In this document: one piece after another, positions 1-64,000 of the stretch
Layout of the letters: every line of letters starts with the position of its first letter
Numbering within the stretch: the stretch's first letter is position 1
Source: Yponomeuta sedellus
Taxonomy: Eukaryota; Arthropoda; Insecta; Lepidoptera; Yponomeutidae
Direction: 5' to 3'
Assembly: GCA_934045075.1 (NCBI GenBank)
Contig: OW203727.1
Coordinates: 21,930,311-21,994,310, forward strand
Length of the DNA: 64,000 bases
Notes under the pieces: model-generated
What the model was told of the DNA's origin: nothing
What the model saw: only the letters and a program-made list of their open reading frames with translations
The model's database searches: none
Translations under genes and position numbers: made by a program

Positions 1-380
1 AACACGGCACGGCACGAGATGATACGATACGATACGATACGATACGATACGATACGATACGATACGATACGATACGATACGATACGATACGAAACGATAC
101 GATACGATACGATACGATACGATACGATACGATACGATACGATACGATACGATACGATACGATACGATACGATACGATACGATACGATACGATACGATAC
201 GATACGATACGATACGATACGATACGGTACGGTACGGCACGGCACGGCACGGCACGGCACGGCACGACACGACACGACACGACACGACACGACACGACAC
301 GACACGACACGACACGACACGACACGACACGACACGACACTACACGACATGACACGACACGACACGACACGATACGATAA
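1..380. repeat. Pentanucleotide satellite, GATAC to GGCAC to GACAC
   Basis: An uninterrupted 5-bp tandem array. GATAC units fill about 20-225, a few GGTAC units follow, GGCAC units run to about 265, and GACAC units run to about 370 before reverting to GATAC. Neighbouring blocks differ by one base in the unit. Because the unit has no stop codon in several frames, a long open frame runs through it, but it is not a gene. Confidence 0.97.
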
Positions 381-424
381 GAGACATTCTATATTACTCC
401 GTAGATAACTCAATTTTACATCAT

Positions 425-620
425 ACTAGCTGACCCAGCGAACATCGTACTACCCAACAGTCAATTCTTTATTATTTTTCCGTCCGTAAGAATCATCCTC
501 GTACTTCAAGGACTATTCTAAAAAAAGAATTGGCAAAATCGGTTCAGCTGCTCTCGAGATTTGCGCTTACCAGCACATTCAGCGATTCATTTTTGTACTA
601 TAGTTTTTATATTATAGATA
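425..620 (+). mobile_element. Tail-A: RTE-like LINE 3' tail
   Basis: Starts 'actagctgacccagcgaac', contains the conserved block 'cggttcagctgctctcgag' and ends in a 'ttatattatagata' terminus. The same roughly 180-bp sequence recurs at least eight times in the window in both orientations. The layout is that of 5'-truncated RTE-clade LINE copies. No coding part is retained. Confidence 0.7.
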
Positions 621-631
621 CGTTCTACTGC

Positions 632-852
632 AAATCACCACGCGAGCCCACCGCGGGCAATTTCAGCAGTGCTGATAGGCGGAGCATGAGGTATGATAAC
701 ACCTCAGACACTAAGGTTACCTCACGATGTTTTCAGAGTTAGCGCGCTAATAAAACTTGACAAATTTACGTAACTTCAAAAATAAAGTACAAGCCGGGAG
801 TGGAACCCACGACCACCCGAATGAGAAGCCGACGTTCTCCGCTCCGCTACCC
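632..852 (-). mobile_element. SINE-B copy
   Basis: Read on the minus strand it has a degenerate tRNA-like head (box B-like 'gggttccactcccggc'), then the family body 'gaaaacatcgtgaggtaacc', 'ctcagcgct' and 'gcggtgggc'. It matches the better copies at 22985-23270 and 40169-40425. Confidence 0.75.
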
Positions 853-1253
853 TTCATGTTTCAGCATTAAATGAAAGCTAAAGAAATCAATATCAAACTT
901 TTGAAAACAAAGAAATTCCATTTCTATTGTGCCAGCTCTCCCTTATTATATTTTGCGTTATCAAGAGGGGAATTGTTTTGTAAAAGATTCAAACATTTAT
1001 TTTGTGCAAAGAAAGTTATGAACATTTCTTTAGAATTATTTTTAGAGAACGTTTCTTTGTAACTTTTGTAAAAAAGGCAGCCAAGGGCGAGTCAAACACG
1101 CATACGAAGGTTTCCGTACCATCATTAAGTTAATTATTTATTTTTGAAATGATTACAACTAAATATGTCATACGTATACCTGTTGCCACCAAAAATCACT
1201 TTCATTCGACGGAAACCTCACTTAAGTAATAATTTTGTACTATTTTAATTTTT
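853..1253. other. Mostly unassigned AT-rich sequence with a Rep-N scrap
   Basis: Only a decayed Rep-N piece is seen, near 1066-1115 (minus sense, 'gagtcaaac...ggtttccgtacc'). The short open frame at 871-1062 has no recognisable features and no splice context. Confidence 0.4.
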
Positions 1254-1518
1254 TACCGAGCGCTTTCGAGCTTCGCAAGGCACGTTAAACCGTTGGTGCC
1301 GGCTGTAATGTAACGGCAGTCGTTAAGCCATGTCAAAGCCTTATGGGCGGCTTGATAACTTCTGACAGTAAGCCCTTGTCAAGCCCTTCCGCCATTGTCT
1401 TACAATCCTCCACCAATCAGTACTTGGCCCCCGTGGTGGAGTATGGCTGAACCTTTCTGCGATGCAGGAATATACCCGTGCCCCAGCAGTAGGGACATAC
1501 TGAGGGTTGATATCAATT
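1254..1518 (+). mobile_element. 5S-SINE, head truncated
   Basis: Contains the body and 3' end of the 5S-SINE family: 'gtcgttaagccatgtca', 'gcggcttgataacttctga', the 'cccccgtggtggagtatgg' block and the end 'ccccagcagtagggacata...gggttgata'. The 5S-like promoter part is missing. Confidence 0.85.
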
Positions 1519-1626
1519 AAATTAAAGTCGCGTCTGTAAGCGCTGTCACCGGAATATGTAACAATATAGGTGGAATTTTTTGCTTCTAAAAATAGGTTTT
1601 TAAAATATTTGAGAGGCTTATACAAC

Positions 1627-2154
1627 TTAATTTAGTGACAAATGTTCTCTAGTAGACATAGTATTTATTTTCGTGTAGACCTCTGTTGCCGAACTGAACG
1701 AGAGCCTGAGCTTCAGCAAATAGCGCTGCTGTATTTGCTGTATTTTCCTATTATTTCGCTGTTTGACGAGAAGAATAATCCCCTTAAGAGGTTTGAGGGA
1801 GTAACAGTAGCGCCACCGAGAGAATAATAATGGAAATAAAATTCGAAAGATCGAATTTCCCCAAAGCAATTGTACAATTATATACATTGTGTACAATTTC
1901 TCATTCATGTTATTAGTGATTTTTGAATCCACGGCTATGAAACTAAACCATGGCCGGTAAAATCCTACGTTTACATAGGACGGCATTTTTTTATTTAGTT
2001 GATACGTAAAATGAACTAAATTAAAATTGCCGTTTTTTAGCATAAATGCTATCTCATAAGTCCCTGGTCCGTGATTCTTCGTCCGAGGGTCCTGAAAATC
2101 ACTTTTACTATGATTGAGAGAATATACAGACACCATTGCAATGGGCATTGTCAC
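1627..2154 (-). CDS. Candidate coding exon inside a 175-codon open frame (uncertain)
   Basis: This is the longest non-repetitive open frame in the window (175 codons, minus strand). Inside it a plausible splice acceptor 'gtgattttcag' lies just before 2091, followed by DPRTKNHGPGTYEI. The PGTYE piece resembles the Pro-Gly motif of sperm-tail PG-rich repeat proteins, but that match is only a few residues long. The second half (below about 1830) is basic and low in coding character. A possible donor 'gtaaac' follows the residues KKMPSY. If real, only about 2091-1950 would be coding. It could equally be a chance open frame. Confidence 0.25.
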   Translation of the reverse strand: MTMPIAMVSVYSLNHSKSDFQDPRTKNHGPGTYEIAFMLKNGNFNLVHFTYQLNKKMPSYVNVGFYRPWFSFIAVDSKITNNMNEKLYTMYIIVQLLWGNSIFRILFPLLFSRWRYCYSLKPLKGIILLVKQRNNRKIQQIQQRYLLKLRLSFSSATEVYTKINTMSTREHLSLN

Positions 2155-2690
2155 ATCCTATATCTTATTCTATAATTCTAAAATTTAGACTAATATAAGA
2201 AACTAATTTGAATATTTTCTTAATTTATGACGTAATTATTTTTTTATTAATTATTTAAAGTTTTGTAACCGTCAACACTGGCATTATGAAATACGTTCAT
2301 TGAATTGATTCATGATTTAAAAAAAAGTTGACGTTTGACAAATGTTGTTGACAAATTTTTTTAAAAATATTTGTAGGCAACTACCGCTTTAGAGCCAATG
2401 ATGACGTCATTGAAAGAAAAAATGAAGTGAACATTATTTTGCGATAAATATTAATAATCCGTTTTTATTTTATCCATTGAAACCCCTAATAGTAATCAGT
2501 ATCCCTATTCCTCGAAATGGTTTTCACTTTACGACAATCGATGCCTCCCTGATCAATGAAACCTAAACCTTTCTTTCTTTTCCAGCATAAGATGCTACTC
2601 CTTCTATGTCTATCCTTCCATTATATAACTCGAGATCGCTTCATTATATTGTGTTGTATAATATTACTATGCCGTATTATGCTGTGCTGT
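2155..2690. other. Unassigned AT-rich sequence
   Basis: No repeat family or exon is recognised. A perfect CRE-like palindrome 'atgacgtcat' sits near 2401, and 'gttgacgtttgacaaatgttg' near 2329 has a locally repetitive look. Confidence 0.4.
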
Positions 2691-2694
2691 GTAG

Positions 2695-2990
2695 TATTAT
2701 ATTGTATCGTATCGTATCGTACGTCGTGGGTCTCAATGCGACTTTCCGTGAGTCACTGTCACCAGGCCCTTGCTGAAAATCAGTGCTGTGGGCAAAAAAC
2801 CTGCAGCAAGTACTGAGCCTGAGGCCGTTTTACCGCCGCATGGACATGACCCGTATCCGCTTGCTGTGTTTTGTCGTATTTGTTTATTTTTATTACTTTT
2901 TTTTATATTATGTCTCTATTCTACGATTTGTATAATTATGTCTGTGTGGCGATAAATAAATTTATTTCTTCTTCTTCTTCAATGCCCATT
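2695..2990 (+). mobile_element. Probable LINE 3' untranslated tail
   Basis: A short 'gtatc' array (about 2704-2724) is followed by 'cccttgctgaaaatcagtgc', 'gcctgaggccgttttaccgcc', a T-rich stretch, 'gcgataaataaatttattt' and terminal 'cttcttcttcttc'. This resembles 3' ends of Jockey-type LINEs in Lepidoptera. No reverse-transcriptase coding sequence is present. Confidence 0.45.
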
Positions 2991-3111
2991 ACGAGTTGTA
3001 AAGGAAGATATTATGATTTTTTACATTGGTGGCTCTATTAAGCCCAGTGGACCCCCTTAATGCTGCGTGCTACCATTAATATAAACAATTTTAGTATAAT
3101 ACCGCAGCATA

Positions 3112-3310
3112 TAACGTCCCAATGTAGGGCACGGGTGTTTTCTCAGAAAGATAATATTGGTTTAATCACCACGCGTGCCCACCGCAAAATTGGCAATTTC
3201 AAACGCTAAGGTAAGTAAACACCTTAGAAACTCAGGTTTCCTCACGATGTTTTCCTTCACGGTTAGCCAGTGATATCGCTATTATAACTACACAAATGTA
3301 CGTAACTTAA
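3112..3310 (-). mobile_element. SINE-B, 3' half
   Basis: Minus-strand copy carrying the tail ('tgccctacattgggacgt' sense), 'gcgtggtgatt' and 'gaaaacatcgtgaggaaacc'. The tRNA-like head is missing. Confidence 0.75.
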
Positions 3311-3324
3311 AAAAATAATGAGGT

Positions 3325-3440
3325 TGGGTATAGTTACCACGCGTGCCCACCGCGCATTGGCAAATTCAAGTATGTGAACACTTCAGACACTAAGGTTTCC
3401 TCACGATGCACGATGTTTTCCTTCACAGTTAACAATCGTA
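3325..3440 (-). mobile_element. SINE-B fragment, tandem to the previous copy
   Basis: A second partial copy in the same orientation, only about 15 bases from the first. It has a local duplication 'cacgatgcacgatg' near 3400-3413. Confidence 0.7.
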
Positions 3441-4075
3441 ATTAAGGATCGTTTATTTAAATGGTAGCATGGCAGGCATGCTTAGAAAATGTGTCTCCTA
3501 ATTTAATGATGTTTAAATGCTATGAAATTCGGATGCACCGGCCATTATGTTCTAGTTTGGCGTGCCTGTCTCTTCGTGGTACTGTGTGTTTATTTGTTTT
3601 TATTACATTTGCATGGTAAAGGCGCTTTGGTGCTAACTAGCGCTACCGATGGAATATAAATATCATAACTTGTTTTAAAAGTATAATGCGTTTTTTTTAA
3701 ATTAAACATCAATAATCTTAATATCGGTGATAACTATTTAAACATACAGCCTAGAACGGAGTATATAAACATCCTAGGACTTTAATAGATTAGCGGTAAT
3801 AACGTAATTTCACCACGGTGTGAAGTAGGTGGCGATAAACTTCATAATTTTTTTGTTCAGTAAAAGTTTCTAGGTTTTGCAAGGAGAGAAATGGAGTAAT
3901 TTTGTGACACAGCTCTTTTGACCGACTTTTATGTTGCAACTTTTTAATTAACAAAGCAGGGCGCTGTGCTGTTCACCGACTTTAAAAAAGAGAGGGTATG
4001 AGCTTCCCATACGAAAGAAGTGAAAACTTACCTTAGTTTTCATTGTTTTGCTGGTTAGTGCAATAAAAAGGATAT
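3441..4075. other. Unassigned sequence
   Basis: No gene or repeat family is recognised. The sequence is AT-rich and intergenic or intronic in character. Confidence 0.4.
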
Positions 4076-4345
4076 AATCATGTGGGTACAGTGATATCAT
4101 TCCGATGTAAAACCTAACTGCAAAGTACGTACTCTGGGCTGCAAGTGATCCAAATTACTTCACCAGATGTCGCTGCCTGTAAGTAATACAGAGAGTGTAA
4201 AAGGGTTCGAAATTTCACTGCTGCCGGTACTTGCCCATTGGCTCAGTGGAGAGAGTGCTGGCACGGTTAGCCAGAGGTCGCGGGTTCGAGTCCTGGCATA
4301 AGCGGAATTTTTAGCCTCTAAATAGGTTTTTAAAATTATTCTTAT
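4046..4345 (+). mobile_element. SINE-D copy
   Basis: Begins with the family's 'gttagtgcaataaaaaggatataatcatgtggg' type junction, runs through 'gatatcattccgatgtaaaa', the degenerate tRNA-like region (box A 'tggctcagtgg', box B 'ggttcgagtcc') and ends 'gcctctaaataggttttta'. Confidence 0.85.
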
Positions 4346-4955
4346 TTATTTATTTCATTTGGTTTATCAACAGTGTATATCTACTGCTTACGTGCTAACA
4401 ATTTATATGAAGTAATGTTGGACTAGATGTTCTATATAACTAATTATAGATAAACAGCATCCATAACAAAACTAGTTACACTGATCTTAATTACAAGTGG
4501 CTACAGTTTAATGACAATACTTATATGCTTGAGAGAACATTTTTCAATATATTTTCTCGATAATCATGCGGAACATCAAAGTGCACGTTTAGTTTGGGGT
4601 TCAGAGTTACTTTATCTATTGTGAAGCTTTGCTCTGCTCAAAAAACATTTTTGACTTGATTTGATTTGATATCGGTATTCGGATGACGTGACGACTGGAG
4701 CAGAGTGTAGATTCAGCCAACCCAAGCGTGACTGTTCAGTTCTTACTCGCTCAATCATTAAGCGTGCACTTTGCGCGCTCTTTGCATTCAGAAAGCGCGC
4801 AAAATGCGCGTCAATAAATGTTTACGAAAACCTTTTTAATATTACAAATACATAATTCACGTAATCAACAAGTAACTTTCATAGTTTTCGCCTGTCACGC
4901 AAGATGAAGTGAAAAAGCGGGCATATTGATGTACGCATCTACCCTCAGAAGATTT
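4346..4955. other. Unassigned sequence with decayed LINE-like tail
   Basis: 'tttatttatttcatttggtttatc' near 4350 resembles T-rich LINE tails. A GC-rich patch with 'gcgcgc' motifs lies near 4770-4810. Nothing coding is seen. Confidence 0.35.
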
Positions 4956-4957
4956 AT

Positions 4958-5440
4958 TTTAGGGTTCGGTACCCTAAAAAGAAAAACGAAACCCTTGTAA
5001 GATTACTTTGTTGTCCTTCCGTCCGTCTGTCTGTCAAGACCATTTATTTCTAAAACGCGTGAAAGTATCAAGTTGAAATTAAAACTCTACACTCAAGTGT
5101 ACAATTTCTTGAAGTTGTGAAACAACCAAACCTTTTAGTCCACGAAAAAAAACAGTCACGGGCCTTTATGCCGCAAAAAAGTATATTTCTACACTCAAGA
5201 GGAACAACATTCATAAGGTAGGTACTTCCCGCTGCTCTATAACGACGAAATTTGTCAAATAATATAGTCTTATAATACAGGAAAAATCTGAAATCTATAG
5301 ATTCGTATGATTAACAATAAACATAGTCTGAAGTATGGGTGAAACTAAAAGACTCGATTCTTAAAATATTTATAATATGTACTAATATGTACGGAACGCT
5401 CGGCGCGCAAGTCCGACTAGCACTTGCCTGGTTTTTTATT
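4958..5440 (+). mobile_element. Rep-N, near-complete copy
   Basis: Starts 'agggttcggtaccctaaaaag', contains 'gtccttccgtccgtctgtctg' and ends 'cggaacgctcggcgcgcaag...cttgcctggtttttt'. It is a very common lepidopteran dispersed repeat of uncertain class. Fragments recur at 41260, 41985, 46790, 47768, 48890 and 55690. Confidence 0.7.
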
Positions 5441-5769
5441 AGTCGTGTAAAAAAGTCATCAACTTTATTTGTTACTTCGCACTCTCTGTTTTACTGTTTT
5501 CTCAGACTAACTGGATGAAAATTCTTTTATAAAGAGGCCATTTGTAACACTTTTTATTTTACATGTCCTTTTTTTACATCTAATTCTTTTTTTCGTGTGC
5601 CGACAGACTGTTTATTTATTTATTCTTAATCGAAATAATGTAGAAACATTATATAGGGTTGAAAGAGATTGTTGTGATTCCTTTATCTTGACAGTTTCTA
5701 TCAGGGTGTGTCTAATTGTTTGTGTAGTCTTCTTTCATTAAATTATTTCAAGAAATAACATTTCTCTAA

Positions 5770-6010
5770 GGAGGACAGGTTACACTTGACCCCAGTCACG
5801 CCTGATGGTAAGCAAGAAATGGGTCTACGATGTTACGTGCTTACTTGTTAAATGCCGGTTAGCTCTACTTTTAAAGACACCCAGGTTATATGTCTCCGGA
5901 AAGACAGACGATGGCAGCGTGTTCCACAACTGCTGCTCTTATTATAAAAGAATCCGCGAATCGCTTGGTGCGGATTCGCGGAATTTCGAAGACAAAGGCG
6001 TGCGTAACAT
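5770..6010 (+). repeat. Dispersed lepidopteran repeat ('cctgatggtaagc' type)
   Basis: Contains 'cacgcctgatggtaagca', 'ttaaagacacccaggttat', 'aagacagacgatggcagcgtg' and 'cgcttggtgcggattcgcgg'. I recognise this as a widespread lepidopteran repeat, but its class is not clear from the sequence. Confidence 0.5.
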
Positions 6011-6140
6011 AACATAAACTCACCCCTGTATCCCCAGGTCCAGGGACTGATCCCCAGGTACAGGGAGACCAGGGACTGCCCCATGCCACGATCCCGATTG
6101 AACAGATCTCTTTCGTATCATCAACATTCATTAGACGCTG
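6011..6140 (-). repeat. Dispersed repeat ('cacgatcc...catcaacattcat')
   Basis: Partly shared with 38065-38170 (Pro/Gly-rich looking 'ccccaggtacaggg', 'ccacgatccc', 'tttcgtatcatcaacattca'). A decayed match also lies at 22985-23035 and 14180-14240. Confidence 0.45.
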
Positions 6141-6688
6141 CGGGCCCGCACGTTGATTTCAGTCCAGGAAAATGAATTGAATTTTATCTTATTTATAAAT
6201 TATAATATTATAATAAATATCAACTCTTATTATCAATTATCGATATCAATAATATAATATAAACTGGTTTCGGTTCAGGAAATACAAGTAAATTAAATTT
6301 TATTTATTTATGATATTTTATTTGACTGCCCAGACTTGGTCAACAGATTATGTACGTGGTCCCTCGCACTGCCCAGGGACGGAAGGTGCGCGTGCGCCGA
6401 CTGTTTGCTACCGGCCTTTGCCGCACTAATGCCGGCGTACGCTCTCCCTTGCGTCGCTTGGTTGACACATACAACACTTATTTCATCCATGTGGATATTT
6501 TTTCTTAAGGCAAAAATTATTTTAAAAGCAAAATTATTCGTACCCTGAAGAACATGCTATTACATTTGTTATCGATTCAGTTCTCATGCATTACTTTGTC
6601 TTAGATAGACGATAGATAGACGTGTTTCAGCTTGGTTATTTTAGTTCCTTTTTGTTTGTTCTCTTTTTGTATTTTCCGTAGCACAAGC
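6141..6688. other. Unassigned sequence
   Basis: AT-rich, with a GC-richer patch at 6350-6450 ('gcgcgtgcgccgactgtttgc'). The overlapping short open frames on both strands there have no supporting features. Confidence 0.35.
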
Positions 6689-6700
6689 AGTAATACTGTA

Positions 6701-6941
6701 GTTAAAACTGTTTTTATACGGATTTATGCTCGTTTATTACATTTTTACAATTTTCCAACGTTTCGGCACTTTTTCAGGTGCCGTGGTCCCGGATGACCCG
6801 TGGTCAGTCATCCGGGACCACGGCACCTGAAAAAGTGCCGAAACGTTGGAAAATTGTAAAAATGTAATAAACGAGCATTAATCCGTATAAAAACAGTTTT
6901 AATTATGTCTACTGCTCGTGTTAACCTTAGAAAAAAAAAAA
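6701..6941. mobile_element. PLE-E inverted pair (palindromic insertion)
   Basis: Two copies of the same 3'-terminal element sequence face each other. Arms at 6704-6797 and 6807-6900 are almost perfect inverted repeats around a 9-base spacer. Each arm carries 'cggcactttttcaggtgcc', 'gtttcggcac' and 'tttatgctcgtttattac'. The pair is flanked by a 12-bp direct repeat 'agtaatactgta' at 6689-6700 and 6942-6953, so it was inserted as one unit. Confidence 0.8.
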
Positions 6942-7191
6942 AGTAATACTGTAATTAAGTAAGCCGAGGAAAATGTCGTGGGTGATATATTTACTATTAC
7001 TTTTGTCAATTTTGTAATTACCTACACAAAGTATATCACTGTTTGTTATCCCAAAGAAAATAAAATAAAATGAAATATCTCTTTTTGTCAGTTAGACTCG
7101 GCCTAGTGCAATTAAGGTGAAGTAGAACAATATTATTTATTTTAATATAAATTCAGCCTATGTCCTGCAGTGGGACGTAGGTATATCTGTG

Positions 7192-7372
7192 TCTTCTATG
7201 TCTGTGAGCTGTGCCTTCTATGAATGTATATCTTTTGAAATAAATTTATTTATTTTTGTAACAAACTCGTAGCATAAAACTGTCTTCTATGTCAGTAAAC
7301 TGTGTCCTCTACGAATGTATATCTTTTGAAATAATAATATTTCTTTTTATAGCAAACTTGTAACATAAAAAG
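7192..7372 (+). repeat. Tandem duplication, about 90-bp unit
   Basis: Two adjacent diverged copies of a unit that starts 'gtcttctatgtc', contains 'gaatgtatatcttttgaaat' and ends 'gcataaaac'. The sequence just before it ('cctgcagtgggacgtaggt') is a SINE-B tail. Confidence 0.7.
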
Positions 7373-7863
7373 TTATCACTTTTACCCTTTCCCTATAAAT
7401 ATCTTCTCTCTGAACTTGTGTAAGGGCTGGATGAACTTTGACCTTGAATTGGTGGTCGCTGGCGAAAAGTATTTTCGCAAGGAGATGTCGTCGTAAAATT
7501 ATGAACTCTACAGTTGTAGATAGATTGAAAACACTTGCAAAGTTATATACAAATTACTTCATTATTATGTTACAAAGAGGAGTGCTATCTATAACATAGA
7601 GATATTTAGATTGTAAAGGTACAAACCTCTTCACACCATTTTTATTTCTTTATCTATCTATAATTTTCAAATTTTTAAATTATGTCACACCATATTCGAT
7701 TTCCCTCATTTTTCATCATTACTACTTTACCCTTCGACCAGATCTGACTATTTTACCTGCTTATTCGTTTTTATCCAGTTTTTCTGTTTTATTATAAAAT
7801 ATCTATCTACAAATAAAACAACTGAAGTCGTTCCAATTCTTATTATTTGTAAAGGATATATAA
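7373..7863. other. Unassigned AT-rich sequence
   Basis: Nothing recognised on either strand. Confidence 0.4.
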
Positions 7864-8148
7864 CGTTCCAAGATGACAATGATGTCTGGAATTAAGGCCA
7901 GTACACTGCATTTTTACACTATTTTTATTTTTAATGCACTAACCCGTGCTAAGGAACAAATTTGTTCTGTGTTTTATAATAATTATGTTAACTCTGTTAA
8001 TTAAGTACTTTGAAAATACTAAGTTTGGAGTTTTTGGTCTATTGTTCTCCAAAATGATGTGGATTATGAAATTGACACCTAGTTTAATTGTAACGTTCAT
8101 TAAGCCGTAATTTCTACGTAACTTTGAATAAAACCTTTTCATTTCATT
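7864..8148 (+). repeat. Rep-H copy 1, interrupted by a SINE-D end
   Basis: Shares 'tgacaatgatgtctggaatta', 'ttttataataattatgt', 'ttctccaaaatgatg', 'ttgtaacgttcatta' and the end 'aaaaccttttcatttc' with 8610-8770 and 38743-39300. A 3'-end fragment of SINE-D (minus) sits inside at about 7914-7962. Confidence 0.65.
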
Positions 8149-8430
8149 ATCTTTATGGTGTATTTATACGCTTCATATAAAGCATTGCAAAATGCACGTT
8201 GATTTATTTTTTTACATAGCGGCTTTGATTAGATTAGATACTCTTTACTGCACTTTTCACCATATATTTTGAGAGTGCATGGAAACCTTGATACTATTTA
8301 AGCCCCGAAGTTTGTCTAAATTTTGTTAATCAAGGCCTAGTGGAGTATTATACCTTATGCAATTAAACACCTACTTTTCTATTCGGTATCGATAAGTGTC
8401 AAAACCTACAGGATTTTTTATGTAGTCTAT

Positions 8431-8508
8431 ACACGTTCCACTACAGGACACAGGCCTTTTCTCAGAGAGAGAGTATAGGCTTAATTACAATGCAGCCTGC
8501 CGCGGATA
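8431..8508 (-). mobile_element. SINE-B tail fragment
   Basis: 'ccactacaggacacaggcc', 'tctcagagagagagtatagg' and 'gcttaattac' are the 3' portion of SINE-B on the minus strand. Confidence 0.65.
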
Positions 8509-8521
8509 GGTCATTGTTCTA

Positions 8522-8612
8522 TGTTCTGTGGGTTGGGGATCGCAGTCTGGTGCTTTGCGCTCATTAGGGGAGGGCTATGTCCAGCAGTGGACTAATAAAG
8601 CCTGAAGAAGAA
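8522..8612 (+). mobile_element. LINE-G 3' end fragment
   Basis: 'gttggggatcgcagt' is followed by 'gcgctcattaggggagggc' and the family terminus 'gtccagcagtggactaata...gcctgaagaagaag'. Confidence 0.8.
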
Positions 8613-8770
8613 GATGTTCTGTGTTCTTGACAAAACTTTTAGTGGATTATATGGTTATTATTGGCGCTTCTCCAAAATGATCTTGATTTTGAAATGGACA
8701 CCTAGTTTGAATTGTAACGTTCATTTAGCCGCATTTTTAATTTCATTTCATGTTTTCCCCGAATTTTCAA
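8613..8770 (+). repeat. Rep-H copy 2 (partial)
   Basis: 'ctccaaaatgatcttgattt', 'gacacctagtttgaattg' and 'taacgttcatttagccgc' match copies at 7864 and 38743. Confidence 0.6.
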
Positions 8771-9285
8771 ATTGTATATGTGACATCTCTACCAAAATAG
8801 AAAATCAAAATTAATTTAACTGTGCGATAATAAGGTAAATAAATTAATAATAAGAAAACTTTCCGTTCCTTAACACGTGATAGGTACCTACTACCCGTGG
8901 TTCACCACGTCTATCGTACATACGTGTACATTGCCGTTTCTCGCTACCCCTCAACAGACCTTATTGTTAGAGGCAGCATTCCCGGGCTTGGAAGTTAAGG
9001 TCGGAACGTGACTTAAACTCTAATGGGCGTTAAATAAGATATTGCACCGCGTAAGGTACAAAAACGCTGGGTTATTGTTTAAATTCACCTCGGCTGAAAT
9101 ACGTCAATAACGCATTTTTCGCCAACAAAAATGTCTGGTGTAGGAGAAAATTGTAAAGATTTTAATTATGAAAAATTCGCCTCTTTCTATGTGACCGTTT
9201 TACTGAAGCGATGCATTGGCACGCGTGGAGCGCGTTTGAATACCTTTTCAAAGTCGCCTGGGCGTCGTATCACCCAAGTAGGCCC
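8771..9285. other. Unassigned sequence
   Basis: Non-repetitive by eye, no exon signature found. It has moderate GC and the phrase 'cacgcgtggagcgcg' near 9220. Confidence 0.35.
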
Positions 9286-9715
9286 TAGAATCTAATACTG
9301 ACAAAGTATTTCAATACAATAATATAAGGACGACAATGGTTGTTATTAATTAAAGCGATAACAGTATGTCATTCCGCGCAAATTAAATAGGCATCTCTCG
9401 CGAAGAATATCGAATCGCGCGAGGCCCGAGTTGGTCTCTAGACTACCGCGATTGGTTCCTAGACTACCGATAGGGTGAAAGAAACTACCATTACCGGACT
9501 AATATGAATCTGTAGACTTTTAGTCCGGATCTACTTACGGTTGTTGTTATATCGGAAGAGTCCGACCAGGTTTCGCTCCGCTTCGCACAGCTTAATCATG
9601 GTGATCCGTACTAAAAGTCTACAATCTGTTGTGCTTACGAAAGTTTTAGTTCAAAACTAATATGAAACTATTGAACAATTATGCATTTTAGAGACTCGCC
9701 TCCCAGGGCGGTCAA
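9286..9715 (+). repeat. Rep-L copy 1 with a nested mini-MITE
   Basis: Shares 'ggccctaga', 'gcgcaaattaaatag', 'catctctcgcgaag', 'atcgcgcgagg', 'ctagactaccgatag' and 'gaacaattatgcatttta' with 46285-46590. A roughly 113-bp insertion (9511-9623) absent from the other copy has terminal inverted repeats: 'tgtagacttttagtccgga' faces 'tccgtactaaaagtctaca'. Confidence 0.65.
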
Positions 9716-9938
9716 AGGCTGCAAAAATACAATTTTCTAGGGATTTATAACGACCTCGCCGCTACTCCTTACATCCCATGCCATTTGGGCCGTTGCCAAC
9801 TTCAACTGCGCGAGTTTTGGATTCAGCTAAATGCATTGTTAACTTTGGAGGGGCTCTCGGATTGGGGAACTTGCTTTAATGTTGGATTGATACGTATTTA
9901 TGAAGTGGAGAAGGAGAAGAAAAAGTAAAAAAATATAA

Positions 9939-10168
9939 TTTTTAATGCACTAACCCGTGCTAAGGGCAATTTAAAAACCTAATTAGAGGTTAAAAACTCC
10001 ACCCATGCCGGGATTCGAACCCGCGACCTCTGGCTATCCGTGCCAGCGCTCTTTCCAACTGTACGTAACCTCGATACGTAATACAGAGAATATTGTAAAC
10101 AGGGTTCGAAATTTCACTGATGCCGGTGAGTCGCCCATTAGCTTTATTGGGAAGAGCGCTGGCAGTTG
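9939..10168. mobile_element. SINE-D, head-to-head inverted composite
   Basis: A minus-oriented 3' half ('atgcactaacccgtgctaag' to 'gtgccagcgctctt', 9939-10062) abuts a plus-oriented 5' half ('cgtaatacagagaatattg' to 'gagcgctggcag', 10070-10168). Both parts belong to one family. Confidence 0.8.
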
Positions 10169-10357
10169 CAAAAAATCATGTTGTTCTGACAATTAAAACG
10201 ATTTGATAGATATTGTATTCTCCACGGTCTTGTATTAAGGTTGCAAACACATAAAAGAACAAAATACGAGTTAAGTCAAATATTGATAAAGACTGAAATA
10301 TTACTTACATACTTACATTTAAGAAATCATTGTTGTGTTCTTTTTTTTGGTGTAGTG

Positions 10358-10360
<3 letters not shown>

Positions 10361-10423
<63 letters not shown>

Positions 10424-10450
10424 ATATATATCTATCTATATATATATATA
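10361..10450. repeat. (TA)n microsatellite with TG interruptions
   Basis: About 35 TA units with 'tgtgtgtg' in the middle, then a small palindrome 'gagtttattatttt...ataataaactc' at about 10451-10498. Confidence 0.9.
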
Positions 10451-10499
10451 GAGTTTATTATTTTTTATATATATAAATAAATAATAAATAATAAACTCT

Positions 10500-12455
10500 A
10501 CATAGTTATATGCACTGAAGAACACAAAGGCCATCGTTTAAATTGGTATGATATTTATGCTTGTATGTAGTTATGAATTGCTTTTCTTTTTCTCCAATTC
10601 ATGGTTAGTGTTGCTGGTTGTACAATTACTTAAAATACTATCTTGTAACTTTAGCTGCTGTTACCACCACCCTTTAAAGATAAATATTGGCTGGATAGAT
10701 AATAACTAGCCAATCTATATTATAAATCATAAAGCTTGTCACTTTGTGAAATCACAGTTTACATTCGATTTGTATAGAGCAATTTTGCACCACGTGACAA
10801 GAATAGTTGAGTCGGTGGAAGGTCCGTGGATGAGGATGGCAAGGGACCATGAGAGAATGATGATTATGATGACAAGAATATTTTTTCAACATGAGTCGAC
10901 ATTAGTCGAAATATGCAAAATTAATGATATTACTCGAAGAATAAAGCCTTACGAATCTCTTAACATGGCCTCTCCAATGGGATCAAAACGGTTTGTTTTG
11001 GAAGTTTTCCAGTGAAAAAAGTGTTCTTCTTGCCAAAAGATTACCTTTTCTACTTTTCTGTGTGACTCATCATAAGTCTTAAGGCAGCCGACCTCCGATA
11101 GAAGCTCTTATCCTAAATAGGAAGAGGAAGAGTTCTTTTCTACTTTTTTTTACGCTAAACGACTCTGTGATTTATATCTCCAACCTAACATCTAAGGCTT
11201 TTGCTGAAAACCAACGTCGCCTGAGGAGCATGTTCCTTGACAACTTTAAGCTGAGCTTTTGCCAAACTAAGTTTTTAAGGTTTGTTTCAGTTATTGTTCT
11301 TTATTTCATATTTGATAGCAATGAGGAAAAATTCACTTTCTCTCTATTATTAGGTTCTTTGCGAATATCCTAGGACATTCGCGAATATCAGTCTTATTTA
11401 AAGATGGTAAGACTTTACTTATAAAGGAAAAAATATTAAAAACTAAATCTGAGGAGGTATTTAATTCAGACCAAAACGACAAAAGATAATTGGAAGAAAG
11501 AAGTAAATTTAGATAAATTGATACAATATTGATCATTTATGTAAGTTAGCAAACAGATTTCTGTCTAAAATGCCTATCTATCTAGGTCGATTTACCCTGT
11601 GAGGAAAACCGACACAATGAGTGTGTCGAAATGTGTTCAACCGAGAGGAAGAAAACATGCATTCGAGTGGATTTTATAATTCCAAAATATTTAATATGTG
11701 TTTACCTAATTTTTATTCAATAATATTAAATTATTTTTAAAACGGAGGTTTTGTGCGCTGGTTTTTGAATTAGATAACAATTTAATAATACATTGATGTA
11801 TTCATATATATATTTATAATAGGGTGTCTGATTAAATTTAAAAACAAAGACAGAAAGATAAAAAATCAGAGCACGTCGCCAACAGTCCATAAAGAAAATT
11901 CTATAATTTTTACAATCACTGAGTAAAACAAAAACGAACATACGAGTATACCCGAATAAGCCCTATATACCCGGAATGACGATACACGTTGAAATTGTGT
12001 TAATCAGTTCATCAGCAAGGAGTTAGTCATGTAGTCAGTTAATATTTGGTAAGGATTCAAACAAATCCAACCAAATTATTGTCATCGTAGTAAAACTTCC
12101 GTTGCCTTGCCTATTATGTCACACATTCAATGAACTTTAGAACAGTAGGAACACACCCTTTTTTGTGCAGTCGCAAAAAAGTGTATTGCCGTCGATTGAG
12201 TGGCCAAACATCACAATACTCACCGTGTCATTCCCCTGCCTCGCTGTGAGCTGTTGGAGCAAAACTATCCCGGCTTGTGCCACGCGAAGTTAAACCTTAT
12301 GTCCCCTAGCCACATGTGTCAAAATCCCGCCCGGCCGCTTCTCTCAATGCGGTATCTCACGCAATGCCAGCCGGAGCAATAAAACAGTTTTTACTCAGTG
12401 TTTTTGGACATATTTGTTCGTGAAAAGGTTTGGTTAAGGTTTTTAATACTGTGGT
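10500..12455. other. Two kilobases with no assignable gene
   Basis: AT-rich throughout. The open frame at 10746-11015 (89 codons, Met- and Arg-rich) has no known motif, no strong splice sites and no signal peptide, so I do not call it. The stretch at 12180-12400 is GC-richer and repeat-free by eye. I see no repeat family here. Confidence 0.35.
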
Positions 12456-12665
12456 AGGTAGTAAAAGTTAGTAATGCGGAACGTCAGTGGGCGGATCGGT
12501 AGACGCGAGCGCGGCGCAGTCCGCCTTGACGCGACTAAGGAACTGAGCGGATAGGGGTGGGAAAAACCGATCGGAACTGGTTTGGGCTGTGAAAACTGAT
12601 TCGGATTTTCGTCCGGAAATGCGGTTCATTCCCATTGTCCACGAGGGCATTTTTGCAAATACTAT
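12456..12665. other. GC-rich island of unknown role
   Basis: 'gtgggcggatcgg', 'gcgagcgcggcgcagtccgcc' and 'tttcgtccggaaatgcgg' stand out against the AT-rich background. It could be a promoter or 5' exon, or part of a transposon. No open frame is persuasive. Confidence 0.3.
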
Positions 12666-12710
12666 GAGCTAAAATAAAACAGTTTTTTTTAACTCTATAC
12701 ATCGAGATAA

Positions 12711-13480
12711 ATTTCAAAAATTCAAAAGTTCCCTTGGATAGAATATATTACGGATAAGCAGTAAGTGGCTTAAAATATATTTTTTTTACTTATAATTTAT
12801 TTTTAAAAGCGCAATTTAATAACACGTCGCATTGATAAAACTACTATGTTAATGAAGTCAATAACACTATGAAGCCGTGACACCGGGTTATCAGTAAACA
12901 ATAAGTGGCCAAAATTTCCAAATAAAGTGATGGATATTTATCGACGTAAAGCAAATATTTATTCTCTTAAATGTCACTTAAGTTGCCTCTTTATTGTATT
13001 CTTGTGCGAAAACACTACGCAATTGATTCTACAAGATTTTGTTTCAAATATAAACTATTTATAATTATTTACAACTAGCTGGCCCAGCGACGAAGTTCAA
13101 TTTCAAAAATTCAAAAGTTCCCTTGGATAGAATATATTACGGATAAGCAGTAAGTGGCTTAAAATATATTTTTTTTACTTATAATTTATTTTTAAAAGCG
13201 CAATTTAATAACACGTCGCATTGATAAAACTACTATGTTAATGAAGTCAATAACACTATGAAGCCGTGACACCGGGTTATCAGTAAACAATAAGTGGCCA
13301 AAATTTCCAAATAAAGTGATGGATATTTATCGACGTAAAGCAAATATTTATTCTCTTAAATGTCACTTAAGTTGCCTCTTTATTGTATTTTTGTGCGAAA
13401 ACACTACGCAATTGATTCTACAAGATTTTGTTTCAAATATAAACTATTTATAATTATTTACAACTAGCTGGCCCAGCGAA
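12711..13480 (+). repeat. 389-bp tandem duplication
   Basis: Position 12711 onward repeats at 13100 onward with almost no change (one C/T difference seen, near 13020 versus 13390). The first copy ends with the first bases of Tail-A ('ctagctggcccagcga') and is joined to 'cgaagttc'. The second continues into a full Tail-A. The near identity means it is young. Confidence 0.92.
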
Positions 13481-13774
13481 CTTCGTACCGCCTAACAGTC
13501 GATTCAATAACTTTTTTTTTTCTCTACGTAAGAACCATCCTCTAACTTCAAGAAATATTCTAAAAAAAGTATTATCGAAATCGGTTCAGCTGCTCTCGAG
13601 ATTTGCGCTTATTTATTTATTTATTTATTTTTATTTAGGGTCACCAACAAGGTATACATTAAAACATCGTATTAATCACATGTACCAAGGATATAAATTA
13701 ATGCTACCTTAATTATAGGTGTCCACTTACGCACTTAGCTTACGAACACATTCATCGATTTATTTTTATATTAT
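13463..13774 (+). mobile_element. Tail-A copy split by an insertion
   Basis: Element sequence runs 13463-13609 ('ctagctggcccagcgaactt' to 'gagatttgcgctta') and resumes at about 13735 ('gcttacgaacacattcatcg' to 'atattata'). In between is a 125-bp insert that begins with (TTTA)n and carries 'gggtcaccaacaaggtatac'. Confidence 0.75.
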
Positions 13775-13965
13775 ACTAGCTGAACCGCCGAACTTCGTAC
13801 CGCCTAACAGTCGATTCTATATTTTTTATTTTTCTCTCCATAAGAACCATCCTCGTACTTCAAAGAATATTCTAAAAAAAGAATTAGCGAAATCGGTTCA
13901 GCTGATCTCGAGATTTGCGCTTACCAACACATTTAGCGATTCATTTTGATATTATAGATGTAGAT
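13775..13965 (+). mobile_element. Tail-A copy
   Basis: Full tail unit 'actagctgaaccgccgaac' to 'gatattatagatg', directly downstream of the previous copy. Confidence 0.8.
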
Positions 13966-13969
13966 AGAA

Positions 13970-14146
13970 GACTAGCTGACCCACTAAACTTCATACCGCC
14001 TAACAGTCGGCTTTTTTTTCTCTCCGTAAAAACCATCCTCGTACTTCAAAGAATATTCTAAAAAAAGAATTAGCCAAATCGGTTCAGCTGCTCTCGAGAT
14101 TTGCGCTTACCAACATATTCAGGGATTATTTTTTATATTATAGGTA
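13970..14146 (+). mobile_element. Tail-A copy
   Basis: Third unit in a row ('actagctgacccactaaac' to 'ttttatattatagg'). Three same-oriented copies in about 700 bp suggest tandem arrangement or insertion into the A-rich end of the preceding copy. Confidence 0.8.
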
Positions 14147-14299
14147 TTTTTTAATTATTGTAACACTACTTTGTGGATCGTAGGAAGTGGCAGTCCCTAG
14201 TCTCTGCCTACCCCTCTGGGATACGGGCGTGAGGTTATCTGTGTATGTACTTTGTGTATCCAATAAGAAAAATAAATCAAACGTTTTTAGGTTATATAC

Positions 14300-14462
14300 G
14301 TCGCCCTGCAGGGCACAGACCTCCTCTCAAAGAAAGATTGAGAAAGCATGGGCTTATTTACCACACGTGCCCACCACGGATTGGCAATATAAAGCGGCAA
14401 CATCGCAAACACTCAGGTTCCCTCACATTTTTTTCCTTCAAATAGGCGTATTGCTACTACGG
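14300..14462 (-). mobile_element. SINE-B, 3' half
   Basis: 'cgccctgcagggcacagacc', 'gggcttatttaccacacgtg' and 'ttccctcac' are the tail and body of SINE-B on the minus strand. Confidence 0.7.
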
Positions 14463-15430
14463 CAAATAAAAAAATGAATTGAAATTCGAACTCGAGGGAC
14501 AGCCCTAGCCCGTCGCCACGCATGCGCATTGGCCCTCTACCATGACTTGAAATAACCTAGACAACGGAGGCTCGTTGTGCACATAAATAATACATTTCAG
14601 GTAAATTCTTCACTCCACTATATCTCGCCTGTTGGTCTGGCTAGGCCTGTTCCGACATGACCATCTTATTACGAAGATATACTTTATTATACATGAGGAA
14701 AGAAGAGAAGAAAAAGAGAGTTCGGTGGTGCTAAGTTTAATATGGAAATGAAAACGGATTTAAACTAAAATGTATTTTCCTTTCTCTCTTTAACCCTTGT
14801 CATCTTCCTGGGTCTTTTCCTGCATCGTAGGAAGGTTAGGCTATGCTCCACCACAGGGGCCAAGTCCGGGTTGGGTTTTCATTAAATGTACAGTAAGTAT
14901 AGATATTATTATGTCTGCAGTATCTAGAAGCGCGGTGTTTCAGTGTCTAGTGGACCTATGTTCTCAGTCAAAGGCTCTTAAGTTATATTCACGTGATAGA
15001 GAGATTTGTGAGCCACGTTTCGCTAAAATAATTTGTAAAATGAGATTTCTAATCTTTTTCAAATGTTATTTATTCAATTTAAATTAAAATACTTTATTCA
15101 TTTATTGATACTTTCACTCTTTACAAAAACAAATATTTTACTTAAATTGAAAGATTCAAAATTAATAGCTATGACGAAGCTACTAAACAAACACACTCTT
15201 TCTTTTCGCAAAATAATTTTATATTGTATTAATTCCAAATATTAATCTTTAATGTTATTTTTTGTTTTTTTTTTCTCTAAATAATAAATCTTCAGTACTT
15301 TTATTTTTTTCGGAAAGTATAAAAGTTCTAGAACCAGAACAACTAAGAACCAAGTTCTAAACAATCCTATAATTGTTTAGAACTTGGTTAAGGCGCCGCG
15401 ACCGACAACAACTGTATGTACCTAGGTATT
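14463..15430. other. Unassigned sequence
   Basis: Includes a decayed 5S-SINE scrap at about 14812-14876 ('gggtcttttcctgcatcgtag', 'gctccaccacaggggcca', minus). The rest shows no repeat family and no splice-flanked open frame. 'agaacttggtt' is repeated in inverted form near 15345-15388. Confidence 0.4.
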
Positions 15431-15438
15431 TAGTGGTT

Positions 15439-15726
15439 ACACTATTTTTATTTTTAATGCACTAACCCGTGCTAAGGAACAAATTTAAAAACCTATTTAG
15501 AGGCTAAAAATTTTCAGCCATGCCGGGATTCGAACCCGCAGACCGGCATGGGTGAAATTTTTAGCCTCTAAATAGGTTTTTAAATTTGTTCCTTAGCACG
15601 GGTTAGTGCATTAAAAATAAAAATAGTGTAATCATGTGGGTACAGTGATATCGTTCCGATGTTAAACCTAACTGCAAAGTAGGTAGTCGGCATTGGTGAA
15701 ATTTTTAGCCTCTAAATAGGTTTTTA
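15439..15726. mobile_element. SINE-D fold-back composite with 12-bp TSD
   Basis: A minus-oriented 3' half (15439-15537) faces a plus-oriented 3' half (15541-15630) almost exactly. The plus piece then runs straight into the family's own 5' end ('taatcatgtgggtacag') and finishes with another 3' fragment. The direct repeat 'tatttagtggtt' flanks the whole (15427-15438 and 15727-15738), so it arrived as one unit. Confidence 0.85.
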
Positions 15727-15778
15727 TATTTAGTGGTTGTGCGTCAACAAATAGGCCGGAAATAAACAGTTTAATACA

Positions 15779-15911
15779 TTTTTAAAACCTATTTAGAGGC
15801 TAAAAATTCCCTCTGGCTAAGCGTGCCAGCGCTCTCCCAACTGAGCCAATGGGCGACTCACCGGCATTAGTGAAATTTCAAACCTGTTTACAATACTCTC
15901 TGTATTACGTA
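15779..15911 (-). mobile_element. SINE-D fragment
   Basis: 'acctatttagaggctaaaaa', 'gtgccagcgctctcccaac' and 'attacgtacag' cover the tRNA-like part with a small deletion around box B. Confidence 0.8.
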
Positions 15912-16184
15912 CAGTTTAACAAATTTTAAGTTATGTCGCAGGTAACTCTAATACTAAGGCCGACATGTTATTAATGAACATTATACAGTCTTCCATAAAT
16001 AATGTATTAACTTTTGCAAGTCTAAAGTGGAAAGAACTGGAAAGAAGAAGTGGAAATAAGTTAGTCCTAGTATAGTCCTAGTATAGTCCTAGTATACTCG
16101 TAATATCTACCAATATTTTATAAAGTCCCGTCAGTATATTCTATCGAACCCATTTTTCCCTATTATTTTGTTATTTGATTTATA

Positions 16185-16361
16185 GTAATTTCTAAAGTTA
16201 ACACGAGCAGTAGACACAATTAAAACTGTTTTTATACGGATTTATGCTCGTTTATTACATTTTTACAATTTTCCGACGTTTCGGCACTTTTTCATGTGCC
16301 ATGGTCCCGGATGACGAGCAATTCAATAAACGAGCATAAATCCGTATAAAAACAGTTTTAG
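16185..16361. mobile_element. PLE-E, unequal inverted pair
   Basis: The minus-oriented arm 16190-16314 ('ttaacacgagcagtagac' to 'ggtcccggatgac') is followed by a short plus arm 16326-16361 ('aataaacgagcataaatccg'). The flanks 'ttatttgatttata' (16171-16184) and 'ttattagatttata' (16362-16375) differ by one base and look like a TSD. Confidence 0.7.
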
Positions 16362-16644
16362 TTATTAGATTTATAAAAAAAAATATTGTGTTATAATTGA
16401 ATATGGCTCTGGCTGGAATTAAATTCCAGTATTATACTCGTATAATACTTTAACACCCTCTTAGTTGAGTTTTATAAATCGGATGGGAATAGACTACCAA
16501 TAGAAACGAAGGGCAGGGAAAACCGCTCCCGGTATGCATAATTAAATTTTTATTTGCGTGTATAGTAGTCTAACTCTTGGTTCCTCATACACTAGTAATG
16601 TGTTAATCTATTCTTAACTGTTGTCAGTTGGTGAAAGTGGAAAG

Positions 16645-16808
16645 TGCGCCCCCTGCAGTACAACACCACCAAACTGCGATCCTCAACCCGCATGCCCAGC
16701 GTGGGGATTATGGGCCCAATGATGGCACAACCTTGCGCTATGGCGCTCATTAGGGGAGTGATATGTCCAGCAGTGGACTAATATAGCCTGAAGAAGAAGA
16801 TGAAGAAG
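16645..16808 (+). mobile_element. LINE-G short element, 3' part
   Basis: 'gcgccccctgcagtacaac', 'cccgcatgcccagcgtgggg' and the terminus 'cagtggactaatatagcctg' with (GAA)n tail. Confidence 0.8.
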
Positions 16809-16902
16809 AAAGTGGAAAAAGACCACTGACATCTGTAAAGGCTTTGATCTCCAACCGTACCACATAAACAGGTATTTTAAAATATATTATACTCTCTATA
16901 TA

Positions 16903-17262
16903 GCGCTCGTGTCTTAGTCGAACCGAGTGATTAAAATCAATCACTTGTGTTAAGCAATAAAAGGAGCGGTCAAGCGCAGGATGGGTGACCGTCCTGTGAC
17001 ACCCGTTAGTGGCATTTTTCCAAGTGCTCCCGTACTTCACGAGACACGTTAAGCAGTTGGTGCAGGCTGTCGTGTAATGGCAGTCGTTAAGCCATGTCAG
17101 AAGCCTTATGGGCGGCTAGGTAACTTCTGACAGTAGGAACCGCCACTGTCTTACAATTCTCCACCAACCCGGACTTGGCCCCCGTGGTGGAGTATGGCCA
17201 GACCTTCTTGCAATACAGGAAGAGACCCGTGCCCCAGCAGTGGGGACATCGATTGATATCGA
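16903..17262 (+). mobile_element. 5S-SINE, full length
   Basis: The head (about 16928-17005) resembles the internal promoter of 5S rRNA genes: 'atcacttgtgttaagcaa' matches the box A region, and 'caggatgggtgaccgtcctg' matches the intermediate element and box C. Body and 3' end 'gccccagcagtggggacatc' follow. One of the best copies for defining the family. Confidence 0.85.
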
Positions 17263-18040
17263 TCGACTCTCTATATAAAACTTAAATTATGAAAACAAAA
17301 CCGATATTCTTTCTACGGCTATAGGTCATTATTTTAACGACTTCTTACATTACCCCATCAAATAAAATTGCAAACAGGAGTCTCAATTACATCTAATGTT
17401 ACAATTTAATATAGTATATTCTTTGATTTGATTGTTTATCCTTTTTGATTTGGTTCATTTCGAACAGTAAAAATATAACAAAACTACTAACTGACGACCG
17501 ACGACTTTCAGTTAGTCATCGAAATTGTATGACTTTAAAGTGCATTTCTCTGATTAAAAAATTGCCTACATGGCTCAAAACTGTTTGCTCGAAGTAGTCG
17601 AATAGAAATCGCTCAGAGTACCCGGCCTTAAGATTAAATTAACAATTTACTAATGTACGAGAAACCAGGAGTACCGTCAGACGTTGATAGGTATTAAAAC
17701 GCAGAATCTAAAACTGTTTCTTCTATATCGATAACATTAATCGTCTTTCTATAATTAATTTTATTTTTCCATAGAATTTATTTACTCAAGCCTTATTCAG
17801 TAACATAAAAATGAACCATTGCTACCGAATTTGTACTAGAGAAGGTGGCAAATAATCTCCATGCATATAATAATTACTCGATAATAAGCCTTAGCGTGGG
17901 GCGAGGGCGCGCAAAAGTCCTTTCAGTTCATTTCATACAAAATGTACTGAGGGGAGACAGGGCGAGAGTGCGAACTCAAACAAAGTCAAAGTAAAAGAAA
18001 AAATCCCTAAAAACCAAATTGTTTACTCCCATATCGATAA
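17263..18040. other. Unassigned sequence
   Basis: No repeat family or exon recognised. 'gcgagggcgcgcaaaagtcc' (about 17900) and its surroundings weakly resemble 43490-43620. Confidence 0.35.
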
Positions 18041-18044
18041 AAGC

Positions 18045-18160
18045 TCTTGTATGTTCCCACTGCTGGGGCACGGGTCTCTTCCTGCATCACAAGAAGGTTA
18101 GGCCATACGCCTCCACCACGGGCGTCAAGTCCGGGCTGGTGGAGGATTGTAAGACAATGA
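18045..18160 (-). mobile_element. 5S-SINE 3' fragment
   Basis: 'cccactgctggggcacggg' and 'caagtccgggctggtggagg' are the 3' part of the family on the minus strand. Confidence 0.8.
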
Positions 18161-18182
18161 CTAATTTCAAAGTTACGTACAT

Positions 18183-18388
18183 GGACGACCTCTGTGACGC
18201 TGTGGTAGCGCATCTAAGTACCATGCAAGAGGTCCCGGGTTCGAACCCCGGCTGGAGACAAAAAAACCAGGTCTTGTATGTTCACATGTTTGTGGTGTCG
18301 TTGTTTCTGGTTCCTACGACACAGGGCATCCTAGTGTGGGGCCAGAAGCAATGTATGTGCGAGTATGTAAATGTTATGTTATTTGCGT
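18183..18388 (+). mobile_element. SINE-I (tRNA-Gly-like)
   Basis: Head 'tgtggtagcgcatct...ccatgcaagaggtcccggg' with box B 'gggttcgaaccccgg', then the body 'gtcgttgtttctggttcc', 'acacagggcatcctagtgtg' and 'tatgtaaatgttatgttatt'. The anticodon region 'accatgc' and the arms resemble tRNA-Gly(GCC). Confidence 0.8.
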
Positions 18389-18389
18389 A

Positions 18390-18632
18390 ATACCACACGC
18401 TAACAGTGAAGGAAAACATTGTGAGAAAACCCGCGGCTTGGTTGGCTCCGCACGTATTGACTAGTATTTCCTGTGGGTTAGGCCGACTAAGCTGTCAGGA
18501 TGGTATAGGTACAGGGCAAGCCTAAACCATCTAAAATCATGTCCCTGGCACTACAGCGTCCGAGTGGTCCCTTCACCCATCTAGTGTGAGTGAAGATGCC
18601 ACTGGACGCTGTATGAATAATCTCATTACGTA
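18390..18632 (+). repeat. Rep-C copy 1
   Basis: Begins like the SINE-B body ('gctaacagtgaaggaaaacat'), then 'ttggctccgcacgtattgac', 'aagcctaaaccatc', 'cactacagcgtccgagtgg' and 'gccactggacgctgtat'. Two other copies lie at 27440-27665 and 63335-63530. Class unknown; it looks like a SINE-B body with a different tail. Confidence 0.6.
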
Positions 18633-19149
18633 GATGCAAATGTCATTATTTATGAGTCATAAACTCATAACCGAGTCCCTATACGATAAGGATTGGTTAG
18701 GGAAACAAAAACATATTTACTAAAGTCCAGTCTGTGACCAAATGCACTCCTCGTCGTTCATGTGATAATAGAGCGGAACATTGTGATTCAGCTTAAAAAA
18801 ATATTGTACAGTCTGTTAGCTTTTAAAATATACCTCGGGCTCTAGAGTAGGCTTCGGTTTTCACAGAAAGAACACGAGTGTAATACTACTTCCTGCTCTG
18901 TATAAAACTTTTCTTCACTATTTTAAAAAGTTATGTTAAGTGTCATATTAGTTTTGATATTTCTATTACACGAATATATCCGAATCTATCCGAAAGTAGC
19001 CGAGGTATATTTGAAAAGCAACAGACTGTCCTATATATTCGAAGAGTTAACACGCCCCCTTTTTCTCGTCTCTTCTGATGTATAATTTAATGTAGCATTA
19101 CAGCAATATTGGAAATACACCCAGTAAATCACTAGTGGATCCCCAAAAA
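18633..19149. other. Unassigned sequence upstream of the membrane-protein gene
   Basis: No repeat family recognised. A few direct repeats such as 'atatccgaatctatccga' occur near 18970-19010. Confidence 0.4.
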
Positions 19150-19268
19150 GGGTGGTAAAACGTGCAAAATTAAATCTGTGGTATATTAGTATTGTGTTCT
19201 GTGTGATATATCGTTAAGGTCAGCGTCTTCGTATCTGATTACTAAGTGGTTCCTGTGTGTTTCCTACA
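19150..19268 (+). promoter_or_regulatory. Presumed promoter and 5' leader of the membrane-protein gene
   Basis: This repeat-free stretch lies directly before the start codon at 19269. An in-frame TGA at 19236-19238 closes the frame upstream. The start context is 'acaATGa', with A at -3. A TATA-like 'ggtatatta' is at about 19172, but no transcription start can be fixed from sequence alone. Confidence 0.35.
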
Positions 19269-19301
19269 ATGAGTCAGTGTAATGTTTTTTTGTTATTCTC
19301 G
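19269..19301 (+). CDS. Exon 1: start of signal peptide
   Basis: ATG at 19269 opens MSQCNVFLLFS and stops at a strong donor 'ctcg|gtaagttc' (GT at 19302), leaving phase 0. A hydrophobic core starts at V6. Joined to exon 2 the core continues with IFLLIS, giving a classical signal sequence. The exon is only 33 coding bases long, as is common for signal-peptide exons. Without the partner exons it could not be called; phase compatibility is the main support. Confidence 0.6.
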
Positions 19302-22300
19302 GTAAGTTCAGTGCTAATTATTTATTTATGTATTAATCTATAGTATAAAAATGAATCGCTGAATGTGTTGGTAAGCGCAAATCTCGAGAGCAGCTGAACC
19401 GATTTCGCTAATTCTTTTTTTGAATATTCCTTGAAGTACGAGGATGGTTCTTACGGAGAGAAAAAAATAATAATAAAGCATCGACTGTTAAGCGGTATGA
19501 AGTTCGCTGGGTCAGCTAGTAATATAGCTCAGAGAATCAGCAAGCTGAAGTGGCAGTGGGCTGGCCATATCTCACGAAGAACCGACAACCGTTGGAGTAA
19601 ACGTGTTCTTGAGTGGAGACCGCGACTCGGCAAACGTAATGTAGGACGCCCTCCGACCAGGTGGGATGACGATCTGCGAAAAACTACCGGCAGATGCTGG
19701 ATGCGGCAAGCTGAAGACAGAGCGCTATTATTAGGGGAGGGCTATGTCCAGCAGTGAACTACCTAATATAGCCTGAAGAAGAAGAAGAGCGGCGGTAGCC
19801 CGAACAATGGACTGTGAAGCGAGAGACCCAGTTGGTGGCTTTGTTTTCTAAGTTATATACAATTGTGAATTTATAGCAGTAATACCACTCGCTAACCGTG
19901 AAGGAAAACACCCTGAGGAAACCTGAGTATCTGAGGTGTTCAAGTACGTCAGCGCTTGAAATTGAAAATCCGCGGTGGGTCATTAAGCTCAAACTATCTC
20001 TCTCTCTGAGATAAAGTCTATGCCCTGTAGTGGGACGTTAGACTACACAGAAAAACAAGAATCATTTACAATTATATTTATTTATAACTTGCTGACCCAG
20101 CTAACTTCGTACCGCCTAACAGTTGATTCTTTATTTATTTTTTATTTTTCGCTCCGTAAGAACCATCTTCGTACTTCAAGGAATATTCTAAAAAAAGAAT
20201 TAGCAAAATAGGTTCAGCTGCTCTCGAGATTTGCGCTTACCAACACATTCGGGGATTCATTTTTATATTATAGATAGAAGATAATTTATCGTGAAATGCG
20301 GGGAACTAAGCATTGCATAAGCATTTTTTACCAGTCAACTCAAGTAAGTATGATATTGAAATGTCAAGTAAAATATATAACGAATATTAGAGGACATACA
20401 ACTGATTATAAATCTGTTCAGAGACGAACAACCGACGATGCGAACTCGATATAGTTTTGCGGATCAGAGCGAAACCTGGTTGGACGCTTCCGACAAAAAA
20501 TTAAGTAACTAAATCTGGAATTCAGTTGATAATAGGATTTCGTCGAAGTCGAATCAAAGCTTTGTATGGCTCGACTGCTTTGCCACGGATCTCTTCCTGC
20601 ATCGCAGAAAGGTTAGGCCATACTCCACCACGGGGGCCAAGTCCGGGTTGGTGGAGTATTGCAACTCAGTGGCGGGCCTTAGAGTCAAAAGTTCTCAAGC
20701 CGCTCATAAGGAGGATTTAAGTTTAATTTATTTAGGGCATGTAGTAAAAAATACCTATAAACGTATAAACGTCCTTCGCAGCACAGCCCTTCTCTTAGAA
20801 AGACTCTGTTAGGTTAAGTAATTTTCCTTTTTCGTTACAAAAACGCAGGAAAAGGAATGTTAGAAAAAAATGTGAGACTATTTATATGAAAAAAGTACAA
20901 TTGTTGTTTTGACATTGTATTTCTTTTTCGTGCTGCTCTTAAATGTTGTTTAAATGCTAACAAGACTATTGACCTCCAAACATGCCGTATCTCACACAGA
21001 GAAAAGTGTTCTTTGCGAATGAGAAATTCTTCAAGGAAAGAAGTCAAGGGGGAAGGTCCAAAAGAAAGACAAAAAGTACCCGAAACCGCCGTGCGCGCAT
21101 GCAACGACGAATGAATGTTTATGAAGCGAAAAATGTCTGTCAGACTCGTGGCAAGTAAAGTAAAATAAAAATGTTTATTTCTCACCATAAAGAGCGACAT
21201 ACAGTCGGGGTATTATAAGCCTTGAGGGCTTTACAAAATAACTTCAAGGATTCTTCTTCTTCTTCAGGCTATATTAGTCCACTGCTGGACATAGCCCTCC
21301 CCTAATGAGCTAAGGTTGTGCCATCATTAGGAGGTAATGCCCATAATCCCCACGCTGGGCATGCGGGTTGGGGATCGCAGTTTGGTAGAATTCACTGCAG
21401 GGGGCGCTGCTGCCCACCGTCCGGTTTGAGTCCCTTAGTCGCCTTTTACGACGCCCGCGAGAAGAATTTGAGTTGGTGCTATTCTCTAGACCGACACCAT
21501 ACAGCAAAGGCCACTTACCACTACACTTAAAGGCAATGGTACAATTATCAATTCAACTAATTGCCAAACTATACGTAGTTCTGTATTTTGGCAAAGTGGC
21601 AAACCCTCCTTTCTACTTGCCTCTACGTTAACTTAATTTTATTACTTAAAGGAGACGGATACACTTTCATACATTCTTGGGCCTGGGTGTAAAAAGGTGA
21701 AAGAGATGTCAATTTAGAGCTTATATATTAGCAAAGCATCTCGGAAAATTCTGCGGATTTTGGCAATCTGAGAGCAGAGTTATAAGAGATTTAGTAAAGG
21801 TGAGGCTATGCAACAAGCTGACAATGAAACTTATACTAAACTTATTCTTGTCCGTACAAGTTACGCAAGATGGTAAGTCTGTTGAAAGAAAGCACTGGTC
21901 GGAGAATTATAATAACAAAAACAACAGAAAACACACTCAAAACGCATTAGACGATACGCGAAGACGCTCTATTATTCTCAGAGAAGACGAGTGATCATAG
22001 ATTGAGTCAGGGAGCTGTCACGCCTGTCACTGCACAGACCAAGGATGTTTTTCTTGGCACAGACACAGATTTAAAATACATTTGACAAACACGGGTAATA
22101 AATCGATCCATTCCAGATTGTAAATTGAGCTCATTTTTTATATTTTAAAATAGAAGATTACAACGCTTTTTTTAAACCATATCTCAACTATTTACAATCG
22201 GGCCCAGAAATTTCGTCTCCTTTTAATCTCTATGTGGAGTTCCCTCATTATCATTAAGTGTTGGTTAATGTATATGTTAAAAACCTATTTAGAGGCTAAA

Positions 22301-25300
22301 TATTCCACCCATGCCGAAATTCGAACCCGCGACCTCTGGCTATCCGTGCCAGAAATAGGTTTTTAAAATTGTTCTTAGCACGGGTTAGTGCATTACGATT
22401 TTTATCTTTATGAAATTACTTATTACTTGTCACAACACACTACCACACACTTCACACTAATATTATAAAGGCGAAAGTTTGTGAGTGTGTATGTTCGTTA
22501 CTTCTTTACTTCTAAACGGCTGGAGCGATCTTACTAAAATTGGGTATGGAGTTGGCTGATACCCTGGATGAAAACATAGAATACGTTTTACTCCGGGAAA
22601 ATATTTTATTCCCTAGTAAACCGCGGGTAATACTGAATCGCTCGTAGCCCCGACTGCGTGAGTGATCTTAAACGATCACAAAGGGTAAGCAACATAGGGC
22701 GCGTCAATAGATGGCAGTCGTTAAGCCAAGTTAGAAGCTTTGGGGCGGCTTGGAAACATCTGACAGTAAGACCAGCCACTAGCAAGCCTCCACCAATCCG
22801 GTATTGGCCCCCGTGGTGGAGTATGATCTATACCTTCCCCAGGGAAGAGACCTGTACCCCTCGGTGGGGACAAGATGGGTTGACGATGATTCCCGCAGGG
22901 TACAGCAGGTTATTTATAAAGTAGGAGCCATGTGAAAAATCAAACATGTGACGAGCTCTGTGATAATTAAAATACATTCTTTTTCGATTCGGATTTGGAT
23001 CGTAGCAAGTGGCGGTTCCTCGTCTTTGCCTACCCCTCTGGGGGAGCGGTGGTAGCGGAGCGGTGTAGAACGCCGGCTTCTCAATCGCCAGGTCGTGGGT
23101 TCGAACCCCGGCATGTACCAATGACTTTGTTTACAATGACAATACTACTCGCTGACGGTGAAGGAAAACATCGTAAGGGAACCCTAGTGTCTGAGGTGTT
23201 AGCGTAGCTCAGCGCTTGCTACGTACAATGGCCCAACTATGAGGCTAAGTGCGGAATTCTTAGGTCTAACTAAGTAACTATCCCTCTGGGGTACAGGCGT
23301 GTATGGACAGCGTTATGTTATGTTGTGTTTCTTTTTCGGCACTTTGCGCGATTAGTAATTTCCTCGAAATTTATTTTGTTGCAGATTTTCCTGCTCATCT
23401 CCCGGCCACACAGGTTGTTATGTGAAAGAACTACAACAGAAGGCAAGTCATACATTATTGAATTATTATGTTTTAACATTAAATCAGCGTCGGGATAAAA
23501 GTCCATAAATAAATCACTTATTTATGGTCGCACGTATGGCAGTGGGCTGGCCATATCTCGCGAAGAACCGACAACCGTTGGAGTAAGCGTGTTCTTGAGT
23601 GGAGACCGTGACTCGGCCAACGAAGTGTAGGACGCCCTCCGACTAGGTGGGATGACGATCTGCGAAAAACTGCAGGCAGATGCTGGATGCGGCAAGCTGA
23701 AGAATGGGCGCTATGGCGCTCATTAGGGGAGGGCTATGTCCAGCAGTGAACTACATAGCCTGAAGAAGAAGAAGTATAAAGGCCCCCACTCAGGAGCGTA
23801 TTTATAGGTCGATAATAGTTATTTCATTAGCATTTGGTAAAAAGGGATAGAGAACACATTCTTTTACAGTTAATAAACCGGTGCTAACTAGCGCCACAAA
23901 TAGAATTAAAATCATAACAAGTTTTTTCATACGTTTGTTGTTTTTAAAAATGTATATAATAAGTCTAAAGGCCTGCGCAGACGAGGGGCTTTTGTCCCCA
24001 AGGGACAAAAGTCCCTGAAACGTAAAAAAATGTCCTCCGAGTACTTGTCGCGGACTCACCGCCTACGGTGTGCGGTCATTTGTTCCTCGGAAATTGACTG
24101 AAGCGTACGCTACGGCAGCAAATATTCTGAGATTACATTGTGTTGTAATTTACATAAAGTTGAAAAAGAAAAGGCGTTTTAAAAGAAAACACCGAACTTT
24201 TGTCCAGTCCGGTCTCTTCATGTCCTCGGTAACTTGAGGGACTTTTTGTACGGGGTACTTTTAGTCCTTCGGGTGCGTTATTCGACACAATCCATAAGAG
24301 ATCTATATCGACGGACAAAAAAGTACCCGGGGAATAGTCCCTCGTCTGCGCAGGCCTTTAACAACCTTGACAACTACTTTTAGAACCGACTTGCAATGTC
24401 GAACCTGGAATCGACAACCGACAAATCGATTTCCGCTAAAAACGGCCGTTTTTAGCAAAACTGCTTTAAAGTCAAGATTCTTGCACCTAGGTTCTTTTTA
24501 GCAGGTTCTAAAAATAGCTGCTATATTTATAAAGATTTGTGATGTTTACTTTTTGCAACAACGCGTTATAAAAGAAGATATTATTGCTTTCCTTTGATGG
24601 CGCTAATCGACACCGGATAGGGGCTTAATAGCGTTATTTTGATAAAGCGTCTTCGCTTCATTGCACACAACTGCGATTTCTATTTCGTATCCGTGCTTTT
24701 GACCGGGTTTTTCCTAATCTCTGTAGGTACTCCTATCGTAATTAGATTCGGTTTAAATGTATTCACATTGGGTTAGTGCATTAAAAAGAATATAATCATG
24801 TGGGTACAGCGATATCATTCCGATGTAAAACCTAACTGCAAAGTTAGCACTCGGGGTTGAAAGTGATGCAAATTACTTCAGCCAGATGTCGCTGCCTGTA
24901 AGTAATACAGAGAGTAATCTAAAGTGAGTCGCCTGTTAGCTCAGTTGGAAGAGCGCTGGCACGGATAGCCAGAGGTCGCGGGTTCGAATCCTGGCATGGG
25001 CAAAGGAACTTTTAGCCTTTAAATAGGTTTCTAAAATTGTCCTTAGCACGGGTTAGCGCATTAAAAAGAATAGAATTATTCACATTGGGTTTTGGCGTCT
25101 CTTCTATAGCAACTGTTAGTGATAACAAAAACATCTGATGATAAATCTATATCCATATTATAGATTTTTGGAAAACTCGTATCTGTCTGTAAAACCAAAT
25201 TTCGTCCTTTATTTACTGAAGTTCTCGCAGCTGTGCGCTGGATTCCATATACATCCCAATACAGATGTTCTGAGAAATTATGTGGGAATATCGCAGCACG

Positions 25301-28300
25301 GAGAAACGCAAGCGTCCCAATAATTAGGAATTACTCTACTGCATCGTTGTTATCGCAGTAGCGTGTAACTTTACAGTGTACTAAAAATAAATATCACAAT
25401 AACACATCCGGTATTATTGACCGATAATAACATGCCTATGAGTAAGAGCCTTTGGCGTTTTAGCGTTGCACTATCGCTGCCTAAAATATACATCTCTATA
25501 ATATAAAAATGAATCGCTGAATGTGTTGGTAAGCGCAAATCTCGAGAGCAGCTGAACCGATTTCGCTAATTCTTTTTTTAGAATATTCCTTGAAGTACGA
25601 GAATGATTATTACGGAGAAAAATAAATTAAAGAGTCGACTTTTAGGCGGTACGAAGTTTGCTGGGTCAGCTAGTCTATAATATAAAAATTAATCGCTGAA
25701 TGTGTTGGTAAGCGCAAATCTCAAGAGCAGCTGAACCGATTTCGCTTATTCTTTTTTTGAAATATTCATTGAAGTACGAGAATGGTTTTTACAAAGGGAA
25801 AAAAATTAAGAATCGACTGCTAGGCTCTACGAAAATCGGGTTAGCTAGTTTTAAAAAAATATTATTAAAATGGTTGTATTTATTATTAATATTCAAAACA
25901 CAACCAGCTTTAAGCTGATGCGTGTATATCACTATCGTGCTCTTGCCACTACTAAAATTACTATGGCCCAATTTAGGGCCAGTTTCTGAATTGAGCATGT
26001 CACTAAGTAGGTAAACCAATATTATATTTTTTTTATGCACTAACCCGTGCTAAGGACAATTTAAAAAAAACTGTACGTAAAACAGAGAGTATTTTAAAGA
26101 AGTTCGTAATTTCACTGATGCTGGTGTGTCACCCATTAGCTCAGTTGGGAGAGCGCTGGCACGGCTAGCCAGAGGTAGCGGGTTCGAGTCCCGGCATGGG
26201 TGGAATTTTTAGCCTCTACATTAGTTTTTAAAAAAGGTATCCAAATTTCTCAGCAAAGAGTGTGATAAAACATTACTTAAGTAACGTTACTTAGTGAAAT
26301 TCCCAATTCAGAAACCGGCCCATAACCTCACTGTATTTTTGGTTGATCCTTAATATTAAATAATCAGAGAAGCACAATTCATGGTAGGTATCAATCCTTG
26401 TGTGACCCCACTGCTGGGGCACGGGTCTCCTGCATCGCAGGAAGGTTAGGTCATACTCCACCACGGGGGCCATGTCCGGGTTAGTGGAGGTTTGTAAGAC
26501 AGTGGCGGGCCTTACTGTCAGGAGTTATCAAGCCGCTCATTAGGCTTCTGATATGCCCTAACGACTGCCATTACATGACAACTGGCACCAACGGCTTAGC
26601 GTGCCTTGCGAAGCATGGAAGCGCTCGGAAAAAATGTCACTAGGACGGACACGCATCATGCGCCTATTGTTGCTTAACTCAAGTGATTGAATCCAATCAC
26701 TCGGTTCGACTAAGCCACGAGCGAGCATGGTGCAAAGACCAATAAATAAAGACCTTAGATAAATATAAACACATAAGTAATTTAAGATATTTGACTCTAT
26801 GTTGTACAATTGTACAACGCTAAAATACAATCTATAATATATTTTTTAATTATATTGGATCTATAAAATAATAAATTATTGTATAGAATCAGGCGTTACT
26901 TTGCGGAAATCCATAATAGCATTAAAAAGTTAAAATTACTTTGCTGAATTCCGCCAAAAATCCATTCGACTTGCATTTGGGAGCCTGAGGATGCCTCGTG
27001 TTAGAGGCGAAACGCGTCGCGTGTTTTCTCACACAAGTATTGGTGTTGGTGGTGGTGTGTTCGTGTCTTGCTTCTGCTTGAAAAAGTGGGAGGGAGGGCG
27101 GTGCATTAGCTAACCGCATGGTGCTTGTGGGATTTTTGGCGGAATTCAGCAAAGTAATTTTAACTTTTTAATAATAAATTATTTTTAAAAACCTACTCCG
27201 ACCCGGCCGGGGATCGAACCCGAGACCTTCGGTTTTACAGTCAGCGTGCCAAACCGCTGCGCCATCGAGGCCGTCCAGGATAATGATCCACGAATTCTAG
27301 ATTTACGAAACCCGGCCCTGATTACCTCATGGAGAGTGTTTTTTTTTCTTCTGCAGATTACGCGAGTTGGAAAAAAACGATAAATAATCCGTAAGTATGA
27401 CAATTATTTGGAAGGAAGGATTTCCTTCCTGTGGATACATCACATTGCGAGGAAACCTGCGCTTGAATGGCTCCGCACGTATTGACTTGTCTTTCCTGGT
27501 GGCTAGGCCGACTACGCTATCACGATGGTATAGGTTTTGGTCAAGCTTACTCCATCTAATAAACTATGTCACAAGCACTACAGCGCCCAAATGGTCCCTT
27601 GCCCATACGGGCTAGATAGTGTGAATGAAGGTCGCTGTATATATCATCAGTATTTCGTAGTTTTACGTCGTTCCGTAGTTCATTATTATTACGTAGTTTT
27701 ATAAAGTAGTGTGTGAAATGAAGATGGAAAGCATACCTATATTATTTTTGTTTATTTATTTACACTTAAATATATGAATGTAGGCTTTATTTTTATATTT
27801 AACTTCCTAGTTTAGTTTCTTAGTATATAAGGGGCCTCGCTGAAAATCAGCGCTTTTTGAATGTTGTGTTCAGAGGCACAACGCACAATTTATAGATTCA
27901 CATTTATCCTAGCCCAAACTGGCATACCCAGTGCAATGTTTACAAGCCAAGGACATCCCAGAAATGGAAATACTCTTTTTCAACATTTTTTTTTATTTAT
28001 GCTTGGTTAATGTTATCTCGATTAAAAATTGAAAACGCCTTAACAAAAACATGGAACAAAACAATCGTATACATGAACAAGCCTTTGTCCCACGACTTCC
28101 GTATTGTGGGTTAAAATGTTTCTATGTTGTATAGAATCAGGCGTTACTTTGTGCAAATCCATTATCGCATTAAAATGAGAAAATAACTTTGCTAAATTCC
28201 GCCAAAAATCCCAGAAGCGCCACCACCGACACAAGTATTGGTGTCGGTGGTGGTGTTCATGTCTTGCTTCTGCTTCAAAAAGTGGGAATGAGATCGGCTG

Positions 28301-31300
28301 ATTTTAGCAAAGTAATTTTCACATTTTGTATTTCCGCAAAGTAACGCCTGATTCCATACAACATAGAAACATTCCAATGCACAATACGTAAGTTATGAAA
28401 CAAAGGCTTGTTATGTATCAGATTGTTTTGTTCCATGTTTTCGTTTAGGCGTTTTCTATTTTTAATCGCGATAACATTAACGATGTCTGCCAAAAAAAAT
28501 AAAAAAAACAATGTTGAAAAAGAGTATCAATTTCCATTTTTGGGATGTCCTTTGTTCTAGGGTTGCAAGTGATGCAAATTACTTCAGCCAGATGTTGCTG
28601 CCTGTACGTAATACAGAGAGTATTGCAAAGAGGTTTGAAATCACACTAATGGCGGTGGTCGCCGATTAGCCCTGTTGGGAGAGCGCTGGCACGGTTAGCT
28701 AGAGGTCGCGGGTTCGAGCCCCGGCATGGGTGGAGCCTCTAAATATGATATTAATGCTATTTTTTTATTTGTAACACGGTTCAATTTTACTTTCGACTGT
28801 GACCCTTAGAACTCCGTCGACGACGGTGGCTGTGCCGAAACCGACTACGATACCAGTGACAACTCCGACAACTACAACGACGACACCTAACGAGCGGAAC
28901 AGCGAAAAAAGTATCGTAAACACAACATTAGAATCGTAAGTAAAGTCTTCCGTCACAGATACACATAACAGATTAGTATCCCGCCAATTCATGTGGACTT
29001 TTTAAATTTTAAATATGGAACTCACCCCGCAATAAGCTGCGGCTTATTGCGCTCAAAGAAGTTTGTGCTAAATTCACACTGGCTGTTAGGCACATGGCCG
29101 CAGCATTTTTTTAAATTAGTTTTTTGCAATATAATGCAAATACACACACACACACACACAAATACATACGCACACATCTAAGTACACCTGAATGAGTTAT
29201 CTGTTGATTTTTTAATCGTTATTTTTTATATAATTATTTTAACCAAATTACAATTGTAATCTAAAACTGAGAGAGGGCACTGATCTTGAACATAGATGTT
29301 TTACCTAGCTCAAAGATCAGGGACTTCACTACATCACTTGTACAATTTCAAGTGAATAAATCATTCAATTACGTTAAGCCCTTACGTTACGTGCACCAAA
29401 TCCTGAACCATCCCTGTCTATCTGTCAAATTCCATACTTATTGCGATTGCTGAACGGCAGGACTCTGAGAGGATTTGGCGCGTATAATTGGGCCTCAGTT
29501 CCAAATTTTTTTCTTTAAATCATCAGCGGGTTCCCGACGCAAAACTATTCTGCCACAACGGAAAGTAACAGACGAGAGATATTGAAGCACAGAAACGAAA
29601 CAACAACACAATCACCACTATCGTAAGTAAACCTTCACTAAAAACAGGGAGCTAATTCTCGAAGCGCTCGTAGCCTAGTCGAACCGAGTGATTGGAATCA
29701 ACCACTTAAGTTAAGCAACAACAGTCGCGGTCAAGGTGACCGTGCCGTGACTACCGCTAGTGGCATTTTCCGAGCGTTTCCGTGCTTCGCAGGGCACGAT
29801 AAGCCGTGGGTGCCAGCTGTCATGTAATGGCAGCGTTAAGCCATGTCAGAGGCCTAATGGGCGGCTTTATAACTTCTGACAGTAAGGCACGCCACTGTCT
29901 TACAATCTTCCACCAACCCGGACTTGGGCCCCCGGGTGGAGTATGTTATTAGCAGATGACGTTTTACAAAAAAACACCTTATTACGAAATAAGTTTTTTT
30001 TATCCAGCCTATATAACTATACGTCCTACTCCACCTTCGTTGAGAAAAAGAGTATATGGGACTAAGGACCGCGCCAGCCATTGACAATTTCAAGCGTTGA
30101 AGCAATTGAGCACCTCAGATACCCAAATTTCCCCGTGATGGTTGTCTTCGCGATAGAGAGTATTTATTGTGAATGGGTACAATTATCAAAATTGCACAGA
30201 GAGCAATGGAAAGAGCTGTGCTAGGAATCACACTTCTGGACCGGATCCCGAATGTCGAAATCAGACGCCGAACAAAGGTGGTAGACATCGGCAAACAGGT
30301 TTCGACTCTGAAGTGGAAGTGGGCGGGTCACTTGGCCAGGCGGAATGATGGCAGATGGACGAAGGCAGTGACAGTGGCGGCCGTGGGAGGGAGAACGGTC
30401 GGTGGGCAGACCAGCAGCCAGATGGTCAGATGACCTATGTAAAGCAGCCGGCAAACAGTGGATGAGACTAGCGCGAGACCGTGCTGGTTGGCGTGGAAAT
30501 GAAGAGGCCTATACCCAGCAGTGGGGTTTACCGGGCTGATGATGATGGCTATGCAGTGAGTGGAATCTTAGAATTCGCAGTTAGTGAGGGTTATTACTAT
30601 GATATTTTTATTGGGGTCGCTGGCTAGATCAGAGCAGCCCCCCCCCCTTCCCTTCTTCCCCTTCTTCCTCATGCAGATCACTGTCTTCACCACAATATAT
30701 GATTTTATTTGTTTATAGGGACAACAGCTCATGTGGAGTGGGCTGTATCCTGGGTATATTTTTTGGACTAGCACTCCTGGCGATAGTTGGCGTAGCAGTG
30801 TTCTACCACTACTATCAGTCCGGGACATATCGTAAGTATGACTTCGTATACTTTTTAGTGAGAATACTAAAAACTTTATAGCTTTAGGATAGAACCCCTA
30901 AGGCTTTTTAGAGACAACCTGAAACTTGCGCCAAACTTGCGTATTGTAACCTTGCAAATGACGACCTATGTGGCACAGCGGTGGCGCATCTGCCTGCCTA
31001 CCATGCGAGAGGTCCCGGGTTCGATCCCCGGGTGGGGACAAAAAAACCTCAGGTCTTGGATGTTTAAATGTCGCTGTTTCTGGTACCCACGACACAGGGT
31101 ATCCTAGTGTGGGTCCAGAAGCTATGTATGTGCCGGTATGTAAATGTAAATGTTGTGTTATTGTTACCACTGATATAAATTAATAAATACTAAATAAAAA
31201 AAATATTATAAATAAAAATAAGAAAAATACAGCTTTACTAAATAAATATCTTTACCTTTAAACTTACTTTGAAGTGGCATTGCTTTTGTACAATAAAAGA

Positions 31301-34300
31301 CAGGAAAATCGAAAATATTTAGAGACGTTATCAACCCTTGTATGTCCCCACTGCTGGGGCACGGGTCTCTTCCTGCATCGCAGGAAGGTTAGGCCATACT
31401 CCACCACGGGGGCCAAGTCCGGGTTGGTGGAGGATTGTAAGACAGTGGCGGGCCTTACTGGCAGAAGTTATCAAGCCGCCCATAAGGCCTCTGACATGGC
31501 TTAACGACTGCCATTATATGACAGCCGGCACCAACGGCTTAACGTGCCTTGCGAAGCACGGAAGCGCTCGGAAAAATGCCACTAGCGGTAGTCACGGGAC
31601 GCTCACCCATCCTGTACCTGACCGCGCCTGTTTTTGCTTAACTCAACCGAGCAGAGTGATTGATTCCAATCACTTGATTGTTTTTTTTTTTCTTTTTGTT
31701 GTTGCTTAACCAAGGGATTGATTCCAATCACTCGGTTCGCCTGGGCCCATGACTACCGCTAGTGGCATTTAGAGACACAAATATATATTTTTCTGGCTTT
31801 TCGGGCTCCAAAAAACGATGTGGCTTAAAATTATTAGGGCTTTGCTCAGTCACATTAACAAATAAATAATAAACAAAATGCTGTTTAAGTCTACGTGCCT
31901 TAAACTCATTCCGGTTCCGCGGGGTTGTATTCAAGTTATCTGCCGTGTGCTGTACCAAAAAGTGTTTGGAAAAATTCACATTTTATAGTATTTTCTAAGG
32001 TTAACACGAGCAGTAGACATAATTAAAACTGTTTTTACATGGATTTATGCTCGTTTATTACATTTTTACAATTTTCCAAAGTTTCGGCACTTTTTCAGGT
32101 GCCGTGATCCCGGATGACTGAGGTGACGGGAGTGTTTTAGAAAGCATTAAAGGTTAGTTTACTACCCTCGGCAAAAATTACAAAAGTTAATTATGAAGTT
32201 ACGTTCCAAAGTAGGCAAACCAATTATTTTTATATAAAGTCAACAATATTGATTAATAGTAATTGAAGTTAATATTAAATTTATAATTTACATGAACTTA
32301 AAAATACTGATTATTAATTGAAATTAAAGGAGAATGACCAAAAACAGTCTATGTTGCGCTTTAAGCATTTATCCCTCAAAATGTTTCTTTTGAAAAATAA
32401 TTTCATAGTTTTATTTGAAAAAATAAAAGAAGCAGGGGTTTAAAAGTAATAATTAAAAAATATCTGTATTGATTGTATAACCACGTTGACATCCTTGTGT
32501 ATAGCTAAAAAACTTCAGTACAGATTACATTACAAACACAGATTAGATTAAATTATTGCAAAAATCAAAGAGTATTAAACACGGATGTCAAAAAAGACGG
32601 ATGGAACCTTCTATAATCACATGCGCTATCTGCAAAAAGTCGCAGTATGTAAATGCCTAACACGTCCTTTGCTAAAGGCATAAATAATCTGTGGTCATAA
32701 CCTCAAAACATGGGCTCAAAATTAAGATTTTTCGAAACTCCCATCTAATATTTACATACTATTTTTCTTGCATAATCCAGAGCTATTTTTTTATAGTTTA
32801 CCGTTGGTTTCATCAATGCGCAAGAAGGCGCAAAAATAGACTAACTCCTATAATAAATTGATCATTCTCCTTTTTAACTCTACAGTCACACTTCAAGCAA
32901 GGGGTTCTCATGCACTTAAGCACTGGTTCCCATGCTACCGGTATGTTCCAACCACGATCTCTATTAAAATTTGGATGCCAGCGGATATCTATTGCCTCGC
33001 GTATCATTCTAAGGAAGAAACGGTCTTCTCGGGCTAGAACTTTAACTTTATCGAAGTGTATAAAGTGTTCTGCGACAAGGACCATCTATCTGCGGAACTC
33101 CAGCATGTCAAACGAGTGCTTCGTGCAAACAAGCTCCGCCAAAGAGATCCGCCGGCATCCAAATTTTAATAGAGATCGTGGTTGGAACATACCGGTAACA
33201 TGGGAACCAGTGCTTAAGTGCATGAGACCCCCTTGCTTGAAGTGTGACTGTAGAGTTAAAATTTTTAATTTCAATTAATAATCAGTATTTTTAAGTTCAT
33301 GTAAATTATAAATTTAATATTAACTTCAATTACTAATAATCAATATTGTTGACTTTATCAATATTGTTGACTTTATATAAAAATAATTGGTTTGCCGATT
33401 TTGGAAGCTAACTTCATAATTAACTTTTGTAATTTTTGCCGAGTGTAGTAAACTAACCTTTAATGCTTTCTAAAAGACGCCCGTCACCTCAGTCATCCGG
33501 GACCACCTGAAAAAGTGCCGAAACGTTGGGAAATTGTAAAAATGTAATAAACGAGCATAAATCCTTGTAAAAACAGTTTTAATTAATTCACATTTTGTGC
33601 AATAGGCATTCTGCGGCTAAGAGCTATCGCCCACGGCCACTCATTAACGCGATTCGGAAGTCGTAAATGCGATTCGGACCCGTCGTATCGCGTACCGTAC
33701 CGAAAGGGCACGGGCACTTCCGTAGAAATTGAAGCGTATTGAAGCAACACATACATATGCATATGCATATTGCTGTGTGGTGTCGGCCTAGACATCATAA
33801 ATAGCACCAACCCAAATTCTTCCCGCGTGTGTCGTAAAAGGCGACTAAGGGACACAAACTGGGGGGTGGGCAGCAGCGCCTCCTGCAGTACAATTCCACC
33901 AAACTGCGATTCCCAACCCGCAAGCCCAGCGTGAGGATTACGCCCCAATGATGGCACAACCTTGCGCTATTAAGCTCACTAGGGAAGGGCTATATCCAGC
34001 AGTGGACTAATATAGCCTGAAGAAGATAAATATGCATATGCCTTGGTGCATGCAAAACGTTTGCCTTGCTTCTCAAAAGATGTCACATAACGCGTTTAAG
34101 AAGCGTGTATTAAAGTCGTCTTAGGTCCACTTGCGTCAGCCCGGGTTAACTCATTTATCTAACTCGAGTTAGATAAATGAGCCCACGAGTCGCCCATTGG
34201 CTCTATTGGAAGAGCGCTGGCACGGATAGCCAGAGGTTGCGGGTTCGAATCCCGGCATGGGTGAAATTTTAGCCTCTAAATAGGTTTTTAAATTTGTCCT

Positions 34301-35167
34301 TAGCACGGGTTAGTGCATTAAAAATAAATATAGTATAATCGAGTTAACCGGTCAAATCGATTATTTTGTATGCGAAATTATCGATTCGACTGGTTAACTC
34401 GGGCTGACGCAAGTGGGAAGTCGATATAAGAATATATATTTGCTAAAGCATGGCAATTATACATTATGGAGGTGGTAAACAAAATTACATAGAAATTGTG
34501 ACTTATCGAACTTACTAAACCTCTAAACCTCTGGCACGGATAGCCAGAGGTCGCGGGTTCGAATCCCAGCATGGGTGGAATTCTAAGCCTCTAAATAGGT
34601 TACTAAATCTATTTATATCCTCTAAATATATCAGCAACGTTTCATTGCAATCGTATAGATGCCAAGGCGCTTGTAGCCTAGTGGAACCGAGTGATTAGAA
34701 TCAATCACTAAGGTTAAGCAAGAAGAGGCGCGGTCAAGTGCTGGATGGGTGATCATCCCGTGACTACCGCAAGTGACATTTTTCCGAGCGCTTCCGTGCT
34801 ACGCAAGGCACGCTAAGCCGTTGGTACCGGCTTTCATGTAATGGCAGTCGTTAAGCCATGTCAGAGGCCTTATGGGCGGCTTGATAATTTCTAACGCTAC
34901 GACCCGTCACTGTCTTACAAACCTCCACCAACCAGGACTTGGGCCCCGTGGTGGAGTATGGCCTAACTTTCCTGCGATGCGGGACCCGTGCCCCAGCAGC
35001 GGGGGCATACGAGGAGTTTGGTTGTAATTAAAACCATACTACATTTGTATGGGCTTTGCTCCTCGTCTTAATCGTTTCGAATGTGTGTGTGTCAGAAGTG
35101 TAACGTACGTTATTTTACTTCCATTACAGGGGTCCGGAATAAAGAGATCAAAAAGTGTCAAGCCTAA
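19269..35167 (+). CDS. Mucin-like single-pass membrane protein, 165 aa, seven exons (new gene model)
   Basis: Join of 19269-19301, 23385-23442, 27357-27390, 28810-28935, 29527-29622, 30719-30831 and 35130-35167. Each junction has a usable acceptor and donor, and phases agree throughout (0, 1, 2, 2, 2, 1). Predicted order: signal peptide (about 1-24), a Thr/Ser/Pro-rich stalk (about 25-120) with sequons at N79, N90, N107 and N118 and a run of six Thr near 62-67, a transmembrane helix (about 125-145) and a 17-20 residue basic tail ending KKCQA. It should be a type I cell-surface sialomucin-like protein. The family is not recognised, and transcript data would be needed to prove it. Introns are 0.6-4.3 kb and hold repeats. 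One junction uses a GC-AG intron. Confidence 0.65.
19338..19521 (-). mobile_element. Tail-A copy, in intron 1
   Basis: Minus-oriented unit from 'tatagtataaaaatgaatcg' to 'gctgggtcagctagt'. It contains 'ctcgagagcagctgaaccg'. Confidence 0.8.
19522..19795 (+). pseudogene. LINE-G reverse-transcriptase C-terminal fragment
   Basis: About 78 codons end at a stop near 19757 and match the C-terminus of RTE-like endonuclease/reverse-transcriptase proteins: KLKWQWAGHISRRTD, then RPRLGKRNVGRPPTRWDDDL and CWMRQAEDRA. The tail 'gtccagcagtgaactac...gcctgaagaagaag' follows. All catalytic domains are missing. It is a dead 5'-truncated insertion. Confidence 0.85.
19845..20058 (+). mobile_element. SINE-B, 5' truncated
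   Basis: 'gtggctttgttttctaagtt' to 'atgccctgtagtgggacgtt', with body 'gaaggaaaacaccctgagg' and 'ctcagcgctt'-like segments. The head is missing. Confidence 0.75.
20086..20278 (+). mobile_element. Tail-A copy
   Basis: 'cttgctgacccagctaactt' to 'ttttatattatagatagaag'. Confidence 0.8.
20572..20718 (-). mobile_element. 5S-SINE 3' fragment
   Basis: 'cttcctgcatcgcagaaagg', 'caccacgggggccaagtccg' and 'gccgctcataagg' on the minus strand. Confidence 0.8.
20719..21249. other. Unassigned intronic sequence
   Basis: The minus-strand open frame at 20835-21200 (121 codons) has no known motif and no splice logic. Local sequence 'aaatgtttatttctcaccataa' at 21170 resembles a LINE tail. Confidence 0.35.
21250..21508 (-). 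mobile_element. LINE-G short element, complete
   Basis: Minus copy from (GAA)n-end 'cttcttcttcttcaggctat' through 'gcatgcgggttggggatcgc', 'gtcgccttttacgacgcccg' and 'ctctagaccgacaccatac'. This is a short, apparently non-coding element that shares its 3' end with LINE-G. Confidence 0.85.
21824..21872 (+). CDS. Exon 1b candidate: alternative signal-peptide exon
   Basis: ATG at 21824 ('gacaATGa') encodes MKLILNLFLSVQVTQD plus one base, then a strong donor 'gatg|gtaagtct' (GT at 21873), phase 1. This phase fits exon 3, so a transcript starting here could skip exons 1 and 2 and still join the same ectodomain. The hydrophobic core is short. The frame is open further upstream and an out-of-frame ATG lies at 21808, so this may also be an internal exon or chance. 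Confidence 0.3.
22279..22400. mobile_element. SINE-D fold-back composite
   Basis: Minus-oriented 3' half 22279-22353 ('aaaacctatttagaggctaa' to 'ctatccgtgccag') meets a plus-oriented 3' end 22354-22400 ('aaataggtttttaaaattg' to 'gggttagtgcatta'). Confidence 0.8.
22450..22640 (+). repeat. Dispersed repeat ('aatattataaaggcgaaag')
   Basis: 'ctaatattataaaggcgaaa', 'gtttgtgagtgtgtatgttc', 'aacggctggagcgatct', 'accctggatgaaaacataga' and 'taaaccgcgggta'. I recognise it as a common lepidopteran repeat, class uncertain. Confidence 0.55.
22690..22880 (+). mobile_element. 5S-SINE, diverged 3' part
   Basis: 'gatggcagtcgttaagccaa', 'tggcccccgtggtggagtat' and the altered end 'cccctcggtggggacaagat...gggttgacgatgat'. 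The same variant end ('cccctcggtggggacata') occurs at 49660-49800, so this is a subfamily. Confidence 0.75.
22985..23275 (+). mobile_element. SINE-B with tRNA-like head
   Basis: Upstream lead 'gatcgtagcaagtggcggtt', then the tRNA-like head ('tagcggagcgg' as box A, 'gggttcgaaccccgg' as box B), 'caatgactttgtt', 'actcgctgacggtgaaggaa', 'aaccctagtgtctgaggtg' and 'atggcccaactatgaggct'. One of two best full copies. Confidence 0.85.
23385..23442 (+). CDS. Exon 2: end of signal peptide, start of ectodomain
   Basis: Acceptor 'tttattttgttgcag' ends at 23384. The phase-0 reading gives IFLLISRPHRLLCERTTTE plus one base. The donor is 'acagaag|gcaagtc', a GC donor in the strict AG|GCAAGT context seen in real GC-AG introns; a GT alternative ('cacag|gttgtt', 23414) is poor. 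Together with exon 1 it completes the hydrophobic core and a likely cleavage region around LLC-ER (residues 22-25). It leaves phase 1, which exon 3 accepts, forming Asp at the junction. Confidence 0.55.
23538..23778 (+). pseudogene. LINE-G C-terminal fragment
   Basis: 'cagtgggctggccatatctc' (QWAGHIS), then 'ggacgccctccgactaggtg' (GRPPTR-like) and the tail 'gtccagcagtgaactacata' with (GAA)n. Nearly identical to 19522-19795 over this span; 5' truncated. Confidence 0.85.
23966..24360. mobile_element. MITE, 395 bp, about 20-bp terminal inverted repeats
   Basis: Ends 'aaggcctgcgcagacgaggg' (23968-) and its complement (to 24358) are perfect inverted repeats, with flanking 'ta' on both sides. Subterminal 'gggacaaaagtccct' (24001-) and 'ggacaaaaaagtacccgggg' (24313-) also pair loosely. 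There is no transposase inside. The TA flanks suggest a Tc1/mariner- or Harbinger-like origin. Confidence 0.8.
24410..24540 (+). repeat. Dispersed repeat with perfect 22-bp palindrome
   Basis: 'atcgatttccgctaaaaac' and 'gcacctaggttcttttta...gttctaaaaatagctgctat' recur loosely at 43283-43400. A perfect 22-bp palindrome sits at 24435-24456, centred on 'acggccgt'. Confidence 0.5.
24775..25076 (+). mobile_element. SINE-D, full copy with 15-bp TSD
   Basis: TSD 'tattcacattgggtt' at 24760-24774 and 25077-25091. The inserted unit starts with 'agtgcattaaaaagaatata', which is the family's own 3' terminus, then the whole element, and ends with the same '(t/c)gcattaaaaagaat'. The tRNA-like region (24927-25001) has box A 'tagctcagttgg' and box B 'ggttcgaatcc'. 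Confidence 0.9.
25092..25493. other. Unassigned intronic sequence
   Basis: An open frame after 'atattatag' at 25164 and an in-frame 'LCAG' reading at about 25230 briefly suggested a protease exon, but there is no good donor and no catalytic motif. I leave it uncalled. Confidence 0.35.
25494..25672 (-). mobile_element. Tail-A copy
   Basis: 'tataatataaaaatgaatcg' to 'tttgctgggtcagctagt', minus orientation. Confidence 0.85.
25673..25850 (-). mobile_element. Tail-A copy, tandem to the previous
   Basis: Immediately follows the previous unit in the same orientation ('tataatataaaaattaatcg' to 'gggttagctagt'). Head-to-tail doubling of an RTE tail. Confidence 0.85.
25974..26322. mobile_element. MITE with a SINE-D inserted
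   Basis: Left end 'gggccagtttctgaattgag' (25975-) and right end 'caattcagaaaccggccc' (-26321) are imperfect inverted repeats extending about 35 bp to 'cactaagta'. SINE-D fills 26035-26238. Confidence 0.65.
26035..26240. mobile_element. SINE-D, short inverted 3' piece plus full tRNA-like part
   Basis: Minus-oriented 'atgcactaacccgtgctaag' (26035-26066) is followed by a plus-oriented piece from 'gtacgtaaaacagagagtat' to 'agcctctacattagttttta'. Box A 'tagctcagttgg' and box B 'ggttcgagtcc' are intact. Confidence 0.8.
26390..26726 (-). mobile_element. 5S-SINE, near full length
   Basis: 3' end 'cccactgctggggcacggg' at the left. The 5S-like head lies at about 26645-26724, where the minus strand reads 'aagtgattggattcaatcac'-like and 'cttgagttaagcaacaata'. 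The box C block is eroded ('gatgcgtgtccg'). Confidence 0.85.
26888..27171. mobile_element. Foldback MITE, 43-bp perfect inverted repeats
   Basis: The left arm 26920-26962 ('attaaaaagttaaaattact' ... 'gccaaaaatcc') and the right arm 27129-27171 are perfect complements. The outer sequence 'aggcgttactttgcggaaat' (from 26891) occurs only on the left. It shares both arm and interior ('cacaagtattggtgt', 'gtcttgcttctgcttgaaaa') with the longer element at 27950-28553. Confidence 0.85.
27187..27282 (-). mobile_element. tRNA-Tyr-like SINE head or tRNA pseudogene
   Basis: On the minus strand 'gatggcgcagcggtttgg' (box A), 'gactgtaaaac' (anticodon loop reading GTA) and 'ggttcgatccc' (box B). The acceptor stem is not well formed and no CCA or terminator is seen, so a functional tRNA is unlikely. 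Confidence 0.55.
27357..27390 (+). CDS. Exon 3: short ectodomain exon
   Basis: A very strong acceptor, a run of T then 'cttctgcag' (ends 27356), and the donor 'aatcc|gtaagtatg' (GT at 27391) bound a 34-base exon. Only one frame is open: two bases finishing the Asp codon from exon 2, then YASWKKTINN, then two bases of Pro. Phase in is 1 and out is 2. YASW recalls the C-terminal helix of trypsin-like proteases, but no protease exon fits before it. Confidence 0.6.
27440..27665 (+). repeat. Rep-C copy 2
   Basis: 'ggctccgcacgtattgactt', 'taggccgactacgctatcac', 'gcactacagcgcccaaatgg' and the end 'cgtagttttacgtcg' parallel 18390-18632. Confidence 0.6.
27666..27949. other. Unassigned intronic sequence
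   Basis: The phrase 'ctcgctgaaaatcagcgct' at about 27837 is shared with 2773 and suggests a LINE tail; otherwise nothing is seen. Confidence 0.4.
27950..28553. mobile_element. Long foldback element, about 240-bp inverted arms
   Basis: The left arm (about 27951-28195) and right arm (about 28310-28552) are diverged inverted repeats: outer 'aaggacatcccagaaatgga' faces 'tccatttttgggatgtcc', and inner 'gaatcaggcgttactttgt' faces 'ccgcaaagtaacgcctgatt'. The centre holds a small hairpin 'caccaccgacacaagtattg|gtgtcggtggtg'. It has no coding capacity. Confidence 0.8.
28559..28743 (+). mobile_element. SINE-D copy
   Basis: 'gcaagtgatgcaaattactt' to 'gcatgggtggagcctctaaa'. Box A 'tagccctgttgg' is mutated, box B 'ggttcgagccc' is present. 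Confidence 0.85.
28810..28935 (+). CDS. Exon 4: Thr/Pro-rich mucin-like stalk
   Basis: Acceptor 'gactgtgacccttag' (ends 28809) and strong donor 'gaatc|gtaagtaaag' (GT at 28936). The only fully open frame gives Pro (shared with exon 3), then TPSTTVAVPKPTTIPVTTP, six consecutive Thr, and a charged end (NERNSEKSIVNTTLE). About 15 of 41 residues are Thr. NTT at residues 79-81 is a sequon. It is symmetric (phase 2 in and out), so it can be skipped or duplicated without breaking the frame. The antisense reads as a Val-rich frame that is only its shadow. Confidence 0.75.
29146..29161. repeat. Short (CA)n microsatellite
   Basis: Eight CA units with flanking 'aaatacatacgcacaca'. Confidence 0.85.
29390..29495 (+). 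repeat. Rep-M fragment
   Basis: 'ccaaatcctgaaccatcc', 'ctgtcaaattccatactta', 'ttgcgattgctg' and 'actctgagaggattt' echo the degenerate array at 63600-64000. Confidence 0.5.
29527..29622 (+). CDS. Exon 5: second Ser/Thr-rich stalk exon
   Basis: Acceptor 'tttctttaaatcatcag' (ends 29526) and strong donor 'ctatc|gtaagtaaac' (GT at 29623). Phase 2 to 2. It encodes Ser (shared), GFPTQNYSATTESNRREIL, then KHRNETTTQSPL and two bases of Ser. Sequons NYS (residue 90) and NET (107). Same phase, same composition and a closely similar donor ('tcgtaagtaaa') as exon 4, which hints that the two arose by exon duplication. Confidence 0.75.
29658..29947 (+). mobile_element. 5S-SINE, near full length
   Basis: 'gaagcgctcgtagcctagtc', 'aagttaagcaacaacagtcg', a shortened promoter block 'gcggtcaaggtgaccgtgcc', then the body to 'cccccgggtggagtatg'. 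The last 50 bases of the family are missing. Confidence 0.85.
30000..30162 (-). mobile_element. SINE-B fragment, diverged
   Basis: 'gagcacctcagatacccaa', 'caatttcaagcgttga' and 'gtcctactccacc' on the minus strand. Confidence 0.55.
30166..30545 (+). pseudogene. RTE-like LINE, reverse-transcriptase C-terminus
   Basis: Translates (30173-30433) to IAQRAMERAVLGITLLDRIP, EIRRRTKVVDIGKQV and LKWKWAGHLARRNDGRWTK, a textbook C-terminal region of RTE-type endonuclease/reverse transcriptases. A shift near 30390 breaks the frame; the rest ('aaacagtggatgagactagc', 'tacccagcagtggggttta') continues in another frame to a (GAT)n tail. 5' truncated and dead, lying in intron 5. Confidence 0.88.
30719..30831 (+). 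CDS. Exon 6: transmembrane segment
   Basis: Acceptor 'gattttatttgtttatag' (ends 30718) and donor 'atatc|gtaagtatg' (GT at 30832). Phase 2 in, 1 out. It encodes Ser (shared), DNSSCGVGC, then ILGIFFGLALLAIVGVAVF and YHYYQSGTY. The roughly 21-residue hydrophobic stretch with GxxxG-like Gly spacing is a clear membrane helix, flanked outside by the sequon NSS (118) and inside by aromatic residues. C121 and C125 could form a disulfide or be lipidated. This is the most convincing single exon of the gene. Confidence 0.8.
30961..31178 (+). mobile_element. SINE-I copy
   Basis: 'ggcacagcggtggcgcatct', 'gggttcgatccccgggtggg', 'acacagggtatcctagtgtg' and 'gtaaatgtaaatgttgtg'. It contains a duplicated 'tgcc' in the anticodon region. 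Confidence 0.8.
31333..31672 (-). mobile_element. 5S-SINE, full length
   Basis: Well-preserved copy from 'caacccttgtatgtcccc' to the 5S-like head near 31605-31672 (minus strand 'ggtacaggatgggtgagcg' and 'gcaaaaacaggcgcggtc'). The open frames through it are shadows. Confidence 0.9.
31695..31772 (-). mobile_element. 5S-SINE head fragment
   Basis: 'gttgttgcttaaccaaggga', 'ttccaatcactcggttcgcc' and 'gactaccgctagtggcattt' repeat the 5' end, partly scrambled. Confidence 0.7.
32813..33125 (-). pseudogene. PLE-E protein C-terminus, minus copy
   Basis: Minus-strand translation includes VLVAEHFIHFDKVKVLARED, RMIREAIDIRWHPNFNRDRG and NIPVAWEPVL. This VAEH...REAI.I..hpNFNRDrG pattern follows the GIY-YIG endonuclease module in proteins I associate with Penelope-like elements. 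Neither the GIY-YIG core nor the reverse transcriptase is present. Truncated. Confidence 0.65.
33146..33278 (+). pseudogene. PLE-E protein C-terminus, plus copy
   Basis: KEIRRHPNFNRDRGWNIPV and TWEPVLKCM repeat the end of the minus copy, starting further downstream in the protein. It ends in a stop near 33276. Confidence 0.65.
33771..34029 (+). mobile_element. LINE-G short element, full, with TSD
   Basis: 'tgctgtgtggtgtcggccta' to 'atatagcctgaagaagataa'. Flanks 'atatgcatat' (33761-33770) and 'atatgcatat' (34030-34039) are a 10-bp TSD in a (ATGCAT)-rich target. Confidence 0.85.
34128..34417. mobile_element. MITE, interrupted by SINE-D
   Basis: Left end 'ccacttgcgtcagcccgggt' and right end 'actcgggctgacgcaagtgg' are inverted repeats of about 24 bp. 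The interior 'gttaaccggtcaaatcgat' resembles a common lepidopteran MITE family with 'ggttaaccggtta' cores. A perfect 30-bp palindrome occupies 34151-34180, centred on 'actcgagt'. Confidence 0.75.
34181..34338 (+). mobile_element. SINE-D inside the MITE
   Basis: Begins at the tRNA-like region ('gagtcgcccattggctcta') and runs to 'gttagtgcattaaaaataaa'. The flanks 'tcgagtta' (34163-34170 and 34341-34348) may be the TSD. Confidence 0.8.
34528..34602 (+). mobile_element. SINE-D 3' fragment
   Basis: 'ctggcacggatagccagagg' to 'gcctctaaataggtta'. Confidence 0.75.
34665..35020 (+). mobile_element. 5S-SINE, full length
   Basis: 'aggcgcttgtagcctagtgg', 'cactaaggttaagcaagaag', 'gtgctggatgggtgatcatc', body, and end 'gccccagcagcgggggcata'. 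It ends about 110 bases before exon 7. Confidence 0.85.
35130..35167 (+). CDS. Exon 7: cytoplasmic tail and stop
   Basis: Acceptor 'gttattttacttccattacag' (ends 35129). With phase 1 from exon 6, the first two bases finish an Arg codon, then VRNKEIKKCQA and TAA (35165-35167). The basic, Cys-containing 12-residue end is what the positive-inside rule predicts after the helix, and the penultimate region could be lipidated. The other two frames either stop at once or give a Ser/Lys-rich 19-residue end, so this reading depends on the phase. Confidence 0.6.
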
Positions 35168-35336
35168 GACTGCAATTACTTTGTTCTAAAATTAAATTAT
35201 TGCCGTTAAGATACAATGAAGTTTTTCTTACTCAACCCGACCGAATATTGTGTTTATTTGATCGAGCATTGAATGCTCAAACGCACTTACCTAAGGTTAA
35301 ATTCCGGATTGATCTGTCTTCAGAACAACACAAAAT
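35168..35336 (+). other. Presumed 3' untranslated region
   Basis: 'attaaa' at 35191-35196 is the only near poly(A)-signal in the first 100 bases; no AATAAA is seen before the mariner relic. The open frame through 35155-35406 has no recognisable features. Confidence 0.3.
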
Positions 35337-35640
35337 TAGGTCTTTCGGTCAACAAACATATGAAAATGGCGTTTTGTATGAGAGAACACAAAAACGTTTT
35401 TTTTAAATAATAGTTTTAATTCATCAAAGTATGTACCATTGTTATCTATGCTCTTTCGCCATTTCGTTGTTATTTCATTAATTCCTTTACTAAAAATCCC
35501 ATTCGGACGGGAGTCAACAAAAGTTTTGAAGGCGGTTGGGACTGCCCCATCGGAATTGAATTTTTTCCCTTGCAGGCAAATATCCAAATTTCGAATAAAA
35601 TGGTAATCTGTTGGAGCAAGGTCCGGAAAGTCGCCTGTAT
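35337..35640 (-). pseudogene. mariner transposase C-terminus and 3' end
   Basis: Minus-strand reading gives PDLAPTDYHFIRNLDICLQG, KKFNSDGAVPTAF and NNGTYFDEL, the C-terminal part of mariner transposases, including the last catalytic Asp (in PTDYH) of the D,D34D triad. 'taggtctttcggtcaacaaa' at about 35337 on the plus strand is a plausible terminal repeat at a TA target. The N-terminal two thirds are gone. Confidence 0.8.
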
Positions 35641-35689
35641 CCCAGAAGCTGCAGAGACCAGGCAAAGATCACCCTCGCTTCACCAACGT

Positions 35690-35905
35690 TAATTAATTGC
35701 ATGGACGTATAGCGGTTCCAGGTACGTTTTATCCTGCCTTATTTTATGGCTTGTTTGGTTGAAGCACATCCGCCTGGGACGTCCTTTACCAGCCGTTCCA
35801 CCCACACTCGCTATATTTATTTCATCAATCTTTTGACGAAATTGACAAGTTTTTAGTATTCTTTCATCCTCTCCACTTGAACAAACCAACGCAACATCCC
35901 TTACT
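35690..35905 (-). pseudogene. LINE C-terminal fragment (RTE-like, second lineage)
   Basis: Read on the minus strand, 'gggatgttgcgttggtttgt' gives GMLRWF, followed by VERM-like residues and, after frame breaks, GKGRPRR. The same motif is clearer at 42685-42890. Heavily decayed. Confidence 0.6.
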
Positions 35906-35974
35906 CAATTCTAGTTACCACAGAATGTCTGTTCAGCCATCATTTGAGCGATTTATAATTTATAGTAGAACCTA

Positions 35975-36347
35975 CGAAGCGCTCGTGACATCGTGGCTGT
36001 GATTAGAATCAATCACTTAGGTTAAACAGGCAGGCGCGGTCAGGCGCTGGATGGGTGACCATCCAGTAACTACCGCTATTCGTATTTTTTCGAACGCTTC
36101 CGTGCTTCGCAAGGCACGCTAAGCCGTTGGTGCCGGAAGTACCTAATGTAATGGCAGTCGTTAAGCCATGTCAGAGCCCTTATGGGGGCGGCGTGATAAC
36201 TTTTGAGGGTAAGGCCCGCTACGGTCTTACAATCCCCCACTAACCCGGATTGCGCCCCCGTGGTGGAGAATGGCCTAACCCCTTCAGCGATGCAGGAAGG
36301 GACACGTGCCCCAGCAGTGAGGACATACAAGGGTTGATAACGATAAC
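35975..36347 (+). mobile_element. 5S-SINE, full length
   Basis: 'gaagcgctcgtgacatcgtg', 'cacttaggttaaacaggcag', 'gcgctggatgggtgaccatc', body, and 'ccagcagtgaggacatacaa' then 'gggttgataacga'. Confidence 0.88.
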
Positions 36348-36424
36348 TCTATATAGCAACTTTAAAGATAGTAAAGTAATACCTTTACGTGTTTTACATA
36401 TATAGGTATTACTTTATAGGTATT

Positions 36425-36488
36425 ATCGCAGGAAGGTACCCGTGCCCCAGCAGTTGGGAATGGGGACATGGAAAGGGTTGATATCTGT
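36425..36488 (+). mobile_element. 5S-SINE 3' end fragment
   Basis: 'tcgcaggaaggtacccgtg', 'ccccagcagttggga', 'gggttgatatc'. Confidence 0.75.
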
Positions 36489-36950
36489 AGAACTCATAGT
36501 CGTATTAGGTTTTTATAGTTACTAGAAGCAAACGGGACCAAAGTACGCACTCGCACCGGCATCTGTTTTTGTTCCTACCCGCACAAAACCTCATAATTTT
36601 TACAGGTTGCTTACTGACGCAATAAAAGTAACACCTAGCTATTTGGGCAGAAAATAATGATTACGGCAGAATAATGGTCAATAACAGCCGACTGAAAAAA
36701 GCCTAAAAAGTGCGCGGCCACAGAAAAAGGACGTAAGACGAGGGGAAGGTTTAACCTTTAAATCTTAAATTCTTTAAATCTTTTCTCTTAAAAATTATAT
36801 CCATAAAAGACTGAAATATAAAATAACCAACAATTTGACTGAGCATTAACTTCATAAGAAGTTACTTCAATTTCAATTCTAATGTGGGTCTTGCCTGATT
36901 AGTATTGTTTAGTGATTATCGTTTTTATTTTCGTATTGTTTTTCAATTTA
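36489..36950. other. Unassigned sequence
   Basis: No repeat family or exon recognised. Confidence 0.4.
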
Positions 36951-36967
36951 GATGGGTTTATGCTAAT

Positions 36968-37231
36968 GATGTGTGGTGTCGGTCTAGAGAATAGCACCAA
37001 CCCAATTCTTCCCGCGGGTGTCGTGAAGGCGACTAAGGGACACAAACGGGGGGGTGGGCAGCAGCGCCCCCTGCAGTACAATTCCATCAAACTGCGATCC
37101 CCCCCATTGCCCAGCGTGGGGATTAAGGTCATTACCCCCAATGATGGCACAACCTTACGCTATGGCGCTCATTGGGGGAGGACTGTGTCCAGCAGTGGAC
37201 TAATATAGCCTGAACAAAAAGAAAAAAAGAA
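36968..37231 (+). mobile_element. LINE-G short element, full
   Basis: 'gatgtgtggtgtcggtctag' to 'tatagcctgaacaaaaagaa'. The direct repeat 'atgctaat' at 36960-36967 and 37232-37239 is the likely TSD. Confidence 0.85.
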
Positions 37232-37397
37232 ATGCTAATTTTATATCGCTTCTGACACAGCGGAAACAAGGCAAATTGATTGACATTTTATTTACCAAAC
37301 ACTGACCCTTGATTAAGGAGTTATGAGGGAATACAAAATTGAGCATGCTTACCTACTTACTTCCTTACTTACTTACATACGTACGTATATTTTTGGA

Positions 37398-37488
37398 TGC
37401 GACAAGCTCAAGACAGGGCGTTATAGCGCTCATCAGAGGAGGGCTGTGACCAGCAGTGGACTAATATAGCCTGAAGAAGAAAAAGATA
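37398..37488 (+). mobile_element. LINE-G 3' end fragment
   Basis: 'gcgacaagctcaagacaggg' then 'cagcagtggactaatatagc'. It includes the last codons of the reverse transcriptase (degenerate). Confidence 0.8.
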
Positions 37489-37735
37489 CATAGGTACACA
37501 CGGCCTACAGACATCACCCTCCCGCAGTTGGGTAAAAATAAAGATGACTCAGCACCACTCGAGTGGAAAAACCACACTGACTGCTGAAACAGTATAATTT
37601 CCTATTTCTGTAGCATGAAAAAATCTTTGTTGAATTATCTAGTATGAATTTATATTATTATTATAAAAATGTTACCTGTGATGTTGACAACTTTTAGTGT
37701 GATAAAACATATCACTAATGAACTTGGTTATCTAA

Positions 37736-38005
37736 ATATTGTTCCTCCTAAGCCCTGGAGTCCTAGAAATAGGACAACACTAGTAACTTCTTAATTCACA
37801 TCCGATGATATAGTAGGAAGTCCGAAAAACTTACCTACTGTTCCAGGTCCAATATTTTCCTCATAATTTTTTAGACAGCAAGAAGAAAAATTTCTTCAAA
37901 ATCTACGTAGATTTAGAATACTGGAAGTAACTGTTCTGTTACCTACAGGGCTTAGGAGGATATTGTACTTTATTGCACACGAAAACGTGCAATAAAGTAC
38001 AATAT
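37736..38005. mobile_element. Hairpin-rich element, possible MITE
   Basis: 'cctcctaagccctg' near 37743 faces 'cagggcttaggagg' at 37946-37959. Directly at the right end is a perfect 19-bp inverted repeat, 37960-37978 against 37987-38005 ('atattgtactttattgcac'). Confidence 0.6.
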
Positions 38006-38742
38006 AGAGGAAAATACACTTAAATAAATACAATGTAATTCATTAATTAATCATTAATTCTGGTCCTTCACGCCTGTATTCCATAGGAGGGGGCAGAGGT
38101 CACTGTTTTCCACTTGCCACGATCCTGACAAACTTCTTTTTCTTCATCAACATGCATTAGACATTGCATGCTTGCACGCCATTTAAAAATAAATTTCAAT
38201 CATTTGTCGTGTCAGGACATGAGTAACATTCAGCAAACTTTAAAGGCAAGCATAACTCAAAGAATTATGAAAAACGCAAAGCATAACGAAAAAGTTAAGT
38301 TTTGTCGCTGATATCTTTGTAAGCTTGACTGTCCCGTTAGTCTAGTTGTCATGCGATCGGTTAAAATTCCAGTGGTGTTGGGTTCAATGCGACGGGGATC
38401 GCCGTGCATAATTTATACCAACTTCTTCAGTCTAGGTACTAGCAGCACGCAGGTGACGTTGCTTGGGATCAGTACAATTATTGTGGTTTAATTTGAAACC
38501 TGATTAACTTACTTCGTACTCTTCCGACTGAAAATCAAGTAAGTAAATCCTTTTAATCCTTTTCCAACCGAATAATTATGTAGTGCTTGCGAAAGTTATA
38601 GTTAAAAAACGTATTGTGTCAAAATGTTATAATACGAGAAATAAACGTACATTGTACACGTTTTTATAACGTGGTTCAAAAAATGTGTAAAGTACACTTT
38701 GTGCCAAAAGGGCCACTACATGTATAACATAAAGGCTTATTT
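38006..38742. other. Mostly unassigned; dispersed-repeat scrap at 38065-38170
   Basis: The scrap ('cttcacgcctgtattccata', 'ccacttgccacgatcctgac', 'catcaacatgcattagac') matches 6011-6140. The remainder shows no exon. Confidence 0.4.
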
Positions 38743-39300
38743 AGATGACAATGATGTCTGGAATTATAGCCAGTGGCAATGCATAAGTTCTATGTTTTAT
38801 AATAATTATGTCTTCTTCTTCTTCAGGCTATATTAGTCCACTGCCGGACAATAGCCCTCCCCTAATGAGCGCCATAGCGCAAGGTTGTGCCATCATTGGG
38901 CATCCCATAATTGCTGTGTGGTGTCGGTCTGGAGAATAGCACCAACCCAAATTCTTCCCGCGGGTGTAGTAAAAGACGACTAAGGGACACAAACCGGGGG
39001 GTGGGCAGCAGCGCCCCCTGCAGTACAATTCCACCAAACTGCGATCCCCAACCCGCATGCCCGGCGTGGGGATTATGGGCATTACCTCCCAATGATGGCA
39101 ATAATTATGTAAACTCTGTTAATAAATTTTTCTTTGTTAATTAATTTCTCTTAATTTGACTTTGAAAAGACTGTTTGCCCATTTTTTGTTCAAAATGATC
39201 TAGAGTTTCAAATGGAAATCTAGTTTGACTTGTAACGTTCATCAAGTCGCAATTTCTGTGCGACTATGAACAAAACCTTTTCATTTCGTTTTATTTAATA
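38743..39300 (+). repeat. Rep-H copy 3, split by a LINE-G insertion
   Basis: 38743-38811 ('gatgacaatgatgtctgga' to 'aataattatgt') continues at 39101-39300 ('ataattatgtaaactctgtt' to 'aaaaccttttcatttcg'). The interruption fixes the order of events: Rep-H is older than the LINE-G copy. Confidence 0.7.
38812..39100 (-). mobile_element. LINE-G short element with 5' inversion (twin priming)
   Basis: The 3' part is minus-oriented (38812-38928, 'cttcttcttcttcaggctat' to 'ccatcattgggcatccc'), the 5' part is plus-oriented (38929-39100, 'tgctgtgtggtgtcggtctg' to 'cctcccaatgatggca'). The two outer ends are contiguous in the intact element. TSD 'aataattatgt' at 38801-38811 and 39100-39110. Confidence 0.85.
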
Positions 39301-39404
39301 TGTTTTTATTACTAATGTGTAGATCTGCAAAAGTTTACGCAATCTTTACTAGGCACTAGTGTATAAGGATGTACAGTAAGATTCCTCAAGATATATTTAG
39401 AGTA

Positions 39405-39850
39405 TTTTCTAAGGTTAACCCGGGACATAATAAAAAGTTTACTATACTATTTTTATTTTCAATGCACTAACCCGTGCTAAGGACAAATTTAAAAACCTAT
39501 TTAGAGGCTAAAAATTTCACCCATGCCGGGATTCGAACCCGCAACCTCTGGCTATCCGTGCCAGCACTCTACCAATTGAGCCAATGGGCGACTCGCCGGC
39601 ATCAGTGAAATTTCGAACCTCTTTACACTATTCTCTGTATTACGTACAGGCAGCGACATCTGGCTTAAGCAAATTGCATCACTCCGACTACCTACGTTGC
39701 AGTTAGGTTTTACATCGGAACGATATCACTGTACCCACATGATTATACTATTTTTATTTTTAGCTTCTAAATTGGTTTTTAAGAAAGTTTACTGTTTTTA
39801 TACGGATTTTACTCGTTTATTTTAGATTTTTGCAATTTTCTATTTCGGTG
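39405..39850 (-). mobile_element. PLE-E fragment split by SINE-D
   Basis: 'gtattttctaaggttaaccc' (39403-) and, after the SINE, 'gtttttatacggattttact' to 'tttttgcaattttc' (39794-39838). Both are the terminal part of PLE-E. Confidence 0.7.
39444..39783 (-). mobile_element. SINE-D, full length, with TSD
   Basis: Complete element from 3' ('ttcaatgcactaacccgtgc') to 5' ('cactgtacccacatgattat'), followed at its 5' end by a short inverted 3' piece 'gcttctaaattggttttta'. TSD 'aaagtttact' at 39434-39443 and 39784-39793. Confidence 0.9.
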
Positions 39851-39905
39851 AAATTTTTGGCCTCTAAATAGGTTTTTAGAATAAAAATATTTGAATGGAA
39901 TGGAA

Positions 39906-40135
39906 TGTGGATTTCTCCATTTAGCCTCATTGTACGTAGCAAGCGCTGAAGTACGTTAACACTTCAGACTCTAGGGTATCCTTACGATGTTTTCCTTAAC
40001 TGATAGCGAGTGGTATTGCTACTATACTACACAAACATATAACTTAGAAAACAACGTAATCACTACATGCCAGGACTCGAATCTACGACCTCCCGATCGA
40101 GAAACCGTCATTCTACCGCTCTGCCATCACTGCTT
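39906..40135 (-). mobile_element. SINE-B, full length
   Basis: Reads on the minus strand from a tRNA-like head ('gcagagcggtagaatgacgg', 'gattcgagtcctggc') to 'tgaggctaaatggagaaatc'. Confidence 0.8.
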
Positions 40136-40168
40136 GCATTGAATATGATGTAACGCTAATTGAAAGAG

Positions 40169-40428
40169 CGGTGGTAGCGGAGCGGTGTAGAACTTCTGCT
40201 TCTCAATTGCGAGGTCGTGGGTTCGAACCCCGGCATGAACCCCAATGACTTTGTTTTCTAAGTTATGTACATTTGTGAAATTATAGTAGCAATAGGTACT
40301 ACTCGCTGACGGTGAAGGAAAACATCGTAAGGAAACCCTAGTGTCTGATGTGTTAGCATACCTCAGCGCTTGCTACGTACAATGGCCCAACTATGAGGCT
40401 AAGTGCGGAAAACTCAGGTCTAACTAAT
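40169..40428 (+). mobile_element. SINE-B, full length
   Basis: 'gcggtggtagcggagcggtg', 'gggttcgaaccccggcatga', 'gctgacggtgaaggaaaaca', 'atggcccaactatgaggcta'. Together with the previous copy it makes a divergent pair. Confidence 0.88.
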
Positions 40429-40721
40429 TAACTAATGCTAATTCAATATAATGTTAAAACGGAAAACGTTGAGAAGTACATGAGTACATATGAGGAAACC
40501 GTTGATGGAGGAAGTCATGTATACGTATGTGAGTATAATTTCCTGCTAACTCATTAGTAATTATCAAGTATGACGTACTCTTTTACCAGAATAATTTATA
40601 GATGCTTACTTGCCTACTATAAAATCGATGTAATCAAGTACAGCTTGGCAAAAAATTGTTGCCATTGGAGCTAAACCATACTCAATGTTTTTTATTATCC
40701 TATATACGATGCGATATACAA

Positions 40722-40795
40722 TATAGGGTCTCGTCCTGCGATGTAGGAAAAGACCCGTGCCCCAGCAGTGGTGACATAAAAAAGGTTTAATCATC
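40722..40795 (+). mobile_element. 5S-SINE 3' end fragment
   Basis: 'cctgcgatgtaggaaaagac' then 'ccgtgccccagcagtggtga'. Confidence 0.75.
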
Positions 40796-40811
40796 ATCAC
40801 GGCACGTGTTT

Positions 40812-40862
40812 TCTCTCAGAGAGAGAGAGAGAAAGAGAGAGAAGGAAAGAAAGAGATAATGA
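40812..40862. repeat. (GA)n microsatellite
   Basis: 'ctctcagagagagagagaga' and related units, embedded in a SINE-B-like tail ('ttaattaccaca', 'ggcaatttcaagcgctgagg' up to 40927). Confidence 0.75.
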
Positions 40863-41249
40863 GATACGAGCTTAATTACCACAGCAAATATAATATACCG
40901 ATGTTTGGCAATTTCAAGCGCTGAGGTAAATGTTTAATTTACCAAAAAGTAGTTAATATTTTTTTACATTTTAATACTATGCTTTTTTTAAAAAAAATGG
41001 TTTTGGCTTTTTATTTTTCTAGCTCTTTTACTAGTACTAAGTAAAGGAAATTGAGAGGCTAGCCTGACTACCATGCAAAGAAAAGGAATTCCCAATGTTC
41101 GACCAGGACAAGTGGTTGTTTTGTGTGCATGTTATTTATTTATACTTATCGATTATAAAAATCTCTGTCTTGTTTGATTAAGCTCAGCACACATAAATAG
41201 CGTAAAAAAATATAAAATATTTTTTACTAAAAAGAAAGAAAATCTGACA

Positions 41250-41312
41250 AAGTACGAGTCCGACTCACGCACCGAGGGTTCCGTATAATGGGTTCCGTAT
41301 GTAGTTAGAAAC
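41250..41312 (-). mobile_element. Rep-N end fragment
   Basis: 'gtacgagtccgactcacgca' and 'ccgagggttccgtata' are the terminus of Rep-N. Confidence 0.7.
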
Positions 41313-41410
41313 TTACACAATATAAATACGACAGACTCGTATCTTGCATTTTTTCCGAGCTTGCCCGAGCTTCAAAGTCAGTTCTTTTTATGTTTTAGTA
41401 ACATATTTAT

Positions 41411-41648
41411 AAAAACCTATTTAGAGGCTAAAAATTCCACCTATGCCGGGATTCGAACCCGCGACCTCTGGCTATACGTCCCAGCGCTCTTCCAATTGAG
41501 CTAATGAGCGACTCACCGGCATCAGTGAAATTTCGAACCTCTACAATATTCTCTGTATTATGTACAGTCTCTAAAGCCTCTGTTTAGACTCTAAATAGGT
41601 TTTTTTAAATTATCCTTAGCACGGGTTAGTGCATTAAAAAGAATATAA
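41411..41648. mobile_element. SINE-D, minus body then plus 3' end
   Basis: Minus 41411-41567 ('aaaacctatttagaggctaa' to 'attatgtacag') then plus 41575-41648 ('gactctaaataggttttttt' to 'gcattaaaaagaatataaac'). Confidence 0.85.
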
Positions 41649-41693
41649 ACACATTAAATGTAAAAACCTATTTAGAGGCTAAATGTGTTTATA

Positions 41694-41765
41694 AGCTGAA
41701 GACAGGGCGCTATGGCGCTCATTAGGGGAGGGCTATGTTCAGCAGTGGACTAGTATAGCCTGACG
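41694..41765 (+). mobile_element. LINE-G 3' end with 11-bp TSD
   Basis: 'agctgaagacagggcgctat' to 'ggactagtatagcctgacg'. TSD 'atgtgtttata' at 41683-41693 and 41766-41776. Only about 70 bp of element was copied. Confidence 0.88.
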
Positions 41766-41984
41766 ATGTGTTTATATTCTTTTTAATTTTTTTATCAAAA
41801 TTTTTATGGAATGATTTTTTATTAATTTTGATTCCTTTGAATGCCGGATGCTACGTGTTTGGGGCGGCCGTAGCTTTTTTGCCTTTTTCTAAAAACTTTC
41901 ACAACAATAAAAGAATATAAACACACTTAATGTGTTTACATATTTTTTTACAACAAAGGGAATGTAGACTTGAGTATACAGTTT

Positions 41985-42118
41985 TAATTTTAACTCGATA
42001 CCTTCACGTGTTACCAAAATAAAGAGTCTTGACCGACAGACAGACAGACAGACAGACAACAAAGTGATCCTATAAGGGTTCCGTTTTTACCTTTGCGATA
42101 AGGAACCCTAAAAAACAA
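41985..42118 (-). mobile_element. Rep-N start fragment
   Basis: 'gagtcttgaccgacagacag', (GACA)n, 'acaaagtgatcctataaggg', 'aaggaaccctaaaaaac'. Confidence 0.75.
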
Positions 42119-42484
42119 ACCTTTGCTTTGGTTGGTGGGTTTGTTGCAAAAACCTTTGCACCTTCATTTTAATTATTTTTTGCTTAGCTGTACCTGTGAT
42201 AATTACTTGCAATTTCTATAATTGGCAGGTATTGTTTGATAGAACGTCGTTATGCATTGTCATAGAACATTCTATGAACAGTGCATGGCTAAATAAGTGC
42301 ACTATCATTACGACAACCTAGCAAACATTTTAATTATAGATAAGACGAAACTTTTTTTTGTCTTTTTTTTTTTTTGCTTTCTGTGTAATCTTTTTTTTTT
42401 TTTAATTGGCTTGTGTGTTTTTTTTGTTTTGTTTTGAGTATTGTGTCGTCAAATAAATACATTTTCTTTCTTTCAAACTTAAAC

Positions 42485-42682
42485 TTCCTTGCCTCGCAAG
42501 GCACACTAAGCCGTGGGTGCCGGCTGTCATACAATGGCAGTCGTTAAGCCATGTCAGAGGCCTTATGGGCGGCTTGATAGCTTTTGACCGTAAGGCCCGC
42601 CACTATCTTACACACCTCCACCACCTGGTCCCCGTGGTGGGGTATGGCCTAACCATCCTCCAATGCAGGAAGAGACCGATTT
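42485..42682 (+). mobile_element. 5S-SINE, middle and 3' part
   Basis: 'ctcgcaaggcacactaagcc', 'gtcgttaagccatgtcagag', 'ggtccccgtggtggggtatg', ending at 'aggaagagacc'. Confidence 0.82.
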
Positions 42683-42683
42683 T

Positions 42684-42890
42684 CTTCCTTCATCCTCTCC
42701 ACATGTCCAAACCAACGCAACATTCCTTTCTAGTTACTACACCCTCTTTCAGTCTCAGCTCTAGACACTACACCCTCTTTCAGTCCACAACGTTCTCTAA
42801 TCAGACTATTACGTATCCTGTCATTCAAAGTAACACTGCATATACTTCTCAAGGACCTCATTTCTACTAAGTTAATCCTACTTTCTTGTT
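42684..42890 (-). pseudogene. RTE-like LINE C-terminal fragment (second lineage)
   Basis: Minus-strand reading has NLVEMRSLRSICS, DRIRNSLIRERCGLKEG and, after an internal duplication and a stop, GMLRWFGHVERMK. These are hallmark residues of another RTE-like lineage. The duplication 'ctacaccctctttcagtc' is visible at 42738-42756 and 42768-42786. Confidence 0.8.
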
Positions 42891-43282
42891 TCTTTAAAAA
42901 TCATAACTAGTTTTTTAATATAATATACTATCGTAGCACCAAACGAAAACAGGTCAAATTTGCAATACCTAAATACTGAAATTATTGTGGATCTAGGCTA
43001 AGTAATTGTTTGGTACCTGCAATTTACAAAAACCTCCCAGAGGAATTATGTAATAAGCACCTCAGAAAAGCACAATTTAAAAGTATGCTTAAGCGTTTTG
43101 TGTTAAGTAGTTTGTAGACATAAAATATTATTATCGATAATTTTAGTTGTGTAGAAGGTAATGTTAATTTAGTAAGTTACAAAGAACTGTTACATTGGCA
43201 TTAGCAGTTTGGCAAACTGGTCTTGCATTGTTTTCAGTGAATAAATATATATAATAGGTCATTGATCAACATGCTAGAATTT
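42891..43282. other. Unassigned AT-rich sequence
   Basis: Nothing recognised. Confidence 0.4.
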
Positions 43283-43402
43283 TAATAGATTTTCGCTAAA
43301 AACAGGCGTTTTTGATGAAAATCGATTCTATGTCCTAGACTGTGCCCCAAGTTGTTGGTCCTAGGTTCTAGGCTGCTGTGTGTTCTAAAAATAGTTATCA
43401 TT
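43283..43402 (+). repeat. Dispersed repeat, second copy
   Basis: 'agattttcgctaaaaacagg', 'gtcctaggttctaggctg' and 'tgttctaaaaatagtta' parallel 24410-24540. Confidence 0.45.
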
Positions 43403-43650
43403 TGAAATAAATTGGTTAGCACCCGGAAGTGCCTTAAGCTTAAAGCTTTGGGTATCGTTTATATCCAATTTGTAAGCCTGGCGGCCACTCTGAATGGGCA
43501 TGGAAGAGACGTGGAATAGACTTTCATACAAAACGTGCTGAAGGGACGGAACGGGACGAAGCCCACACAGGAGAGACGGGCCGAGGGCGCGAACTTTATA
43601 CAAGGCGTCGCGTCTTTTTCACGCCCCTTCTTTGTGATCGCAGCCTATAC

Positions 43651-43875
43651 TTCGTTTTTTTAGCATTAAAAATTTCGTACACAAAGAAGCAGGGCTAGTC
43701 AACCTAAAAATCGTCTACCTAATTTATATATATTTTTTTAATAATCTACCTACTTAGTTCACGGTTGAGCCAAGTAATACAGCTTTCTATCTACGTTTCA
43801 GATGTTATATCTATGTAATAATAAGCAGTAGCCCTGCTTCTTTGTTTACGATATTTCTAATGCTAAAAAAACGAA
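43651..43875. mobile_element. MITE, 225 bp, 48-bp inverted repeats
   Basis: Left 'cttcgtttttttagcattaa' ... 'aaagaagcagggcta' (43651-43698) and right 'tagccctgcttctttg' ... 'aaaaaaacgaag' (43828-43875) pair with about three mismatches. There is no coding content. Confidence 0.85.
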
Positions 43876-44192
43876 GTTACGAAAATGATTCGAAAAACTT
43901 GAGAACCGTATTCTAAACATTTTGAACTAGCGCCATCTACCGGCGGCGTGTTAAAACTCAACAGATGGAGGAAAACTGAATCCACTTGAATTTGTATCGG
44001 TGTTGGTTTAGTGCGTTACCATGCTACTAGATGGCGGTAACAGTAAGTAATTTGGTACAGCTCGGCAAAAATAGGAAAAGTTAAGAAGTACGATTATGCT
44101 CAGAATTTTGGCCATTATCTGCTTATTTTCACGAGTTATAAAAATATCCAGCCAGCAAACGAAAAATTGTAGGTAAAAAAAGAAAGTGGTGG

Positions 44193-44272
44193 TGGTGGAG
44201 TATGGCCTAACCTTCCTGCGATGCAGGAAGAGACCCGTGCCCCAGCAGTGGGGACATACAAGGGTTGAAACT
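44193..44272 (+). mobile_element. 5S-SINE 3' end fragment
   Basis: 'ggtggagtatggcctaacct', 'tcctgcgatgcaggaagaga', 'ccagcagtggggacatacaa'. Confidence 0.85.
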
Positions 44273-44424
44273 ATAACGAAAAAACAAAAGTACCCAAATG
44301 TTCTAAATTTTGGGTAGGTATTACAGTGAGACTACTACGCTACTACCGAGCTGCAACACCAGTAAAAATGTAAAAAGTAATCCAGTCAACGCAAAGGATA
44401 AGATAAAAATATTTTTACTATGCA

Positions 44425-44500
44425 GCCTTTGAAGGAATACATGGTGAGGGAACCTGAGTGTCTGAGGTGGTAAAATACCTCAGCGCGTATGTATCGCATG
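44425..44500 (+). mobile_element. SINE-B fragment
   Basis: 'tgaaggaatacatggtgagg', 'acctgagtgtctgaggtg', 'tacctcagcgcg'. Confidence 0.7.
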
Positions 44501-44873
44501 TCTTTTTTTGTCTTACTGAGTAACTTGATAAATGGCCGCCAGTTGTATAAGACAGTAATCTTATATAATTCCTATGTATATATAATTTCTGTCACTGTAA
44601 CTTCTGTGTACAAGAATATTCTATCTTTACTTTGATTTTTGCATTTTTCCAAACCTGTAAGAACGCCAGAAAACATCTTTGGCAATAAATTATTTTTTAG
44701 TCTTTATTTACTACGTCTAATTTTGGAGCAGGTTACCCGTCGCTTCATTAATGTTACACACGACATAACTTAGCTCATTAGGCAAATGTAGAAACAAGAA
44801 CATAGACTTACAAACAGAATACTCAAGTTGCTTCTAATTCCACATCTAAATTAGGGGTGAAACTACCTACCTC

Positions 44874-45048
44874 GTTATCAACCCTTGTATTTCCCCACTG
44901 CTGGGGCACGGGTCTCTTCCTGCATCGCAGGAAGGTTAGGCCATACTCCACCACGGGGGCCAAGTCCGGGTTGGCGAAGGATTGTAAGACAGTGGCGGGC
45001 CTTACTGTCAGAAGTTATCAAGCCGCCCATAAGGCTAAAGGAAACTAC
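44874..45048 (-). mobile_element. 5S-SINE 3' half
   Basis: 'gttatcaacccttgtatttc' to 'tatcaagccgcccataaggc'. Very well preserved. Confidence 0.88.
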
Positions 45049-45065
45049 CTACCTACTCAACATAA

Positions 45066-45330
45066 TTGTAGCGGTCGTGGCCTAATCGAACAGAGTCGGC
45101 TTTGTATGTCCCCACTGCTGGGGCACGGGTCTCTTCGTGGATTTCAGGAAAATTAGGCCATACTCCACCACGGGGGCCAAGTCCGGGTTGTTGGAGGATT
45201 CGAACCGAGTGATTGGAATCAATCACTTGAGTTTAGTAACATCAGGCGCGGTCAGGCGCAAGATGGGTCGTCAGGACCGTCCCGTGACTACCGCTGGTGG
45301 AACTTTTTCGAGCGTTGCGGTCCTTGCCCG
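45066..45330. mobile_element. 5S-SINE, scrambled composite
   Basis: A plus 5' end (45066-45097), a minus 3' end (45100-45199, 'cccactgctggggcacgggt' to 'gggttgttggagg') and a plus head (45200-45328, 'cgaaccgagtgattggaatc', 'gttaggcgc'-type promoter region with 'cccgtgactaccgctgg'). Looks like an insertion of one copy into the head of another. Confidence 0.75.
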
Positions 45331-45392
45331 GTTGCCATAGTACAGGGTATCCTAGTTTGGGACCAGATCAAGTGAATGTGATATGTGGAGGT
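45331..45392 (+). mobile_element. SINE-I fragment
   Basis: 'acagggtatcctagtttggg', 'accagatcaagtgaatgtg'. Confidence 0.6.
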
Positions 45393-45860
45393 TAAGAGAC
45401 GTTATCAATAACCTAGTAGGTACGGTACGATTGGCGGCCTTATAACAAAATAAATTTCTTCCAGACAAACAATTTTCAGGCGCAAATAATGCAACTTAAG
45501 TCGGCGCCTCAGTGTTCTTCGCGAGAGATGGCTATATAATTTCCGCGGGTTATACAAGAAATTTGTTTTATTTGTATAATTGTGTGCAGCCGAGATGTTA
45601 AATACAAAGTAATTGTATCTGATGATTTATACAGAGACTAAAGCAACCTCTACGTAATTTAGATATGTGAAATTACCTCTCAGACGCTGTAGTGTCGGCA
45701 TAAAATATATATTCCCTGTAACTAGTGATTCAGTTATTATGGGGCTCCTAAGAGTACCTAACACTAGCGCCATCATGGGAAAAAACTATTTATTCAACCT
45801 TTTTTACGAGCATCTGTCCCTGTACATCATTGTTCCTAAAATTGCTATATCATCAATTCA
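45393..45860. other. Unassigned sequence
   Basis: No exon or repeat family recognised; the open frame at 45667-45933 runs into a LINE tail. Confidence 0.4.
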
Positions 45861-45869
45861 TCATCATCA

Positions 45870-45985
45870 TCATCATGATATGGTTGTCTGGAAGAGATCA
45901 CTTTTAGTGATAAGGCCGCCGTCTGTACTCTAAGGTTAAGAAATATCTGTGTAATTTTCTTTATTACGTACAATAAAGTGTTCTC
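45870..45985 (+). mobile_element. Jockey-like LINE 3' tail
   Basis: 'gtctggaagagatcactttt', 'agtgataaggccgccgtctg', 'tacaataaagtgttctctat' are the typical end of lepidopteran Jockey-type LINEs. A related scrap is at 48996-49045. Confidence 0.7.
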
Positions 45986-46125
45986 TATCTATCCATCCAT
46001 CCATCCGTCCGTCCGTCCGTCCGTCCGTCCGTCCGTCCGTCCGTCCGTCCGTCCGTCCGTCCGTCCGTCCATCCATCCATCCATCCATCCATCCATCCAT
46101 CCATCCATCTATCTATCTATTATTC
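45984..46125. repeat. Tetranucleotide satellite (ATCT/ATCC/GTCC)n
   Basis: ATCT, then ATCC, then about 17 GTCC units, then ATCC again and ATCT at the end. A symmetric pattern that starts exactly at the LINE tail. Confidence 0.95.
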
Positions 46126-46282
46126 TGATATAATTAATGATATACATTATTATTAATGATATAACTATCTATAATTCTGGAAGCATTTTCCCCCAAATGC
46201 CATTTCTCACGGTCCCGTGCCATCCACATCCACGGTTCATCCGCCGACTCAATTATATCGCCCGACCCTTTGGCTACTGGCC

Positions 46283-46592
46283 CTAGAGTCTAAAACTTAC
46301 ATAATTTTTCAATAGATTAAAATAAGCACAATTGTTGATATTTGCCTCAATTTGGTAATCTACAAAGCTATAGATGTACTATGTCATTCCAGGGGTATAA
46401 CGTGCGCAAATTAAATAAGCATCTCTCGCGAAGCGGTTCAAATCGCGCGAGGGGGTGAGTTAAGTAGCACGGGTTATACCATTGCAATGCGATTGGTTAC
46501 TAGACTACCGATAGAGTGAGTGAAGCGACCATTATCGGACTAATATGACTTTATTGAACAACTATGCATTTTATCGACTTACCCCCCTGGTC
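46283..46592 (+). repeat. Rep-L copy 2
   Basis: Matches 9286-9715 without the mini-MITE: 'ggccctagagtctaaaact', 'gcgcaaattaaataagcatc', 'tactagactaccgatagag', 'gaacaactatgcattttat'. Confidence 0.65.
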
Positions 46593-46889
46593 TGCCCACG
46601 TTCTCTGAGCCACCACTCTGTGATTGCCTTGGCCCATCTGCCGTCACAATCAGTATAACCATGATTGCGGAGATCACTATAACCATCATTGAAAGATTGT
46701 ACAGACACTTTTTGGAGAAACAATCTGTAAAAAAGAAATTTTTTTTTACAGTTCCATGCCTCAAAAAGAAAAAATCGTAACTCCTCCTCCTATAGGATCA
46801 CTTTGTATATTGTACGTCCGTCCGTTCTGTAACCGTTCTGTAACTGTCCGACAAAGGATAAATAAAAAAAAAAAATTTATGTTCGGGAA

Positions 46890-47035
46890 GAGCTGGTTTC
46901 CTCACGATGTTTTTCTTCACAGTTTCCGAGTGATACTGCTACTGTTACTTAAAAACACAATGTCATTGGTACTTCCCGCACTGGGGATCGAACCTAGGTC
47001 TCTCGCTTCCGAGTCCATTTTTTCTACCAACTTAT
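46890..47035 (-). mobile_element. SINE-B fragment, variant head
   Basis: 'ggtttcctcacgatgttttt', 'caatgtcattggtacttccc', 'ggggatcgaacctaggtctc'. The head variant differs from the other SINE-B copies (box B 'aggttcgatcccc'). Confidence 0.7.
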
Positions 47036-47515
47036 AAAACAAAGTCATTGGTAAATAAAACTGTTTTTATACGGATTTATGCTCATTTATTACATTTTTA
47101 CAATTTTTCCGACGTTTCGGCATTTTTTCAGGTGCCTTAGTCTCGGATGACTGAGGTAACAGGCGTCTTATAGAAAGCATTAACGGTTAGTTTACTACCC
47201 TCGGCAAAAATTACAAAAGTTAATTATGAAGTTACGTTCCAAAATAGGCAAACCAATTATTTTATATAAAGTCAACAATATTGATTATTAGTAATTGAAG
47301 TTAAATTTATAAACTAATTATTTTACATGAACTTATAAATACTGATTATTAATTGATTTTTTTTTATCAACTCTACAGTCACACTTTTAGCAAGGGGGTC
47401 TCATGCACTTAAGCACTGGTTCCATTGGTACCTGCCCGAACTGGGGATCGAACCTGGGTCTTTCACAGAGTCCATTGATCTACCCACCGGGCTACTACCA
47501 TGGAGCGTGGAGCCC
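47036..47515 (-). mobile_element. SINE-B (variant head) split by PLE-E
   Basis: SINE sequence 'aacaaagtcattggta' resumes after the insertion as 'cctgcccgaactggggatcg'. PLE-E fills 47054-47422, minus orientation, flanked by 'cattggta' at 47046-47053 and 47423-47430. Confidence 0.75.
47054..47422 (-). mobile_element. PLE-E, single 5'-truncated copy
   Basis: 'aactgtttttatacggattt' through 'gatgactgaggtaacaggcg' to 'catgcacttaagcactggtt'. Unlike the others it is not in an inverted pair. Confidence 0.8.
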
Positions 47516-47763
47516 CTTAAGATAAACTTATTATTAGTTGTGTAGTAGGTAGAATGACCACTAATGAGGTCATCGAGAAGGCATTATCGTCCACTCATGC
47601 GGTATTATTGAAACACGCTTATTTTAATGCTAACTATGCGTTATTATACTCTGATACTTATCTATTCAAAAGGTAATTATGATAATTGAATACCTTCATT
47701 ACTTATCTATTACTCTCGTTAGGGGCAGTAGTTATAGATAGAAAACACTTGATTGTACATAAA

Positions 47764-47814
47764 ATAATTAAGCAAGTGCAAGCCGGACTCATCCACCGAG
47801 GGTTCCGCGTATAA
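47764..47814 (-). mobile_element. Rep-N end fragment
   Basis: 'agcaagtgcaagccggactc' and 'accgagggttccgcg'. Confidence 0.7.
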
Positions 47815-48018
47815 CATAACATTTACATACAGGCACACACATTGCTTGTGGCCCCATACTAGGATACCCTGTGTCGTGAAAACCAGAAACAATGACATCA
47901 CAAACATGTAAACATCCAAAACCTGGAGTTTTTTATAATCCCCAGCCGGGGCTAGAACCCGAAACCTCTTGCATGGCAGGCAGATGCGCTACCGCTGCGC
48001 CACAGAGGCCGTCAATTC
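47815..48018 (-). mobile_element. SINE-I copy
   Basis: 'aacataacatttacatacag', 'ggataccctgtgtcgtg', 'gggctagaacccgaaacctc', 'gcgctaccgctgcgccacag'. Confidence 0.8.
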
Positions 48019-48332
48019 TAGGTATGTTTTAAATTTGTAGATAGGTTAATCGGTTTGTTAGTGTTAGTGATAGTTAATGGTAGTGGGTAGGTATATGTGT
48101 ATTTGCATGAAATTTTCCGTCCGCAAGGGGCACGCAATGAGATTAAACCCATACTTTCTTTTTTAGAAAAGGTCTGTGCCCGGCACTGGAACTTGCATAG
48201 GCCGCATTTTTATTTATTTATTACTATATTAGTACTTATAAATTATAAATAGTTCAGGAACTGGGACTCGCAGATTTCTCTGACCTCTTCCCAAACTTCA
48301 ATGACCTTTTTTTTATGACTTAATTATATATA

Positions 48333-48418
48333 ACCCAAACTTGGCCCCCATAGTGGACTATGGCCTAACCTTCCTGCGATATAGGAAGAGACCCATGCCC
48401 TAGCAGTGGGGACACTAC
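48333..48418 (+). mobile_element. 5S-SINE 3' fragment
   Basis: 'aacttggcccccatagtgga', 'cttcctgcgatataggaaga', 'cctagcagtggggacac'. Confidence 0.8.
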
Positions 48419-48635
48419 ATGGAGATATATCCATGTAGTCGTAGTAAAAGACAACATTACTTGCTAATTTCATAGTTATTCGTCAACGGAACCTTATGAA
48501 TTATAATTACATTAAGTGTCGAAATATAAGTTTTGCGTCATAAATTACTTTTTTTACGTTAGCTTAGAAGTTGGATTTTTTACAACTTCAAAGCACGGTA
48601 GACTAGGTATACAATTTTATGCCACACCTGGCAAT

Positions 48636-48838
48636 AAAGTGGCTTTTTCTGCACGCTGCGCGTACGGAAAAAGCCACTTTCTAGCCAAGTGTAGACATAA
48701 AAAGAAGTACACAACACGGGAGGTAATAAAGAAAGCTCTCGATCGCATATTTACGTCCCTCGCTTGCAGCTCGGGCCGCAAACTTCTGCGATCTCGGCCT
48801 TTCTTTGTATTACCACCCTAGTTGTGTAATGTACTATT
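48636..48838. mobile_element. Two nested hairpins, possible small MITE
   Basis: 'aaagtggctttttc' (48638-) faces 'gaaaaagccacttt' (to 48680). Next to it 'acacaacacgggaggtaata' (48709-) faces 'tattaccaccctagttgtgt' (to 48828). The open frame 48516-48821 is a product of these repeats. Confidence 0.55.
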
Positions 48839-48889
48839 GATTTCAACTTAATACTTCTACGCATTCCCGAAATATACGGTTTTGACAAA

Positions 48890-48968
48890 GGACGGATGGG
48901 CGGACAACAAAGTGATCCTAGAAGGCTTCCGTTTTGTTACTTTAGATACACGGAACCCTAAAAAGCAA
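48890..48968 (-). mobile_element. Rep-N start fragment
   Basis: 'ggacggatgggcggacaaca', 'aaagtgatcctagaaggctt', 'acggaaccctaaaaag'. Confidence 0.7.
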
Positions 48969-49112
48969 TTTACACAGATATTTTTTAATCTACGCGTACC
49001 GCCGTCTGTTGTCATACCTAGGTTAAGAAATATCTGTGTATTTTCTTTTTAGGATTTTTAGGGCTTTGTCGCTGACAGTGATTTCTTTCAGACATCCTTT
49101 GCATTTTTATGT

Positions 49113-49292
49113 AGCCTATAAATGTCCTACTACTGGGCACAGGCCTTCCCGCAAGGCGAAGGTATGGGCTTAATTACCACGCGTGCCCACCGGGGTTTGG
49201 CAATTTATATACACCTCAGACACTCAGGTTTCTTTACAATGTTTTCCTTCGCGGCTAGCGAGTGGTATTGGTACTATAACTTCAGAAACATA
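49113..49292 (-). mobile_element. SINE-B, 3' half
   Basis: 'gtcctactactgggcacagg', 'gcttaattaccacgcgtgcc', 'gcggctagcgagtggtat'. Confidence 0.78.
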
Positions 49293-49302
49293 AACTGACT
49301 AT

Positions 49303-49455
49303 ACTAATTTTTATTTTTAATGTTCTAACCAACCCGTGCTAAGGACAATTGTAAAAAACCTATTTCAGAGGCTTTTAGAGGCTGTCACGGATAGCCAGAG
49401 GTCGCGGGTTCAAATCCCGGCATGGGTGGAATTTTTAGCATCTAAAATAGGTTTT
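49303..49455. mobile_element. SINE-D fold-back composite
   Basis: Minus 3' end 49303-49378 ('taatgttctaaccaacccgt', 'acctatttcagaggctttta') then plus tRNA-like 3' half ('cacggatagccagaggtcgc' to 'tctaaaataggttttttat'). Confidence 0.8.
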
Positions 49456-49659
49456 TTATAAACTGACTAATATATTGGAGATGGAAGTAGATGTACAAAC
49501 TTAGAAAAGTTAGGTAATATGCCAGACAAATAATTCAACTAAATGTCTTTCACATAGCATCAACGTATTACGGATCCCAGTGGCGGGGGATGAGAGTTGT
49601 GACAGTTATTTCGAACTTTAGTTTAGTCAAATTAACTTATAATTAAGAAGAAAATTTCT

Positions 49660-49800
49660 GATAGTAAGACCTGCCTCTAGTCTTGCAAGCCTCCACCAAT
49701 ACGGATTTGGCCCCAGTGGTGGAGTACCTATGGCCTATACCATTCTCAGCGAAGAGACCCGTGCCCCTCGGTGGGGACATAATGGGTTGATGATAAAGAA
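49660..49800 (+). mobile_element. 5S-SINE variant 3' part
   Basis: 'ggccccagtggtggagtacc', 'agcgaagagacccgtgcccc', 'tcggtggggacataatgggt', same subfamily end as 22690-22880. Confidence 0.75.
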
Positions 49801-50245
49801 GAAATTTGCTGTTACATATTCATCAATGTAATATTACAATCTGGCGCAAAATAATGCGCCGCCAGTTCAATTACCGGAATTACATCAAAATTTCGTAGTC
49901 ATCACAATTAAATTATTAACTAATTAATTTACTCACTGAAACGCGCACAACCCTGCGCCTCAAGGTACAGTTACCTGAATAAATTTGTTTTGTTAACTGA
50001 ACCATAACGTGACGTTAAAAATGCGACCACGTAAAGGCTGGCGCGCCGTCGACTGTACTCGTGACGTCAAAGGCTTATTGCGTTACTGTGTTACTGTACT
50101 GTGTTAAAGTTACTGTGTTCATATCACAAGCCTACGAAAATGAAGGTTTATGTTAATAAAAGTAATATAGTTCCACTTAATCTTCTTCAGTAGAGAGGGC
50201 ACGGTAGACCCGAGATTTCTGCACTATACGGTCTGTTAGTTAAGT
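49801..50245. other. Unassigned sequence
   Basis: Short local repeats 'gttactgtgttactgtactg' near 50093; otherwise nothing. Confidence 0.4.
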
Positions 50246-50249
50246 ATAG

Positions 50250-50412
50250 TACGTAATACAGAGAATAGTGTAAAGAGGTTCGAAATTTCACTGATGCCGG
50301 TGAGTCGCCCATTAGCTCAGTTGAAAAGAGCGCTGGCACGGATAGCCAGAGGTCGCGGGTTCGCATCCCGGCATCGGTGGAATTTTTAGCCTCTAAATAG
50401 GTTTTTAAAATA
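50250..50412 (+). mobile_element. SINE-D, tRNA-like region and 3' end
   Basis: 'acgtaatacagagaatagtg', 'cattagctcagttgaaaaga', 'gcgggttcgcatcccggcat', 'gcctctaaataggttttta'. Confidence 0.85.
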
Positions 50413-50484
50413 TTGTGTTTAGAAACATTTTCTGTAATTAATGACTGTTTGTTGCCACAATAAAGTAAAATAAAAAAAATGAAA

Positions 50485-50710
50485 TGAAAATCCCCACTTA
50501 GCCTCATAGTTGGGCCATTGTACATACGTAGCGAACACTAGGGTTTTCCTCACGATGCTTTCCTTCAGCCAGCGAGGAGTACTGCTACTATAACGTCACC
50601 AATGTACTGTAAATAACTTAGAAAACAAAGTCATTAATACATGCCGGGGTTCGAACCCACGACCTCCCGATTGAGAAGACGCCGTTCTACACCGCTCCGC
50701 TGCCAACGTT
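50485..50710 (-). mobile_element. SINE-B, full length
   Basis: 'cttagcctcatagttgggcc' at the left and head 'gaacccacgacctcccgatt' with 'caccgctccgctgcc' at the right. Confidence 0.82.
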
Positions 50711-50791
50711 TAATTCATACTTCCTATTATTATACTTGGTTGCACGCACAATATTTAAGAAGAGTACATTATATTATACATTATATACAAG

Positions 50792-50950
50792 CGTAGTGTA
50801 GGACGCCCTCCGGCCAGATGGACCGACGACCTGAAAAAGGTGGCTGGTGGTGACTGGATGGCGAAAACGGGAGATCGGGTCTTGTGGCGCACCCTGGCAC
50901 CTGCGCACCCACCCTTATGTCCAGCAGTGGACTGCAATAGGCTGAAATGA
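50792..50950 (+). pseudogene. LINE C-terminal fragment (third RTE-like lineage)
   Basis: Plus reading RSVGRPPARWTDDLKKVAGG, then DWMAKTGDRVLWRTLAPAHP and a stop after 'gactgcaataggctgaaa'. Same protein region as LINE-G but a different lineage. Confidence 0.82.
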
Positions 50951-51322
50951 CATTATATAATAAAAAAAATAAATAAATAAAAATATAGTTTATTTGCCAA
51001 TTACAAGTAAAAGAATAGTACAAAAAAGAAATATTCACAGATATTTATGTACATCATTACTGCAACAATTTGTACTTCGTGAGATAGCTTGAGATCTCCA
51101 CACTAGGCATAGCCTGTAACGTGGAGACCGCACGATGAATTTATATAACATGAAATTGTGCGTATTTTATGTAGTTCAGTGTCCAACTGTGAAATAATTA
51201 CAATAAAATTAGAATTAAAATAACAATTACATCGCAATTACATCGCATATATAAGAAAGAACATTCGGACTTATCTCGAAAAGAGATTATTTTTTTGTTA
51301 GTATTATACCAATCTCGATATT
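50951..51322. other. Unassigned sequence
   Basis: A T-rich LINE-tail-like start ('aatatagtttatttgccaat'), a duplicated 'ttacatcgcaattacatcgca' near 51228; no exon. Confidence 0.4.
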
Positions 51323-51335
51323 TACCAATGACTTT

Positions 51336-51512
51336 AAAAACCTATTTAGAGGCTAAAAATTTCACCCATGCCGGGATTCGAACCCGCAACCTTGCGGGTT
51401 GGCGCGCAAGGTTGCGGGTTCGAATCCCGGCATGGGTGAAATTTTTAGCCTCTAAATAGGTTTTTAAATTTGTTCCTTAGCACGAGTTAGTGCATTAAAA
51501 ATAAAAATAGTA
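51336..51512. mobile_element. SINE-D palindrome with 13-bp TSD
   Basis: Minus arm 51336-51405 and plus arm 51411-51512 are near-perfect inverted repeats that meet at 'gcgggttggcgcgcaaggtt'. TSD 'taccaatgacttt' at 51323-51335 and 51513-51525. Confidence 0.92.
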
Positions 51513-51720
51513 TACCAATGACTTTGTTTTCTAAGTTATGTTCATTTGTGAAGCACTCGCTGTGAAGGAAATCATCTTGAGGAAACCTGAGTGTACGAGG
51601 TGTTCAAATACCTCAGCGCTTGAAATTGCCAATCCGCGGTGGGCACGCGAGGTACTTAAGCCCATACTCCCTCTCATAGACTCTGTGGCCAGCTGTGGGT
51701 CGTTCATTGGCAAAAAAAAT
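51513..51720 (+). mobile_element. SINE-B, 5' truncated
   Basis: 'ccaatgactttgttttctaa', 'ctgagtgtacgaggtgttca', 'gccaatccgcggtgggcacg', 'aagcccatactccctctc'. The SINE-D palindrome landed at its 5' end. Confidence 0.8.
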
Positions 51721-52300
51721 AAAAAATAAAAATACCCGGTATAAATTCTAGTATTTGGCCGATTGTTGAGTAACTGTTTCAGTCGCTTGATGCAATTTTT
51801 TTTTAAAAGCTACAACATTTGACATTCATTTTTCAGTATCAATTGATGACGGAGTAAATAAAATACGAAACTCTATTCTATTCCATGGACATCAAACGAT
51901 TTAATCCCCAGTTGAAAAAAAGCTTTCGTTAAAACTATAGAAGTTGTGCAATTAAAGTTGAACAGGCTTATCAGACACTGAGCGCTTTGTTCCAGAGCGT
52001 TGTGGAAACAGTGCGATTACGTGACAGGCAAATTATTTCAATCTAAGCTCTATTCCTAAGCTAGGAAGATTAGAATTACGTTGATTAGATGAAATCGTAT
52101 ACAAAGCCCCAACTTGCTCTGTGACTGGAAGTTTCAACAAAAGACATGGCACTTCCTTTTCAAAAGTGGTGACCTGAGAGTTTGCTCTCTCGAGGATGTT
52201 AAAAGCTTCATACATAAATATTCACTATACCTTTCTTCCTCTGCGCTATAACTGAACTACAAAGGGAGATAAGTTATCAGAATATAGTCTACCTCTGATA
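51721..52300. other. Unassigned sequence
   Basis: No repeat or exon recognised. The minus open frame 52033-52215 has no feature. Confidence 0.4.
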
Positions 52301-52302
52301 TT

Positions 52303-52512
52303 GACGACGTCTGTGGCGCAGCAGTAGCGCATCTCCCTACCATGCAAGAGGTCCCGGGTTCAAACCCCGGCTCGGGACAAAAAAATCCCGGGTCTTGGAT
52401 GTTAACATGTTTGTGATGTCGTTGTTTCTGGTTCCCGCGACACAGGGTATCCTAGTGTGGGGTCAGAAGCAATGTATGTGCCTGTATGTAAATGTTATGT
52501 TATTGTTTAAAG
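52303..52512 (+). mobile_element. SINE-I, full length
   Basis: 'tctgtggcgcagcagtagcg', 'gggttcaaaccccggctcgg', 'gttgtttctggttcccgcga', 'gtatgtaaatgttatgttat'. Confidence 0.85.
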
Positions 52513-52597
52513 TTATTGCACCATGATAAGTAATACAGTTTCACACTTCCAAATACACGTGTGTGTATTTTTATTAATGAATGTGTGTGTTTAGAGT

Positions 52598-52665
52598 ATT
52601 CTGTGTATTTCGAATGTGTATTCGAAATACACAGAATAATGTGTACTTCGAATACACATTATTCT
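52598..52665. repeat. Two overlapping perfect hairpins
   Basis: 18-bp arms 52598-52615 and 52620-52637 with a 4-base loop, then 13-bp arms 52633-52645 and 52653-52665. The two share 'agaat', so they are mutually exclusive folds. Confidence 0.85.
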
Positions 52666-52956
52666 ATCTAAATAAAGCACGTGAAGCGCGAACTAATTAC
52701 TGGTTGGCAATAAAACATCGTTTCAAGATAAGATAAAATGACCGTTATACAATTAGGTTTTTTTTGTATTCATTTCAAGTTATATAAACTCTGATACTTC
52801 CAGAAAATATAAATTTGTGCAAAACTCACAAAACAAAATAAAATAAACACACACTACGAGTAAGTAGTTGGTGGAATCTCGGCAACTGCTCATTTTAAAA
52901 ATAACGCTGCATATTGCTCGCTCAGTTTTTCTGCAAATGAACAGTTCAGTTAAGAT

Positions 52957-53145
52957 TTCTTGAGTGGAGACCGCGACTCGGCAAACGTAGTGTAGGACGC
53001 CCTCCGACCAGGTGGGATGACGATCTGCGAAAAACTGCCGGCAGATGCTGGATGCGGCAAGCTGAAGACAGGGCGCTATGGCGCTCATTAGGGGAGGGCT
53101 ATGTCCAGCTGTGGACTACATAATAGCCTTAAGAAGAAGAAGATT
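52957..53145 (+). pseudogene. LINE-G C-terminal fragment
   Basis: 'ttgagtggagaccgcgactc', 'gtaggacgccctccgaccag' and the tail 'ggctatgtccagctgtggac'. Same region as 19522-19795. Confidence 0.85.
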
Positions 53146-53382
53146 TGAAAACATAGATTTATTATTCTGTACGCATATAGATTATTGAAGAACTAATTTC
53201 TTTCTATGTAGCTCAAAAGCACAGGCCCTTTATCAGAGAGTGTAACACTGGTCTACAAAAACAAACAATGTTTAGTTGCTAACAGTACCACTGCATAAAC
53301 ATTGCATAACCAGAAAACCTGTCAAGTACGCGTTGTAGGGTTCCGTAGTTAGCAGTCTAAATATATTTCCTTATGTAACCTT

Positions 53383-53662
53383 TACCAGTCCCACTGCAGG
53401 GCACAGGCCCTCTCTCAGAGCGAAAGTACGGGCTTAATTAGCAGGTGTGCCCACCGCGGATTGGCAATTTTAAGCGCTGAGGTATTTGAACACTAAGGAT
53501 TCCTCACGCTATTTTCCTTCACAGTTTGTGGTATTGCTACTGCAACTTCACAAATGTACGTAGCATAGAAAACAAAGTCATTACGCGCACTAGGATTCGA
53601 ACCTGGGTCTCCCGCTTCCGCGTCCACTGTTCTACCCACTGGGCTATCGCTGCCCGCACATA
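53383..53662 (-). mobile_element. SINE-B, variant head, full length
   Basis: 'cccactgcagggcacaggcc', 'gcggattggcaattttaagc', 'actaggattcgaacctgggt', 'gttctacccactgggctatc'. Same head variant as 46890 and 47036. Confidence 0.85.
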
Positions 53663-53751
53663 AATAATATCGCCGTCAAAATATTCGATTGGTGTTTTAT
53701 TGACATTAAGATTTTGATAAAAACTGTACCACTACAAAAACTGATCCTATT

Positions 53752-53892
53752 CGTTTAATTTTACATTTTTTACAATTTTTCGACGTTTCTGCACTTTTTC
53801 AAGTACCGAAAAAGTAAGTAAATACAGTTTTTTTTAAGTAAATAAGTAAATACAGTTTTTATTATGTCTAGTGCTCGTGTTAACCTTAAAAA
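53752..53892. mobile_element. PLE-E, decayed inverted pair
   Basis: Minus 'ttacaatttttcgacgtttc' and 'tgcactttttcaagtac' (to 53812), then plus 'tacagtttttattatgtcta' and 'gtgctcgtgttaacctta' (53858-53890). Confidence 0.6.
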
Positions 53893-54023
53893 ATACTATT
53901 AAGATTTTGTTTCACTTGACTGTCTGCTTTTCACAACTATCAGCTTGAAGTTTAGGTATTTTGTGCCTAAAAATCTTTTCCAGTGCAGCAAGGTAACTTC
54001 GACAGCATAATGGGTACCCCTAG

Positions 54024-54056
54024 GTTACATGTATCCCGGGCCGGGATACATGTAAC
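54024..54056. repeat. 33-base perfect palindrome
   Basis: 16-bp arms around a single G at 54040 ('gttacatgtatcccgg' and its complement). It lies at the start of the LINE fragment below. Confidence 0.9.
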
Positions 54057-54059
54057 TAT

Positions 54060-54300
54060 TTGTGCTCTCTGTTACGAGCACTTTGTTTTAATTTTTATAT
54101 TTAAGAGAGGTGGGCGAAAATCGTCACTGATTCGTCACCGATATCGCAAACGTGGCCGACCCAAGTGGAGATGGCGGAACGACCTCACGACCTTTCTGCC
54201 GGGCTGGCAGGAGGTGGCTATGAATAGGGAGGAGTTGAAAACCAAAGGAGAAGCCTTAGTCAAGCAGTCGGACACTATCGACGCAACATAAAAAATAAGA
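54060..54300 (+). pseudogene. LINE C-terminal fragment (fourth lineage)
   Basis: Plus reading RYRKRGRPKWRWRNDL, FLPGWQEVAMNREELKTKGE and ALVKQSD to a stop at about 54291. The RGRP..RWR.DL...W...A..RE.W...GEA layout is typical of LINE reverse-transcriptase ends. Confidence 0.75.
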
Positions 54301-54661
54301 AAAAAAATTAGTGCTTTTTGGGAACGAATTGAATTTTATCATACTGTAATTTTTATACTAGGATTTATTATTTAATTTTTAGCCTTGACAAAGGTTATGG
54401 AATTTTAAGTTATTTAATATTTCTAGATAGAGGAGACTGTAAACGAAAATTGCGCTTAAGCGTAATATTTCGCAAACGGATTTTATGATGATACCTAAAT
54501 CGAAAAAAAAAATCGCTCCATCCACGATATTTTTAAGCGACTAATTCAACGATACCTAACACTCACGGGTAAACGAGAAAAATATTTCATCCCTAACTTG
54601 GATGAATAAAAATCCCTAACCGGGATGGAAGTTTTTACTACTGTTTTGTCAAATCGTCAAA

Positions 54662-55640
54662 TAGTTTAAGCCGGTTGGCAATAGGTGTATCCAAGTTCTC
54701 TTGGTTAAATATAGTTTAAGCCGATTGTTTCCGGATAAAATTAGGTCTAGCCGGTATTACTCCGGCTAAAACTGGGTCCGACCGCGCCCTTGTGGCTGAT
54801 ACTAGGTCTAACCGGTACCATGCCAGCTACAACTAGATTGAAACAAATCATGTTGGATGAAACGAAATTCACAGAAGTTCAAACGTGTAACAGCTGAAAT
54901 GCCGCTATAAAACTAAATGCATTTTAAAAAACCTAAAAAAAAGGCTAAAAATTTCATCCATTCCGGGATTTGAACCCGCAACCTCTGGATATCCGTGCCA
55001 GATCTGGCACGGATAGCCAGAGGTTCGAATGCCGGCATGGGTGAAATTTTTAGCCTCTAAATAGGTTTTTAAATTTGTCCTTAGCACGGGTTAGTGCATT
55101 AAAAATAAAAATAGTATAAACTAAATGCAGGAAATAAAAGTAATTCTTCAACGCTCCTGGTATTTTATGCAACTCAAAATGTCACTCAAGATTGAGTTCT
55201 AATAAATAACTTGTCATGATTTCTGATAGAGTGATTGATAATAATAATACTCCATAAATTAAATAAAGAAGGTCCAATTACTTTCTGTTAAAAATGTTGC
55301 TTATTTTTCTTATTATGTTAAATTTGTACTCCTAATTTAAAAAAAATAAATTTTAAAAATAAAATTGTTGAATTTTATTTTTTCTACGTTTTTCATAATT
55401 CAGTGATTTATTTGTTAAATATTTTAAAAGCCAAAAGTGTGTGGATAGAAGACAGAGTTTGGTTGATTCTAGTTGTAGACGGCATGATATGGGTTAGATC
55501 TTGTATCAGCCACTAGGGTTTGGTTGGACCTAGTTCTAGCCGGAATGATAACGGCTAGATCTAGTTTTACCACAATCGGCTTATACTAGATTTATCCGGC
55601 TAAAACTATGCGTAGCCGAACTTTGGTTTAGCCGTAACAT
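54662..55640. mobile_element. Foldback element with 30-31 bp subrepeats in both arms
   Basis: The left arm has degenerate units starting at 54682, 54712, 54742, 54773, 54803 and 54834; the right arm has inverted units starting at 55470, 55501, 55531, 55562, 55592 and 55622. The unit is roughly 'taggtctagccgg...ccggctaaaac'. The arms are inverted copies of each other. The middle is AT-rich, about 600 bp, and contains a SINE-D. The arrangement is like Drosophila FB elements. No coding sequence. Confidence 0.8.
54922..55117. mobile_element. SINE-D palindrome with 12-bp TSD
   Basis: The minus arm to about 55004 and the plus arm from 55005 meet at 'gccagatctggc'. TSD 'aaactaaatgca' at 54910-54921 and 55118-55129. 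It is inserted within the foldback element. Confidence 0.9.
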
Positions 55641-55684
55641 ATATTATATGCCAAATTGCAACTTTCTTGTACAAATAGCCTCTG

Positions 55685-55768
55685 AAATAAGCCGCGGACA
55701 CACAGATAGACGAACGGACATGGCGAAACTATGAGGGTTCCATATTATATACAGAACCCTAAAAAATT
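55685..55768 (-). mobile_element. Rep-N start fragment
   Basis: 'acagatagacgaacggacat', 'gagggttccatattatatac', 'agaaccctaaaaaa'. Confidence 0.65.
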
Positions 55769-55917
55769 ATACTTGTATGTATCACTAGGTACTTTCATTA
55801 ATTTGTTCGTGGTTGTTAAGTTTATCTATATGAGATAGCATTTGTTTATACAGCAATATCCGTTCGTCGCCCCCGAGTGATTACGGTACATACATGTGTT
55901 ACGTAACATTTTTTTAT

Positions 55918-56226
55918 TTACTAGCTGTACACACGACTTTGTTCACGTTGGCTCAGAACATGAAGTGACTTTTTCTCTTAATTCAAGATATGTTTTATTT
56001 CCGTTCTAAATTCCATCCTTTGAGACCTGTAAAGAATAGAAGAAAGGAAGGAAGATCGTTTAATATGCATTCAAACATACAGACATACAGGCATACAAAC
56101 AGACAGACAGACAATAATCTTTATTTTTGCATTTTCGGATTCTCTATCTTTTTTGGCGTAGCTTGCCAATTTAATATTAATTGACTAGTCTACAGATTTA
56201 TTATATATATATATATATATATAGAT
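55918..56226 (+). mobile_element. RTE-like 3' tail, second family
   Basis: 'actagctgtacacacgactt', 'tgttcacgttggctcaga', 'acatacagacatacaggcat' and a terminal (TA)n 'atagat'. Same design as Tail-A but a different sequence. Confidence 0.65.
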
Positions 56227-56930
56227 ATCTTCAGCCAAAACCCGTGTAGTGTTGCAACACTGGTGACCTATGGTATGATAGTAATATGCTATGAAACAAC
56301 AAGTTCATTCTTATATAACTCAGTAGTAATGACTCTACTCAGATCCAACCAGCCAACCATGACTTTCAACTCTATTACGTGCGATGACGCTCAGCGGCGC
56401 TCTATGGGCGGATTTGTCAGCTGTAGGTATTAAAACAGGGGATGAATATTTTTTTTTCAACACTTTTGCTCTAAAACTGCATTTACGAAGGCTGTAGGAA
56501 CACATTATTCGAAATTTAAAAATATTGCACTATGCAACGCAACGTTCTGCAAAGTATAGGTACTCTTAAATAAGTACAATGTTCTGCCGCACATTCCGGT
56601 TGTATGGCAGCGTATGTATTCTTTACGGTTTTTTTTTAATTTCCATAAAAAAATCTACCTAGAATTATCACATTAGGAGAGTAATATAAATAAAGAATGA
56701 AATAATGGCTGAATGACCGAACCTCTTTATCGGATTTTGCTCGATACGTTTGTCTCACTTTAATACTAAAGTAAAGTTAAGACGACGATTCGTTCTAATT
56801 TTTGATCAATCTGTGCCCGCAATTTTTATATTTACAAACGTAAAAGGAGTTCGCGATTACTCATCAACTAATAACAATTTTTGGTTTTACCTGTTGTACT
56901 GTTTTCTCGTAATCCTCTTTAAAAACATTT
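56227..56930. other. Unassigned sequence
   Basis: No repeat family or exon recognised. 'gacgctcagcggcgctctat' near 56386 is the only GC-rich patch. Confidence 0.4.
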
Positions 56931-56934
56931 GGTT

Positions 56935-57297
56935 ATCAACCATTATATGTCCCCACTGCTGGGGCACGGGTCTCTTCCTGCATCGCAGGAAGGTTAGGCC
57001 AAACTCCACCACGGGGGCCAAGTCCGGTTTGGTGGAGGATTGTGAGACAGTGGCCGGGCCTCACTGTCAGAAGTTATCAAGCCGCCCATAGGGCCTCTGA
57101 CATGGCTTAACGACTGCCATTATATGACAGCCGGCACCAACGGCTTAACGTGCCTTGCGAAGCACGGAAGCGCCCGGAAAAATGCCACTAGCGGTAGTCA
57201 CGGGACGCTCACCCATCCCGTACCTGGCCACGCCTGTTGTTGCTTAACCTAGTGATTGATTCCAATCACTCGGTTCGCCTAGGCCACGAGCGCTTCC
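56935..57297 (-). mobile_element. 5S-SINE, full length
   Basis: From 'ttatcaaccattatatgtcc' to 'gcctaggccacgagcgcttc'. The head (minus) holds 'ggtacgggatgggtgagcg' and 'ggttaagcaacaacaggcg'. Confidence 0.9.
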
Positions 57298-57850
57298 ACG
57301 GTTCGTTTACACGGTATTAATGTTCAAAGTTACGTTAAAACGTTTACACGGTATTAATGTTCACAGCCTGCTATTTTTATATTTATAAGACCATTTCTTT
57401 ATATTTTTGAATAAATAAACAAATTGTGTTGCTCTGTAAACAAAGATTTATTTTCCGATACCATAAGGTAAATACTATTAAATTAGCCGAAAGACAATCT
57501 ATTTACTAACCTGTAAACAACGAAACGACATTAATGTTTATTATCCCCTTTCTGTTTATTTTTCACATTTTTTACTTTTCATCTAAGATGACATAACGCT
57601 TTTTCAAAGACTCTTTCACTACGTAAAATAGAAAGAATGTATATTAACACGATAGCACAGGGTGCGTTTGCGGTGTCCGCCGTGCTAAACTGAAAGATAT
57701 ATAAAGATAGATAAATATCTTTACATATTTATAAACGTCAAAGTTGTTCCGAAACGAAGCAATTATTCAAGGCATAAGACGCAGAAGTATAGCCAGCTTA
57801 TTAATTCCTACATATTTGTGCCGCTGGCTATAGAAACTTCTGTTGTATGG
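57298..57850. other. Unassigned sequence
   Basis: A 31-base direct repeat ('gtttacacggtattaatgttca') occurs at 57304-57325 and 57341-57362. Nothing else is seen. Confidence 0.5.
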
Positions 57851-57855
57851 GGTTT

Positions 57856-58112
57856 GCTGTGTGGTGTCGGCCTAGAGAATAGCACCAACCCAATTCTTCC
57901 CGCGGGTGTCGTAAAAGGCGACTAAGGGACATAAACCGGGAGGTGGGCAGCAGCGCCCCCTGCAGTACAATTCCACCGAACTGCGATCCTAACCCGCATG
58001 CCCAGCGTGGGGATTATGCGCATTACCCCCTATGATAGCTCAACGTGGCGCTCTTTAGGGGAGGGCTGTGTCCAGCAGTGGACTAGCATAGCCTGACGAT
58101 GACGATGATGGG
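57856..58112 (+). mobile_element. LINE-G short element, full
   Basis: 'tgctgtgtggtgtcggccta' to 'actagcatagcctgacgatg', ending in (GATGAC)n instead of (GAA)n. Confidence 0.85.
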
Positions 58113-58290
58113 GAGCGCAGGGCAGCGCTTTTATTAGGGAGCTGGGACGCCGATTGAGGGACCGTGGCATGGACGTTCGCTCTGGGGCATATCTGAGCCA
58201 AAGGATTTCCCTTGCTGTCCAGCGCGGTAACGCGGCCAGTATTATGGGGACTTTTGGTTCGCATGTGGCTCGGAGCGATTTATTTGCATA
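58110..58290 (+). pseudogene. Retroelement protein C-terminus, unassigned
   Basis: Plus reading GAQGSAFIRELGRRLRDRG, then GAYLSQRISLAVQRGNAASI and MGTFGSHV to a stop near 58290. I have an impression of similar 'QR.SLA.QRGNA.s..GT' ends in insect mobile-element proteins, but cannot name the family. Confidence 0.45.
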
Positions 58291-59000
58291 GAGTTTTTTT
58301 TTTGTTTTTAATTATTATTTTATTATTATTGTTATTGCCTTGACATTCTTTTAATTTCATTCTTTTTGACGAAGCTTTATGTGAATGTTGATGATGTTTG
58401 TACTGTTTTTTTTTTTAATGTCTATGTAAATAACTAAATCAGTGTGTTATTTATTAACTCGAGTAATACAATGATCAATATGTCAATTTCAATTTCTAAT
58501 TGTTGCATGTAATTAACTATTTTTTTTTAAAATTAACAAAGGCTTATATTATTCAAGTGATAAAGTGTGATTGATTTACTTGCTGCACTGTTATTTCGGA
58601 ATTTTCTTAAAAAACGTTGTAAGTACGATACAGGTACCGATTTATGTTTACAAACTCGTGGTAAAGCCCTGCGTTAAGCCCTCAAACTTCGTCTCGGGCT
58701 TACATATTTACCTACTTGTTTGTATCTTAAATAACTATTAGCTTGTAAAAACAAATAAAACTTTCATCACTGCTGGGTACAAGCCTGTTCCTATAATGCT
58801 ATTCAGCCCTTTGCCATCCGCATACATTTGCCTACTGTCAGCGAAGCTTTGTCACTCTAATACCTACCTATTAATAATGGTAAAAGTTTATCGTGATGAT
58901 CATTTAACAGTACGAGTACACATTGAATTCTATTTGACTAAATTACTAGTACAGAAATTTACTTGGCGATCAGGATTAACATGAAGGTATGAAACAATAC
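58291..59000. other. Unassigned AT-rich sequence
   Basis: No exon; the frame 58796-58984 has no feature. Confidence 0.4.
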
Positions 59001-59545
59001 AATACATAATATACAAAAATATGATAGAGCGCATTCAACGCAAATTGGTCAGTCATTTAAACTTTCGCACAGGGTCACATTGTGATAATTATGAGGACTC
59101 CTGTAGACTTCACCAACTGCTAAGCCTGGAGGAACGGCGTGTTCTGATGGACATGCAATTCCTTTCGGACATCTGCCGTGCGACCATTAACTGTCCCGAC
59201 CTTACAAGCAACGTCTTAACTCTACGCACGCCTCTGACACGCACTCGTCACACGCGACTTTTTGATGTCCCTCAAGTTTCCAAGAATTTTGCGCAGAGCT
59301 CTATAAGTTGTCGTCTACTTGACATCTAAAACAAGCGATTTTCTGGCATAGATATTTTCCATTTGTCAAAGACGGCTTTTAAACAGTCACTATTGCAATG
59401 TCTTAAAGAGGAGAGTCAAGGCCTTATGGCATCTTTCATTACTACGCATATTGCACTCACCGCTCTCAACCATCATACACACACACACCCTCACACACAA
59501 AGACACCAACATCCATACTCACTAGAAATATAAACAGTCTGCAGT
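59001..59545 (+). pseudogene. LINE reverse-transcriptase C-terminal fragment (Jockey/CR1-like)
   Basis: MIERIQRKLVSHLNFRTG, RLHQLLSLEERRVLMDMQFL and TRLFDVPQVSKNF match the region after the catalytic domain of Jockey/CR1-group reverse transcriptases. An in-frame stop at about 59327 is followed in the same frame by DIFHLSKTAFKQSLLQCLKE. Ends near a (CA)n run at 59492-59509. Confidence 0.75.
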
Positions 59546-59607
59546 CATGATTTTATATTTTTATATTTAATTTCAATACTCTGTTTGCCTGATTTTGGTA
59601 TTTCAAA

Positions 59608-59916
59608 TTTAAAAACCTATTTAGAGGCTAAAAATTTAACCCATGCCAGGATTCGAACCCGCAACCTCTGGCTATCCGTGCCAGCGCTCTACCAATTGAG
59701 CCAATGGGCGATCAACAGCATCAGTGAAATTTCGAACCTCTTTACACTATTCTCTGTATTACGTACAGGCAGCGACATCTGACTTAAGCAAATTGCATTA
59801 CTTACAGCCCTGACTACCTACTTTGCAGTTAGGTTTTAACATCGGAACGATATCACTGTACCCACATGATTATACTATTTTTATTATGTTCCTTAGCACG
59901 GGTTAAAATAGTATAA
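59608..59916 (-). mobile_element. SINE-D, full, with inverted 3' piece and 14-bp TSD
   Basis: Complete minus copy ending at its 5' end 'cacatgattatactattttt', immediately followed by a plus-oriented 3' piece 'gttccttagcacgggttaaa'. TSD 'tttggtatttcaaa' at 59594-59607 and 59917-59930. Confidence 0.92.
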
Positions 59917-60215
59917 TTTGGTATTTCAAAGTTTTTTCTTTTTTCTCATATTGTTACCTTTTGCTGTCTCTAAAGACTCTAAAGTTTCTAATTAATAATA
60001 ATGCCTGTCTCTAAGTTATGTGAATATAAAATAAGTCCGTAATTGTCCAAAGATAAATCATATTTGTAACAGTGAATATTTATTAACTTGTGCTGTGGGT
60101 TTTGTAAATAAAATTTAAAAAAAAACCTTCATGTCATGACGTCACTATAAAAAAGAAAGGTAGGCGCCATCTCAGCTGGTCGTTTTTTGATGGGACGGAA
60201 GTATTGTTATTACCT

Positions 60216-60585
60216 CACGTTATCAACCCTTGTATGTCCCCACTGCTGGGGCACGGGTCTCTTCCTGCATCGCAGGAAGGTTAGGCCATACTCCACCACG
60301 GGGGCCAAGTCCGGGTTGGTGGAGGATTGTAAGACAGTGGCGGGCCTTACTGTCAGAAGTTATCAAGCCGCCCATAAGGCCTCTAACATGGCTTAACGAC
60401 TGCCATTATATGACAGCCGGCACCAACGGCTTAGCGTGCCTTGCGAAGCACGGAAACGCTCGGAAAAATGCCACTAGCGGTAGTCACGGGACGCTCACCC
60501 ATCCCGTACCTGACCGCGCCTGTTGTTGCTTAACCAAGGGATTGATTCCAATCACTCGGTTCGCCTAGGCCACGAGCGCTTCTAT
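60216..60585 (-). mobile_element. 5S-SINE, full length, with 12-bp TSD
   Basis: The best copy: 'cgttatcaacccttgtatgt' to 'gccacgagcgcttcta'. TSD 'ttgttattacct' at 60204-60215 and 60586-60597 defines both ends. On the element strand it starts 'tagaagcgctcgtggcctag' and ends '...gggttgataacgtg'. Confidence 0.95.
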
Positions 60586-60675
60586 TTGTTATTACCTATG
60601 TACAATAAATTACTCAAGTAATTAGTATGTTCTCTGATACATCAGTATGATAATTAATTAACAATGACAAGTTGT

Positions 60676-60800
60676 AGAAGCGCTCTTGGCCTAGGCGAAC
60701 CGAGTGATTGGAATCAATCACTTGAGTTAAGCAACAACAGGCGCGGTCAGGAGCAGGATAGGTGACCGTCCAGATTTTTCCGAGCGCTTCCGTGCTTCTA
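60676..60800 (+). mobile_element. 5S-SINE, 5' part only
   Basis: 'gaagcgctcttggcctaggc', 'cacttgagttaagcaacaac', 'gagcaggataggtgaccgtc', then an abrupt end after 'cgcttccgtgcttct'. 3' truncation is unusual for a SINE. Confidence 0.85.
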
Positions 60801-61529
60801 ATATTGATAATGACAAGTTTAAACATAAATGTGAGTACCTATGTCTTTGATTACTTTATATCAAACAAGAAGCTTTGCTATTCCATTCAAACATAGGAAA
60901 ATACAGCTATCACTACCAACACAATGATGTTTGATTCGCGTCATCTTACTATCTACCGCCACTCTGGTATTGCCCTGAATAGGTAAAATGACGGCACGTA
61001 GAATAGTGTACTAAAAGCGCGACATCTGTCATTTAAAACGCGCAAAGTAACGTCACAGAGTAGAGTGTATGGACCATTGGTCCCCTGGACCCTCCACCGG
61101 CCCGTGCCATCTTTAAGCCTCAGCAGCTGGTGGCGTAAATTCTGTTAGTGCATTACAGAATTGCTAATTGACATTGATGAAAGATAAATGGACAACCCTT
61201 GTATATTGATGATCCTGCGGCCAGGAGCTGAGTCCTGTATCAGTTGCAGTGGTAGGCAGGATGCCTCCCGGCTTTGCTGGGAGATGAGCTCGAGGATCGG
61301 GCGGCGAATGAAGAGTCGGCAGATGTGGTTTAATCTTTATTCACTAAAGACAACCACAACAATACGTCGGTTGAAATTAAAACATTTTACAAAAAGACCA
61401 GCAGCAGCGTGCAGCCATGACAGATGGAGAAGAAGGAAAAAAAAAGGAAGAGGTTAACCATAGAGAGATACTTCCTATTCTAAACTAAGCTACCATAGAC
61501 TAGAAGATAGATTGTGGAGCTTACACACT
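60801..61529. other. Unassigned; GC-richer block at 61190-61330
   Basis: 'gcggccaggagctgagtcct', 'ggatgcctcccggctttgct' and 'gatcgggcggcgaatgaaga' look transcribed or transposon-derived. The 89-codon open frame there has no known motif or splice support. Confidence 0.35.
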
Positions 61530-61875
61530 TTAACATATATCCCCACTGCTGAGGCAAGGACCCCTTTCTGTATAGCAGGAGCAGGAAGGTTAGGCCATAC
61601 TCCACCACGGAGGCCAAGTCCGGTTTGGGGTAGGATTTTAAGACAGTGGCCGGCTTTACTGTCAGAAGTGATGTCAATGCCAATTCACCCATAAGGCATC
61701 TGACACGACTTAACGACTGCCATTACATGAAAGCTGGCACCAACGGCATAACATGCCTTGCGAAGCACGAAAACTCTAAAATAATTAATAAAAAATTACA
61801 CTAGCGGTAGTCACTGGACGGTTAGAAATCCTGCACCTGACCGCGCTTATTGTTGTTCAACTTAAGTAATTGATT
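61530..61875 (-). mobile_element. 5S-SINE, diverged full copy
   Basis: 'tccccactgctgaggcaagg', 'ccaccacggaggccaagtcc', 'actagcggtagtcactggac', 'gttcaacttaagtaattgat'. Contains a small insert 'taattaataaaaaatta'. Confidence 0.82.
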
Positions 61876-62555
61876 CAAATTGTGTGACGCGTGTTATGTT
61901 TTGAGCAGCTCTGTTTCCCTCAGTGAAGTTAGTGGCAATGGTATTCTGAAATCCAGTGTTACAGTTTCCATAAAACCAAAGATTAGCGAAAAGGCTACGA
62001 AATGAGAAAAGGCCATGAGACAGATGTCGTGGCCTCTTCTCAATCAACAATCGAACAGAAAGGACAACCCCTGATTTCAAATAGTAGTAGTCTAGTATCT
62101 AAAACCTATTGTAGAATTAAAATAAATAGATATAAATAGTTTTTTAAATATCCCCCGCTGCCACTCACACATAATTCGCGTCATGTGACGTGATTCTCAT
62201 ATCACTGTTCGCCTTAAAGGTTTGATACGTGTACGGCCTTAGACCTAAAGCAGCAATGAAATGAAATCGCTACAATCCATCAACAGAATCTAGGGCCAGC
62301 CTATTTGCACTGCAATCTTGAGTCTCGTCACGAGATAGATATTTATAGAAACAAACAAACAAACTTCACAACTATTTATGAGCAATGGTCTCCGTTCGTT
62401 TACCTGTAGATCCAGTTACATAAGGAAGATGAATTAATGTTTATCAGCTATTGAATTTTAAATCCAGTCCACGCAAGAACCGACCGCGATTAAGCGAGAA
62501 AACTGTGACAGTCAGCCGCCAAAGTGGAATAAAAACAAACAGACGTTTGGCCAAT
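61876..62555. other. Unassigned sequence
   Basis: Nothing recognised on either strand. Confidence 0.4.
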
Positions 62556-62557
62556 CG

Positions 62558-62662
62558 TTCACCAACCCTGACTTGGCCCCGTGGTGGAGTGTGGACCAAC
62601 CTTCCTGTAATGCAGGAAGAGAACCGTGCAGTCGGGACCTACAAAGGGACAGTAATATCATC
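62558..62662 (+). mobile_element. 5S-SINE 3' fragment
   Basis: 'caccaaccctgacttggccc', 'gtggtggagtgtggaccaac', 'cttcctgtaatgcaggaaga'. Confidence 0.78.
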
Positions 62663-63334
62663 ATAATCATCAGACGTTTGGCCTCAGAACCCGAAGACCA
62701 ACAAATCAAACCTTTAGACCCAGTGCAACTACAAGTTATTTATTTATTTATTTAAGCACGTGCTCTTTCTTTTAAGCTATTTATTTATTTACAGAGTTTT
62801 TGTAACATAACAGTGAACACCAAATCGTTATAGAACTAAAGACAACCTCTCACAACGATCTCTCTAGCATAATCTCAAATTTATACATCAAAACTTTTAT
62901 CCCATCCACATACAAATCTCAGTGAGGGGCTATTTCAAATAATGGCACAGCATAAAATTAAGAGTATTAATAAACAGGTCCTATACGAAAATAAGCGACG
63001 GCTAGCTTGTTGATTCACAGCTGGGTTAGGTCCCTATTTTACCTACTATTACTTGAAAGACTTTATGATGCTCATCATCTGTAAAAAATGTATTATCCTT
63101 TTGTTGGTAATTGATTAAATCATTACTTTACTTAATTACTACAGAATTCCGTTAATCTTCAGATTAGTGATGTGAACCGATTATAACTTTGGTAACCACA
63201 TTTACACAGAAGACTTTTACTTTTACACCCATATGTAACATGGCCTGACGTGGCCTATAGCCTGACGCCGACCATACATTTGCGAATGTGTATCTAATAG
63301 TACCGCACATTTGCGAATTTTTGGTACCAATACC
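62663..63334. other. Unassigned AT-rich sequence
   Basis: 'gttatttatttatttattta' at 62737 may be a LINE tail. 'cacatttgcgaat' is repeated near 63279 and 63306. Confidence 0.4.
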
Positions 63335-63532
63335 ACAAGCTAACTGTGTGCCGAAACCCGTGGCTTCATTGGTTCCGCACGTATTGACTAGTCTATGCTT
63401 TGGGCTTGCCTACAGCATCTAAAACAATGTCCCAAGCACTTCAGCGTCCTAGAAGTCTCTTCACCCATCTAATGTACGTGAATTTGTCACTGGACGCTGT
63501 ATAAATCATCTCACTACGTAGATTCAAAGGCC
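63335..63532 (+). repeat. Rep-C copy 3
   Basis: 'ggttccgcacgtattgacta', 'gcacttcagcgtcctagaag', 'cactggacgctgtataaatc', 'cactacgtagattcaaag'. Confidence 0.6.
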
Positions 63533-63599
63533 AATATTATCAACATATTCATTCTACGAGTATCTTTGCATGTATACACTCCGCTCAGGTACGTTTCAA

Positions 63600-64000
63600 A
63601 CAAAAAGTATAAGACGAGCTCCTGCCCACTGAATGCACTCATATACTACGCGCACTAAATCCTTAGCAATTCCAATCGCATAACTGTCAAATTCCGTACT
63701 CATTGTTATAGCAAACATTGGATTTCGACTGAGACTGGTGCGCGAAATTAAGTCTCAGTAACCTAATTAATCGCAATAAATCCTGAGCGGTTTCAATGGT
63801 CTTAATGCAACTTCTAAATCCATTGCTATAGAAAACCTCAGAATTCCGACAGGATCCTGAACATCAAATCCTGAGTGATTATAATCCAGCCAAATTCTAA
63901 ACTCAATAGAATTTGGCTTAGCTAGCGTCACAATTCTGACAGGATTCTGAGATTCTTAGCAATTCCAATCGTTACTCGTCTAACAGTCAAATTCCATACT
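63600..64000. repeat. Rep-M, degenerate internal repeats, runs off the window
   Basis: 'aactgtcaaattccgtact' and 'aacagtcaaattccatact' (63683, 63980), 'aaatcctgag' variants (63779, 63868), 'attctgacaggattctgag' variants (63842, 63931) and 'caattccaatcg' (63668, 63960) recur. The unit is not clear. Confidence 0.55.

What the first reader, a model, noticed from the sequence alone, without database searches (positions are those of the whole stretch)
19269..35167. Undescribed seven-exon gene for a small mucin-like membrane protein, hidden among repeats
Seven short stretches each lie between a good acceptor and donor. Their phases agree at all six junctions (0, 1, 2, 2, 2, 1), and the joined frame reads signal peptide, Thr/Ser/Pro-rich ectodomain with four sequons, one transmembrane helix and a short basic tail, then stop. 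Six matching junctions plus this order of domains is very unlikely by chance. The exons are 33-126 bases long, so ORF-based gene finding would miss all of them. No family could be named.
Basis: partly seen in the sequence, partly recalled or inferred. Interest (0 to 1): 0.88.

Follow-up and report, generated by a model that had tools for sequence, protein, structure and literature searches.

The report
Possible orphan mucin-like membrane protein gene
Between two known genes on a butterfly-like chromosome there is a plausible but unproven small gene for a sugar-coated, membrane-anchored protein; its middle exons look better than chance, its two ends do not, and no relative was found.

Summary
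The seven exons, six phases and 165-aa product are in the sequence as described, with two details left out: intron 2 is GC-AG, and the exon 4 acceptor is weak. A spliced-gene model of my own, choosing freely, ranks reader exons 3-7 first in the repeat-masked window, and returns exactly the seven exons once a rival first exon (21824-21872) is hidden. The signal sits in exons 4-6. But random sequence supplies an equally good start in 50.5% of 200 trials and an equally good end in 73.5% of 200, so exons 1, 2 and 7 are unproven. With ordinary amino-acid composition the chain is not above chance, and codon usage is unlike two known neighbours. No relative among 5.8 billion proteins, although neighbour jus found 367; but the closest jus is only 84% identical, so a fast-evolving mucin could be missed. 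Most likely a taxon-restricted single-pass mucin-like glycoprotein with uncertain ends (0.5); chance assembly is a serious rival (0.33).

The parts
19269..19301 (+).
   Evidence: Donor TCG|GTAAGT 6.25 nats, rank 14 of 6426 GT/GC; start part no better than random sequence
23385..23442 (+).
   Evidence: Acceptor rank 13 of 3469 AGs, donor AAG|GCAAGT rank 143 of 6426
21824..21872 (+). Rival single first exon (MKLILNLFLSVQVTQ + G), spliced to exon 3 in phase 1
   Evidence: Chosen by the free model in place of exons 1+2: 32.54 against 31.76; also no better than random sequence
27357..27390 (+). Exon 3 (YASWKKTINN)
   Evidence: Acceptor rank 3 of 3469; chain falls from 32.54 to 28.43 without it
28810..28935 (+). 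Exon 4, Thr/Pro-rich ectodomain (core)
   Evidence: Chain falls to 16.74 without it; 21 of 26 codons with C at position 2, most in the 264 kb searched, next best 20 and 19; single copy in own genome; weak acceptor
29527..29622 (+). Exon 5, Thr/Ser-rich ectodomain with two sequons (core)
   Evidence: Chain falls to 28.39 without it
30719..30831 (+). Exon 6, last sequon, transmembrane helix and start of the tail (core)
   Evidence: Chain falls to 24.46 without it; hydropathy 2.84
35130..35167 (+). Exon 7, rest of the basic tail and stop TAA; uncertain
   Evidence: Acceptor rank 6 of 3469, but other ends score 32.23 and 32.09 and random sequence does as well
35191..35196 (+). ATTAAA, possible polyadenylation signal 24 nt after the stop
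   Evidence: Pattern match only

Best explanation
Exons 4-6 (28810-30831), probably with exon 3, belong to a real, single-copy, taxon-restricted gene for a small single-pass mucin-like glycoprotein. A signal peptide (from exons 1+2, from 21824-21872, or both as alternative starts) would send the chain into the ER. The Thr/Ser/Pro-rich ectodomain would be densely O-glycosylated and carry up to four N-glycans, making a stiff hydrated brush; one helix anchors it and a short basic tail faces the cytosol. It would act as a cell-surface shield or anti-adhesive spacer, with selection mainly on composition, so that the sequence drifts beyond recognition. Shown: sites, frame, composition, hydropathy, single copy. 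Inferred: transcription, splicing, glycosylation, location and function.
For: A free spliced model picks reader exons 3-7 as best in the masked window and exactly the seven exons once the rival first exon is hidden. 0 of 400 Markov windows reach 31.76 (maximum 20.49 and 17.14). Among 48 masked 30-kb windows the candidate is top; the next locus is 25.57, then jus at 18.69. Reversed sequence reaches 19.9 (48 windows). Exons hold no repeat 15-mers against 25% of the region. Five of six donors and four of six acceptors lie well inside the range read by eye at two known neighbouring genes. Only its own exons match it in its genome at E below 1.
Against: The mucin composition was put into the model after seeing the candidate; with ordinary composition the chain is not above chance (11.3 and 13.8 against null mean 13.4). 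Synonymous codon score -4.2 over 160 codons, against +38.5 over 199 and +42.3 over 232 for held-out known genes. Weak exon 4 acceptor; one GC donor. No relative. With exon 4 kept, 3 of 300 random surroundings match the score; with exons 4+5 kept, 25 of 300. Before masking, six of 48 windows score higher.
Confidence: 0.5

Rival explanations
1. Chance assembly: a Thr-coding low-complexity tract (exon 4) lies in ordinary non-coding DNA, and the free choice among thousands of splice-like sites lets a reader find open pieces in phase on both sides, including a hydrophobic one.
For: Ordinary-composition model shows nothing; ends replaceable by random sequence; 3 of 300 random surroundings of exon 4 and 25 of 300 of exons 4+5 reach the score; codon usage like pseudo-exons; no relatives.
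Against: 0 of 400 Markov windows and no reversed window reach the score; the tract has second-position bias with varying first and third positions, unlike a simple repeat; given exon 4, the rest is about a 1% event.
Confidence: 0.33
2. A real gene with other bounds: exons 4-6 are part of a different or longer transcript whose true first and last exons were not found, so the 165-aa product and its signal peptide are wrong.
For: Twelve starts tried in turn score 32.5 down to 25.4 and many 3' ends lie close together.
Against: Compact chain with stop and ATTAAA close behind; no better upstream start was found back to -57 kb in the masked sequence.
Confidence: 0.12
3. A decayed gene: exons 4-6 are relics of a once functional mucin-like gene, now without codon bias and without working ends.
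For: Neutral codon usage; weak exon 4 acceptor.
Against: No stop inside exons 4-6 and intact splice dinucleotides at each junction, one of them GC.
Confidence: 0.05

Closest known systems
CD164/endolyn and Drosophila visgun (architecture recalled)
   Same: Signal peptide, mucin-like ectodomain, one helix, short tail.
   Different: No CD164-type (MGC-24) match listed in two Pfam scans at E up to 10; no cysteine in the ectodomain residues 26-120.
Endomucin (PF07010)
   Same: Thr/Ser-rich ectodomain with one helix; weak match E 0.06 and 0.11.
   Different: 13.7 and 12.8 bits against a cut-off of 26.6; explained by composition.
Amnionless (PF14828)
   Same: Weak match over the helix and its flanks, E 0.0088 and 0.0075.
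   Different: 15.3 and 15.5 bits against a cut-off of 30.4; only profile positions 317-377 of 442; no FxNPxF in the tail (motif recalled). The reversed protein also gives a sub-threshold match (DUF6418, E 0.038).
Lepidopteran orphan genes, e.g. lushu of Plutella xylostella (PMC11290247, abstract and outline seen)
   Same: Gene without recognised relatives outside its lineage.
   Different: lushu is demonstrated by knockout and encodes a sperm protein; the candidate has no experimental support.

Membership tests
Single-pass mucin-like membrane glycoprotein (class) | Thr/Ser/Pro-rich ectodomain | tested here: met
   45 of 95 residues in 26-120
Single-pass mucin-like membrane glycoprotein (class) | One transmembrane helix near the C-terminus | tested here: met
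   Hydropathy 2.84 over 19 residues from 126; no topology predictor was run
Single-pass mucin-like membrane glycoprotein (class) | Signal peptide | tested here: inconclusive
   Both N-termini are hydrophobic, but random sequence supplies as good a start in 50.5% of 200 trials
Single-pass mucin-like membrane glycoprotein (class) | O-glycosylation and surface location | not testable with these tools
   Needs expression
Protein-coding gene | Codon usage like known genes of the same genome | tested here: not met
   -4.2 over 160 codons against +38.5/199 and +42.3/232 for held-out neighbours
Protein-coding gene | Relatives in other species | tested here: inconclusive
   None found, but the nearest jus in that database is 84% identical, so near relatives may be absent
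Protein-coding gene | Spliced transcripts | not testable with these tools
   No reads held
Amnionless (PF14828) | Profile match above the curated cut-off | tested here: not met
   15.3 and 15.5 bits against 30.4
Endomucin (PF07010) | Profile match above the curated cut-off | tested here: not met
   13.7 and 12.8 bits against 26.6
CD164/endolyn/visgun | Match to the CD164 (MGC-24) profile | tested here: not met
   Not among matches at E up to 10; HMMER's filters drop most weak matches

The most novel reading that the evidence does not exclude
A taxon-restricted membrane mucin, born de novo or diverged beyond recognition, sits in the roughly 190 kb between jus and an AGMO-like gene, with two alternative signal-peptide starts and exons too short for ORF-based gene finding.
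Probability: 0.4. Interest if true: 0.45.

Novelty: new member of a known kind. Interest (0 to 1): 0.3.

Why it matters
If real, it is one more orphan surface glycoprotein, and an example of short-exon genes that ORF scans miss. It is also a worked case of how far phase agreement can mislead: the ends of the model are no better than random sequence supplies, while the middle is better.

Tried and rejected
Homologue search of the whole protein (174 candidates, none at E<=10) and of residues 108-165 (11 candidates, none). Viral-contig scan: 26 pattern matches, no relative. Solved structures: 6 matches, best E 0.34, taken as chance. Own-genome protein search: four matches are the candidate's own exons 2, 4, 5 and 6; two more at E 1.4 and 3.7 hold stops and are taken as chance. 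Species name through genome size in papers: nothing useful. Literature: no paper holds all four of Lepidoptera, mucin-like, transmembrane, orphan gene; searches gave listings of general CD164, orphan-gene and mucin papers; of these I saw the abstracts and outlines of PMC11837612 and PMC11290247 and nothing more. Rejected: that C before GTAAG in four donors argues against the gene, since by my reading three of ten exon ends of the two neighbours show it too; that the 25.57 chain is a clean null, since it runs through exons of the right-hand gene. AlphaFold was not run: a spliced, disordered protein without an alignment would say little.

Full report
Setting. The window lies at 21,930,311-21,994,310 of contig C6 (25.2 Mb) of a 657.5-Mb, 57-contig genome. 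Starting about 57 kb left of the window, a gene on the minus strand reads signal peptide, EB modules, one membrane helix and tail. Its spliced protein found 367 relatives at E<=1 among 681 candidates (best 120 listed), many named jus or julius seizure; the best is from Epargyreus clarus and the next several are also butterflies (that they are butterflies is recalled). About 68-96 kb right of the window a plus-strand gene has exons, one of which matches fatty acid hydroxylase (PF04116, E 7e-7, 30.1 bits against a cut-off of 31); it reads like alkylglycerol monooxygenase (recalled). Apart from reverse-transcriptase ORFs the candidate is the only other gene-like chain that stood out in the roughly 190 kb between them; 10,000 of the 264,000 bases examined read N.

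Observation. The exons join as stated: lengths 33, 58, 34, 126, 96, 113 and 38, junction phases 0,1,2,2,2,1, 165 aa, stop. Four sequons, one helix, a basic tail and 45 of 95 T/S/P residues are right.

Is it more than chance? I wrote a spliced hidden Markov model (signal peptide, mucin-like ectodomain, helix, tail; splice matrices from recall; composition chosen after seeing the candidate) and let it choose freely. In the unmasked window the best chain holds exons 4-6 but other ends (34.44, next 9.48). With repeats masked the best chain is 21824-21872 plus reader exons 3-7 (32.54). Hiding exons 4-6 leaves 5.83. Nulls: 200 second-order and 200 fourth-order Markov windows reach at most 20.49 and 17.14. 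In 48 overlapping masked 30-kb windows of the real region the next locus is 25.57, a chain partly out of frame through the right-hand gene, then jus at 18.69. Reversed sequence reaches 19.9 (48 windows). Against this: before masking, six of 48 windows scored above the candidate's 34.98, up to 57.65, through retrotransposon ORFs, repeats, a GC-rich stretch or the right-hand gene.

Where the signal sits. Replacing everything upstream of 27300 by random sequence gives at least 31.76 in 50.5% of 200 trials; replacing everything downstream of 30900 gives at least 32.54 in 73.5% of 200. Replacing 30.0-32.0 kb (helix exon) or 28.7-30.0 kb (exons 4 and 5) never gives 32.54 (0 of 200 each). With exon 4 kept, 3 of 300 random surroundings reach 31.76; with exons 4 and 5 kept, 25 of 300. 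So exons 4-6 carry the evidence, and exons 1, 2 and 7 are guesses. Twelve starts tried in turn score from 32.5 down to 25.4, and the twelve best 3' ends from 32.54 to 29.17.

Dependence on assumptions. The claim therefore rests on the Thr/Ser/Pro bias of exons 4-5. In favour of the tract: its best 26 codons have C at the second position in 21, the most of any open frame in the 264 kb (next 20 and 19), while positions 1 and 3 vary (entropies 1.54, 0.85, 1.50 bits). Of seven ACN-rich clusters listed in the region, exon 4 is the only one that is not a microsatellite or CA-rich simple repeat. This suits selection for T/S/P/A better than a simple repeat, but the margin over the next stretches is small.

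Codon usage. Scored against chaperonin exons and the two neighbours (2166 codons), held-out jus gives +38.5 over 199 codons and the right-hand gene +42.3 over 232, while the candidate gives -4.2 over 160 and its core -1.6 over 109. Among 400 pseudo-exons its exons 4, 5 and 6 stand at the 81st, 50th and 85th percentile of the full codon score. GC3 is 0.48 against 0.73. This is what non-coding sequence gives; young or weakly expressed genes can look the same.

Splice sites. By my reading of exon ends at jus and the right-hand gene, donors there score 2.1-7.8 and acceptors 4.4-7.4, and three of ten exon ends have C before GTAAG. The candidate's donors (3.5-6.3) lie inside this range; of its acceptors, exon 4 (2.1) and, barely, exon 5 (4.2) lie below it, and exon 3 (7.8) above.

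Relatives. None in 5.8 billion proteins with the whole protein or the C-terminal part. The jus control shows that many Lepidoptera are in that database, but the closest jus is 84% identical over 166 residues, against 75% over 161 to Bombyx. So the species itself and probably its near relatives are not in it, and a fast-evolving mucin could be missed. In its own genome only its own exons match at E below 1. Pfam gives only sub-threshold matches, and the reversed protein gives some too.

Verdict. A taxon-restricted single-pass mucin-like membrane glycoprotein with its core at 28810-30831 is the best reading (0.5); the stated 165-aa product is only one of several models. A chance assembly around a Thr-coding tract is the main rival (0.33). 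[quoted passage not shown] So even if true this is a new member of a known kind.

Noticed in passing
L004-L006, minus strand (window coordinates about -57.4 kb to at least -72 kb): Neighbouring gene jus (julius seizure): signal peptide, EB modules, one helix, conserved tail; 84% identical to Epargyreus clarus over 166 residues.
   Followed up: yes
L019-L021 region, plus strand (window coordinates about 132.5-159.5 kb): Exons of a fatty acid hydroxylase, probably alkylglycerol monooxygenase (name recalled), one with a PF04116 match just below the cut-off.
   Followed up: partly
L003:7634-9880, L006:6558-7283, L016:4102-6972, minus strand: Reverse transcriptase ORFs (RVT_1); that in L003 also matches endonuclease families, as in LINEs.
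   Followed up: no
32020-33585: Large foldback structure in intron 6: four nested inverted-repeat pairs, arms 82-153 nt, 94-99% complementary.
   Followed up: no
12710-13479: Two tandem copies of a 389-bp unit, 99% matching, so a recent duplication.
   Followed up: no
21-379: GATAC pentanucleotide array, about 72 copies, drifting to GACAC at its end.
   Followed up: no
24931-25002, 26130-26202, 34193-34261 (+); 39520-39588, 41443-41505, 47938-48009, 59640-59708 (-): Seven tRNA-like Rfam matches (30-38 bits), most with similar flanks, so probably tRNA-derived SINEs rather than tRNA genes (SINE reading inferred).
   Followed up: no
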